From positions 1-44,435 of the forward strand of contig CACZMI010000027.1 in assembly GCA_902782245.1 (NCBI GenBank): a DNA stretch of 44,435 nucleotides. The letters run 5' to 3'. Under the pieces are notes generated by a model that ran no database searches, had not been told where the DNA came from, and saw only the letters and a list, made by a program, of their open reading frames with translations. A program made the position numbers and the translations under genes. This document shows, one piece after another, positions 1 to 44,435 of the stretch. The stretch is from an uncultured Bacteroidales bacterium (lineage in GTDB: Bacteria; Bacteroidota; Bacteroidia; Bacteroidales; Bacteroidaceae). Position 1 is the stretch's first letter. Each line of letters begins with the position of its first letter.

Positions 1-291
1 GTAGTAGCCACCCTTGTACTGGATGTGCTGATAGCTGGGATGGTCAAAACGGTTGCAGAGTTTTACGCCCTCCCAGGGAGTAACAGGCTGAGGAGCCTTC
101 CAACGGTTCTCGCGGATAGGAGCTGCTGCATAAGGTATGCCACGGAATACGTAAACACCCTTAACATTGTCAGCGCTTACACCCTGAACCTGTCCGCCTT
201 CGATACTCAGAACGGGGCTGAGCTTCTCCTGATTGCACTGGCAACTAGCCATCAAGGTCAGAATGCCGGCCAAAAACAAAAGTTTCTTCAT
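1..291 (-). CDS. Carboxylesterase type B family lipoprotein, N-terminal part (runs off the window)
   Basis: The complement reads 97 codons from an ATG at 291 to the window edge. Residues 1-17 are a lipoprotein signal with lipobox LMAS-Cys17. The mature part then shows the opening strands of the alpha/beta-hydrolase carboxylesterase family: IEGGQVQGV, then VYVFRGIPYA, then RWKAPQPVTPWEGV. The F-x-GIPYA motif is characteristic of type B carboxylesterases (para-nitrobenzyl esterase, cholinesterase relatives). Members hydrolyse esters at a Ser-Glu-His triad, which lies beyond the window and cannot be checked. The lipobox predicts a membrane-anchored protein facing the periplasm or cell surface. 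The family call is fairly secure; the substrate is unknown. Confidence 0.85.
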   Translation of the reverse strand, partial: MKKLLFLAGILTLMASCQCNQEKLSPVLSIEGGQVQGVSADNVKGVYVFRGIPYAAAPIRENRWKAPQPVTPWEGVKLCNRFDHPSYQHIQYKGGYY

Positions 292-349
292 AATTGTTTG
301 TTGATATTGGTTGAATAAGAATGATTCCTATTTCACTTATTATGACCTA

Positions 350-357
350 CAAATGTA
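350..357 (-). promoter_or_regulatory. Bacteroidetes -7 box for the carboxylesterase gene
   Basis: The complement reads TACATTTG, a perfect TAnnTTTG box about 60 bp upstream of the esterase start. No clear TTTG -33 box is present at the expected spacing, so this is a moderate call. Confidence 0.4.
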
Positions 358-405
358 ATATAATTTATAACGTGTTAAAATCTGAAATTGTTTTTTTACC
401 TAATT

Positions 406-437
406 TTTGGCTAATCCCCCAAAACCAAGTACTTTTG
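406..437 (+). promoter_or_regulatory. Bacteroidetes-type promoter for the tRNA-Leu transcript
   Basis: TTTG at 406-409 and TACTTTTG at 430-437 are separated by 20 bp, matching the sigma-ABfr consensus (TTTG, 19-21 bp, TAnnTTTG). Transcription would start near 444. That leaves about 145 nt of leader before the tRNA gene. Confidence 0.65.
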
Positions 438-588
438 TACCCCGAACAAAACCGTTCACATCTTTTTTCGAGATTATGGGCTGTTTTTGGATGGATGGCT
501 TCTCGAGTCGAGGGAGTGATGGGGTCCCATCATGACCGAGAGGAGAGGAGGCAGACGCCAAAAAGAGACCTTAAGATCAAAAAAAGAG
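438..588 (+). other. Leader region between promoter and tRNA-Leu, structured and without a gene
   Basis: No convincing coding frame exists between the esterase start (291) and the tRNA (589). Within the presumed leader, TGATGGG and CCCATCA at about 517-533 form an almost perfect inverted repeat. A purine-rich stretch (GAGAGGAGAGGAGG) follows. The stretch may be a pre-tRNA leader removed by RNases or part of a small RNA. I cannot assign it to a known RNA family. Confidence 0.3.
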
Positions 589-673
589 GCTCGAATGGTG
601 GAATGGTAGACACGAGGGACTTAAAATCCCTTGGCCTTTATCGGCTGTGCGGGTTCGAGTCCCGCTTCGAGCA
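589..673 (+). tRNA. tRNA-Leu, anticodon TAA
   Basis: An 85-nt type II tRNA with a long variable arm. The acceptor stem is GCTCGAA (589-595) paired with TTCGAGC (666-672), followed by discriminator A673. The anticodon stem AGGGA/TCCCT encloses the loop CTTAAAA with anticodon TAA at 622-624. The T arm is GCGGG-TTCGAGT-CCCGC. CCA is not encoded, which is usual in this group. The long variable arm and A73 fit leucine. The gene is directly abutted by a truncated protein reading frame. Confidence 0.95.
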
Positions 674-1369
674 CTCCTACACGTCAGCGCATCCGATTAC
701 AGATTCAATCTCTATCTGGGTTTAGGTCCTGTCAGGATATCGGCAGGAACAGCACATCTTTACGATACCGAGGTGATATATGAGGGTCGTGCCGCCATCC
801 GTACCGCCATGGAGATGAGCACCAACTCCACCGCCGACAAGGTATTTGCCCTGCGGGATACAATAGAGTCATTCAACACTAAAGCGGGCGAAAGCCTCTA
901 CTTCAGAAAAACAGTGAACGAAGGCAGCAAACACAACGTTGAAACCGCATCTTTCTCAAAAGACAGGGACAAGTTCATAGTAAACCTGACAACGATGGAC
1001 ATGAATACCGGCCAGCGCACAGGACACTCTACAGAGTGGCGCCCCACCCGGATATTCGACCTTATGAGCATGATAGCCTTCACCCAAGGATTTGACACAT
1101 CGGACAGTGAACCCGGACGCACCGAGACCCTGCCCATGGTGAACGGCAATATGGTGGTACAGCAGTACCTGGTCTATACCGGCAACAAGAAAGTAAAAGC
1201 CGATAACGGCCGCACATATGACTGCATGGTAATATCCATAAGGGACTACAAGGAGGGCAAGGAGCGTGAAACCGTAAAGGCATACGTAACAAATGATTCA
1301 AAACATACTCCGATTCAATTGGATATCATTCTGGGAACCGGAACATCCATCAAGGCTGTACTAAAATAA
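674..1369 (+). pseudogene. DUF3108-like protein lacking its 5' end, fused to the tRNA-Leu gene
   Basis: The frame is open from inside the tRNA T arm to the TAA at 1367-1369. Recognisable protein starts with FNLYLGLGPVRISAGTAHL (from about 692), the usual start of the mature DUF3108 beta-barrel-like domain. It runs to the family-like C-terminus (HTPIQLDIILGTGTSIKAVLK region). Family members are secreted and have a signal peptide; none is present here. The only upstream start in frame is a GTG at 647 inside the tRNA, and the first ATG (809) lies well inside the domain. The gene therefore looks truncated at its 5' end by a deletion or misjoin next to the tRNA. If expressed from 809, it would lack its first strands and secretion signal. 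The function of DUF3108 is not well established. Confidence 0.65.
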
Positions 1370-1376
1370 CTATAAG

Positions 1377-2033
1377 ATGAAACTGACCGATAACCGCTGG
1401 CTTACAGGAAAGGGATTCGGGGTACACTCCCCATGGGCTTATGACCTGATTGAAAACGTAATCAACGAGCGCCATCCCTATTATGCTTACGAGGACCTGT
1501 ATCCTTTCTGGGAGAAGGCCCCGCAGTATCTGCCCCAGTATCCTCAGAGCCGCGACGAACTGCTGTTCCGTCTGGTCAACCGGTTCAATCCCAGGTTCAT
1601 TCTTGAGGTTGGCACAGGAGCAGGGGTAAGTACCGGTTATCTGGCATCGGTCTCCACGCAGTCCAGGGTCGTTACGATAGACTATAAACATCCGGCCGAA
1701 AAAGAGGTGCGCCGAAACCTGAAGAAAATTCCCAATATTGAGTATATTGCAGCCGATGTCACAGAAACCGTGCAGGATATTCTTGACAGCGGTAACATTC
1801 CGCAGTTCATTCATATAGCCCACACTGCGTTGTGGAAACAGATTGTAGAGATGATACTGCCTTATGCCAAACCCGACACAGTTATAGTGGTTGAGGATCT
1901 TGGCAAAAAGCAGAAAAAGGAGTGGTGGAGTGAGGTTATCAAGGATGAACGCATAGGAGTGACATTCCAGATGTCAAAGCTGGGGCTGCTATTCTTTGAC
2001 CCAAAGATGACCAAACAACACTATGTGTTATGA
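1377..2033 (+). CDS. Class I SAM-dependent methyltransferase
   Basis: A 218-residue protein with the Rossmann methyltransferase motif I around FILEVGTGAGVSTGYLA (about residue 75), followed by an acidic strand end VVTIDYK that binds the ribose of S-adenosylmethionine. The N-terminus (LTGKGFGVHSPWAYDLIENVI) resembles Bacteroidetes O-methyltransferase-like proteins. The substrate cannot be read from the sequence. The gene begins 8 bp after the truncated DUF3108 frame, and its TGA overlaps the ATG of the next gene by 4 bp, so it is translationally coupled to the adenosyltransferase. Confidence 0.8.
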   Translation: MKLTDNRWLTGKGFGVHSPWAYDLIENVINERHPYYAYEDLYPFWEKAPQYLPQYPQSRDELLFRLVNRFNPRFILEVGTGAGVSTGYLASVSTQSRVVTIDYKHPAEKEVRRNLKKIPNIEYIAADVTETVQDILDSGNIPQFIHIAHTALWKQIVEMILPYAKPDTVIVVEDLGKKQKKEWWSEVIKDERIGVTFQMSKLGLLFFDPKMTKQHYVL

Positions 2034-2575
2034 GTAAGATTTATACCCGTACCGGCGACAAAGGCACCACATCCCTGGTGGGTGGAAAGCGCGTAAGCAA
2101 GTCTGATCCGCGCCTGGACGCATACGGCACCATTGACGAGCTCAACTCATTCATCGGACTGATGCAATCTGTTATGGATGACAAGGCCGAGAGTCCCGAA
2201 AACATTCAGTGGATTCAGCAAAAACTGTTCAATATTGGCGGCTGTCTGGCTACCGATACAACATCTTTCCAACTGCCGGACAGTTGTAAGGTTCTGGCAT
2301 CGGATGTGGAGCGTATGGAAAAGATGATTGATGCCGCTCAGGAAGGATTGCCCGAGCAACGCTCATTCATACTTCCGGGAGGAACACAAGCAGCATCATA
2401 TGCCCATGTGGCTCGCACTGTCTGCCGTCGCGCCGAGCGTCTCATCATTGCTCTTCCAAACGACGCTACAGCACCTTCTGAACTGCTTCAGTTCATTAAC
2501 AGACTGTCAGATTATCTGTTCGTTCTGGCACGCCGCATAAACTTTTTTACAGGTACCCCTGAAAAAACATGGTAG
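2030..2575 (+). CDS. pduO: PduO-type cob(I)alamin / cob(I)yrinic acid a,c-diamide adenosyltransferase
   Basis: A 181-residue cytosolic enzyme that transfers adenosyl from ATP to cob(I)alamin to make the B12 coenzyme. The N-terminus MSKIYTRTGDKGTTSLVGG is the ATP-binding signature of the PduO/MMAB family. RLDAYGTIDELNSFIG and the C-terminal VARTVCRRAERLI and INRLSDYLFVLAR helices complete the typical five-helix bundle. Length is normal. It overlaps the upstream methyltransferase by 4 bp. No cobalamin riboswitch is visible in the short upstream space. Confidence 0.93.
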   Translation: MSKIYTRTGDKGTTSLVGGKRVSKSDPRLDAYGTIDELNSFIGLMQSVMDDKAESPENIQWIQQKLFNIGGCLATDTTSFQLPDSCKVLASDVERMEKMIDAAQEGLPEQRSFILPGGTQAASYAHVARTVCRRAERLIIALPNDATAPSELLQFINRLSDYLFVLARRINFFTGTPEKTW

Positions 2576-2579
2576 AACT

Positions 2580-2608
2580 TTTGTATAACTAAATTTTTTA
2601 TACTTTTG
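2580..2608 (+). promoter_or_regulatory. Promoter for the DUF2795 gene
   Basis: TTTG at 2580-2583 and a perfect TACTTTTG at 2601-2608 lie 40 bp before the start codon. The spacing is 17 bp, slightly shorter than the usual 19-21. Confidence 0.5.
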
Positions 2609-2647
2609 CACCCCTATAAAAGCAAACCTTAAAACACCGTTTTTACT

Positions 2648-2869
2648 ATGTATTGGACATTGGAACTGGCATCAAAACTGGAAGATGCACCCTGGCCCGC
2701 AACCAAGGATGAACTTATTGATTACGCCGTCCGTTCAGGAGCCCCGCTTGAGGTCATTGAGAACCTCCAGGAGATTGAAGACGAGGGCGATATTTATGAA
2801 AGCATAGAGGACATTTGGCCCGATTATCCCAGTAAGGAGGACTTCTTTTTTAACGAGGATGAATATTAA
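2648..2869 (+). CDS. DUF2795 family small acidic protein
   Basis: A 73-residue protein containing a DUF2795 core: PATKDELIDYAVRSGAP, then LEVIENLQEIEDEGDIYESI, then the motif IWPDYPSKEDFFFNEDEY. It is strongly acidic with no signal or membrane segment. This short form is common in Bacteroidales as a free-standing gene. The molecular role is unknown. It has its own promoter and a strong intrinsic terminator, so it is probably monocistronic. Confidence 0.85.
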   Translation: MYWTLELASKLEDAPWPATKDELIDYAVRSGAPLEVIENLQEIEDEGDIYESIEDIWPDYPSKEDFFFNEDEY

Positions 2870-2903
2870 TAGTCAAACTGCTTTTAATCAATATTTTATA
2901 CTG

Positions 2904-2930
2904 ATCCTCCCATTGTCGGGAGGATTTTTT
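2904..2930 (+). terminator. Intrinsic terminator after the DUF2795 gene
   Basis: ATCCTCCC (2904-2911) and GGGAGGAT (2918-2925) form an 8-bp stem with a 6-nt loop, followed by a run of six T. It lies 35 bp after the stop codon. Confidence 0.85.
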
Positions 2931-3002
2931 ATATCCCTTTAGGAACACTTTGAGCAAATAATAAATAATAAGTTATCCTATTTTTTATCCTAAACTTTGT
3001 CC

Positions 3003-3010
3003 TATCTTTG
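3003..3010 (+). promoter_or_regulatory. -7 box for the 42-residue membrane peptide gene
   Basis: TATCTTTG is a perfect TAnnTTTG box, 48 bp before the start codon. Upstream, TTATCCTA occurs twice (2973-2980 and 2985-2992), 12 bp apart, with a related GTCCTAT at 3000-3006. These could be binding sites for a regulator. Confidence 0.5.
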
Positions 3011-3058
3011 CTGTGTGAGTAATTAATCCTTTTGTTAATGATTAAAATTTAAAAACCT

Positions 3059-3187
3059 ATGTCAATCTCTCCATTCGCTGGTGTTGCAGGATTCGCTGCT
3101 TTTTTGGGAGTCCTTCAGAGTTTAGCAATTACAGTTCTCTGTATTACAGCTATCATCTTCCTGATCAAAAAGATGAAAAACAAGTAA
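3059..3187 (+). CDS. Small single-pass membrane protein, 42 residues
   Basis: The ATG at 3059 opens a 42-codon frame ending in TAA at 3185-3187. The product starts MSISPFAGVAGFAAFLGVLQ, continues through a hydrophobic stretch, and ends in a basic tail IKKMKNK. It thus has one or two short membrane segments with a cytosolic positive C-terminus. A consensus -7 box sits just upstream and a very strong terminator follows 19 bp after the stop. The reading frame is therefore framed as a real independent transcript. I do not recognise a family. Small hydrophobic peptides of this type include membrane-complex accessory subunits and type I toxins; the choice is open. Confidence 0.55.
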   Translation: MSISPFAGVAGFAAFLGVLQSLAITVLCITAIIFLIKKMKNK

Positions 3188-3205
3188 TACATGAATGTAT
3201 AAAAC

Positions 3206-3240
3206 AAAGGCAGGTCACCTGATTGATGACCTGCCTTTTT
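3206..3240. terminator. Strong bidirectional intrinsic terminator
   Basis: AAAGGCAGGTCA (3206-3217) pairs perfectly with TGACCTGCCTTT (3227-3238) around a 9-nt loop. T-rich tails flank it on both strands. It ends the small peptide transcript on the plus strand and sits 20 bp beyond the stop of frdB on the minus strand. Confidence 0.85.
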
Positions 3241-3259
3241 TATGTTCTTACCGATAGTG

Positions 3260-4015
3260 TCAGTCGCTCAGTTTGGCAGCGATGAACTCGCGGTTCAGGC
3301 GGGCGATATTGCTGATGCTTATGCACTTGGGGCACTCGGCCTCACAGGCGCGGGTGTTGGTGCAGTTACCGAATCCCAGCTCATCCATCTTGGAGAGCAT
3401 AGCCTTGGCGCGACGGGCAGCCTCTACCTGACCCTGCGGGAGCAGAGCAAGTTGGCTTACCTTGGCACTTACAAACAGCATAGCTGAACCGTTCTTGCAG
3501 GCTGCTACGCAGGCACCGCAACCGATGCATGATGCAGCGTCCATAGCCAGGTCGGCCTTCTCCTTGGAGATAGGAATAGCATTGGCATCGGGCACACCGC
3601 CGGTGTTGATTGATACGTAACCACCGGCCTGCATGATCTTGTCATATGCACGGCGGTCAACCATAAGGTCACGGATTACCGGGAAGCCGGCTGAACGCCA
3701 AGGCTCAACGGTAATGGTCTCACCATCCTTGAAACGGCGCATGTAGAGCTGGCAGGTGGTAGCACCTGTGGCAGGTCCGTGCGGATGACCGTTAATATAG
3801 AGTGAGCACATACCGCAGATACCCTCGCGGCAGTCGTGGTCAAATACAACGGGTTCCTCACCGGCATTGATGAGCTGCTCGTTCAGAATGTCAAGCATCT
3901 CAAGGAATGAGGTATCGGTGGGGATATCCTTCATTTCATACACCTTGAACTGGCCCTTCTCCTTAGGACCTCTCTGGCGCCATACTTTCAGTTTGAAGCT
4001 TATATTCTTTTCCAT
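3260..4015 (-). CDS. frdB: Succinate dehydrogenase/fumarate reductase iron-sulfur subunit
   Basis: A 251-residue subunit that carries electrons between the flavoprotein and the heme/quinone subunit. An N-terminal [2Fe-2S] ferredoxin domain has [12 protein letters not shown] and a later Cys (TTCQLYM). The C-terminal part binds [4Fe-4S] and [3Fe-4S] through [14 protein letters not shown] and [14 protein letters not shown]. All expected cysteines are present. It is the last gene of the minus-strand operon frdC-frdA-frdB, 14 bp after frdA, and is followed by a bidirectional terminator. In Bacteroidales this complex acts mainly as fumarate reductase in the succinate/propionate pathway. Confidence 0.95.
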
Positions 4016-4029
4016 AGTGATGCTTTTTA

Positions 4030-5995
4030 TCAGTTCTTGTAATTACGTGTCTGAACCTTGATGTACTCATAGTTGAGAGGCTCCTTGAGCAGCTCAGGTG
4101 CCTTGCCCTCACCCTGATAGTTCCAGCAGGCTACGTATGAGAACTTGTCATCATGACGCAGAGCCTCGCCCTCAGGGGTCTGGTGCTCCTCACGGAAGTG
4201 ACCGCCGCATGACTCCTCACGGTTAAGACCGTCATAAGCCATCAGCTTACCAATCTCGATGAAGTCAAGCAGACGCAGAGCTTTTTCCAACTCAACGTTA
4301 AGTGTCTGGGCATCACCCGGAACACGAAGGTCTGACCAGAAGGTCTTTTCCACCTCGTCCAGTTTCTTGAGAGCGGTCTCAAGAGACTCCTTGGTACGAC
4401 CCATTCCTACATACTCCCACATGATGTGGCCAAGCTCCTTATGGATGGAATCAACTGAGCGCTTGCCGTTGATGCTCATGATCTTGGCAATTTTCTCCTT
4501 GACAGCCTTCTCGGCAGCATCGAACTCAGGCAGGTCTGTGCTGAAGCGCGGAACCTGGATCTGGTCGGCCAGATAGTTCTGGATGGTGTAGGGGAGTACA
4601 AAGTAACCGTCGGCAAGACCCTGCATAAGGGCCGATGCACCCAGACGGTTTGCTCCGTGGTCTGAGAAGTTGCACTCGCCGATGGCAAACAGACCGGGGA
4701 TAGAGGTCTGCAGCTCGTAGTCAACCCAGATACCGCCCATTGTGTAGTGGATGGCGGGGAATATCATCATGGGGTTCTCATACGGATTTACATCGGTAAT
4801 CTCCTCATACATATCAAACAGGTTACCGTACTTGTCAGCAACGGCCTGCTTGCCCAGACGCTGGATAGCGTACTTGAAATCCAGGAATACGGCCAGACCG
4901 GTGTTGTTTACACCGTAGCCCTTGTCGCAACGCTCCTTGGCGGCACGTGAAGCAACGTCACGCGGAACCAGGTTACCGAATGCGGGATAGCGGCGCTCCA
5001 GATAGAAGTCGCGGTCCTCATCGGGTATGTCGTTGGGGTTGAGTTCACCCTTCTGGAGTTTCTTGGCGTCCTCAAGCTTCTTGGGAACCCAGATACGTCC
5101 GTCGTTACGCAGAGACTCTGACATCAGTGTCAGCTTGGACTGCTTGTCACCGTGTACGGGAATACAGGTGGGGTGGATCTGAGCAAATGCGGGGTTGGCA
5201 AACCACGCACCCTTACGGTAGCACTGCATGGCGGCCGAACCGTTACTGCCCATAGCGTTGGTGCTGAGGAAATAGGTGTTTCCGTAACCGCCTGTGCCGA
5301 TAACTACGGCGTGGGCTGAGCAACGCTTGATCTCACCGGTAACAAGGTCACGGTAGATGATACCGCGTGCACGCTCCTTACCCTCATCGTCCTTGATCAT
5401 GACCAGATCAAGCATCTCGCAGCGGGTGAACAGCTCTACGTTACCCTGCTGAACCTGATAGCTCAGAGCAGAGTAGGCACCCAGCAGCAGCTGCTGACCG
5501 GTTTGACCGCGGGCGTAGAATGTACGCGATACCTGAGCACCGCCGAATGAACGGTTGGCAAGTGTGCCGCCGTACTCACGGGCAAAGGGAACACCCTGTG
5601 CAACGCACTGGTCAATGATATTGTTTGATACCTCGGCCAGACGGTAAACGTTGGCCTCACGTGAACGGTAGTCACCGCCCTTGATGGTATCGTAGAAGAG
5701 ACGATATACCAGAGTCACCGTCGTTCTGGTAGTTCTTGGCAGCGTTGATACCACCCTGTGCGGCGATTGAGTGAGCACGGCGGGGTGAATCCTGGATGCA
5801 GAAGCACTTTACCTTAAAACCAAGGTCACCAAGTGTGGCGGCTGCTGATGCGCCGGCCAGACCTGAACCTACAACGATGATGTCAAGCTTACGCTTATTG
5901 GCGGGGTTGACGAGTTTCTGATGAGCCTTGTAGTTGGACCATTTTTCAGCCAACGGGCCTTCGGGTATTTTTGAATCTATAGTAGCCATATTCAA
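4030..5995 (-). pseudogene. frdA: Fumarate reductase/succinate dehydrogenase flavoprotein, frameshifted
   Basis: The frame starts at 5995 with [13 protein letters not shown], the FAD-binding [19 protein letters not shown] and the covalent-FAD His region [12 protein letters not shown], up to NYQNDGDS. There the frame is lost. The next family residues, [20 protein letters not shown], continue one frame over and run intact to the stop at 4030. That second part has the active-site regions [24 protein letters not shown] and [16 protein letters not shown]. Removing one base of the CC at 5709-5710 restores a single 654-residue protein, the normal family length. All else is intact, so this is either a very recent mutation or a one-base sequence error. 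frdC lies 13 bp upstream and frdB 14 bp downstream. Confidence 0.9.
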
Positions 5996-6008
5996 ATACT
6001 TTTACCGT

Positions 6009-6689
6009 TTAACAAAGATTCTTGAAGAAGTAGAAATATACCACGCTCAGGAAACCGAGGATTACCAGGGTAACGTAGATGTTACCGATAACCTGCCAGC
6101 GGCGCTGCCATTTGGTGCCACTCCAGCCGACAGTCTGGAACATGCTCCAGAATCCGTGTGAAAGATGGAACCAGAGAGCTGCAAGCCAAACGGTGTAGAT
6201 GAGCACAAAGTACCACTGTGAGAATGTGTACTGGATAAGGAAAGCACCATCGGTAGGACCGTTCTGTCCCGAAACGAAGTTAGTGCCGTGGATGATTTCC
6301 TGAAGCTGCATCCTTGACCAGAAGTTGGCGAAATGCACCAGCAGACCTACAAACACGATGATACCCAGCACCAGCATGTTCTGTGAAGCCCACTCAACTG
6401 ATTTGGGTCTCTCAGAAACGGCGTATCTTACGTTTCCGCGTGCCTTGCGGTTCTGGATTGTCAGCCAGAATGCAAAGACAAAGTGCAGGACCATAAGTAC
6501 GGCCAGACCTGCTGTACCTACCAGTGCATACCAGTTAGCTCCCAGAAATTTGCAGATGACATTGTATGCATCGCCCGATATGAGGGCCACGCAGTTCATT
6601 GCCATGTGGAATGTCAGGAACAGGATCAGAGCGGCACCGGTGACGCTCATCACAACCTTACGTCCGATTGATGAATCGATTAACCACAT
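6009..6689 (-). CDS. frdC: Succinate dehydrogenase/fumarate reductase cytochrome b subunit
   Basis: A 226-residue integral membrane protein with about five hydrophobic helices. It begins MWLIDSSIGRKVVMSVTGAALI, the standard start of the single-anchor, di-heme (type B) subunit found in Bacteroidetes and Wolinella. Histidines suited to heme ligation occur in the helices (LTFHMAMN, MVLHFVFAF, LVHFANFW, WFHLSHGFWS). It oxidises or reduces the quinone pool and anchors the FrdAB subunits. It is the first gene of the operon. Confidence 0.93.
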   Translation of the reverse strand: MWLIDSSIGRKVVMSVTGAALILFLTFHMAMNCVALISGDAYNVICKFLGANWYALVGTAGLAVLMVLHFVFAFWLTIQNRKARGNVRYAVSERPKSVEWASQNMLVLGIIVFVGLLVHFANFWSRMQLQEIIHGTNFVSGQNGPTDGAFLIQYTFSQWYFVLIYTVWLAALWFHLSHGFWSMFQTVGWSGTKWQRRWQVIGNIYVTLVILGFLSVVYFYFFKNLC

Positions 6690-6747
6690 AAAAGTTTAGT
6701 TTTTTGATTATGAATGTTTTAGTCTTGTGCGCGTAGTAAACAGACTG

Positions 6748-6755
6748 CAAATATA
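6748..6755 (-). promoter_or_regulatory. -7 box of the frdCAB operon
   Basis: The complement reads TATATTTG, matching TAnnTTTG, about 60 bp upstream of frdC. No clear -33 TTTG is at the expected distance. Confidence 0.4.
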
Positions 6756-6794
6756 CTTAAAAGTGTGTATTAATCCTTATCTTTACGGCCACAA

Positions 6795-7856
6795 ATGATT
6801 TCCCAAATGAAAACTATGACTAACCTTTCACTTATGTTTATGTCTGTTTTAGGGCTGTTTTCATGCAACCAGGAAGGCTGGACCGATGCCGGTCCCGATG
6901 AATTCCAGGTAGCCGCCTACTCTCAGGGTACTTGTCTGATTGATGTGCGCACGGCACAGGAGTATGCTGAAGGTCACTTGCTGAATGCTATCAACATTGA
7001 CTGGCAAAAAGGCGGATTTACCGATGAAATAGCCACAAAATTCAACAAAAACCTGACTCTTGCCATATACTGCCGTAGCGGAAGGCGCAGTGCCGAGGCC
7101 GCATCGGCACTTACCGACGCCGGATACAAGGTAATCAATCTGAAGGAGGGTTATCAGAGCTGGACAGCCGCAGGCAAACCTGTAAGCAATTATGAGGTTG
7201 AATGTTTTATGGACGGCAATGAACCCGTCATAATCACACTTATCAAACATGGTACGGTGGCGGTTCTCTACAAGGGATCATACATTCATTTTGACCCGGT
7301 AGGCGGTTACGGCAAGGCCACCGACTATGCAGTGGAGTTCCCCAAGGCCGATGCTGTACTGGTAACACATGAGCACGGCGACCATCTGGACAAGAACGCC
7401 ATAACCGCGCTTTCATCGGATAAAACCATCCTTCTGCTCAATGCCAAATCACAGGGACAGATAGGTATGGGCAAGAGCATTGCCAACTATGAGAAGGCCG
7501 ATCTGCCACAGGGAATCAAACTTGATGTGGTCCCGGCGTACAACACAACTCCCGGACGCGAGCAGTTCCATCCCAAGAACAACGGTAATGGTTATGTGCT
7601 TACGTTCCCCGGTGGATTCAGGCTATATGTGGCCGGTGATACCGAAGATGTTCCGGAGATGGCCGACATCAAGGATATTGACGTGGCGTTCCTGCCGGTA
7701 AACCAACCGTACACAATGACTGTTGAACAGTGTGTAAAGGTGGCTAATGTAATCAAGCCAAAAGTGCTGATTCCATATCATTTCAGCCAGACAGACCTCA
7801 AGGAACTTCCGTCACTCCTGCCCGGTATTGATGTGAGACTCAGAAACATGCAATAA
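6795..7856 (+). CDS. Lipoprotein with rhodanese domain fused to MBL-fold metallo-hydrolase
   Basis: A 353-residue protein. Residues 1-24 form a lipoprotein signal with LGLFS-Cys24. Residues about 35-128 form a rhodanese domain with the active-site loop YCRSGRRSA (Cys93). Residues about 140-353 are a UlaG-like metallo-beta-lactamase fold with H192-x-H194-x-D196-H197 and later metal-ligand regions (VAGDTED, PYHFS). Rhodaneses transfer sulfur from persulfides. MBL partners include persulfide dioxygenases and lactonases, but this MBL module is closer to the UlaG type by eye. The lipobox places it outside the cytoplasm. An alternative start at 6807 (MKTMTNLS) would also preserve the signal. The substrate is unknown. 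Confidence 0.85.
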   Translation: MISQMKTMTNLSLMFMSVLGLFSCNQEGWTDAGPDEFQVAAYSQGTCLIDVRTAQEYAEGHLLNAINIDWQKGGFTDEIATKFNKNLTLAIYCRSGRRSAEAASALTDAGYKVINLKEGYQSWTAAGKPVSNYEVECFMDGNEPVIITLIKHGTVAVLYKGSYIHFDPVGGYGKATDYAVEFPKADAVLVTHEHGDHLDKNAITALSSDKTILLLNAKSQGQIGMGKSIANYEKADLPQGIKLDVVPAYNTTPGREQFHPKNNGNGYVLTFPGGFRLYVAGDTEDVPEMADIKDIDVAFLPVNQPYTMTVEQCVKVANVIKPKVLIPYHFSQTDLKELPSLLPGIDVRLRNMQ

Positions 7857-7874
7857 ACAAAAATCTATCAGCAT

Positions 7875-9275
7875 ATGATGCATTTCAAGAGAATCTGCGT
7901 TACGCTAAGCGTAGCCTTATTTACCGGCATAACATTTGCCCAGACCGAGAAAGATACCGTTTATGTATTCCTTGAGAACATGCCCGATGCCGGCATCTAC
8001 CTGCCGCCACCACCTGACATGCTCAGCCCTCAATACGCCGATGACTTTGCACAGTGGCAGTGGGGCAAGACCGTAAGACCGACTCAGCGCGGCCAGCAGG
8101 CCAACGATGATTCCCAGTGGGGCATAAAGGGAATGATAAGGATACATCAGGAGACCCTTGGATTTGAGATCAGCAAGGAAAAGACCCCTGCCATCTACAG
8201 ACTTTTGTACAATGTACTTTGGACAGAGAATCTGAGCACCCACAACGCCAAACGCAAATACATGCGTACCCGCCCGTTTGCCCAGTACAACGAGCACACA
8301 TGGGGCAGGTTTGACAATGAACGTGAGTTAAGGTTCAACGGCTCGTATCCATCGGGACATACAGGCCTTGGATGGGCAACCGCACTGGTGCTCTCGGAGA
8401 TGGTTCCTGAACTGCAGGACACACTCTTGCGCACAGGCTTCCAGTATGGTGAGAGCCGCGTGATTGTAGGTGCCCACTATCAGAGTGATGTGGATGCCGG
8501 TTACCTTTGCGGAAGTACCGCAGTGGCTGTAATGCACGCCAGTGAGTATTTCCAGAAAGACCTGGAGGCAGCCCGTAAGGAATACTGCAAGATAAAGGGT
8601 ATCAAGAACGTAAGCCAAACCGAGGAATTTCCCGATGGAACCAAGGTTTTTGATGGCCCTGTTACAGAGGATAGCCACCGTTTCTACGGAGATATAATCA
8701 AATACTACGAGACTCTGCCCGAGCGCGAGACCGAGCGTGGTGAGCAGGCCAAGGCCGATGCCGACAACAGTGTTGAAGCTATGATGAAGACTTTCAGCAC
8801 TCCTGCGTTTGAAATAAGCCGCGAGTCCAATCCCGCCATTGCCGCTCTTATGGATTATACAAGGGATAACCTTATCAGAACCGCCGGTGAATTGGGCGGT
8901 ACCACATTCCGTGAGCGCCCCTATGTAAAGCTTAATCCCCGTAGGAACAAGACACTGATCAGCGAGTTTGAGGATTCTTTAAAAGCTACAACCAGTTATC
9001 CTTCAACACATTCAGAGATTGGATGGGGACTTGCCCTGCTGCTTGTAGAGATAGGTCCGCGTGAGGCAGCCAACGATATACTGAACCGCGGATTCGAGTA
9101 CGGCCGCAGCCGCGTCATTGCCGGCTACAACTACCCCAGCGATGTCCAGACCGCCCGCCTGTGGGCATCGGCCACACTGGCTCACCTGCATACCATGCCC
9201 GAATTCCAGAAACTTCTGCAGGCCGCCAAGGACGAACTCAACCCGCCCGCCAAAGGCAAAAAGAAAAAGAAATAA
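7875..9275 (+). CDS. Secreted tandem PAP2-family (class A acid phosphatase-like) protein
   Basis: A 466-residue protein with signal peptide MMHFKRICVTLSVALFTGITFA and two consecutive PAP2 phosphatase domains. The first has a full catalytic set: K-x6-RP (KRKYMRTRP), PSGHT, and SRVIVGAHYQSDV with the nucleophilic His. The second keeps PSTHSEIGW, but its first motif lacks the Lys (GTTFRERP) and its third reads SRVIAGYNYPSDV, with Asn replacing the nucleophilic His. The second domain is therefore probably inactive. The protein ends in a Lys-rich tail. Class A acid phosphatases hydrolyse phosphomonoesters in the periplasm. It follows the rhodanese/MBL gene by 18 bp and may be co-transcribed. Confidence 0.88.
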   Translation: MMHFKRICVTLSVALFTGITFAQTEKDTVYVFLENMPDAGIYLPPPPDMLSPQYADDFAQWQWGKTVRPTQRGQQANDDSQWGIKGMIRIHQETLGFEISKEKTPAIYRLLYNVLWTENLSTHNAKRKYMRTRPFAQYNEHTWGRFDNERELRFNGSYPSGHTGLGWATALVLSEMVPELQDTLLRTGFQYGESRVIVGAHYQSDVDAGYLCGSTAVAVMHASEYFQKDLEAARKEYCKIKGIKNVSQTEEFPDGTKVFDGPVTEDSHRFYGDIIKYYETLPERETERGEQAKADADNSVEAMMKTFSTPAFEISRESNPAIAALMDYTRDNLIRTAGELGGTTFRERPYVKLNPRRNKTLISEFEDSLKATTSYPSTHSEIGWGLALLLVEIGPREAANDILNRGFEYGRSRVIAGYNYPSDVQTARLWASATLAHLHTMPEFQKLLQAAKDELNPPAKGKKKKK

Positions 9276-9289
9276 TCTTTTGTTTCGAG

Positions 9290-10018
9290 CTACTTGAGAG
9301 TTGAAAGGATAATAATGCCGCAGATTCCAATATAGGCATAGACCACGTAACGGAACACCTGCGCAGGAATACGTTCAAAGACCTTGGTTCCGATGTAAGT
9401 GCCCAGAAAGACACCCGCAATACCTGCTACGTAGGCCTTGCAAACGGACATGGTAAGGAATCCGCTACCTGCGCGGAAAAAGGTCATAGCCAGATTGCCC
9501 AGGCAGAAATACATGGAGATTATGGCCATGTAATGGTCCTTATCCTTCTCGGAGGATATGAAATAAAGCACTGCCGGCGGTCCCTGCATGCCAAAGAAAC
9601 CTCCCATGAGTCCGCTCAGGCTACCGGTGATTATCTGCGCTTTCACCGTAGGTTTTATGCGAATCTTGCCTCCCAGAGTGAGGAAATATATGCTTATCAG
9701 GATAAGGATGATGCCAAGCGACACGGTAAGGGACCTGAGCTGCATGCGGGACAGCATGTAGATCGCACCGCCAGAAACCACGATGAATGTTATCAGAATG
9801 GGCCATAGATGCTTCCAGATAATCAGTTTCCACATCCTGCTGCATATGATCAAGGTTGTAGTGAGTGCCAACAATCCGGACAGTGTCGTAGCCTCACCGT
9901 ATGACGGCATCAGGAACGGCAGGACCGTCATGATGAATATCCCGAACCCGAATCCTGTGGTACGCTCCACAAAACTGGCTCCTACGGCAAGCAACGCTAT
10001 GAGAAGATAATCTGTCAT
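9290..10018 (-). CDS. TauE/SafE family sulfite/organosulfonate exporter-like permease
   Basis: A 242-residue integral membrane protein with about eight hydrophobic segments and the two family repeats: ERTTGFGFGIFIMTVLPFLMP near the N-terminus and GSLSGLMGGFFGMQGPPAVLYF in the second half. Family members move sulfite, sulfonates or related anions; the substrate here is not determined. It overlaps the upstream acetyltransferase gene by 4 bp, so the two are translationally coupled. It converges on the PAP2 gene with only 14 bp between stops. Confidence 0.85.
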   Translation of the reverse strand: MTDYLLIALLAVGASFVERTTGFGFGIFIMTVLPFLMPSYGEATTLSGLLALTTTLIICSRMWKLIIWKHLWPILITFIVVSGGAIYMLSRMQLRSLTVSLGIILILISIYFLTLGGKIRIKPTVKAQIITGSLSGLMGGFFGMQGPPAVLYFISSEKDKDHYMAIISMYFCLGNLAMTFFRAGSGFLTMSVCKAYVAGIAGVFLGTYIGTKVFERIPAQVFRYVVYAYIGICGIIILSTLK

Positions 10019-10533
10019 CTGATATCAGTACCCATTATGTAGTCATTCATGTAAAATCCGTTTCCGATGGGGAAATCACCCTGTCTGAGTATAGAGAGTC
10101 CCTGGTTACGGTAGAATCCAACCGCCGGATTGTTACGGTTCACGTTCAACTCAATCCTGGCCTTGACAGACATCTTATTGTCACGCACATGCTGCTTTAC
10201 AGTTTCCAAAAGCCTGTTACCCAGCCCGATACCCTGCGCTGATGGCATGACATAAATCTTTTCCAGGTGCCAAACCTCTGTCCCGTCTGCATCCACAGAA
10301 TCCTTTCTGACCGACACATACCCTTGCGGTTCATCACCAGCCCAAGCAATATAATAGACATGTCCGCGTAGCACCTGATCCTCCAGATTAGGTAAGGAAT
10401 ACATCCATTCCATCATATAATCCATCTGCTCAGGTGACAGTATGGTCTTGTATGTATCTCTAAAAACCACCTCAGCCATCTCATGAATGGTTTGAAGGTC
10501 GTTAGTGCCGGCAAGTCTGATATCGATATCCAT
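10015..10533 (-). CDS. GNAT family N-acetyltransferase
   Basis: A 172-residue protein with a complete GNAT fold. It has an N-terminal strand MDIDIRLAGTNDLQTIHEMA, the central EVWHLEKIYVMPSAQGIGLGNRLL with the acetyl-CoA pyrophosphate-binding Q-G-I-G-L-G, and the late strand ARIELNVNRNNPAVGFYRNQGL. It resembles small ribosomal-protein or amino-acid acetyltransferases, but the acceptor cannot be assigned. It is the first gene of a two-gene operon with the TauE permease. Confidence 0.88.
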   Translation of the reverse strand: MDIDIRLAGTNDLQTIHEMAEVVFRDTYKTILSPEQMDYMMEWMYSLPNLEDQVLRGHVYYIAWAGDEPQGYVSVRKDSVDADGTEVWHLEKIYVMPSAQGIGLGNRLLETVKQHVRDNKMSVKARIELNVNRNNPAVGFYRNQGLSILRQGDFPIGNGFYMNDYIMGTDIR

Positions 10534-10550
10534 TTACTGATTGTTTCAGG

Positions 10551-10558
10551 CAAAAGTA
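10551..10558 (-). promoter_or_regulatory. -7 box of the GNAT-TauE operon
   Basis: The complement reads TACTTTTG, a perfect TAnnTTTG box 18 bp before the GNAT start. It is divergent from the peptidase promoter. Confidence 0.45.
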
Positions 10559-10599
10559 CTACAATTGCACAAATTATCTTCCATTCCAAGAATTTGCAG

Positions 10600-10607
10600 T
10601 AAATTTG
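10600..10607 (+). promoter_or_regulatory. -7 box of the C10 peptidase gene
   Basis: TAAATTTG is a perfect TAnnTTTG box 22 bp before the start codon. The -33 region (TCTT at 10577-10580) is a weak match. Confidence 0.45.
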
Positions 10608-10628
10608 GACTCTGTATAGTCTTTAAAT

Positions 10629-13052
10629 ATGAAATACAAATCCATTCTGTTTACGGTTTCATCGGCCATAATGCTTATTGGCGTTCAACTCAATGCCAAG
10701 GTTGTAAACCAAAATACCGCACAAAGTGTTGCCAACGATTTTCTGTTGTCAAAAGGTATTGAAGCAAAGGAACTGATTCCTGTCCATCAGGATTCGGATC
10801 CTGCGGTTATGCATGCTCCATCTATTGATGGCAAGGCTCCTGCATACCATATTTTCAGCGACAGGGAACACAATGCTGTCATTGTAGTTGCGGGAGATGA
10901 CATGGCCCGTCCCATTTTGGGATATTCATTCAGTCCTGATCAGGATGCTGACGGCAATTATCCGCCTGCCATGAAGGATTGGCTGGATGAAATGGAAAGA
11001 CAGATAGATTATGCGCGCAACAGCGGATTGCCGGACAAGGCTATCCGTCAACAGAACCTTCCTTATAACTCGGTAAACGTAATCAAGCAATTGACAACTG
11101 CCCAATGGGGACAGTCTTTCCCATTCAACTTATATTGTCCTTCCATTGGTATGCAGACCTGCTTAACCGGTTGCGTGGCCACATCATATGCCATCCTCAT
11201 GAAATATTATGGCTCTCCTTATGGAGGAAATGGCCGTACTCAGGGATACATCAGTTCCAAAACCGGAGTTTCTGTCGCTCCCAGAGACCTTAACCACTCA
11301 TATCAGTGGGACAGGATGCCGTTGGAAATAACACAAGAAACATCTTCTGAACAGTTCCATGAAATAGCAATGTTAATGGCAGATATAGGGGCTGCCATAC
11401 AAGCCGACTACGGAACCGACGAGACATCGGCCGGTTATGATAAACAGGCTATATTTGCCCACTTTGGGTATAATAACGGCTTATACAGGCAGCAAAGCGA
11501 TTACTCTGCCCAGGAATGGTATTCAATGATTAAAAGCCAGTTGGACAATAACCGTCCTGTGCTTTATAATGCAAAGACTTCCGATAACAGCGGTGCCCAC
11601 AGTTTTATCATAGACGGATATGCCCAAGACGATTACTTCTGCATAAACTGGGGTTGGGAAGGACAATATAACGGAGTATTTGCTCTTAATGCCATGGATC
11701 TGGATTTTACCGATTACAACGGCCTGCAGAGTGCCTATTTCGATTTCCAGTCGGCTGCCGGCATGCCTACAGTCGCTGTCGTAAATGACAGCATCAACTG
11801 CCCTTCAGTTGAGGCGGCTATGGGTGTTGTTTCTCTTGTCAACCAACCCGCCAGAATAACTCTGGTACAGAACAGCGTTACGGATGAGGTATTTGTCAAG
11901 AACGGCCAGAACGTTATACTGGATCTTAACGGCCACACACTTGATATTGAAAAATGGGGATTTTTCAACTATGGTACTCTTACTGTAAAAGACACCGATG
12001 GAAACGGAAAAATCAACATAACAAGAGGTAATACAGCTATTCTCAACAACTACGGGAATCTGACGGTAGAAGGGGGTAATTTTACCAATCTGATGGCAAA
12101 GAGCAGTAGTACGGATTATCGCAGATGCATTTGGAATGACGCATATGGTACAGTCCGCGTCAAGGACGGAAAATTCACGTGCAACGGACAGGTAGTTTGC
12201 AACAACGGCAAACTGACCATTGATAAAGGCTCGTTCCAATGCACGGACGACAGCGATATTCTGGTCAATTTTTCACGAAACGACACTCTTACAGTCAATG
12301 GAGGAACTTTCCAGACCACAGTAGAAGGCAATTACTGCAGAAACATCTGGACAGCAGACAAGACTGTAACAATCATAAACGGAGGCTCGTTCCTGAGTAA
12401 TAAGACTGTCATTTGTCTGAACGGTGACGCAACCATCAACAACGGTCAGTTCAGGTGTGCAGGTGATGCAACCACAATTGTCAATTACTGTAAGACAGGA
12501 ACCCTTACAATCAACGGAGGAACATTCAGGAATTCATTGAAAAATAACGGCAATTACCACAGGGCCGTATGGACCGATTCAGAAACCTACACACACATTA
12601 CAGGAGGTGTATTCATCAGTTATTTCCAGACTGTTACTGTCAACGGTGATGCCTTGATAGATGGCGGATCATTTGAGAGTTACGGATCGGCAGGAATTCT
12701 TTCGGCAGGTAACGTTATTATAAACAACTGCAAACTGAAGGCTGACAATTGGATTCTCTATGCGGCGGAAGGTTTTTCTATCAAATGTTACGGCGGATTA
12801 TATTCAAAGACTGTAAGTAATGAATTTTTGGGTAACGGCAGCGTATGCAGCAGAAACACAGACAGCGCTACATCGTCAACCTATCCATATAAGGTTGTAA
12901 ACACCCTGAACGGCATAAATCCTGTATATAGGCAGGATGATATCCGGGATATCAACTATGATTTGAACGGTATTGTGATTCCGGACAACAACCCTGGTAT
13001 CCATATAATACGCAACTCGGAAGGTAAGGCTGTCAAGGTACTGGTAAAGTAA
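10629..13052 (+). CDS. Secreted C10 (streptopain-like) cysteine peptidase with beta-helix tail
   Basis: An 807-residue protein. A signal peptide (about 1-23) is followed by a prodomain of the Spi/streptopain type (about 24-150). The catalytic domain has TCLTGCVATSYA (Cys182) and GAHSFIIDGY (His324), then the family's INWGWEGQYNGVF. Residues about 390-760 contain repeated strand-turn units such as LTVNGGTF, LTINGGTF and VTIINGGSF, spaced as in a right-handed parallel beta-helix of the pectate-lyase superfamily type. C10 enzymes are secreted proteases (SpeB, Bacteroides Bfp). No type IX sorting domain is obvious at the C-terminus. The beta-helix may bind a surface or glycan. Confidence 0.88.
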   Translation: MKYKSILFTVSSAIMLIGVQLNAKVVNQNTAQSVANDFLLSKGIEAKELIPVHQDSDPAVMHAPSIDGKAPAYHIFSDREHNAVIVVAGDDMARPILGYSFSPDQDADGNYPPAMKDWLDEMERQIDYARNSGLPDKAIRQQNLPYNSVNVIKQLTTAQWGQSFPFNLYCPSIGMQTCLTGCVATSYAILMKYYGSPYGGNGRTQGYISSKTGVSVAPRDLNHSYQWDRMPLEITQETSSEQFHEIAMLMADIGAAIQADYGTDETSAGYDKQAIFAHFGYNNGLYRQQSDYSAQEWYSMIKSQLDNNRPVLYNAKTSDNSGAHSFIIDGYAQDDYFCINWGWEGQYNGVFALNAMDLDFTDYNGLQSAYFDFQSAAGMPTVAVVNDSINCPSVEAAMGVVSLVNQPARITLVQNSVTDEVFVKNGQNVILDLNGHTLDIEKWGFFNYGTLTVKDTDGNGKINITRGNTAILNNYGNLTVEGGNFTNLMAKSSSTDYRRCIWNDAYGTVRVKDGKFTCNGQVVCNNGKLTIDKGSFQCTDDSDILVNFSRNDTLTVNGGTFQTTVEGNYCRNIWTADKTVTIINGGSFLSNKTVICLNGDATINNGQFRCAGDATTIVNYCKTGTLTINGGTFRNSLKNNGNYHRAVWTDSETYTHITGGVFISYFQTVTVNGDALIDGGSFESYGSAGILSAGNVIINNCKLKADNWILYAAEGFSIKCYGGLYSKTVSNEFLGNGSVCSRNTDSATSSTYPYKVVNTLNGINPVYRQDDIRDINYDLNGIVIPDNNPGIHIIRNSEGKAVKVLVK

Positions 13053-13082
13053 GCCTTCAAAGGCTCAATATTTGGAGTTTGT

Positions 13083-14957
13083 ATGGACTTTAAGTATGAT
13101 GTGATAGTGATAGGTGCAGGGCATGCGGGTTGTGAAGCCGCCGCCGCTGCCGCTCAGATGGGTTCCAAGACCTGTCTGATAACCATGGACATGAACAAGA
13201 TTGCCCAAATGAGTTGCAATCCTGCCGTTGGAGGTATAGCTAAAGGACAGATTGTCAGAGAGATAGATGCTCTCGGCGGCCACATGGGACTTGTTACTGA
13301 CCGTACTGCCATACAGTTCCGAATACTTAACCGATCCAAAGGCCCCGCCATGTGGAGCCCCCGCGCACAGTGTGATCGGGCCAAATTCATCTGGGCCTGG
13401 CGCAGTGTCCTGGAGAACCAGCCAAACCTTAACATCTGGCAGGACACAGTGACCGAACTGCTTGTAAAAGACGGTCAAGTGATTGGTTTAAAGACACTTG
13501 AGGGTGCTGAATTCTCCTGCAGATGCGTAGTTCTGACCGCCGGAACATTCCTGAACGGACTCATGCATATAGGCCGTGTAACCATGCCCGGCGGACGCAT
13601 ATCGGAACCTGCATCATACCTGCTTACCGAGTCCATAACTCGTCACGGAATACGTACCGGCCGCATGAAAACCGGAACACCCGTACGTATAGACAAGCGG
13701 AGTGTCCACTTTGAGGATATGGAGCGCCAGGACGGCGAGAATGATTTTCACCGTTTCTCTTTCATGGGCTCCGAGCGCCATCTCAAACAGATGTGCTGCT
13801 GGACCACATACACAAATGAAAAAGTCCATGAGGTGCTCAAATCTGGTCTGGCAGACTCACCTCTGTTTAACGGACAGATCAAAAGCATCGGCCCGCGGTA
13901 TTGCCCCAGCATAGAGACCAAACTGGTAACATTCCCCGATAAGGACCAGCATCAGCTGTTTCTGGAGCCGGAGGGCGAAGAAACCAATGAGATGTACCTG
14001 AACGGATTCTCATCGTCCATGCCCATGGACATACAGATACGTGCGCTCAAGGAGATCCCGGCCTTCCGCGACCTGGTAATTTTCCGTCCCGGTTATGCCA
14101 TAGAATATGATTACTTTGATCCCACCCAACTTAAGCATACACTTGAGTCTAAGGTGATATCGGGCCTTTTCATGGCCGGGCAGGTTAACGGCACCACAGG
14201 ATACGAGGAGGCTGGAGGTCAGGGAATCCTTGCCGGCATAAACGCACACATAACCTGCCACGGCGGAACACCGTTCACCCTGGCCCGCGATGAGGCATAC
14301 ATAGGAGTTCTGGTGGATGACCTGATAACAAAGGGTGTTGACGAGCCCTACCGTATGTTTACATCAAGGGCCGAGTACCGCATACTGCTGCGTCAGGATG
14401 ATGCCGATATCCGCCTGACAGAACGTTCCTACAACATAGGTCTTGCCACAAAGGAACGCTACGACAAGATGCGCACCAAGCGTGACGAGATAAACCGCAT
14501 AGTTGATTTTGCAAAGGGATTCTCCGTAAAACCGGCATTGATCAACGATGCACTTGAAAGTCTTGGCACCACACCGCTGCGTGAGGGATGCAAACTGGCC
14601 GACCTTATTGAAAGGCCACAGTTGACACTTGAAAACCTGGCTCCGCACATCAAGGCCCTCAGGGCTGAAATTGACAAAACCGAGCCCGTGCGCAGGGACG
14701 AGATAGTTGAGGCCGCCGAGATACTGATGAAATACAGCGGATACATAAGCCGCGAGCGTCTTATTGCCGATAAGATGAAACGCCTTGAAGACATCCGCAT
14801 CAAGGGTCGCTTTGATTACAGTTCACTCCAGTCTCTCTCAACAGAGTGCCGTCAGAAACTGATAAAACACGACCCGGAAACCCTTGCCGAGGCAAGACGT
14901 ATCCCCGGCGTTTCGCCCAGCGACATAAATGTCCTGCTGGTGCTTCTGAACCGATAA
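13083..14957 (+). CDS. mnmG: tRNA uridine-5-carboxymethylaminomethyl modification enzyme MnmG (GidA)
   Basis: A 624-residue FAD enzyme that works with MnmE to modify U34 of several tRNAs. The N-terminus has the dinucleotide-binding VIVIGAGHAGCEAAAAAAQMG. The family signatures MSCNPAVGGIAKGQIVREIDALGG and GPAMWSPRAQCDRAKF follow, then GQVNGTTGYEEAGGQGILAG and the C-terminal helical domain that contacts MnmE. Length is standard. The start ATG is 30 bp after the upstream gene. A parS-like site lies between it and apt. mnmG is often near the chromosomal origin. Confidence 0.97.
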   Translation: MDFKYDVIVIGAGHAGCEAAAAAAQMGSKTCLITMDMNKIAQMSCNPAVGGIAKGQIVREIDALGGHMGLVTDRTAIQFRILNRSKGPAMWSPRAQCDRAKFIWAWRSVLENQPNLNIWQDTVTELLVKDGQVIGLKTLEGAEFSCRCVVLTAGTFLNGLMHIGRVTMPGGRISEPASYLLTESITRHGIRTGRMKTGTPVRIDKRSVHFEDMERQDGENDFHRFSFMGSERHLKQMCCWTTYTNEKVHEVLKSGLADSPLFNGQIKSIGPRYCPSIETKLVTFPDKDQHQLFLEPEGEETNEMYLNGFSSSMPMDIQIRALKEIPAFRDLVIFRPGYAIEYDYFDPTQLKHTLESKVISGLFMAGQVNGTTGYEEAGGQGILAGINAHITCHGGTPFTLARDEAYIGVLVDDLITKGVDEPYRMFTSRAEYRILLRQDDADIRLTERSYNIGLATKERYDKMRTKRDEINRIVDFAKGFSVKPALINDALESLGTTPLREGCKLADLIERPQLTLENLAPHIKALRAEIDKTEPVRRDEIVEAAEILMKYSGYISRERLIADKMKRLEDIRIKGRFDYSSLQSLSTECRQKLIKHDPETLAEARRIPGVSPSDINVLLVLLNR

Positions 14958-14965
14958 AAACAAAA

Positions 14966-14981
14966 TGTTCCACGTGAAACA
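14966..14981. promoter_or_regulatory. parS-like centromere site
   Basis: TGTTCCACGTGAAACA is identical to the Bacillus subtilis parS consensus bound by ParB/Spo0J and shows its near-perfect dyad around CACGTG. It occupies the 35-bp space between mnmG and apt. ParB nucleates here, spreads, and loads SMC/condensin. parS sites generally cluster around the replication origin. Confidence 0.85.
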
Positions 14982-14992
14982 ATTTAAAAGAT

Positions 14993-15538
14993 ATGAGTAA
15001 ACAGACGCTTATCAGCCACCTCAGGAATATCCCTGATTATCCCATGGAGGGCGTTCAGTTTAAGGATGTAACTTCATGGTTTATGAATCCCGATGACTTG
15101 AAAGAGATTGTAGATTCTCTTTATGAAATGTACAAAGACAAGGGCATAACCAAGGTCTGCGGCGTAGAATCCAGGGGATTCATAGTAGGTGCTGCACTTG
15201 CTTATAGATTGGGAGCAGGCTTTGTTCCTATCCGTAAACCGGGCAAACTTCCTTACGAGAAGGTAAGCATTGAGTACAAGAAGGAATACGGATTTGACCG
15301 CGTAGAGATGCACAAGGACTCTATCAACAGCAATGATGTGGTGCTTATTCATGATGACCTTCTGGCAACCGGAGGTACACTTCTGGCTTCACAGAAACTG
15401 GTTCAGTCACTGGGTCCCAAGAAGATACTGATAAACTGCATCATCGAGCTCACAAATTTCCATGCAAAGGATCTGTTCCCAAAGGAGTGCTCGGTGGACA
15501 GTTTCATAGCAATTGATGAATTTGACGGAGTAAACTGA
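14993..15538 (+). CDS. apt: Adenine phosphoribosyltransferase
   Basis: A 181-residue cytosolic enzyme of purine salvage that makes AMP from adenine and PRPP. It shows the family N-terminus LRNIPDYPMEGVQFKDVT, the middle region CGVESRGFIVGAALAYRLGAGFVPIRKPGKLP and the PRPP-binding loop VVLIHDDLLATGGTL. Length is typical. uvrC begins 1 bp after its stop, so apt-uvrC-dtd form one transcription unit, probably continuing into deoC. Confidence 0.96.
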   Translation: MSKQTLISHLRNIPDYPMEGVQFKDVTSWFMNPDDLKEIVDSLYEMYKDKGITKVCGVESRGFIVGAALAYRLGAGFVPIRKPGKLPYEKVSIEYKKEYGFDRVEMHKDSINSNDVVLIHDDLLATGGTLLASQKLVQSLGPKKILINCIIELTNFHAKDLFPKECSVDSFIAIDEFDGVN

Positions 15539-15539
15539 T

Positions 15540-17354
15540 TTGAAGGGCAAGGAAGCATACGAGAAACATCTTAAACTGATTGTCCAGAACCTTCCGGAGA
15601 AACCCGGTTGTTACCAGTATCTGGACGAGCAGGGAACCGTCATATACGTAGGTAAGGCTAAAAATCTTAAGCGCAGAGTATCGTCATACTTCCTCAAAGA
15701 GAATCAGACTGATAAGACACGGATGCTTGTAAGCCGTATATCGGATCTAAAGTATATTGTGGTTGAGACGGAATGGGATGCCTTCCTTCTTGAGAACAAT
15801 CTGATAAAACGGTATAAGCCGCGTTACAACATACTCCTTAAGGATGACAAGACATATCCTTCAATCTGCATAACAAGTGAGGACTATCCCAGGGTTTTCA
15901 AGACAAGAAAGATAATCCGTAACGGGAGCGAATATTACGGCCCATTCAGCCATACAGGTACCCTGAGCGGTCTTTTGCAGATAATAGCACAAGCATACAA
16001 GGTCCGCACATGCCGTCTGCCTCTGACAGAAGACGCCATAAAGGCCGGCAAGTACAGGGAATGTCTGGAATATCACATCAAGAACTGCCCTGCACCCTGT
16101 ATAGGACATGTGTCAAGAGCCGATTACAACGCACAGATAGCCGAAATCCGTGAGATACTGAAAGGACGCAGCCAGGACCTTACCAGATCCATGATGCAGG
16201 AGATGAAAAAACTCTCCGCAGAGATGAGATTCGAGGAGGCACAGGAGGTCAAGGTGCGCTATGACACCATCATGGAGTTCCGCGAAAAGAGCAGGGTGGT
16301 TGACACCGGACTGGACAACGTGGACGTCTACAGCATAGACAATGATGACGATGTAGTATTTGTAAACTACCTGCATGTGGCGGGCGGATGCATCAATCAG
16401 GCATTCACCTTTGAGTACAAGCGAAAGATGGACGAATCGCTCGATGAAATGCTTATGCTTGCAATTGTCGAGATGAGGGGAAGGTATAAGAGTACGGCAC
16501 GCGAAATAATAGTACCGTTTATGCCGGAGGCCGAAATTGCGGGAGTTACCTGGACCGTACCGCAAAAGGGAGAAAAGAAAAAGCTGCTGGACCTTTCGGC
16601 CCTGAACGTAAAACAGTACCGCGCCGACCGTCTTAAACGCAGCGACAAACTCAATCCCGAGCAAAAGCACGTAAGGCTCATGAAAGAGTTGGGCACACTT
16701 CTGGGAATGGAAAAGACTCCTCTCAGGATAGAGTGTTTTGACAACTCGCACATATCAGGCACCGATGCCGTAGCCGCCTGTGTGGTATATGAAAACGGTA
16801 AACCGTCCCGCAAGGACTACCGGCTTTACAACATCAAAAGCGGCGCAGGAGGTGATGATTACGGTTCAATGTATGAGGTCATGATGCGGCGTTGGATGAG
16901 AGCATTGGAAGAAGGCGCATCTCTGCCGGATCTTGTAATAGTTGACGGTGGTAAGGGACAGATGTCAATTGCAAAGGAGGTAATTGATAATCTGAATATT
17001 ACAATCAATATTGCTGGTCTAGTAAAGAACGCACACCATAAGACTTCGGGGCTTCTTTACGGATTCCCGCAGATGGAGGTCGGTGTGAAGCCTGACAGCG
17101 AACTGTTCCGGCTGCTGGAACAGATGCAGGAGGAGGTACACCGCGTGGCTATATCGTTCCACAAAAAGAAACGAAGCAAACGTCAAACTCAATCGGAACT
17201 AACTGATATTAAGGGAATTGGAGAGAATACTGCCACATCTCTGATCAGGAGGTTCAAGAGCGTTAAGAGGATATCTCAAGCAAGTCTTGAGGAACTCACC
17301 GCCGAGGTTGGAAAGGCAAAGGCTCAGACAATATATAACTGGTTTCACAAATGA
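15540..17354 (+). CDS. uvrC: UvrABC excinuclease subunit C, TTG start
   Basis: A 604-residue nuclease that makes both incisions in nucleotide excision repair. The N-terminal GIY-YIG domain (PGCYQYLDEQGTVIYVGKAKNLKRRVSSYF) is followed by a UVR motif near residue 210 (RFEEAQEVKVRYDTIM), the RNase H-like domain (RIECFDNSHISGTDAVAACVV, LVIVDGGKGQ) and C-terminal helix-hairpin-helix motifs (LTDIKGIGENTATSLI). The start codon is TTG at 15540. The first internal ATG lies beyond the GIY-YIG domain, so TTG is needed. It overlaps dtd by 4 bp. Confidence 0.96.
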   Translation: MKGKEAYEKHLKLIVQNLPEKPGCYQYLDEQGTVIYVGKAKNLKRRVSSYFLKENQTDKTRMLVSRISDLKYIVVETEWDAFLLENNLIKRYKPRYNILLKDDKTYPSICITSEDYPRVFKTRKIIRNGSEYYGPFSHTGTLSGLLQIIAQAYKVRTCRLPLTEDAIKAGKYRECLEYHIKNCPAPCIGHVSRADYNAQIAEIREILKGRSQDLTRSMMQEMKKLSAEMRFEEAQEVKVRYDTIMEFREKSRVVDTGLDNVDVYSIDNDDDVVFVNYLHVAGGCINQAFTFEYKRKMDESLDEMLMLAIVEMRGRYKSTAREIIVPFMPEAEIAGVTWTVPQKGEKKKLLDLSALNVKQYRADRLKRSDKLNPEQKHVRLMKELGTLLGMEKTPLRIECFDNSHISGTDAVAACVVYENGKPSRKDYRLYNIKSGAGGDDYGSMYEVMMRRWMRALEEGASLPDLVIVDGGKGQMSIAKEVIDNLNITINIAGLVKNAHHKTSGLLYGFPQMEVGVKPDSELFRLLEQMQEEVHRVAISFHKKKRSKRQTQSELTDIKGIGENTATSLIRRFKSVKRISQASLEELTAEVGKAKAQTIYNWFHK

Positions 17355-17803
17355 GAGTTGTAATACAGAGGGTAACAGAGGCAAGCGTCAGGGTTGACGG
17401 CAAGGTGACAGGCGCCATAAACAAAGGTCTGCTCATACTTGTAGGCATTGAGGACGCTGATACACAGGAGGATATAGACTGGCTCACAAAAAAGATTGTC
17501 GGACTCAGGATATTTGACGATGAAAACGGCGTTATGAACCTTTCTGTCGGGGATGTTGAAGGTGGCCTGCTGGCAGTCAGCCAGTTTACTCTCATGGCCA
17601 GCACAAAGAAGGGAAACAGGCCATCTTACATAAGGGCTTCAAAGGGGGACTTTGCACAGCCCATGTATGAAAAGTTCTGCCAGGCACTTGAAAAAGAATC
17701 TGGCAAAAAGGTTGAAAAAGGAATATTCGGTGCCGATATGAAGGTATCTCTACTGAATGACGGTCCCGTTACTATTATAATGGATACAAAAAACAAGGAA
17801 TAA
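17351..17803 (+). CDS. dtd: D-aminoacyl-tRNA deacylase
   Basis: A 150-residue enzyme that removes D-amino acids from mischarged tRNAs. It has the family start MRVVIQRVTEASVRVDGKV, the active-site SQFTLMAST, and the Gly-cisPro motif in NDGPVTIIMDT near the C-terminus. Its ATG overlaps the uvrC stop (ATGA), and deoC follows after 1 bp. Confidence 0.96.
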   Translation: MRVVIQRVTEASVRVDGKVTGAINKGLLILVGIEDADTQEDIDWLTKKIVGLRIFDDENGVMNLSVGDVEGGLLAVSQFTLMASTKKGNRPSYIRASKGDFAQPMYEKFCQALEKESGKKVEKGIFGADMKVSLLNDGPVTIIMDTKNKE

Positions 17804-17804
17804 T

Positions 17805-18713
17805 ATGGAATTCTACGATGAAATGGAGCAACAGTCTGTAAATGAACCTACTACAGACAAGTTCAACGAGGCGTTCAGCAAGTACAACATGAAAGTTGAT
17901 GCCGCATGGGTCAAATCCGTTGTTGAAAAGGCCAAAAAAGAGACATTCGGTACTCATGACAAGGAGACTCTGAAGAAGATTTTCAGTTGCATAGACCTTA
18001 CTACTCTCAAACCTACCGACAATGAGGATACGGTGCTGGCATTTGTTGAGAAGGTGAACAAGATGGAGGATGACTATCCTGACCTGCCTTCAGTAGCATC
18101 AATCTGCACATGGCCCCTCTACGCACAGACAGTAAGCCGCTCTCTTGAAGTTGAGAGCGTCAAAACATGCTGTGTATCAGGCGGTTTCCCATCATCACAG
18201 ACCTTCTTTGAAGTTAAGGTGGCTGAGACTTCACTGGCACTGCATGACGGTGCCGATGAAATAGACATTGTCCAGAACGCCGGTCATATACTGAACGGGG
18301 ACTATGAGACCCTGGCTGATGAGATTGACGAGCTCAAGTCACTCTGCGCAGACAAGACCCTTAAGGTTATCCTTGAAACAGGAGCCTTGGAATCACTTGA
18401 CAATGTCAAGAAGGCATCTCTCATAGCTATGTATTCAGGAGCGGACTTCATTAAGACATCGACCGGAAAAGAGGTTCCCGGTGCCGACCCCGAGTCTTTC
18501 TGTGTAATGTGCAAGACAATACGCGAATATGCCGATGAAACCGGACGTTCGGTAGGCGTGAAGGCCGCCGGTGGTATAAGCACTGTCGATGACGCTCTGC
18601 TATACTGGACAATAGCAAAGATAGTTCTTGGAAAAGACTGGCTTAACAATACAAGATTCCGTATCGGCGCCAGCCGTCTTGCAGACAAATTACTTGACGC
18701 GATTTGTAATTAA
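17805..18713 (+). CDS. deoC: Deoxyribose-phosphate aldolase
   Basis: A 302-residue aldolase that splits deoxyribose-5-phosphate into acetaldehyde and glyceraldehyde-3-phosphate in nucleoside catabolism. The Schiff-base lysine lies in GADFIKTSTGKEVPGA, with a second conserved Lys in VGVKAAGGIST. VASICTWPLYA and EIDIVQNAGHIL are also typical. It has an N-terminal extension of about 50 residues compared with short bacterial DeoC, as in the long form. The last 24 bp overlap the end of the convergent prenyl synthase gene. Confidence 0.95.
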   Translation: MEFYDEMEQQSVNEPTTDKFNEAFSKYNMKVDAAWVKSVVEKAKKETFGTHDKETLKKIFSCIDLTTLKPTDNEDTVLAFVEKVNKMEDDYPDLPSVASICTWPLYAQTVSRSLEVESVKTCCVSGGFPSSQTFFEVKVAETSLALHDGADEIDIVQNAGHILNGDYETLADEIDELKSLCADKTLKVILETGALESLDNVKKASLIAMYSGADFIKTSTGKEVPGADPESFCVMCKTIREYADETGRSVGVKAAGGISTVDDALLYWTIAKIVLGKDWLNNTRFRIGASRLADKLLDAICN

Positions 18714-19661
18714 ATCAAGATAGCACTCAAACGAGTGGCGAAGATCAGATGAAATGAAAGCGGGCAGTCCCTGGATTGCCTGCTTTTTCAGTTCCTCCAT
18801 CTTGGCGAGCGAATACTCTATTCCGCCGTTGGAAACGGAATATTCAGTTACCTCACGTATCTGCTCGGGAGTAGCCTCAAGAGCACGTATGGCCTTGATA
18901 TGACCGGACCAGTCACGGTCACTGTGAGTCAGGGCATAGATTGCCGGAAGGGTGAACTTACCCTCCTTAAGGTCATTGCCTGAAGGCTTGCCTGTCTCAC
19001 TGCTGTCATGATAATCCAGAATGTCATCCATGATCTGGAAGCAGAGACCTGCCACATGTCCGAACTGGCGGAAAGCTTCTATGTCTGCATCGGATGCACC
19101 GCTCAAAAGGGCTGAAAGTGATGTGCACGACGAAAACAGTATAGCCGTTTTCTTGGATATGATATCAAAATAGAGATCCTCTGAAAGTGTGGTGTTGTCA
19201 AGTGCGTTAAGTTGGGTAATCTCACCCTCTGAAAGCGTTCCTATCAGGGTTGAAAGTGCATCGACACTCTTGACATTGGATGTAGCAGTTATCTGTCTGA
19301 GTGCCATTGATACAATGTAATCACCCAGAAGAACCGCCATCTTATTGTCATAAACGGCATTGGCAGATTGTTTTCCGCGGCGCTTGTCGCTTTCATCGAC
19401 CACATCATCATGGATGAGACTGCCCTGGTGCAGTAACTCAACAGCCGATGCCAGATGGTATGTACTGTCCTTTACCGTTCCGTAGCACTTGGCTACCAGC
19501 AGAACAAGAATGGGACGCATCAGTTTACCCTTTCGTTCCAGAAGGAACTTGAGCAGGACGTCAACACCGGGATTGGCCGATGAAAACAGCGAAGAGTATC
19601 GTTTACGAAACTCTTCAAACTCAAGCTCTATGGGAGCACATATCTGCTTTATAACATCCAT
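18690..19661 (-). CDS. ispB: Polyprenyl (octaprenyl-type) diphosphate synthase
   Basis: A 323-residue trans-prenyltransferase that builds the menaquinone side chain from isopentenyl diphosphate. Both aspartate-rich motifs are present: LIHDDVVDESDKRRGK (first, DDxxD-type) and FQIMDDILDY (second). GKLMRPILVLLVAKCYG binds the allylic substrate. Chain length cannot be read reliably; ispB is the closest conventional symbol. Its 3' end overlaps deoC by 24 bp. A TAATTTTG box lies just upstream. Confidence 0.9.
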   Translation of the reverse strand: MDVIKQICAPIELEFEEFRKRYSSLFSSANPGVDVLLKFLLERKGKLMRPILVLLVAKCYGTVKDSTYHLASAVELLHQGSLIHDDVVDESDKRRGKQSANAVYDNKMAVLLGDYIVSMALRQITATSNVKSVDALSTLIGTLSEGEITQLNALDNTTLSEDLYFDIISKKTAILFSSCTSLSALLSGASDADIEAFRQFGHVAGLCFQIMDDILDYHDSSETGKPSGNDLKEGKFTLPAIYALTHSDRDWSGHIKAIRALEATPEQIREVTEYSVSNGGIEYSLAKMEELKKQAIQGLPAFISSDLRHSFECYLDLITNRVK

Positions 19662-19669
19662 ACCTGGCG

Positions 19670-19677
19670 CAAAATTA
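19670..19677 (-). promoter_or_regulatory. -7 box of the polyprenyl synthase gene
   Basis: The complement reads TAATTTTG, a perfect TAnnTTTG box. A TTTC at 19698-19701 (complement), 20 bp away, is a one-mismatch -33 box. The promoter is divergent from polA. Confidence 0.45.
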
Positions 19678-19733
19678 GCAATAAATGTCCGTTTAAGGAA
19701 AAATTTGTAATTTTACGTATCAATACTCTCTAT

Positions 19734-22538
19734 ATGGATAAACTGTTTCTGCTTGATGCATACGCACTTATATACAGGGCTTACTATGCCTTCCTCAAGG
19801 CGCCCAGAATAAATTCAAAAGGCTTCAACACATCGGCCATACTGGGATTTGTAAATACCCTTGAGGATATTCTCAACAATGAGAAACCCACTCATATAGG
19901 AGTAGCATTCGATCCCAAGGGCGGCACATTCCGGCATGAACTCTACAAGGAGTACAAGGCACAGCGCGAGGAGACCCCAGAAGTGATACGCGAATCGGTG
20001 CCCATCATAAAGCAGATACTTGAAGCATACCGTATACCGGTACTTGAAGTGGCCGGATTCGAGGCCGATGACGTGATAGGAACACTTTCCAAAAAGGCCG
20101 ATGAGAAGGGCATCACAACCTACATGATGACCCCAGATAAGGACTACTGCCAGCTGGTTACCGACCGGGCCCTGATATACCGCCCGCGATACGGCAACAA
20201 CGGCTATGACATAATGGGACCTGCCCAGGTGAAAGAGAAATACGGACTTGACAACACCTGTCAGATAATTGATATGCTTGGCCTGATGGGTGACAGTTCG
20301 GACAACATCCCGGGCTGCCCCGGCATCGGAGAGAAAACTGCCGTCAAACTTATTACTGAATTCGGAGGAATTGACGGACTTCTGGCCAATACCGACAAAC
20401 TGAAAGGTGCGCTCAAGGAGAAAGTTGAAAGCAATGTGGATCAGATTAAATTCAGCCGGCTGCTTGCAACCATAAGGACCGATGTCCCCATAGAACTTGA
20501 CATGGAGTCTCTTAAATTTCAGGGACCCGACGAGCAGAAACTCTACTCCATTTTTGAAGACCTGGAGTTCCGCACCCTGATGAATCGGGTAAAATCCAAG
20601 CAAACTGATACCGTACAGCCGGAACTGAGCACCCAGCCCAAACAGCCCAAAAATGACGGTTTTCATGGCGATCTCTTTGATTTATTCCAGCCATCTGACC
20701 AGCCTGCTCAGGAATTTTCAAATCTCAAGGACATAAAATCAGTGCAACATGAGTACTATCTCATTGAGACTGAAAAAGATGCTGAATCATTAGCCCACAA
20801 AATCGCTACCCGTGATTTTTTCTGTTTTGACACAGAAACCACCGGAACTGATGCAATATCGGCCCAAATAGTGGGATTAAGCATCGCACTCCGTGAACAT
20901 GAGGCCTGGTACGTTGCAATGCCGCGGGACACGGAAGGCAAGCAGCGGATGCTGGAGATTTTCCGCTCCGTATTTGAAAATCCGTCAACCCTTAAGATAG
21001 GACAGAACATAAAATATGACATTCTTATTTTAGGTAACTATGGCATTCAGGTGGAGGGACCTCTGTTTGACACCATGATTGCCCATTACCTTATCCAACC
21101 GGAACTCCACCATAACATGGATTATCTTGCCGAGATATATCTTGGTTACAAGACCATCCATATAGAAGAGTTGATAGGAGAGAAAGGCCGTAACCAGAAG
21201 AACATGGCCGATCTCAGTCCGGCCGATATCTATGAGTATGCCGCAGAGGATGCCGATATTACCCTACAACTCAAGTCCGTCCTGGAGAGACAACTTGAAA
21301 AGGACGGGACCACTGCGCTGTTCAAGGATGTGGAGATGCCGCTTGTAAGTGTACTGGCTTACATGGAACGTAACGGTGCCATGATAGATCCGAAAGCATT
21401 GGCCGAAACATCAGCACTCTTTACCGCGCGCATGCAGGTTCTTGAGAAACAGATATATGATGAGGCCGGCGGTACACCTTTCAACATACTCTCACCCAAG
21501 CAGGTCGGTGATATTCTGTTTGACAGAATGAAGATTGTGGATAAACCCAAGAAAACCAAGACCGGACAGTATGTTACTTCGGAGGATGTACTGGAATCGC
21601 TGCGTGCCGAACATAAGATAGTAGACCTGATTCTGCAGTACCGTGGCTTAAAGAAACTGTTAGGTACATATGTGGATGCACTTCCGCAATTGGTCAATCC
21701 CAAAACCGGCAAGATACACACCTCTTTCAACCAGACTGTTACCGCTACCGGCCGTCTGAGTTCCAGTAATCCCAACCTTCAGAATATACCGGTCCGCGAT
21801 GAAGACGGCAAGGAGGTACGCAAGGCTTTCATTCCCGAACCCGGATGCAAATTCTTCAGTGCTGACTATTCACAGATTGAACTCCGTATCATGGCACATC
21901 TGAGTCAGGATGAAAATATGATAGAGGATTTTAAACTGGGACATGACATCCATGCCGCAACTGCCGCCAAGGTATTCCACAAACCAATCGATCAGGTTAC
22001 CAAAGCAGAGCGAAGCAAAGCCAAAACCGCTAATTTCGGTATCATATACGGCATATCGGCTTTTGGTCTGGCACAACGTATGGGAGTAAGCCGTACTGAG
22101 GCCAAGGAACTGATTGAAAACTATTTCAAGACATATAGCGGAATAAAAAACTATATGGACAAATCTATCGAGCAAGCAAGAGCCAAAGGATATATAGAAA
22201 CCATTCTTAAGCGCAAACGCTATCTGCCCGATATAAACTCACATAATGCAACTGTACGTGGGTTTGCAGAACGTAACGCCATAAATGCACCCATTCAGGG
22301 AAGTGCAGCGGATATTATCAAGATAGCGATGATTGCCATATACCGTAGATTCAGACAGGAAAATATCAAATCGACCATGATCCTGCAGGTTCATGATGAA
22401 CTCAATTTCAATGTTGTGCCCGGTGAGGAAGAAAAGGTAGAAAAGATTGTAATAGAAGAGATGCAGAAAGCCTGGCCGATGTCAGTTCCGCTTATAGCTG
22501 ATTGTGGTTGGGGTGATAACTGGCTGCAGGCACATTAA
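19734..22538 (+). CDS. polA: DNA polymerase I
   Basis: A 934-residue three-domain polymerase for Okazaki-fragment processing and repair. The 5'-3' exonuclease domain (1 to about 300) has LFLLDAYALIYRAYYAF, EADDVIGTL and DSSDNIPGCPGIGEKTA. The 3'-5' proofreading domain keeps FDTETTGTD, so it looks active. The polymerase domain has TGRLSSSNPNLQNIPVR, FSADYSQIELRIMAHLS, KTANFGIIYGISAFGLA and QVHDELNF. It is complete. Its stop overlaps by 4 bp the stop of the convergent RNA methyltransferase. Confidence 0.97.
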   Translation: MDKLFLLDAYALIYRAYYAFLKAPRINSKGFNTSAILGFVNTLEDILNNEKPTHIGVAFDPKGGTFRHELYKEYKAQREETPEVIRESVPIIKQILEAYRIPVLEVAGFEADDVIGTLSKKADEKGITTYMMTPDKDYCQLVTDRALIYRPRYGNNGYDIMGPAQVKEKYGLDNTCQIIDMLGLMGDSSDNIPGCPGIGEKTAVKLITEFGGIDGLLANTDKLKGALKEKVESNVDQIKFSRLLATIRTDVPIELDMESLKFQGPDEQKLYSIFEDLEFRTLMNRVKSKQTDTVQPELSTQPKQPKNDGFHGDLFDLFQPSDQPAQEFSNLKDIKSVQHEYYLIETEKDAESLAHKIATRDFFCFDTETTGTDAISAQIVGLSIALREHEAWYVAMPRDTEGKQRMLEIFRSVFENPSTLKIGQNIKYDILILGNYGIQVEGPLFDTMIAHYLIQPELHHNMDYLAEIYLGYKTIHIEELIGEKGRNQKNMADLSPADIYEYAAEDADITLQLKSVLERQLEKDGTTALFKDVEMPLVSVLAYMERNGAMIDPKALAETSALFTARMQVLEKQIYDEAGGTPFNILSPKQVGDILFDRMKIVDKPKKTKTGQYVTSEDVLESLRAEHKIVDLILQYRGLKKLLGTYVDALPQLVNPKTGKIHTSFNQTVTATGRLSSSNPNLQNIPVRDEDGKEVRKAFIPEPGCKFFSADYSQIELRIMAHLSQDENMIEDFKLGHDIHAATAAKVFHKPIDQVTKAERSKAKTANFGIIYGISAFGLAQRMGVSRTEAKELIENYFKTYSGIKNYMDKSIEQARAKGYIETILKRKRYLPDINSHNATVRGFAERNAINAPIQGSAADIIKIAMIAIYRRFRQENIKSTMILQVHDELNFNVVPGEEEKVEKIVIEEMQKAWPMSVPLIADCGWGDNWLQAH

Positions 22539-23077
22539 AGCAGAGTTTTCAACTGTTTGAAAAACTCCCATATAACAAGTCCTGCAGTAACAGAGACGTT
22601 GAGTGAGTGTTTGGTTCCGTATTGAGGTATCTCAAGTGAGAGTCTGCAGTTATCAACCACTTCCTGATTAACTCCTTTAACTTCATTACCCAAAACAAGT
22701 GCATAACTGGAACCGGGCTGTACAGTAAAGTCATCAAGTTTTTGGCTACCTTCAACCTGTTCTACGGCAATGGTAACATAACCTTTGTCATTAAGCTCTT
22801 TTACAACACTGACACAATCATCACAGTATATCCATTCAACACTCTCCTCAGCGCCAAGAGCAGTTTTATGTATCTCTACCAGACAGTTGTCAGGAGTTGC
22901 CGTTATACCGCACAGAATTATACGTTCAACCCTGAAAGCATCGGATGTACGGAAAACAGAACCAACATTATAAAGACTTCTTACATCATCCAGGATAATG
23001 GTAAGAGGCAGTTTCTTACTCAGTTTGAATTGCTCTATATCAATTCTGCCAAGTTCCGATACATTCAGTTTTCTCAT
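22535..23077 (-). CDS. SpoU/TrmH family RNA 2'-O-methyltransferase
   Basis: A 180-residue SPOUT knot methyltransferase. The three SpoU motifs are clear: LYNVGSVFRTSDAF (motif 1), ALVLGNEVKGV (motif 2) and IPQYGTKHSLNVSVTAGLVIWEF (motif 3). It is a short form without an N-terminal RNA-binding extension, closest to TrmH/TrmL-type tRNA methyltransferases; the target nucleotide is not certain. Its 5' end faces the AT-rich 463-bp gap proposed as a candidate origin. Confidence 0.9.
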   Translation of the reverse strand: MRKLNVSELGRIDIEQFKLSKKLPLTIILDDVRSLYNVGSVFRTSDAFRVERIILCGITATPDNCLVEIHKTALGAEESVEWIYCDDCVSVVKELNDKGYVTIAVEQVEGSQKLDDFTVQPGSSYALVLGNEVKGVNQEVVDNCRLSLEIPQYGTKHSLNVSVTAGLVIWEFFKQLKTLL

Positions 23078-23540
23078 CCCTAAATATGATTTGACGGTGT
23101 AAAATTAGTTCATTTAAGTGACTATTACTGTTGAAAACAGTGTAAATAAGTGTTCAAAACAATATCAAAAAAAGTGAACTTAAAAATTGCATTTTCAAAT
23201 CTGATTCAGGTATGGAACAAAAATTGAAAAAAGCCTGTTGACAGCCTATTTTTATATCATTTTTTGTAAACAGCCAATTAACAGAAATAATTTGTATAAT
23301 GATTGTAAAAATATAGAATTTTAAATTGACAATAATTGTTGATTATTATCTATTAAATTGAATAATAATGATTTATGTTGTTTATTATACTGTTTATAAT
23401 ATAAACTATTCTGTTAATAATCAGAATATGGAAAAAAGAGTAAAAAGATATCAACAGTTTCAACAGCCAATAAAAAACAACTATAGAAATCAATTAAAAT
23501 AAAACATACATATTAATATATCATCGGATGATAAGTAAAG
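23078..23540. other. AT-rich intergenic region with DnaA-box-like motifs; candidate oriC
   Basis: There is no gene here. The stretch is extremely AT-rich, most so between 23280 and 23430. It contains TTTTCAACA (complement of 23129-23137), CTGTCAACA (complement of 23236-23244), TAATCAACA (complement of 23337-23345), and two abutting boxes ATATCAACA and GTTTCAACA (23448-23465). The first is one mismatch from TTWTNCACA. A palindrome ACTGTT-GAA-AACAGT lies at 23127-23141. AACAGCCAAT occurs twice, at 23269 and 23462. A parS-like site lies 8 kb away. These are expected origin features, but the region could also simply be the promoter region of the RNA methyltransferase. Confidence 0.45.
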
Positions 23541-25865
23541 TCATCTTATTACCGTAACAGATACACTCTGGCTGTTATTGTTTTCCTGATCTGTTATTAT
23601 TGCATGGTATATACCGGATGCTACTTGTCTTCCATTCATATCAGTTAGATTCCAGCTGTATGATCCTCCGTTTGAAGTTCCCTGATTAACCAGACGTCCC
23701 GAATTTGACAATATTCTTATTGTACTCCATTGCGTCAAACCTGTAAATGTAACATAACCGTCAAATGATGGTTTTACAGGATTCGGATAAACCAGAATAT
23801 TTGATTCTGACAGACTTTCTTGCGGATCCCTGGCCTGACCTCCATATTCTATCATTCCCTTGCTTGTACCAAAGAAAATTGAGCCGTCAAGGCCGTTTTC
23901 AGTTATGCTTAATATATTGTTTGAAGGAAGCGGACTGTTACTGGTGGTAAAATGTTCAATAGTCTGAGTTCCGTCGGGACTTAAAAGGAATACACCGTCA
24001 TTGTCTGTACCTATCCACTTTCTGTTACCCTGATCTATATAGATAGCAGTAGTAAATACTCCATTTAAAAGGTAGTCTGCCAATCCTGAACCGTCATTTC
24101 TGGGTATCTTTATTCTTTCAAATACCGGATTTGAATCAGTTATGAATGAATCAGGATTCTTTAAGACAAAAATACCTCTATTGGTTCCAATCCACATTTC
24201 ACCGTTTAAATCAGTTTCATAAAACAACAGATCATATATTTCTTCGGTAGTTCCATCCTGATTAAGCAGATGAGGACCGGAAAACTTAATGATATCATCA
24301 CTGTTATTTTTTGGAGTTCCTTTAATATCAATACATATCAACCCCGGTGTGGAACGTGATGAGTTAATCCATAATCGGCCGTTTGAGTCAAATCTGAGTT
24401 GTTTTAAAGTAGGTAATCCTGATATTTCATTATAGTATAGTGAAAACCATTTGCCATCAGGTTCAAGAACCCTTACAACGGTATCTACCTCATTATTTAC
24501 CATCCACAGATTACCGTCAGAATCAAATTGCAACGCACTTATTCTTACATAAATGTTTTTAATGTTTTCATTATCATTCAGTATACTCTTAAGTGCGCTG
24601 TTATTCCATGTATAGAGTTTCTCAAACCTGTTGTTTCTGAATTCATACAATCCCTGTCCTGCAGATCCTACATATATATGGTTGGGATCGGCTGGATCCT
24701 GAGCAGCTTCGGTAAGATTTATGTATTTAAGATTTGTTTTTGACTGGATATCCTCATCAAGATATGTCCATCGGTCATTTTCATAAATCATTACCGTACC
24801 CGGATAATCTATTCCGAAATAATTATGACAACCGCTCACTACCATCAGTTTGCCGGGCTGTGGCCATGAAACTGAATGGAACCAATTGCTTCTGGGACTG
24901 TCTGGTTTAATATCTCTAGCCTTCAGAACAAGTCTGTCATCATCTGTTGAGTACTGATACAGTCCGTTCAAGCCATGACAGACCCATAAATCATTTCCAT
25001 CGGTCATGATATGATTTACATGATGAGGAAAAATATATTGTGTCTGTTCAGACAAACTGCTGAAAATAGTTACTGCAGTATCCTGTATCAGTGCCAGTCT
25101 GTTGTCGGAAAGTAAAGACATGCTGCTTACCTTGTCCTTTACCAATGAAAGCCCTGCGTTAGCCCGGTTGACAGTCCATATACGGTTATCAAACGAATAT
25201 CCGGTCAACTGTCCGTCAAACTCAAATAACCGTCTGAATGTGATATTCCGGAATAGTTTCCATTTGCTGTTATCCAGGAGATTATCAGACAGGATACCCA
25301 GATACATGCCTCCCTGTGTTGCACAGATGATAGAATCATTCAGTATGACCGATGTATATACCTGCGTCTCAAAACGGTATGTATTGCTTATTTCCTTGCG
25401 TTTTACATCAAAAACAATGAGGCCTATGTTTGTAGAAATATAAGCATTGTTTCCCGAAATATTGAGTTGGTTCACAGTAACGTTTCCGGTACTGTTGTTC
25501 TTAATGTCAGTAAAATTGTAAATGGAAAAATCCTCATACAAAAGATCAATATTACCGTTTGAATAGACCAGGACGACAGCTTTTTCAGGTTGGCAGTAAC
25601 CTAATGCGGCAATATCCGTATCTGCCAGTCCTCCGGTCTTGTCAATGGTATAGAGACCGTTATCGGCAGGATCATATAAATATAAGGCACCGTCGCTCAA
25701 GACACATATATAACCGAAAGCCTTGAGTGAGAATGTGGCGTCATTATAGGATGGATGTGCCCTCCAGGTACCAACAGGGATGCCGGCATAAGCCTTACTA
25801 AAAGGCAAAAGGAGCATTACCGCAGCGATTGCGATAATGGCTCCTCTTGTCAACTTTTTTATCAT
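23541..25865 (-). CDS. porZ: PorZ-like type IX secretion protein (beta-propellers plus C-terminal sorting-type domain)
   Basis: A 774-residue secreted protein. The signal peptide is followed by [22 protein letters not shown], the characteristic start of PorZ. Two beta-propellers follow, with two-component-regulator-propeller-like repeats ([56 protein letters not shown]). The C-terminus ([19 protein letters not shown], then [10 protein letters not shown]) is a type A T9SS-like beta-sandwich. In Porphyromonas gingivalis PorZ is part of the surface attachment complex that anchors type IX cargo to A-LPS, and it has about this size. It overlaps rdgB by 4 bp in a leuS-rdgB-porZ operon. No other T9SS component is in the window. 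Confidence 0.8.
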
Positions 25866-26437
25866 AATTGTTTCAGATAATCCGCTAATTTCCTTACGGC
25901 GCGTCCCCTGTGACTTATCAGGTTCTTGCCTTGGGAAGACATTTGAGAGAATGTCTCGGAGTAACCGTCAGGGATAAAGATGGGGTCATAACCGAACCCG
26001 CTGTCTCCATAATGACGCTCCGTGGCAATCTTTCCTGTAACTATTCCCTCAAACAGAACTTCCTGTCCGTTAAGTATTAACGCAACAACTGTGCGGAATT
26101 GTGCGCTGCGGTCCGATTTTTTTTCAAGTTCCTGCAGCAGCTTGGTCATATTGGCCTCCGAGTCATGGTCTCCTGCGTAGCGGGCGGAGTGAACTCCGGG
26201 TGCTCCGCCAAGTGCCTTTACCTCAAGTCCGGTGTCATCGGCAAAACAGTCATAACCGTAGTGCTCCTTGACGTAACGGGCTTTCTGCAGGGCGTTGTCC
26301 TGGAATGTGTCACCGGTCTCGGGGATATCGTCGTGGCAGTTTATGTCACTGAGCGACAGCACCTCAAAGCGGTCGCCAAGTATCTGGCGGACCTCTTCAA
26401 GTTTGTGGGCGTTGTTTGTGGCAAAAACCAGTTTCAT
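25862..26437 (-). CDS. rdgB: Non-canonical purine NTP pyrophosphatase (XTP/dITP diphosphatase)
   Basis: A 191-residue enzyme that removes ITP/XTP from the nucleotide pool. It has the Ham1 family start [20 protein letters not shown], the active-site [25 protein letters not shown], the [23 protein letters not shown] segment and the C-terminal [10 protein letters not shown]. Length is standard. It starts 5 bp after leuS and overlaps porZ by 4 bp. Confidence 0.96.
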
Positions 26438-26442
26438 GCTGC

Positions 26443-29277
26443 TTAGAGAACTATGTTCACGATCTTGCGCGGTACCACTATCACCTTGCGGATGGTCTGA
26501 CCGTTGATGTAGCCCTGAGCCTTCTCATTTGCCAGAACGGCATCCTGAATCTGCTGCTGGGTTGCATCGGCCGGGAAGTCCATTGTAAAGCGGGTCTTTC
26601 CGTTGAATGAGATAGAGTAGGTTATGCTGTCCTCCTTGAGGTAATCCTCGTTGAACTTGGGCCATGCGGCATCACAAACTGAACCGGTGTTACCCAGCGA
26701 GCTCCAGAGTTCCTCGGCGGTGTGGGGAGCAAACGGTGCAATCACCTTGGCCAGGTCTGTCAGCACGGCGCGCTTGTTGCACTTGAGTCCCGACAGCTCG
26801 TTTACGCATATCATGAATGCGGCAACCGATGTGTTGAATGAGAAGTTCTCAATATCCTCGGTTACCTTCTTTATGAGCTTGTGGATTGATTTTAGCTCGT
26901 CCTTGGTGGCGGCCTCATCACTTACTGCCAACTTGCCGTCGCGGTCAAAGTAGAGAGCCCACATCTTGCGGATAAAGCGGTGGCAGCCGTCAATCCCGTT
27001 TGTATCCCAGGGCTTTGACTGCTCAAGCGGTCCCAGGAACATCTCGTACATACGCAGCGTATCGGCTCCGTACTTCTCGATGATGTCATCGGGGTTGACC
27101 ACGTTGAACATGGACTTACTCATCTTCTCAACTGCCCAGCCGCAGATGTACTTGCCGTTCTCCAGTATGAACTCGGCGTTGTTGTACTCGGGCCTCCATG
27201 CCTTGAATGCCTCAACGTCCAGTACATCGGCACTTACTATGTTTACATCCACGTGTATGGGAGTGGTGTCATACTGGTCCTTAAGGCCCAGTGACACAAA
27301 CTTGTTGGTATCCTTGATACGATATACAAAGTTACTGCGGCCCTGGATCATACCCTGATTGATCAGTTTGCTGAACGGCTCCTCAACCTCACTTACGCCC
27401 AGGTCCTTGAGGAACTTGTTCCAGAACCTTGAGTAGATAAGGTGACCGGTTGCGTGCTCGGAGCCTCCCAGATAGAGGTCCACGCACTTCCAGTAGTTAT
27501 CGGCCTCCTTGCTTACAAGAGCCTTGCTGTTGTGCGGATCCATGTAACGCAGATAGTAGGCCGATGAGCCTGCAAATCCGGGCATGGTGTTGAGCTCCAG
27601 CGGGAATACGGTCTTGTTATCTATGAGTGACTTGTCAACAACCTTGCAGTTCTTCTCGTCAAAGGCCCAGACCTTGGCGTGGCCAAGCGGGGGCTCGCCT
27701 GTCTCAGTGGGCTTGTACTCACTTATCTCGGGGAGCTCCAGCGGCAGGCACTGCTCGGGTACCATTGTGGGTATTCCGTTTTTGTAATATACCGGGAATG
27801 GCTCGCCCCAGTAGCGCTGACGGCTGAATATGGCGTCGCGCAGACGGTAGTTTACCTTAACCTTACCCAGTTTGTTGTCCTGAACATATTTCTTGGTGGC
27901 GGCAATGGCCTCCTTGACGGTCAGACCGTTCAGGTTGAGTCCGCCCTCACGGATCTGGTCGGGACGGGGTGAGTTCATCATCACTCCCTCCTTGGCGTCA
28001 AAGCTCTCCTCGGATACATCGCAACCCTCAATAAGCGGACGGATTTCAAGGCCGAAATGCTTGGCGAATGCGTAGTCACGGCTGTCGTGTGCGGGAACGG
28101 CCATAATGGCGCCTGTTCCGTAACCGGCCAGTACGTAGTCACTTATCCAAACGGGTACGTCCTCACCGGTCAGGGGGTTGATGGCGTATGATCCGCTGAA
28201 CACGCCGGTTACACGGCGGTCGGCTATGCGCTCGCGCTCGGTGCGCTTCTTTACGGCTGCTATGTATGCATCCACCTCCTTCTTCTGAGCGGGTGTGGTG
28301 AGCTGAGCCACCAGCTCGCTCTCAGGAGCCAGTACCATGAATGTTACACCGAATATGGTATCGGCACGGGTGGTGAATATGGTGAATTCTATGTCTGAGT
28401 TCTTTACGTGGAACTGCATCTCGGTACCCTCGGAGCGGCCAATCCAGTTGCGCTGGGTCTCCTTGATGGAGTCTGACCAGTCTATCTTGTCCAGACCGTC
28501 AAGCAGGCGCTGTGCATAGGCCGATACACGCAGGCACCACTGGCGCATCTTCTTTTGCTCTACGGGGAATCCGCCGCGTACCGATACGCCCTCAACCACC
28601 TCGTCGTTGGCAAGCACGGTGCCCAGTCCGGCGCACCAGTTTACCATTGTCTCGCCCAGGTAGGCTATGCGGTAGTTCATCAGGACATCGGACTTCTGCT
28701 TCTCATCCATTGCCTTCCATTCTGCGGCGGTAAAGCTGAGTTCCTCGCTCTGGGCTACGTCCAGATTTGCAGAGCCTTCTTTTTCAAAATGCTCAATCAG
28801 CTTCTCAATGGGCTGTGCGCTCTGGCACTTGTTGCAGTAGAATGAGCCGAACATCTTCTGGAATGCCCACTGGGTCCAGTGGTAGTATCCGGGCTCACAG
28901 GTGCGTACCTCGCGGTCCCAATCAAATGAGAATCCTATCTTGTCCAGCTGCTCGCGGTAGCGGTTTATGTTCTTTTCAGTTGTAATTGCGGGGTGCTGGC
29001 CAGTCTGTATGGCGTACTGCTCGGCGGGCAGGCCGTATGCATCGTAACCCATGGGGTTCAGCACGTTGAATCCGCACTGGCGCTTGTAGCGTGCGTAGAT
29101 ATCGGATGCAATGTAGCCCAGGGGGTGTCCTACGTGCAGGCCGGCGCCTGAGGGGTAGGGGAACATGTTGAGTACGTAATACTTGGGCTTGGAGGCATCC
29201 TCAGTTACCTTATAAGTTCCCTCCTTGGCCCACTTTTCCTGCCATTTCTTTTCAATTGCTCTGAAATCGTATTCCAT
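26443..29277 (-). CDS. leuS: Leucyl-tRNA synthetase
   Basis: A 944-residue class I synthetase that charges tRNA-Leu. The HIGH motif is in [18 protein letters not shown] and the KMSKS motif in [16 protein letters not shown]. The CP1 editing domain is present ([21 protein letters not shown]), as is the zinc-ribbon-like insertion ([10 protein letters not shown]). The anticodon-binding helical domain and C-terminal domain complete it. It is the first gene of the operon leuS-rdgB-porZ; its promoter box lies 30 bp upstream. Confidence 0.97.
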
Positions 29278-29306
29278 TATTGCGTCGAATGTTTCGTTTT
29301 GACGCG

Positions 29307-29314
29307 CAAAATTA
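29307..29314 (-). promoter_or_regulatory. -7 box of the leuS operon
   Basis: The complement reads TAATTTTG (TAnnTTTG) 30 bp before the leuS start. It is preceded on the plus strand by a TTTTGACGC motif that recurs near other promoters in this region. Confidence 0.45.
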
Positions 29315-29355
29315 CATATTTTCAGGCAAAAACACTATAGTGTTTCTCATTCCTA

Positions 29356-29488
29356 CTCACCTTAGGGAGAAAATAGGCCGTACCTGCGTTCTGCTTACCC
29401 AAGGTGAGGTGGTAACGCAGGATCTGGCGTATTTCCCGCTCACCTTAGGGATGAAAATGGCTCTACGTGCGTTACAGCTCCCTAAGGT
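29356..29488. repeat. 83-bp palindromic repeat array, left copy (two units)
   Basis: Two units start at 29358 and 29441, exactly 83 bp apart. Each opens with CACCTTAGGGA and about 28 nt later has the inverted arm (ACCCAAGGTGAG, TCCCTAAGGT). In the first unit TACCTGCGTT is mirrored by AACGCAGG in the spacer, giving a second inverted pair. The second unit ends exactly at the stop codon of the HTH-DUF805 gene. A homologous array lies at 31794-32010. Confidence 0.85.
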
Positions 29489-30651
29489 CAGGTGTTAGAT
29501 GCGGGTTGGGTGATGACGTTGGGATCGGGGCCGTATCTGTTGGGGCCTTCGGTTCCTGGCATAGCGCAGAAGATTATCAGTAAGATGAATCCTACAATGG
29601 ATATAATCACAAGGAAGGATATGATTCCGGCTGTTCCGTAGATGAGTTTCTGTTCGCGGTTTACTTGTTGTGTCTGGGATGGCTGGTTTATTGGACTGAA
29701 CACACCTGGTTCAACAGCAATAGAATCTCCATTGGTTTTGTAATAGAAGAATCTCTTACCACTTAGCACTTGCTCCATATAGTCCGGATATATCCTAATA
29801 GTATCGCCGTCGGAATCAGTGTATTTGTTGTAGTATTCGGCCGGATTGAAAGAGGTTGCAGTTTCTGTCTCTGTTCTTTCTCCTAAAGACAAGTGGAACA
29901 TTGAGTAAATGACAGATACCATGGCTATAATCATGGGTAACAGATATGACAATACCCAAGCTCCTTTGCGTTCAGAGTCATGTAGTCTTCGTACGGTGAT
30001 GCTCACCAATGGTATTATCAGTATAAATGCTATAAAGCTGACAATCATCAGAGCGGATTCTGGAGTGATAGGGTGTTGTGTCTTTAACATGACAAATGGA
30101 ATCAGGAAAGATACTACTATTCCCAGCGTATAGAACACTAAAGTATAAAACAGTATAAAATACCAGAATTCAGTCCTTGATGCGCGACCCGTGAACTTGA
30201 ACATGTTTCTGAAGCCGGAATTGATGGCCTCACCGAATGTGATCTTTTTTGTACCATTATCGTAACATTTTCCTGTTACGGTTTTTGTTACGGTCTCTGC
30301 CTCAGGGAAAAGCTGCTCTGCCCAAAACGGTGAGAGTTTCTCCTTGATACGTTTTCTTCTCATTCTAAGGCTCTCCTTAGAGATGGATATACAGTCTGAA
30401 ATAACTTCGGGCTTGAATCCTGCTGCAGCAAGGGCACAAAATATAAGGTCTGACTCTGAAAGGGATGGTGACTCGGCTCTCATGTCCAGAAATACCGGGG
30501 CAAAAGTCTTTTCTATACAGCGCGTTACGGCCATTCTGTCATCAAAGGTCAGGCGGTTCTGGCGGCTGCGGTATTCTATCAGCATGCTTGCCTCGGGCAT
30601 CTGGCGGAATTGTGTCAGGCAGGATTGCAGTTTCTCAATTCTTGAATCCAT
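29488..30651 (-). CDS. HTH-DUF805 fusion membrane protein
   Basis: A 387-residue protein read from ATG 30651 (a TTG at 30672 would add seven residues). Residues about 1-120 contain a LuxR/sigma-70-like helix-turn-helix (LIFCALAAAGFKPEVISDCI, then SKESLRMRRKRIKEKL). A DUF805 membrane domain follows (FRNMFKFTGRASRTEFWYFILF, several helices, and the family motif VRRLHDSERKGAW). There is an extracytoplasmic or loop insertion with acidic residues, then a last helix near the C-terminus. A membrane-bound regulator is plausible, but the DNA target and signal are unknown. It is transcribed away from the following lipoprotein gene and is flanked by the 83-bp repeats. Confidence 0.75.
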   Translation of the reverse strand: MDSRIEKLQSCLTQFRQMPEASMLIEYRSRQNRLTFDDRMAVTRCIEKTFAPVFLDMRAESPSLSESDLIFCALAAAGFKPEVISDCISISKESLRMRRKRIKEKLSPFWAEQLFPEAETVTKTVTGKCYDNGTKKITFGEAINSGFRNMFKFTGRASRTEFWYFILFYTLVFYTLGIVVSFLIPFVMLKTQHPITPESALMIVSFIAFILIIPLVSITVRRLHDSERKGAWVLSYLLPMIIAMVSVIYSMFHLSLGERTETETATSFNPAEYYNKYTDSDGDTIRIYPDYMEQVLSGKRFFYYKTNGDSIAVEPGVFSPINQPSQTQQVNREQKLIYGTAGIISFLVIISIVGFILLIIFCAMPGTEGPNRYGPDPNVITQPASNT

Positions 30652-30669
30652 AATCAGTGTTGTTTGACG

Positions 30670-30677
30670 CAAAGATA
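30670..30677 (-). promoter_or_regulatory. -7 box of the HTH-DUF805 gene
   Basis: The complement reads TATCTTTG (TAnnTTTG) about 20 bp before the ATG. A CAAA at 30694-30697 gives a -33 box at short spacing (16 bp). TTGACGCAAA overlaps the box at 30664-30673 and recurs at 30739-30748 on the other side of the divergent region. Confidence 0.45.
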
Positions 30678-30782
30678 CGCCTTAAATCAGTTGCAAACCA
30701 GCAACTAACCGTATAAAAAGCGTAACATTCAAACGTTGTTGACGCAAAAAGCACTATATTCGCATGGATTAAAATAGTGCTT

Positions 30783-31376
30783 ATGAAACGAATTCTCATT
30801 TGTTTGTGTTTTATACTTGCGGCGGTTTCATGCGGCAGGCAGGAAAAGGAGTTGAAAGAGAGGGCATTGGAATTATGCAATTATATTCCTGACCATGTTC
30901 TTAAACCTGAGGCTGAAGATTTCATGACTCCGGAATTTTTCAAGACTCTTTCCGAGGCTTGGGATGCTCCGGATATTGATTTTGACGGGCCTGGATATGG
31001 TGAGTGGCTGTTTTATTTTGTAACCGGAAACGGTGGCGGGAAACCTCTGTATGCCGTTAAGTCCGTTACCCTTAAATCCAAGGAAGAAGCTCATGCCGTT
31101 ATTACTGTTCGGATTAAGGATGATTTATCCGAATATGTTGAACCTGAGGAAAAAGCCCAGGAATACGGGATAGTCATGAAACTTGTGGATGGCAAGTGGC
31201 TGCTGGATGATTTTGACAACAAGAAGGCAGAATGCATTGATTACATAAAGGAACAGCGTGCCAAGTGTGAATCGGGTGAACTTCTTAAGCAGTTGGAATC
31301 AGATGAGTTTTACAAGGCATATGTTCCCAATTTCAAGAAGCGGGTTGAGGCTTATTACCAAAAATACGGCAAATGA
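30783..31376 (+). CDS. Hypothetical lipoprotein (possibly DUF3828-like)
   Basis: From ATG 30783 the product has 197 residues, with a lipoprotein signal MKRILICLCFILAAVSC and a mature alpha/beta domain. VTLKSKEEAHAVITVRIKD and IVMKLVDGKWLLDDFDN resemble the strand pair of NTF2-like or DUF3828 proteins that are often periplasmic lipoproteins. I do not recognise a specific function. Its last 4 bp overlap the start of the DUF3795 gene, so the two are coupled. A weak TATATTCG box lies just upstream. Confidence 0.7.
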   Translation: MKRILICLCFILAAVSCGRQEKELKERALELCNYIPDHVLKPEAEDFMTPEFFKTLSEAWDAPDIDFDGPGYGEWLFYFVTGNGGGKPLYAVKSVTLKSKEEAHAVITVRIKDDLSEYVEPEEKAQEYGIVMKLVDGKWLLDDFDNKKAECIDYIKEQRAKCESGELLKQLESDEFYKAYVPNFKKRVEAYYQKYGK

Positions 31377-31705
31377 AACAGTTTATTGCTTTTTGCGGAT
31401 TAGATTGTGAGGGGTGTCAGGCCCGGTTGGCTACCGTTAATGATGACGATGAATTGCGCAGGAAAGTGGCTCGGGAATGGTCGGAACTTAACAAGGTTGA
31501 GATTACTCCTGACATGATTAATTGTACCGGATGCAGGATTGAGGGAGCCAAGACCCCGTTTTGTAACTCACTCTGTCCCATACGTAAGTGCGCCCGGGCT
31601 AAGGGTTTTGAGACCTGCGGTGACTGCAGCGATATGGAAAACTGCTCCAAGCTTGCTATGATTACATCAATCAATAAGGAAGCGTTATCAAATCTCAAAA
31701 TGTAA
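31373..31705 (+). CDS. DUF3795 cysteine-rich protein
   Basis: A 110-residue cytosolic protein with the DUF3795 pattern: FCGLDCEGCQA at the N-terminus, INCTGCRIEGAKTPFCNSLCPIRKCA in the middle and FETCGDCSDMENCSKL at the end. Twelve or so cysteines in CxxC-like spacing suggest binding of zinc or an iron-sulfur cluster. The function of the family is not established. It is translationally coupled to the preceding lipoprotein and lies before the right 83-bp repeat array. Confidence 0.85.
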   Translation: MKQFIAFCGLDCEGCQARLATVNDDDELRRKVAREWSELNKVEITPDMINCTGCRIEGAKTPFCNSLCPIRKCARAKGFETCGDCSDMENCSKLAMITSINKEALSNLKM

Positions 31706-31713
31706 GGTGACGT

Positions 31714-31786
31714 GACGCAAAGTGGTATTTCTTTCAGTCGCTTCGCTTGGTGAAAGCGTCCCTTCGGGCCGAGCGCGTTTTGCGTC
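31714..31786. repeat. Structured 73-nt element with nested hairpins
   Basis: GACGCAAA (31714-31721) pairs with TTTGCGTC (31779-31786) as an outer stem. CTTTCA/TGAAAG (31731-31756) and CCC-TTC-GGG (31760-31768) form inner hairpins, giving a three-way-junction-like fold. It lies just after the DUF3795 stop and before the repeat array. It may be a terminator-like or REP-like element; no family is recognised. The rest of the gene-free 31706-32068 stretch is the repeat array and a promoter box. Confidence 0.35.
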
Positions 31787-31793
31787 GTTTCAA

Positions 31794-32010
31794 CTCACCT
31801 TAGGGAGAGAATAGACCGTACCTGCGTTTTGCTTCCCTAAGGTGCGGGGATAACGCAGGTTCTGGCGTATTTCCGATTCACCTTAGGGAAGGAAATGGCT
31901 CTACGTGCGTTACAGCTCCCTAAGGTGCGGGGGTAGCCCGCGAGATAGCGTATTTCCTGCTTACCTTAGGGAAGGAAATGACTCTACGAGCGTTACAGTT
32001 CCCTAAGGTG
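31794..32010. repeat. 83-bp palindromic repeat array, right copy (three units)
   Basis: Units start at 31796, 31879 and 31962 (the last with TACCTTAGGGA), each exactly 83 bp from the next. Inverted arms TCCCTAAGGTG close each palindrome. Unit 1 here matches unit 1 of the left array (TACCTGCGTT core), and unit 2 matches its unit 2 (GGCTCTACGTGCGTTACAGC core). The two arrays are thus homologous and in the same orientation, about 2.4 kb apart. Confidence 0.85.
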
Positions 32011-32041
32011 TGGGGGGAGGAGAAAAACAGCGGATTTTATG

Positions 32042-32049
32042 TATTTTTG
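32042..32049 (+). promoter_or_regulatory. -7 box of the GNAT/zinc-ribbon gene
   Basis: TATTTTTG (TAnnTTTG) lies 20 bp before the start codon, directly after the last 83-bp repeat. No -33 TTTG is visible. Confidence 0.4.
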
Positions 32050-32068
32050 TGGATAAATATAGACAGTT

Positions 32069-32950
32069 ATGAATATCAGATTAGAGCGTCCGGAGGACTA
32101 TAGGGTGGTGGAGGAACTTACCCGTGAGGCGTTTTGGAATGTATATAAGCCGGGATGTTTGGAGCATTATGTACTTAATCAGTATAGGAACAATTCTGAC
32201 TTTATTCCGGAGTTGGACTATGTGATGGAGGAGGACGGAAGGATTATAGGTCACGTGATGTTCTCCAGAGCGGAACTGGTATTGGCCGATGGCGCACACA
32301 AGCCTTCCTGGACTTTCGGACCTATCAGCATTCATCCTGATTATAAGCGTAAGGGTTATGGACTTAAGCTGTTGAATTCTGCTCTGGATAAGGCGCGTCA
32401 GATGGGTGTGGGCTTTATCTGCATGGAGGGAAACATTGATTTCTACAAGCATGCGGGTTTTGGCCTGGCCAGCAAGTTGGGCATTCATTATCATTCGGAG
32501 CCAAAGGATGCTGAGGTTCCGTATTTTTTGGCTCAGGAACTGATTCCGGGCTGGCTTGGCGGCATTGAGGCAACATATTGCCCTCCACAGGGTTACTTTG
32601 TGGCCGATGCCGATCCCGATGCGTTTGAGGCATATGATGCAACGTTCCCCAAGAAGGAGAAGGCTTTCCGTGAGGGCCAGTTGCCTCAGTTCTGCCAGAG
32701 TTGCGGAATGCCGCTTACCCGCATAGAGGATTGCGGAACCAATGCAGACGGCAGCACCAACTTTGACTACTGCAAGTACTGCTATAAGGATGGGCATTTT
32801 CTGCAGGACATGACGATGGACCAGATGATAGAACACTGTGCCCAGTTTGTTGATGAGGTCAACAAGAATATGCCCAAGCCAATGACCAAGGATGAGTACA
32901 AGCAGATGATGTACGGTTTTTTCCCGATGCTTAGAAGATGGCGGCGTTGA
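32069..32950 (+). CDS. GNAT acetyltransferase fused to a zinc-ribbon domain
   Basis: A 293-residue protein. Residues 1 to about 170 are a GNAT fold with the acetyl-CoA-binding IHPDYKRKGYGLKLLNSAL and a helix-strand GVGFICMEGNIDFYKHAGFG. Residues about 205-290 are a zinc ribbon of the zf-ribbon_2 type with FCQSCGMPL and FDYCKYCYKDGHF, followed by a short helical tail. The GNAT part resembles YhbS-like enzymes. The zinc ribbon often stands alone as a small protein, so the fusion is notable. The acetyl acceptor is unknown. The next gene overlaps its end by 13 bp. Confidence 0.85.
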   Translation: MNIRLERPEDYRVVEELTREAFWNVYKPGCLEHYVLNQYRNNSDFIPELDYVMEEDGRIIGHVMFSRAELVLADGAHKPSWTFGPISIHPDYKRKGYGLKLLNSALDKARQMGVGFICMEGNIDFYKHAGFGLASKLGIHYHSEPKDAEVPYFLAQELIPGWLGGIEATYCPPQGYFVADADPDAFEAYDATFPKKEKAFREGQLPQFCQSCGMPLTRIEDCGTNADGSTNFDYCKYCYKDGHFLQDMTMDQMIEHCAQFVDEVNKNMPKPMTKDEYKQMMYGFFPMLRRWRR

Positions 32951-33462
32951 CTGATGAAATGTTGAGGGCAGTGAAAGGCGAGCTTGATGCTCAGGCCGTT
33001 TATCGGGAGGTAAAGCAGACTGGTGATTTTGCGGGCTTTGCGCGGGAGTTCATGCATAGCGATGACGGGCGTGTGGCTCGAAATGCGTTCTGGGTGCTTA
33101 CCAAGGCATCGGACCAGGAGCTATCGCAGTTGCAGGGTATGCTTAATGAACTGATAGACCTGGCGCTCAAGACGGAACACTCGGCTGTGCGCAGGCTGTC
33201 ACTCAATATCATTGAGCGCCTTAAGATGGAGGAGGATGACCTGCGTACCGATTTCCTGGATTTTTGTCTGGAGCATATGGCCGATGTAGATGAACTGCCG
33301 GGTATACAATCCATCAGCATGAAACTGGCATACCGCATGTGCAAGTTCTATCCGGAGCTAATGGATGAGTTTAAAGTGACTCTGGAATCTATGGAGACCG
33401 AGTACTATAAACCGGCTGTGAACTGTGTCCGCAGCCGGATTCTAAGGGGAAAGCTTAAATAA
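32938..33462 (+). CDS. Helical (HEAT-like) hypothetical protein
   Basis: A 174-residue, almost entirely alpha-helical protein with repeat-like helix pairs (DDGRVARNAFWVLTKASDQE, EHSAVRRLSLNIIERL), as in HEAT-repeat adaptor proteins. It has no signal peptide or catalytic motif. The ATG at 32938 overlaps the upstream gene by 13 bp; an ATG at 32959 is an alternative. It is likely co-transcribed with the GNAT/zinc-ribbon gene. I do not recognise a specific function. Confidence 0.7.
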   Translation: MAALTDEMLRAVKGELDAQAVYREVKQTGDFAGFAREFMHSDDGRVARNAFWVLTKASDQELSQLQGMLNELIDLALKTEHSAVRRLSLNIIERLKMEEDDLRTDFLDFCLEHMADVDELPGIQSISMKLAYRMCKFYPELMDEFKVTLESMETEYYKPAVNCVRSRILRGKLK

Positions 33463-33479
33463 TTGAGCAGTTGCTCAAT
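33462..33479. terminator. Palindromic hairpin shared by two converging genes
   Basis: ATTGAGCA and TGCTCAAT form an inverted repeat exactly between, and overlapping, the stop codons of the helical protein and the tyrosine-phosphatase gene. T-tracts are weak, so termination efficiency is uncertain. Confidence 0.4.
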
Positions 33480-34626
33480 CTTTCACTATCAAGTATTTAC
33501 GGAGCAGTTCAATCTCATCCATGGTGAGAGGGTCCACTTTGTCGGAATGACGTGTTGTGGCCCACTTAACTGCAAGTTCATTGATGCTCATTTCCTGCGG
33601 ATTGCCGAACTTGCGCAAATGGGTAATGAGTTCGTACAGTATGTGGGTCTCGTCCGGGGTGGCTCTGTAATTCCTGAGTCGTGTGTTTGAAGGTCCGAAT
33701 GTGGTAAGTTCATAATCTTTTGACATATCGCTTTCCGATACTCCCAGCAGGGCTTCTATCAGGAATGCCAGCGAACCGGTACGGTCGGCACCACCGGCGC
33801 AATGAAAATAGACGTTGCGGCCCTCGCCAAGCCAGCCTATGATTGAGCGGATAGCCTGCTGGTAGAGTTCCTGGGTATTGCCGGTGCCTCTTCCAAGGTT
33901 TTTCTCTACCGGGAGTTTAAGGTAATCGGCCCCTTCTATTACCGGTCCTGCATTTGCTTCACTGTCCTTGATTCCGCGCAGGTCCAGGTCGACCGATATT
34001 CCCAGTTGGTTAAGGAATATGTCCTTACCGCTATCTTTCATGCGTGATGACAGTTTGGCTCCCCTGTAAAGCCTGCCATATGCGATATGCCCTCCGGGAA
34101 CTTTCCAGCCACCCAGGTCACGTACGTTATCGGCTACACCATTGATCCAACGTAATGGTCCAACGGGTATCACGCATCCTGATTTGAGAACCTTGTAGTT
34201 GTTGTTGATAACAATGTAGTAATATTTCTGGCCGGGAATGAGATTGTAAATCCTGGCGGGCGATACGGAATCGTTCACAAATACAGCATCGTCCAATTTG
34301 AGGGATGATTCATTGAACGAACCTGATGTGGACAGGTATATTCCGTCGGCAGGCCCGCCTTCCCAAGATATGGTTACAGGGAGAGGCTTGTCATTTGCAC
34401 CATAGTTTTTCTTGTAATCCCGGGCATATGAGATGGTATAGGTGGTGTCGGTATAATTTACCTCCTCCAAAAACTTCCTGGTACCTTCATTTTCAATGTC
34501 ACACTCCTGGGGTGTAACATTTTTCTGTGATTTTATGGATCCGCATGAAACCGCAAAGAAGGCCAGAACGGCCAGAGACTTAAACAGATATATCCTTTTC
34601 ATTAGTATTCCTGTTTTCATATTCAT
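33475..34626 (-). CDS. Tyrosine-protein phosphatase lipoprotein (Y_phosphatase3-like)
   Basis: A 383-residue protein with a lipoprotein signal ending AVS-Cys. A beta-rich region of about 120 residues (VTISWEGGPADGIYLST, then PGQKYYYIVINNNYKV) resembles a fibronectin-type fold. A phosphatase domain follows, with NVRDLGGW and the active-site loop YFHCAGGADRTGSLAF (HC-x5-R-T). This matches the PF13350-type dual-specificity or tyrosine phosphatases. The start at 34626 overlaps the upstream gene by 4 bp (ATGA); ATG 34602 (MKRIYLFKSL) would give a more compact signal peptide. The predicted location is outer or periplasmic membrane. The substrate is unknown. Confidence 0.85.
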   Translation of the reverse strand: MNMKTGILMKRIYLFKSLAVLAFFAVSCGSIKSQKNVTPQECDIENEGTRKFLEEVNYTDTTYTISYARDYKKNYGANDKPLPVTISWEGGPADGIYLSTSGSFNESSLKLDDAVFVNDSVSPARIYNLIPGQKYYYIVINNNYKVLKSGCVIPVGPLRWINGVADNVRDLGGWKVPGGHIAYGRLYRGAKLSSRMKDSGKDIFLNQLGISVDLDLRGIKDSEANAGPVIEGADYLKLPVEKNLGRGTGNTQELYQQAIRSIIGWLGEGRNVYFHCAGGADRTGSLAFLIEALLGVSESDMSKDYELTTFGPSNTRLRNYRATPDETHILYELITHLRKFGNPQEMSINELAVKWATTRHSDKVDPLTMDEIELLRKYLIVKD

Positions 34627-35676
34627 ACTGTGATTAAGGTGTATTCACATGATCCCAGACCTATCTTCTGGGCGTGCTCCACGCAGGAGCGCCAGTTGGT
34701 GTCGGGATGGATCATGTGCCAGTGGTCTCCGTGGTCGTGCTTGTGATGCTCTATGTTGTGTGCCAGAACATTATCGTTGGGTATTGTCGGGGTGCGGTTT
34801 ACCATGTCGGCGCTGGCGCAGTCTATGGCTACGGGGTCAAATGAGGCCAGCATGCCGATGTTGGGTACAACCGGAGTATCATTATAACCCCAACAGTCAC
34901 ACTCGGGCGATACATCCATTATCAGGTTAATGTGGAAGTTGGGCTTGCCCAGCAGGGTGGCTTTGGCGTACTCGGCAATCTTGCAGTTCAGAACGTCCAG
35001 CTGCTCGTCAGTTATAGTCAATGACGGCCTTGCGGTCCACCAGTGATATGGCATGGCTGGCGCAGTTCTTTACACAGAGTGAGCATCCGCGACAGGATTC
35101 GGTGTCAATGCGGGGCTTTGAGGCGCTGTGCATCTCCTTTTTACCGGCCACACTGCCGCAACCCATTCCAAGGTTTTTCATTGCGCCTCCCAGTCCGGTC
35201 ATCTCATGACCCTTTACGTGGTTGATTGATACTATGATATCGGCCTCAGCAATAGCAGCACCGATTTTGGGCGCCTTGCAATACTCACCGTCAATGGGAA
35301 CCTCCACATAATCCAGGCCTTTCAGGCCATCGGCAATGACCACCTGCGTGCCTACGGCAAAGGGGGTGTAGCCATGCTTCATGGCGGTGTCCTGATGGTC
35401 TATGGCATTTGAGCGCCATCCTTTGTACAGGGTGTTGCAGTCGGTCAGGAACGGCTTGCCTCCCAACTCCTTGATGATCCTTACAATCACGGCGGCATAA
35501 TCGGGCCTGAGATAAGCCATGTTTCCTATCTCGCCAAAGTGTATCTTGATTGCGGTGAATTTGCCGTTGAAATCAATATTGCCGATGCCGGCTTTGCGTA
35601 CCAGTTTTTCAAGTTTGTACAGCAGATGATGGTCAGGATCGGTCCTGAGGTCAGTATAAAAGACTTTCGATGCCAT
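34623..35676 (-). pseudogene. DUF362 ferredoxin-like protein, broken by an internal deletion
   Basis: The frame starts at ATG 35676 (MASKVFYTDLRTDPDHHLLYK) and carries the DUF362 core with NHVKGHEMTGLGGAMKNLGMG and a first [4Fe-4S] motif CRGCSLCVKNC. It ends early in VIDYN-stop at 35008. The C-terminal part (LNCKIAEYAKATLLGKPNFH, then GMLASFDPVAIDCASADM) continues in another frame to 34623. Family members have a second CxxCxxCxxxC cluster between these parts. It is missing, so about 20 residues were lost in a deletion that also shifted the frame. The protein would normally be a cytosolic iron-sulfur protein of unknown role. It overlaps the phosphatase gene by 4 bp. Confidence 0.75.
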
Positions 35677-35735
35677 ATCGGTAAGTTTATAATGTGGTTT
35701 ATGTTGCGAATTTACTTTTTGAAATGGATAATCAT

Positions 35736-35743
35736 TACATTTG
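35736..35743 (+). promoter_or_regulatory. -7 box of the threonine-aldolase-like gene
   Basis: TACATTTG matches TAnnTTTG and sits about 20 bp before the start. The nearest TTTG (35718-35721) is at a short 14-bp spacing. Confidence 0.4.
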
Positions 35744-35763
35744 CATTCACAAAATTCATGATT

Positions 35764-36786
35764 ATGCTCCACTTTGATTCAGATTATATGGAGGGTGCGC
35801 ATCCCACAGTGATGCAGCGTCTTGTTGAGACCAACCTTGAACAGACCGTAGGTTATGGTGAGGATGAATATACCCGTCGTGCGGCCGACCTGATACGTGA
35901 GGCTTGTGGCTGTCCCGATGCGCTGGTACGTTTCCTGGTAGGCGGAACTCAGGCCAATGCCACAATCATTGACGGACTGCTTCATCAGTATGAGGGAATC
36001 ATGGCGGCCGAGACTGCCCATATCAACAATCTGGAGGCAGGCGCTGTGGAGTCATCGGGCCATAAGATACTGATTGTGCCCAACCATCAGGGAAAAGTGG
36101 CAGCATATGATGTGGAGCGTTATCTTACTGAGTTTTATGACAATGAGAACCATCAGCATATGGTTTCACCCGGTGCATTGTATCTCTCTTTCCCTACAGA
36201 ATGGGGTACACTCTATTCACTGGGTGAGCTGGAGGCTCTGAGCCGCGTCTGCCATAAGTACAATATCCCTCTTTATATGGACGGCGCCCGTCTGGGTTAC
36301 GGCCTGGCGGCATCAAAGGATGTCACACTCAAGGATATAGCCCGCCTGTGCGATGTGTTCTACATCGGCGGAACCAAGGTAGGCGCAATGTTCGGAGAGG
36401 CTGTGGTTACCGCTCATCCGGAACTTCTGCCCCGTTTCTTCACCTTTGTAAAGCAGCACGGCGCAATGCTGGCCAAGGGCCGTCTGCTGGGCGTGCAGTT
36501 CAGTACCCTGTTTACCGATAACCTGTATCTGGAGATATCCCAGAACGCCGTCAACCAGGCCCTGCGCCTCAAGAAGGCCATGATAAAGAAAGGCTTCTCG
36601 CCATATGTGGATTCACCCACCAACCAGCAGTTCTTCTGCCTGCCCAAGTCCGAGATTGAGCGCATCGGCAAGTTCGCATCATTTGAGATCTGGGCTCCCT
36701 GCGGTCCCCAGCAGAGCGTGGTGCGCTTTGTGACCAGCTGGAACACATCGGACCAGATGATTGACGAGTTCATCAGCAAACTCTGA
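35764..36786 (+). CDS. Threonine aldolase / beta-eliminating lyase family PLP enzyme
   Basis: A 340-residue fold-type I PLP enzyme. It begins MLHFDSDYMEGAHPTVMQRLVETN; an ATG two codons earlier (35758) is possible. Family features are VRFLVGGTQANATIIDGLL, the glycine/threonine-site region LYMDGARLGYGLA and the Schiff-base lysine in DVFYIGGTKVGAMFGEAVV. Low-specificity L-threonine aldolases split threonine to glycine and acetaldehyde; related members act on other beta-hydroxy amino acids. It is followed without a gap by the ICMT-like gene. Confidence 0.88.
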   Translation: MLHFDSDYMEGAHPTVMQRLVETNLEQTVGYGEDEYTRRAADLIREACGCPDALVRFLVGGTQANATIIDGLLHQYEGIMAAETAHINNLEAGAVESSGHKILIVPNHQGKVAAYDVERYLTEFYDNENHQHMVSPGALYLSFPTEWGTLYSLGELEALSRVCHKYNIPLYMDGARLGYGLAASKDVTLKDIARLCDVFYIGGTKVGAMFGEAVVTAHPELLPRFFTFVKQHGAMLAKGRLLGVQFSTLFTDNLYLEISQNAVNQALRLKKAMIKKGFSPYVDSPTNQQFFCLPKSEIERIGKFASFEIWAPCGPQQSVVRFVTSWNTSDQMIDEFISKL

Positions 36787-37275
36787 ATGAAACAACTTAG
36801 AGAGATATTCGGATATCTGCTGGGATTCATCATGTTCATACTGGGTATCCCTGCAATCATGTGGCTGGCATCGGGCTGCCCGGAGATTGCTTTCACATGC
36901 AGTTGGAATAGCATCGTGGGCGTTATCATCGGCCTTGCCGGATTGATACTGAGCATCTGGACCATAGTCTATATGAAAGTTGTGGGTCGAGGCAATCCCA
37001 TGGATGCCTTTGATCACGAGATAGCACCCCATACCCAGCATCTTATGACCGGCGGTGTGTACCGCATCTGCCGCAACCCCATGCTTCTGGGTACGTTCCT
37101 TTATCTGGCAGGCATTGCGCTGATACTTTTGTCCTGGCAATCGGCCGTAGTCTGGATTGCTTTCGTCATCATCATGTCCTTCCAGGTAGCATCCGAGGAG
37201 AAACGCCTGGAGCGCGATTTCGGCCAGGAATACCTAGACTACAAGAAGCGCACCGGCCGCTTCACCCCCTGGTAA
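36787..37275 (+). CDS. Isoprenylcysteine carboxyl methyltransferase-like membrane methyltransferase
   Basis: A 162-residue integral membrane protein with three or four helices and the ICMT/PEMT motif block: HLMTGGVYRICRNPMLLGTFL and, near the C-terminus, SEEKRLERDFGQEYLDYKKRT, which bind S-adenosylmethionine. The acceptor in bacteria is generally unknown (lipids or small molecules). The ATG directly follows the TGA of the aldolase gene, implying co-transcription. A hairpin with a T-tract follows at 37275-37309. Confidence 0.85.
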   Translation: MKQLREIFGYLLGFIMFILGIPAIMWLASGCPEIAFTCSWNSIVGVIIGLAGLILSIWTIVYMKVVGRGNPMDAFDHEIAPHTQHLMTGGVYRICRNPMLLGTFLYLAGIALILLSWQSAVVWIAFVIIMSFQVASEEKRLERDFGQEYLDYKKRTGRFTPW

Positions 37276-37309
37276 AAATGATACAATTGGGGTCAGACCC
37301 CTTTTGTAC
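37275..37309. repeat. Hairpin repeat, left copy (terminator-like)
   Basis: A 35-bp sequence starting AAAATGATACAA with the stem GGGGTC-A-GACCCC and the tail CTTTTGTAC. It overlaps the stop of the ICMT-like gene. A copy with 31 of 35 identical positions occurs at 41185-41219, between the two BlaI cassettes. The stem and T-tract would terminate transcription. Confidence 0.7.
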
Positions 37310-37318
37310 TATTTTGAT

Positions 37319-37723
37319 TTAAAGGAGGCAGATTGAGTTCAGCTCCTCAGTTAAGGACTGGACGCCACGCTGAATTCTCTCCAGTTGTCTCTTTCTGGGT
37401 TTGTGCAGACCTGCAGCGTAGTGCCACAGCTGACGCTCGTTGATGCCTGTGATTCGGCTCAAGGCAGCTTTTGTAAAGATATTGCTGTAGTAGTTTATGA
37501 ACGTTGTAGCATCAATGACAAAAGACAATTCATAATCTCCTTTTACAAGGTCCGATGTCTCAACGCCAAGTTCAGTGCACGATTCCTTATAGACCTTTAT
37601 GGCTTCAGTAATATCGCGCTTAATATCGTTCAGGTTCTTGCCTACCGCAACAATGGGCAGATCTTTTATATATGCGCTCAGATTATCGCCGGCATATTCC
37701 ACTATTACCTGTAGATTCTTCAT
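37319..37723 (-). CDS. Orphan HicB-like antitoxin-type protein with C-terminal HTH
   Basis: A 134-residue protein. The N-terminal half (VIVEYAGDNLSAYIKDLPIV, then VGKNLNDIKRDITEAIKVYK) resembles the HicB partial RNase H-like fold. The C-terminal half has a helix-turn-helix (FTKAALSRITGINERQLWHY, AGLHKPRKRQLERI). HicB proteins normally neutralise and repress a small HicA toxin. No HicA-like frame is found in the 10 bp to the next hairpin or in the 285 bp upstream. The gene has its own promoter. It may be a solitary regulator or a relic of a lost pair. Confidence 0.7.
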   Translation of the reverse strand: MKNLQVIVEYAGDNLSAYIKDLPIVAVGKNLNDIKRDITEAIKVYKESCTELGVETSDLVKGDYELSFVIDATTFINYYSNIFTKAALSRITGINERQLWHYAAGLHKPRKRQLERIQRGVQSLTEELNSICLL

Positions 37724-37755
37724 AATACAACAGTTAGGTTAAAGAGTTTTCGATG

Positions 37756-37787
37756 CAAATGTAGTAAAACTGCGAATTGATTACAAG
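37756..37787 (-). promoter_or_regulatory. Promoter of the HicB-like gene
   Basis: The complement reads TACATTTG at 37756-37763, with CTTG (one mismatch to TTTG) 20 bp upstream at 37784-37787. The rest of the gap to 38008 is AT-rich and includes the palindromes described for the BlaI gene. Confidence 0.5.
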
Positions 37788-37966
37788 GAAATGCTCGTGT
37801 TTTTACTGCATTTCCAATTATTAGGACTTCTTTATTCATAAGCTTTTACAAAAATGTAATGTCATTTATATGGAAAACAACCACTTAAAACAAAGGCATC
37901 TTTCCCTGTTGCGTTAAAGATCCTTAACGGAACGGAGATTTCCAGTCAAAAGTGTTGTGTGTTGTA

Positions 37967-38002
37967 TCAAAAAGTTTTTGATTTGCATCAACACAAATTT
38001 GT
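37967..38002 (+). promoter_or_regulatory. Candidate BlaI operator/promoter region, cassette 1
   Basis: Two palindromes lie just upstream of the repressor start: TCAAAAA-G-TTTTTGA (37967-37981) and ACAAATTTGT (37993-38002). The second, together with GTTTGCTT up to the start codon, is repeated exactly before the second repressor gene (41221-41230). BlaI-type repressors bind short dyads near their own promoter, so these are candidate operators. This is an inference. Confidence 0.4.
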
Positions 38003-38008
38003 TTGCTT

Positions 38009-38368
38009 ATGAGACAACTCACCAAAAAGGAAAAAATCATCATGGAGCAGTTCTGGACCTATGGTCCCATGTTTGTACGTGAACTGCAGGAGCATTATGA
38101 GGAACCCCGTCCCAATTTCAACACTCTCTCCAATCAGGTTCATACACTTATGGAGGACGGTTTCCTGGAGCGCAAAGCCTTTGGAAGCAACTATCAGTAC
38201 TCACCTGCCGTATCACGCAAGGCATACAGTCTGGACGGCTTCCACGGGCTGGTAAATGAATACTTTGACAGCTCATACTCAAGCGTAGTCCTGGGACTGG
38301 TCGAGGAGGAGCGTCTGTCAGTTGATGACCTCAAGCGTATTATTGACAAAATTGAAAACCGCAAATGA
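38009..38368 (+). CDS. BlaI/MecI/CopY family repressor, cassette 1
   Basis: A 119-residue winged-helix regulator starting at ATG 38009 (MRQLTKKEKIIMEQFWTYGP). The HTH covers MFVRELQEHYEEPRPNFNTL and SNQVHTLMEDGFLERKAFG; the C-terminal helices form the dimerisation and cleavage region typical of BlaI. BlaI repressors hold the operon off until the membrane protease partner triggers their cleavage. The downstream M56 gene overlaps by 4 bp. It differs from the cassette 2 repressor at only four residues. Confidence 0.92.
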   Translation: MRQLTKKEKIIMEQFWTYGPMFVRELQEHYEEPRPNFNTLSNQVHTLMEDGFLERKAFGSNYQYSPAVSRKAYSLDGFHGLVNEYFDSSYSSVVLGLVEEERLSVDDLKRIIDKIENRK

Positions 38369-40263
38369 ATACTCAAGTCCTTTTATTCCTTGGGAAGGCG
38401 GCTCTGCTAACCATTGCCTTTGTTCTTATGTACCGCCTTTTGTTGCGTCGCGAAACATTTCACGGCCTTAAGCGTGGAGCCCTGATGCTTTCGCTTGTAC
38501 TCTCCTATGTTCTCCCCGTAACTGTCATAACAGTACATCGTGATATACGCAAGAACCCGGTGGCTCAGACCGTAGCATCCGCTCAACCAGCGGCTACTCC
38601 AATAAATCAGATCCAACCTTTCTCTCCTGTTGCACAAACAATTGCTCCTGCGCCATCGGTATCGGCCACAGAGAACGCAGCAGAACAGGCACCTACAGTA
38701 CACAAGGATAAAACCGCTGTACTGTTCCAGATCCTGTTGGCTGCATATCTGGCCGGTCTCATTGTAATGCTCCTGCTCAGGGTACGCTCCATCCTGAAGG
38801 TATCGGCCATAGTAAGGGGTGGAGAGACCGTAGAACGCGGTAACGGCTACAGGATTGTTGTTACCGATAAGAACGTAAGCCCGTTCAGCTGGCTTGGAAC
38901 CATAGTGGTGAGTCAGAAGGAGTATGCCGGAATAGACCGCAATGTCTTAAGGCATGAGAAAGCCCACATAGCACACCGCCATCCGCTGGAACTCATGCTG
39001 CTTGATTTCATGTCTCTATTCCAGTGGTTTAACCCCGCCGTCTGGGTATTGCGCCGCGACCTCTGCCTTGTACATGAGCAGCAGGCCGATGCCGACGTCC
39101 TGAAATCCGTGCCCGATGCCCGTCCGTACCAGTTCATGCTACTCAGTCAGTCTCAGGGAGGCCTTGCATTCAATATCGTGGCAAGTTTCAACGGCAACGG
39201 TGTTGAGAGCCGCATTGACATGATGAACCGCAAAAGGTCCGGTCGCAGTCAGATGATCAGGTTCCTTTATTTACCGGTTGTCATGTGTGTTTCGCTTACA
39301 ATGAGCGCAAATGTGGCATATGACAAAGCTTCTGCTGAATCAGAAACTGCGGTTCAACCCGATTCCATAATTGGAGTAAATTTCTTTACGACCAAGATGG
39401 GAGAATTACCTTTTGGAGGGGTGCCAACCAGAACTGACGGAAAAGAGTTCCTTTACTACCTGGACGGAAAACGAGTTGACAGGGCAACAATTGAAAACCT
39501 CTCTTATTCGGATATTAAATCCCATACGTTAGTCAGAGATAAAGCTGCTGTTGACTTATACGGCCCGGAGGCGGAAAACGGTGTATTGGTATACGTAACC
39601 AAAAGTGGTTCAGCCGACGATAGTGATACAAATCAGTCTGCTGTATCCAATAATGAAAAAACGACTCATGATTATGTTGACCTGGGTTTGTCTGTAAAAT
39701 GGGCTACATGTAACGTGGGGGCCGATAAGCCCGAGGATAATGGTAATTTATACGCCTGGGGAGAAACGGAGGTCAAAGAACAATACACTATGAGGACAAG
39801 CAAGTGGGGATTTATGCCCTTTTCATTGAAAAAATATAATATAAACAGTGAACAAGGCACGGTTGACAACAAGACCACACTTGACCTTGAAGATGATGTC
39901 GCTCATGTAACTTGGGGAGGCAACTGGCGTATGCCCACTAGGGAAGAAATGGATGAGTTGCATGACAACTGCACTTGGGAGTGGACAACTATCAACGGTG
40001 TAAACGGATATCGGGTTACAAGTAAAAAGCAAGGTTATACAAACCGTTCCATATTCCTTCCTGCATCCGGATACAAAGCAAACGGATTTTACGAATATGG
40101 AAGAAATGGTAACTATTGGTCGCGTTCGCTTATGACAGATCCTTATGGAGATGGTAGTGTAACATGTGGTACTGCAGCCTGTATCCGTTTTAATAATAAT
40201 CAAGCTAATATTGGTTGGGAGGATCGAATGGCTGGTCTTTCTGTCCGTCCCGTCTGCCCGTAA
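38365..40263 (+). CDS. BlaR1-like M56 membrane metallopeptidase with FISUMP-like C-terminal domain, cassette 1
   Basis: A 632-residue protein. N-terminal helices are followed by the M56 zinc protease domain with VLRHEKAHIAHRHP (H197-E-x-x-H201) and RDLCLVHEQQADADVL (H237, E238). The last helix is FLYLPVVMCVSLTMSA. Outside the membrane comes a plug-like segment (DGKRVDRATIENL, then DKAAVDLYGPEAENGVLVYVTK). It is followed by a Fib_succ_major/FISUMP-like domain (YVDLGLSVKWATCNVGADKP, GGNWRMPTREEMDEL, end LSVRPVCP). True BlaR1 proteins carry a penicillin-binding sensor here; none is present. The likely role is a signal-transducing protease that cleaves the BlaI partner in response to an unknown ligand. 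Confidence 0.88.
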   Translation: MNTQVLLFLGKAALLTIAFVLMYRLLLRRETFHGLKRGALMLSLVLSYVLPVTVITVHRDIRKNPVAQTVASAQPAATPINQIQPFSPVAQTIAPAPSVSATENAAEQAPTVHKDKTAVLFQILLAAYLAGLIVMLLLRVRSILKVSAIVRGGETVERGNGYRIVVTDKNVSPFSWLGTIVVSQKEYAGIDRNVLRHEKAHIAHRHPLELMLLDFMSLFQWFNPAVWVLRRDLCLVHEQQADADVLKSVPDARPYQFMLLSQSQGGLAFNIVASFNGNGVESRIDMMNRKRSGRSQMIRFLYLPVVMCVSLTMSANVAYDKASAESETAVQPDSIIGVNFFTTKMGELPFGGVPTRTDGKEFLYYLDGKRVDRATIENLSYSDIKSHTLVRDKAAVDLYGPEAENGVLVYVTKSGSADDSDTNQSAVSNNEKTTHDYVDLGLSVKWATCNVGADKPEDNGNLYAWGETEVKEQYTMRTSKWGFMPFSLKKYNINSEQGTVDNKTTLDLEDDVAHVTWGGNWRMPTREEMDELHDNCTWEWTTINGVNGYRVTSKKQGYTNRSIFLPASGYKANGFYEYGRNGNYWSRSLMTDPYGDGSVTCGTAACIRFNNNQANIGWEDRMAGLSVRPVCP

Positions 40264-40285
40264 CATTATCAATTAAAAATGCATT

Positions 40286-41178
40286 ATGAAAAAGACTGTC
40301 CATCATATAGCATTGACATGCATACTGATGTCGATCGGCTTTACTGTGAGTGCTCAACAGATACGATATTCTGTTGAATCAACACAGCCTTTCAATCTCA
40401 ATACAATTAATAACAGAGCGTCTGTTGAAGAAGTCTTCCGCAGTAATCAGGACTTCGTAAAGTTTAAAGATAACGACGTATTGATGATAAAAGGAAACGA
40501 AACGCATCAATTACCTGAAAACAGCAAGGTAGTATATAGTGAGGAATCTCAGGGAGTAGATAAAAATAACCTCCCTGAACATGAATACGTTGACCTGGGC
40601 TTATCAGTAAAATGGGCCACCTGTAATGTGGGTGCTGAAAGACCCCAGGATAAAGGCGATCTCTTTGCCTGGGGTGAGACTGAGCCTAAGTCTGAATACA
40701 CTATGTCCAATTATAAGTTCAGCATAAATGGCAGTTATGATGACTTTACCAAGTATAACTATAAAGACCGTAAGAACAGATTGGAACCAGAAGATGACGC
40801 GGCGGCGGAAACTGGCGTATTCCCACAACAGGTGAGTGGAAAGAGTTGATGGGCAAGTGTACCTGGAGTTATGTAAAGATGAAGGATGGAACCGAAGGGT
40901 TCCGTATAAGAGGTAATAAGCGAGGCTATAGAGATCGCTCCATTTTTCTTCCATTTACCGTGTATAGAGATTCTACCAGCGTTGTAGAGGGTGAGTCTAT
41001 AGGTGAAGGCCAGTATGCAGGCCTCTATTGGACATGCTTCCTTGTTGATGACGAACTTGTACTGAAGATGAACGGTATATGTGATGCGTGGGGTATGTGG
41101 CTTGAGCCGGATGTGAACTTCCATGCATCAATGGTGCAACGCAACTTGGGCCGTGCTATCCGTCCCGTCTGCGAGTAA
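40286..41178 (+). pseudogene. Secreted FISUMP-like protein, cassette 1, frameshifted by a small deletion
   Basis: The frame opens with a signal peptide (MKKTVHHIALTCILMSIGFT) and reaches the domain start EYVDLGLSVKWATCNVGAER. After LEPEDDAA it goes out of frame and stops at 40849. The C-terminal half (GGNWRIPTTGEWKELMGKCT, then GRAIRPVCE) continues in another frame to 41178. Compared with the paralogues (DDVAHVTWGGNWRMP), the HV-x-WG segment is missing, about 13 bp, near 40800-40808. Both halves are otherwise well preserved. It lies 22 bp after the M56 gene and is likely co-transcribed. Confidence 0.8.
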
Positions 41179-41184
41179 TTACAC

Positions 41185-41219
41185 AAAATGATACAAAAGG
41201 GGTCTGTCCCCTTTTGTAC
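41185..41219. repeat. Hairpin repeat, right copy (terminator-like)
   Basis: A 35-bp sequence related to 37275-37309. Here the stem is longer and perfect: TACAAAAGGGG and CCCCTTTTGTA around TCTGT. It ends cassette 1 and lies 17 bp before the start of the second repressor gene. It may therefore act as terminator and boundary of the duplication. Confidence 0.75.
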
Positions 41220-41220
41220 C

Positions 41221-41230
41221 ACAAATTTGT
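41221..41230 (+). promoter_or_regulatory. Candidate BlaI operator, cassette 2
   Basis: ACAAATTTGT followed by TTGCTTATG is identical to the sequence before the cassette 1 repressor. The rest of the upstream region differs, so this dyad is the conserved regulatory candidate. Confidence 0.4.
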
Positions 41231-41236
41231 TTGCTT

Positions 41237-41596
41237 ATGAGACAACTCACCAAAAAGGAAAAAATCATTATGGAGCAGTTCTGGACCTATGGTCCTATGT
41301 TTGTCCGAGAACTGCAGGAACATTATGAGGAACCCAGACCTAATTTCAACACTCTCTCCAATCAGGTACATACCCTTATGGAAGATGGGTTCCTGGAGCG
41401 CAAGGCTTATGGAAGCAACTACCAGTACATCCCTGTAGTGTCACGGAAGGCATACAGTCTGGACGGTTTCCACGGGCTGGTAAATGAATACTTTGACAGT
41501 TCTTACTCGAGCGTAGTCCTTGGACTGGTTGAGGAGGAGCGCCTGTCTGTTGACGATCTTAAACGTATTATTGACAAAATTGAAAAAAGAAAATGA
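41237..41596 (+). CDS. BlaI/MecI/CopY family repressor, cassette 2
   Basis: A 119-residue winged-helix repressor starting at ATG 41237. It differs from the cassette 1 protein only at KAYG, YIP, PVV and EKRK. The recognition helix is unchanged, so both repressors should bind the same operators. It overlaps the following M56 gene by 4 bp, as in cassette 1. Confidence 0.92.
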   Translation: MRQLTKKEKIIMEQFWTYGPMFVRELQEHYEEPRPNFNTLSNQVHTLMEDGFLERKAYGSNYQYIPVVSRKAYSLDGFHGLVNEYFDSSYSSVVLGLVEEERLSVDDLKRIIDKIEKRK

Positions 41597-43515
41597 ATAC
41601 TCAAGTCCTTTTATTCCTTGGAAAGGCGGCATTGCTAACCATTGCCTTTGTTCTTATGTACCGCCTTTTGTTGCGTCGTGAAACATTTCATGGCCTTAAA
41701 CGCGGAGCTTTGATGCTCTCGCTGGTTCTCTCTTACGTTCTCCCCTTGACCGTAATTACGGTGCATCGTGATGTCCGCAAGAGCCCTGCTGCTCAGACCG
41801 TAACGGCCAGTCAGCCCGTTGCTGCTCCCATAAATCAAATCCAACCCATCTTTCCTGTTGCAGAAACAAGTGCTCCCGCACAAACAGTAACCGGAACAGA
41901 AAGCGCAGCAATCCAGGCACCGGTAGAGAAGGACAAAACCGCTGTGCTGCTTCAGATTCTACTGGCTGCTTATCTGGCAGGTCTAATTGTAATGTTCATG
42001 CTCAGGATACGCTCCATACTTAAGGTTTCGGCCATAGTAAGAGGCGGAGAGACAGTTGAACGCGGTGACGGTTACAGGATTGTTGTGACCCATAAGAACG
42101 TGAGTCCGTTCAGCTGGCTTGGAACCATAGTCCTGCGTGAAAAGGATTATGCCGGTATTGACAACAATGTCTTAAGACATGAGAAAGCCCATATTGCACA
42201 CGGCCATCCGTCAGAACTGATGCTGCTTGATTTCATGTCGCTGTTCCAGTGGTTCAACCCCGCCGTCTGGGTATTGCGCCGTGACCTGTGCCTTGTACAT
42301 GAGCAGCAGGCCGATGCCGATGTCCTGAAATCCGTGCCCGATGCCCGTCCGTACCAGTTTATGCTGCTCAGTCAGTCTCAGGGAGGCTTGGCATTCAATA
42401 TCGTGGCCAGTTTCAACGGCAACGGAGTAGAGAGCCGCATAGACATGATGAACCGCAAACGGTCCGGCCGCCGTCAGATGCTCAGGTTCCTCTATTTACC
42501 GGTAGTAATGTGCATATCACTTACATTGACCGCAAATGTGGCTTATGACAAGATTTCAGGTGAATCTACAGTTTCGTCAGATACAGTATATACCTATACA
42601 GTTAACGGACAAGAAGGAAAAATAGTGGTGCTGGACATGAACACACTGACATTAGGAAATGATCAGGTAGGAATAGGCAAAAAACCTGATAATGATTATA
42701 TATACTTTGTTGACGGGAAAAGAGTTGACAGGGAAACTGTAAACAACATCAGGTTTTTGGATATTAAATCCCAGTTTACAATAATGGATAAGGCTGCAAC
42801 TGACTTATATGGTCCTGAAGCAGTGAATGGCGTTCGTGTCATCGAAACAAAAGGAGGTACTGTAATAGAAGGTGAATTGAAGCGACCTGAAATATTCAAG
42901 GATGACAAAATAGCCCATGAATATGTTGACCTGGGTTTATCTGTAAAATGGGCTACCTGTAATGTTGGTGCCCGCAAACCTGAAGACAATGGAAATTTGT
43001 ACAGTTGGGGAGAAATCGGACCCACCGATATATACGATCCTTTAAGTAGGCTGACAAGTAAGTGGGGTTCTAATTTGTCAGGATTTACAAAATACAATTT
43101 GGATAGCGAAAACGGCACTGTTGATAACAAGACCACGCTTGACCCTGAAGATGATGTTGCTCATGTTGTCTGGGGGGGTAAATGGCGTATGCCTACAAAG
43201 CAAGAACAGGTTGAATTGCGTAACAATTGTACCTGGGAGTGGACAACTCTAAACGGTGTAAACGGTTATCGTGTTACAAGTAAAATACCAGGTTATACAG
43301 ACCGCTCAATCTTTCTCCCGGCAGCCGGTGCCGCAGATAACCTTCGCTATGAATATGGCTCAACAGGTTATTATTGGTCAAGTTCTATCGAGTCTCTAGA
43401 TGACGGAAGGGTGTTGTGTTTTTCTGCAGCCATCATTAATATTACAAGCAGATATGCAGCTATATCCATGGGAAGTCGAGAATGCTGTTATTCCGTCCGT
43501 CCCGTCTGTCAGTAA
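41593..43515 (+). CDS. BlaR1-like M56 membrane metallopeptidase with FISUMP-like C-terminal domain, cassette 2
   Basis: A 640-residue paralogue of the cassette 1 protease. The first 315 or so residues are nearly identical, with the same zinc motif VLRHEKAHIAHGHP and LVHEQQADADVL. The following periplasmic linker is clearly different (TYTVNGQEGKIVVLDMNTLT). The plug-like segment (DGKRVDRETVNNI, then DLYGPEAVNGVRVIETK) and the N-terminal half of the FISUMP-like domain are similar again. The last 60 residues diverge strongly but end in the common YSVRPVCQ. The mosaic pattern suggests conserved signalling with altered ligand recognition. Confidence 0.88.
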   Translation: MNTQVLLFLGKAALLTIAFVLMYRLLLRRETFHGLKRGALMLSLVLSYVLPLTVITVHRDVRKSPAAQTVTASQPVAAPINQIQPIFPVAETSAPAQTVTGTESAAIQAPVEKDKTAVLLQILLAAYLAGLIVMFMLRIRSILKVSAIVRGGETVERGDGYRIVVTHKNVSPFSWLGTIVLREKDYAGIDNNVLRHEKAHIAHGHPSELMLLDFMSLFQWFNPAVWVLRRDLCLVHEQQADADVLKSVPDARPYQFMLLSQSQGGLAFNIVASFNGNGVESRIDMMNRKRSGRRQMLRFLYLPVVMCISLTLTANVAYDKISGESTVSSDTVYTYTVNGQEGKIVVLDMNTLTLGNDQVGIGKKPDNDYIYFVDGKRVDRETVNNIRFLDIKSQFTIMDKAATDLYGPEAVNGVRVIETKGGTVIEGELKRPEIFKDDKIAHEYVDLGLSVKWATCNVGARKPEDNGNLYSWGEIGPTDIYDPLSRLTSKWGSNLSGFTKYNLDSENGTVDNKTTLDPEDDVAHVVWGGKWRMPTKQEQVELRNNCTWEWTTLNGVNGYRVTSKIPGYTDRSIFLPAAGAADNLRYEYGSTGYYWSSSIESLDDGRVLCFSAAIINITSRYAAISMGSRECCYSVRPVCQ

Positions 43516-43582
43516 CGACAAACTCTTACAATACGCATAATAAACTTATATCAGTTAAATAACAAACATAAAGAATAGCATT

Positions 43583-44193
43583 ATGAGAAAGAAAGACCTT
43601 TGTTTTGCATTGACATGCATACTGATGTCAATTGGCGTTCCCGCAAGTGCACAGCACGAGTTCGTGGATCTAGGTTTGAGTGTAAAATGGGCCACCTGTA
43701 ATGTAGGTGCCGATAGGCCCGAGGATGCTGGTGATTTGTACTCCTGGGGTGAAACTGAAACCAAAACAAACTATAGTTTTGCCACCTATAAGTTCTGTGT
43801 GGATGGCAAGCAGGGTAATTATACCAAGTATTGCGATAAAGACAATAAAACGGTATTGGACCAGGAAGATGATGTGGCTCATGTCAAGTGGGGCGGCAGA
43901 CCTGGACAAAAGTGAACGGGGTTAATGGTTATCGTGTATCGGGTAAAAAAGAGGGATTTGAGAATAACTCCATCTTCCTTCCGGTCAACGTTCATAATAG
44001 CTCAAACGCAATAGAACATGGCATGCCTGCAGAATTCGGCCTTTATTGGTCAAGCTCACTAAGTTATAATGCCAACAGTTTCTTTATGGGACGTTGGGAT
44101 CATGCTAACGGGTATTCGTTCTTTCAGGATACGCCGACGGGTAACGCCAGTTTCCGTAACGAAGGCCAATCCGTCCGTCCCGTCCACCCGTAA
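43583..44193 (+). pseudogene. Secreted FISUMP-like protein, cassette 2, frameshifted by an internal deletion
   Basis: A signal peptide (MRKKDLCFALTCILMSIGVP) leads directly into HEFVDLGLSVKWATCNVGAD, and the frame stops at 43915 just after VKWGG. The rest (TWTKVNGVNGYRVSGKK, then GQSVRPVHP) reads in another frame to 44193. The paralogues have about 20 more residues here (NWRMPT through NNCTWEW), so roughly 65 bp is missing at about 43895-43902. The product would be a single-domain secreted protein without the N-terminal extension seen in cassette 1. Confidence 0.8.
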
Positions 44194-44220
44194 CGTTAAT
44201 TCTTATTTATGGTTTATTAT

Positions 44221-44252
44221 GAAAATGCGCCTTTAACACAAGACGCATTTTC
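44221..44252 (+). terminator. Hairpin after cassette 2
   Basis: GAAAATGCG (44221-44229) pairs with CGCATTTTC (44244-44252) around a 14-nt loop. It contains T-rich and A-rich arms and sits 27 bp after the last FISUMP-like gene. Confidence 0.55.
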
Positions 44253-44297
44253 ACTATAAATCAGTTTAGATAGTGAACAAACCAAATTAATGGCATT

Positions 44298-44435
44298 ATG
44301 AGAAAAACAGTCCTCTTGCTTGCATTGACATCCATGCTGATGTCACTCTGCATTCCAGTCTTTGCCCAGCAGGCTTATGTAAAACCAAAAGTCTTGGCTC
44401 AGTATGTCATTAAGATTGGAGAGTTATCGGAAGAG
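44298..44435 (+). CDS. Secreted protein, N-terminal part (runs off the window)
   Basis: Forty-six codons are visible. The signal peptide MRKTVLLLALTSMLMSLCIP ending VFAQ closely resembles those of the two secreted FISUMP-like genes upstream (ALTCILMSIG). This suggests a third family member or co-acquired relative. The mature start (AYVKPKVLAQYVIKIGELSEE) is not recognised. The 5' context, GGCATTATGAGAAA, also matches that of the preceding gene. Confidence 0.6.
   Translation, partial: MRKTVLLLALTSMLMSLCIPVFAQQAYVKPKVLAQYVIKIGELSEE

Follow-up and report, generated by a model that had tools for sequence, protein, structure and literature searches.

BlaR1-type proteases are mainly familiar as antibiotic alarms. 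In the staphylococcal BlaR1/BlaI and MecR1/MecI systems, a repressor gene overlaps the gene for an M56 protease that has four TM helices, an HExxH motif between TM3 and TM4, and a C-terminal extracytoplasmic domain. These systems also have an operator-like palindrome, and a secreted product is encoded alongside. According to an excerpt of PMC7593790, the sensor of BlaR1 resembles class D beta-lactamases. The locus that we describe here has the same general layout. Unlike BlaR1 and MecR1, it has no detectable penicillin-binding domain, and a plug-like segment and a FIS domain (or LRRs) form the ectodomain instead. Also, two cassettes lie in series behind one palindrome, and the sensor appears to be exchanged as a module. 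By FIS, we mean the C-terminal, Lcl_C-related domain of the receptors, which also makes up the secreted proteins. Other M56 proteins from Bacteroidota are similar in that BlaI adjoins M56 and there is a long C-terminal extension. Two such proteins are on contig C40 of the same genome, but they have TonB_C (both) and CarboxypepD_reg (one) instead of FIS, and we found no FIS match on that contig. Among the open-licence PMC matches listed, no paper described M56 receptors whose ectodomain is of the FIS or LRR kind.

The window is a 44,435-nt stretch of DNA from an uncultured Bacteroidales bacterium (contig CACZMI010000027.1); the features of the locus are listed in Table 1. A preliminary description of this DNA reported two consecutive sets of repressor, overlapping M56 protease, and secreted protein. 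The repressors and the overlapping HExxH proteases are present as reported, but both secreted genes are frame-broken here. In a Pfam profile search, both repressors scored above the curated cut-off for the Penicillinase_R family. Pairwise comparison confirmed that they are nearly the same protein (97% identity), and in each cassette the repressor and M56 genes overlap by 4 nt. Both cassettes are found together again in relatives L075 and L077, and one cassette or the other is found in L076, L078, L079, L086, and L173 (some of these loci are ended by contig edges). Because the locus recurs in relatives, it is more than a chance arrangement. A third gene with the same type of leader starts near the end of the contig, and its counterpart in L075 is a 319-aa FIS protein.

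Table 1. Features of the two-cassette locus (positions within the window).
Feature	Position	Strand	Details
Operator-like palindrome ATCAAAAnnnTTTTGAT	37966..37982	+	-43 to -26 from first repressor ATG
BlaI-type repressor, copy A	38009..38368	+	PF03965 E 2.6e-20, 73.3 bits (cut-off 22.6)
M56 receptor A, 632 aa	38365..40263	+	PF05569 E 5.2e-11, 42.7 bits (cut-off 31)
HEKAH of receptor A	38953-38967	+	residue 197
Plug-like segment, receptor A	about aa 352-425	+	SusC/RagA plug similarity
FIS domain, receptor A	39655-40260	+	C-terminal
Secreted FIS gene S1, broken	40286..41178	+	ORFs 40286-40849 and 40846-41178, different frames
REP-like palindrome ACAAAAGGGGTCTGTCCCCTTTTGT	41193..41217		after S1 and before repressor B; repeated across the genome
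BlaI-type repressor, copy B	41237..41596	+	PF03965 E 1.3e-20, 74.3 bits (cut-off 22.6)
M56 receptor B, 640 aa	41593..43515	+	PF05569 E 1.3e-11, 44.7 bits (cut-off 31)
HEKAH of receptor B	42178-42192	+	residue 196
FIS domain, receptor B	about 42907-43509	+	C-terminal
Secreted FIS gene S2, broken	43583..44193	+	ORFs 43583-43915 and 43888-44193, different frames
Third gene start, same leader type, ends at contig end	44298..44435	+	counterpart in L075

Downstream of HEKAH, both receptors have the glutamate of an ExxxD motif (within HEQQAD, at residue 237 of receptor A and residue 236 of receptor B). HExxH together with ExxxD or ExxxN is found in 79 of the 81 M56 ORFs of at least 300 amino acids. 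In the structural model of receptor A, there are four TM helices, with HExxH placed between TM3 and TM4, and the top five Foldseek matches to this model were all BlaR1 entries. The modelled TM and M56 part compares with the TM and protease part of 8exr at 2.9 Å over 184 columns. Receptor B, like receptor A, has a SusC-plug-like segment between the M56 part and the FIS domain. We will refer to the conserved BlaI-type repressor and the M56 membrane/protease part as the chassis; the ectodomain begins near TM4.

No transpeptidase or penicillin-binding family matched either receptor in the Pfam profile search, at E up to 1. The NCBIfam models for BlaR1 gave 26.9 bits of the 400 required, and they matched the protease part alone. 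Since neither the Pfam nor the NCBIfam models detected a penicillin-binding family, we rejected beta-lactam sensing by these receptors. The preliminary description was thus right that these are BlaR1-type receptors with another kind of ectodomain. It also suggested a surface signalling system, which is not supported for the receptor: the phylum Bacteroidota has a Gram-negative-type envelope, so the domain that follows TM4 should be in the periplasm, unlike that of BlaR1. One distant FIS relative, encoded on a Prevotella plasmid record, carries a T9SS-sorting annotation. We did not adopt a mobile or viral origin. Seven plasmid records had partial matches to the receptor, all below 60% identity and none spanning 80% of it. 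No viral contigs matched six peptide patterns of receptor A, a test that detects close relatives only.

The FIS domains of receptors A and B share 64% amino acid identity and are related in sequence to the secreted ORFs downstream, so the receptors and the secreted proteins do have a domain in common, as described earlier. This domain had been described as Fib_succ_major-like (FISUMP), and that assignment has to be revised. Fib_succ_major (PF09603) did not match the receptors or the FIS members scanned, and its one weak match across the whole genome is at another place. The nearest Pfam family is Lcl_C (PF07603, the former DUF1566), with matches that are mostly below its cut-off of 34.9 bits. 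Receptor A matched with E 7e-4 (20.3 bits), receptor B had no match at E up to 1, 11 of 18 FIS family members matched at E up to 1, and none of 17 matches genome-wide exceeded the cut-off. Lcl_C did match L087, a relative with a different chassis (chassis 2), at 37.2 bits. FIS therefore falls in the same domain neighbourhood as the Lcl_C/DUF1566 and Fib_succ_major proteins, but here it is fused to a signalling protease. It is also found on an anti-sigma-like protein adjoining an ECF sigma gene. An excerpt of PMC4159848 reports that Lcl_C/DUF1566 and Fib_succ_major are similar to each other and are targets of diversity-generating retroelements. We found no match to the reverse transcriptase family RVT_1 in this 86% complete MAG, so we set a retroelement aside.

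The FIS part was modelled with low confidence both in receptor A (block pLDDT of 65 or less) and in S1, so the fold assignment rests on the weak similarity to Lcl_C. For S1, we modelled the L075 protein; the mean pLDDT was 45, and the model was left out of the fold search. With the receptor model, whose ectodomain is too weak for a fold to be assigned, no lectin was among the 50 Foldseek matches listed, and we found no solved structure related to FIS by sequence. The C-terminal domain of Lcl is described, in an excerpt of PMC11162425, as C-type-lectin-like, glycosaminoglycan-binding, and trimeric; the same excerpt reports poor conservation of the binding lysines within Legionella. By analogy with Lcl, we guess that the ligand of the receptors may be a glycan or an envelope or secreted polymer; the glycan guess is thin because those lysines are poorly conserved.

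The preliminary description treated S1 and S2 as whole secreted proteins by reading through frameshifts, but each is two ORFs in this genome. Compared to intact relatives, S1 is 13 nt shorter and S2 is 55 nt shorter, and both gaps fall in the same conserved block, WGGxWRxPT. Intact S1 is a single 301-aa ORF in L075, L076, L077, L086, and L173, and intact S2 is a single 221-aa ORF in L075, L077, and L078. The spacing from the receptor to the secreted gene is fixed (22 nt for S1 and 67 nt for S2).

Upstream of the first repressor is the operator-like palindrome ATCAAAAnnnTTTTGAT, with arms ATCAAAA and TTTTGAT and spacer AGT. It is the only exact site in its genome, and the next best site has two mismatches. 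The palindrome lies at the same position upstream of the first cassette in all 10 of the readable cases examined, and among these relatives the arms are conserved and the spacer varies. Across 37 genomes of the genus, 13 of 15 sites are just upstream of this type of repressor, and a reversed-pattern control gave no sites in any genome scanned. Several chassis-2 repressors have another palindrome upstream, with the same 7-3-7 layout. The ATCAAAA/TTTTGAT palindrome is absent upstream of the repressor in 4 of 4 second cassettes, including repressor B. Because the palindrome is unique in the genome and is missing before repressor B, the six genes of the two cassettes probably share a single putative operator. 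The near-identity of the two repressors and the single operator-like site also make it likely that the two cassettes cross-regulate, as was suggested earlier. The REP-like palindrome ACAAAAGGGGTCTGTCCCCTTTTGT has 54 copies in the genome, so we rejected it as a second dedicated operator. It is predicted to form a hairpin (-18.1 kcal/mol, z -3.3) that may act in processing or termination.

We think that this locus is probably a relay of the BlaR1 type whose sensor can be exchanged and which induces its own secreted protein. The penicillin sensor of BlaR1/BlaI would be replaced by a periplasmic ectodomain with plug-like and FIS parts. When there is no signal, a BlaI-type repressor would sit on the ATCAAAAnnnTTTTGAT palindrome and keep its own operon off. 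A ligand at the ectodomain would activate the M56 domain, and the repressor would be cleaved. The operon would then be expressed, presumably as one transcript, yielding the two repressors, the two receptors, and the secreted FIS proteins. In the BlaR1 analogy, the regulated product acts on the drug that is sensed, so the secreted FIS protein would be an output that acts on whatever the receptor senses. The chassis would stay conserved, and the sensor and its output gene would be exchanged between species as a unit.

Within the genus, a secreted FIS gene lies directly after all 11 of the close FIS receptors on the chassis of these cassettes (chassis 1); two of the 11 are visible only in part. 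On chassis 2, none of the four FIS receptors with a next gene has a FIS neighbour (one is masked). Strict one-to-one pairing of receptor and partner can be rejected: in L173, a type-C receptor (74% identical to B and 61% to A) is paired with an S1 partner. These two observations count against the relay described above, as do the breaks in both output genes of this assembly.

Instead of acting on the ligand, the secreted FIS protein might itself be what the ectodomain contacts, so that the relay gauges how much product remains in the envelope. This corresponds to the earlier idea that the partner delivers or mimics the ligand. The domain shared between receptor and product in 11 of 11 close cases fits with such feedback, and these domains can oligomerise, as the trimers of the Lcl C-terminal domain illustrate (PMC11162425, in excerpt). 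Also, contig C14 of the same genome encodes an M56-LRR receptor and, one gene beyond, a free LRR protein that is 51% identical to its ectodomain. However, among the L075 proteins, S1 is only 41% identical to the domain of receptor A, the lowest of seven other FIS sequences compared, and S2 is no closer to the domain of receptor B than most are. The type-C receptor with the S1 partner argues against feedback too, as do the LRR receptors of chassis 1, none of which (0/7) has a homologous product adjoining. We consider feedback to be fairly unlikely, and the same observations, together with the chassis-2 receptors, leave a partner that competes with, carries, or mimics the ligand with no specific support. 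Because the partners are no closer to the receptor domains than other members of this hand-picked FIS set are, we also rejected the possibility that they are recent copies of those domains.

Another explanation is that a FIS-rich island carries the secreted genes as cargo, with no functional link to the receptors. There are 46 FIS-matching stretches in the genome, in places several per gene, so the domain is not peculiar to these cassettes. FIS ORFs make up 21 of 117 ORFs in chassis-1 loci (partners counted), whereas the remaining M56 loci have 5 among 687 ORFs; by length, this is 21 in 134 kb versus 5 in 708 kb. This crowding makes the adjacency of receptor and FIS gene less striking. Furthermore, the L100 receptor lacks FIS but is followed by a FIS gene, and the broken S1 and S2 imply that the secreted genes can be lost. 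On the other hand, the spacing is constant, the ectodomain and the partner appear to be exchanged as a single block, and the gene immediately after the LRR receptors of chassis 1 is unrelated to FIS (0/7). On balance, mere cargo seems unlikely to us.

The exchange is evident from comparisons among relatives. Chassis 1 carries FIS ectodomains of types A, B, and C as well as two LRR types; the BspA-type LRR ectodomains are in sister species. At fourfold sites, L075 and L077 differ by 0.48 in a neighbour gene and 0.32 in M56-B, but by 0.01 in FIS-B and 0.00 (of 93 sites) in S2. Similarly, the window and L078 are at least 0.99 identical from about position 42557 through S2, versus 0.53 immediately past S2. 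A similar contrast is seen in the LRR cassettes together with their esterase. In cassette A, by contrast, the plug is more diverged between the window and L075 than the neighbour gene is (0.28 versus 0.19 at fourfold sites). Because the ectodomain and the next gene are nearly identical where the chassis has diverged, they appear to have been exchanged between species as a block, most clearly for cassette B. Such joint exchange can result from physical linkage alone.

The conserved chassis, the boundary near TM4, the several ectodomain types, and the sensor moving with the next gene are also reminiscent of modular toxin/immunity or self-recognition loci, in which case the chassis might report contact with kin, rivals, or phage. 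But when the partners were scanned, no Pfam match was toxin-like or immunity-like, the partner of LRR type 1 (L081) is an esterase with CBM48, and no reverse transcriptase was found in this MAG. Polymorphic recognition therefore seems very improbable.

Returning to the relay with an exchangeable sensor, we tentatively suggest that it belongs to a modular plug-in family. In such a family, a single chassis of repressor and protease, which has a palindrome of its own, would receive whole ectodomains (Lcl_C-related or leucine-rich repeat) that are swapped between species along with the adjacent output gene, and FIS would serve in sigma/anti-sigma relays as well. If the sensor has been swapped repeatedly on a relay that was kept, this would reveal the requirements of the relay and the other signals that it can sense. 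Gut bacteria have widespread but obscure Lcl_C-like and BspA-LRR proteins, which would also gain a testable signalling role. Given the single conserved palindrome, the circuit is directly testable with a reporter. If we are correct, then rumen bacteria have a form of modular sensing in which a sensor and its response are inherited as one exchangeable cassette.

The two cassettes (A and B) lie head to tail, each with a BlaI-type repressor, then an M56 receptor, then a secreted-type gene (S1 or S2). Both repressors match Penicillinase_R and both receptors match Peptidase_M56, all above the Pfam cut-off. The tandem BlaI/M56 cassettes of the preliminary description are real, and they are conserved. 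Past the fourth transmembrane helix (TM4), each receptor has a short segment resembling the plug of SusC/RagA and then a domain of about 200 residues, which we call FIS (FIS-A or FIS-B). These cassettes are of the BlaR1/BlaI kind in altered form, and their receptors are not beta-lactam receptors. As a parallel to the BlaR1 system, the receptor and the product here have FIS in common. The window makes up all of contig C27 in a MAG of 2.51 Mb (98 contigs, 85.7% complete), which has fore-stomach and "RUG" Bacteroidaceae, Bacteroidales and Prevotellaceae MAGs as its nearest named relatives.

All of the top five PDB matches of the receptor model are BlaR1 entries. Block pLDDT is about 80-93 across most of the transmembrane helices and the protease; the model is weak near residues 61-114 and 261-280 and poor past TM4. 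The entry 8exr (transmembrane and protease part) aligns at 2.9 Å over 184 columns. Longer BlaR1 entries align at just 14-18.5 Å, as expected because most of the ectodomain is unmodelled. By analogy to BlaR1's topology, the sensor would be in the periplasm.

The sensor had been described as FISUMP-like. Neither the receptors nor the partners match Pfam Fib_succ_major. Lcl_C (formerly DUF1566) matches 11 of 18 FIS members weakly, at E up to 1; none of its 17 matches in the window's genome is above the cut-off, and one in a relative is (locus L087, on another chassis). Since an excerpt of PMC4159848 reports that the two families resemble each other, the label is fair but loose. FIS is a common domain, with 46 matching stretches in the window's genome, 6 of them from the four described window genes. 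The C-terminal domain of Lcl is described, in an excerpt of PMC11162425, as a glycosaminoglycan-binding trimer. By analogy, FIS might bind a glycan or polymer, but this is only a guess, because that excerpt calls the binding lysines poorly conserved in other Legionella.

The chassis (repressor plus transmembrane and M56 part) of the window, chassis 1, also bears other sensors. In sister species, a chassis-1 M56 part (73-89% identical to receptor A, among the matches listed) and its repressor go with leucine-rich-repeat (LRR) ectodomains. Pfam identifies them as BspA-type LRR_5 in L080, L081 and L084; in L082, L083, L085 and L078/L175 (first cassette), LRR was assigned by similarity. After LRR type 1, the next gene in L081 is an esterase with CBM48, and its leader also begins the next gene in L078/L175, L082, L083 and L085 (cut off at the locus end in L082 and L083). 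After LRR type 2 (L080, L084), the next gene encodes a secreted-type protein of 195-196 aa with no Pfam family (L080 was scanned; L084 starts similarly).

All 11 chassis-1 FIS receptors are followed by a FIS-family gene (A and B of the window, L075 and L077; L076, L078, L079, L086 and L173), counting an L079 partner that ends with its contig after 70 residues and a partly seen L086 receptor. A FIS gene directly follows none of the 7 chassis-1 LRR receptors. These cases are not independent, as they comprise three FIS and two LRR receptor types. FIS ORFs, partners included, account for 21/117 in the 12 chassis-1 loci versus 5/687 in the other 65 M56 loci, with a profile built mostly from chassis-1 loci and so biased in their favour. 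A second chassis, with another repressor type, has 8 FIS receptors; the next gene is visible for four (one partly masked) and is never FIS. Its locus L100 has a non-FIS receptor followed by a FIS gene. Second-chassis loci (MRRLTKKER-type repressor) carry two or three FIS stretches (L087, L094, L102, L103), or RHS-repeat matches that are weak and below the cut-off (L092, L100); L087 also has Big_2. Separately, L010 in the window's genome holds a second pair of receptor and secreted homologue, an M56-LRR receptor and a free LRR protein.

We compared fourfold sites, with the neighbouring aldolase-like gene as the yardstick. Between L075 and L077, the yardstick differs at 0.48 of sites. For type B, the values are 0.32 for the chassis, 0.01 for FIS-B and 0.00 (of 93 sites) for S2; for type A, 0.37 for the chassis, 0.07 for the plug, 0.11 for FIS and 0.08 for S1. 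Identity of the window to L078 is 0.99-1.00 from about 42557, just past TM4, through S2, and falls to 0.53 within about 200 bases past the end of S2. LRR type 1, compared without a yardstick gene, points in the same direction: 0.31-0.42 for the chassis, 0.06-0.19 for the ectodomain (10 pairs) and 0.15-0.17 for the esterase (3 pairs). Also, the chassis of L077-A shares 94% identity with that of LRR receptor L083 but 74-78% with other type A chassis. These sequence comparisons therefore indicate that chassis and sensor have separate histories and that the sensor travels jointly with the next gene. Physical linkage, without functional coupling, could explain the joint movement. The window's type A plug differs by 0.28-0.32 from L075, L076 and L077 and by 0.11 from L079. 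Because its divergence from L075 exceeds the yardstick (0.19), type A is more mixed than type B.

The partners are not, by sequence, near copies of the sensors. In a comparison of the L075 proteins and four further FIS proteins, none is less similar to FIS-A than S1; for FIS-B, S2 comes sixth of seven by score. The proposal that the secreted protein competes with, carries or mimics the ligand is unsupported. The partners have an N-terminal leader, recognised by eye, and one distant relative with FIS carries an annotation for T9SS sorting. A near-identical leader (MRKxVLLLALTSxLMSLC...) is common to secreted-type proteins of differing content (in L075, L076, L081 and others; 9/26 FIS non-M56 ORFs by a strict pattern), as if the 5' ends had been exchanged or conserved separately.

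In this assembly, S1 and S2 are each two ORFs in different frames. S1 has 13 nt fewer than the intact copies in L075, L076, L077 and L086, and S2 has 55 nt fewer than those in L075, L077 and L078; both gaps fall in the same conserved block. S1 of L173 is a single ORF (301 aa). The two lesions lie at one motif repeated many times in the genome and could be assembly error or real decay. A similar oddity in genome G020 leans towards assembly error for S1 and S2: there, both BlaI copies are disturbed at one and the same part of the N-terminal domain, apparently through misassembly of near-identical repeats.

Coordinates of sequence features and related loci
Feature	Location	Position	Remark
Operator-like palindrome ATCAAAAnnnTTTTGAT	Window	37966-37982	Upstream of first repressor
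REP-like palindrome ACAAAAGGGGNNNGNCCCCTTTTGT	Window	41193-41217	54 copies genome-wide (window + 53 further sites)
M56-LRR receptor	L010 (G000:C14)	5614-10170	1518 aa
Free LRR protein	L010 (G000:C14)	11726-15142	1138 aa; one gene beyond the receptor; 51% identical to its ectodomain
Shared-leader gene	L075	12002-14459	
Shared-leader gene	L076	8931-11712	
Disturbed BlaI copies	L175 (G020)	5538-5855; 12305-12595	
Sigma gene and 352-aa protein	L089	2152-3782	
Sigma gene and FIS proteins	L177 (G000:C3)	8009-11123	

FIS also occurs on putative sigma-factor relays. An ECF sigma gene in L089 overlaps the gene for a 352-aa protein whose N-terminus is charged; this protein has a single hydrophobic stretch and ends in a plug-like piece followed by FIS. 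It has full-length relatives in G012 (100% identical), G014 and G011. It matches no Pfam anti-sigma family, and "anti-sigma" is our label. In the window's genome, L177 has in a row a sigma gene, a small protein that includes a hydrophobic stretch, a free protein made up of plug and FIS, one more small protein and a second FIS protein. L178 (G036) has a similar gene order. The presence of FIS on a sigma/anti-sigma-like relay supports its role as an input domain.

The palindrome ATCAAAAnnnTTTTGAT is the sole exact site in the window's genome (the runner-up has two mismatches). Every one of the 10 first cassettes examined has it upstream, between -45 and -26 (window, L075, L076, L077, L079, L080, L081, L082, L084 and L085), with a variable spacer and arms that are constant save one base in one L079 arm. 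Of 500 shuffles of a single upstream region, 7 to 25 contained a 7-3-7 palindrome and 123 to 199 some palindrome with 6-bp arms, so we put weight on conservation, place and uniqueness rather than on any single palindrome. Across 37 genomes of the genus, the pattern (at most one mismatch) has 15 sites in 15 genomes, and the reversed-pattern control has none. Thirteen sites are directly upstream of a chassis-1 repressor (one at a contig end, in G014); the other two are one-mismatch sites elsewhere, in G034 and G027. Three related loci lack a readable upstream region: L083 (G009, masked), L086 (G008, contig starts in the receptor) and L173 (G022 C84, contig start).

None of the four second cassettes (window, L075, L077, L078) has the palindrome; a REP-like hairpin takes its place. 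The simplest reading is that one putative operator, with two interchangeable repressors, serves six genes, which we infer to be co-transcribed. Several loci of the second chassis have a different palindrome of identical layout at their repressor, AGCGAAAnnnTTTCGCT or a near variant of it; this suggests an absence of cross-talk between the two chassis.

With its secreted genes broken in this assembly and the ligand role unsupported, the system is in one respect less interesting than first described. It is more interesting in another: a single chassis with a single putative operator seems to carry sensor-plus-output blocks that can be exchanged.
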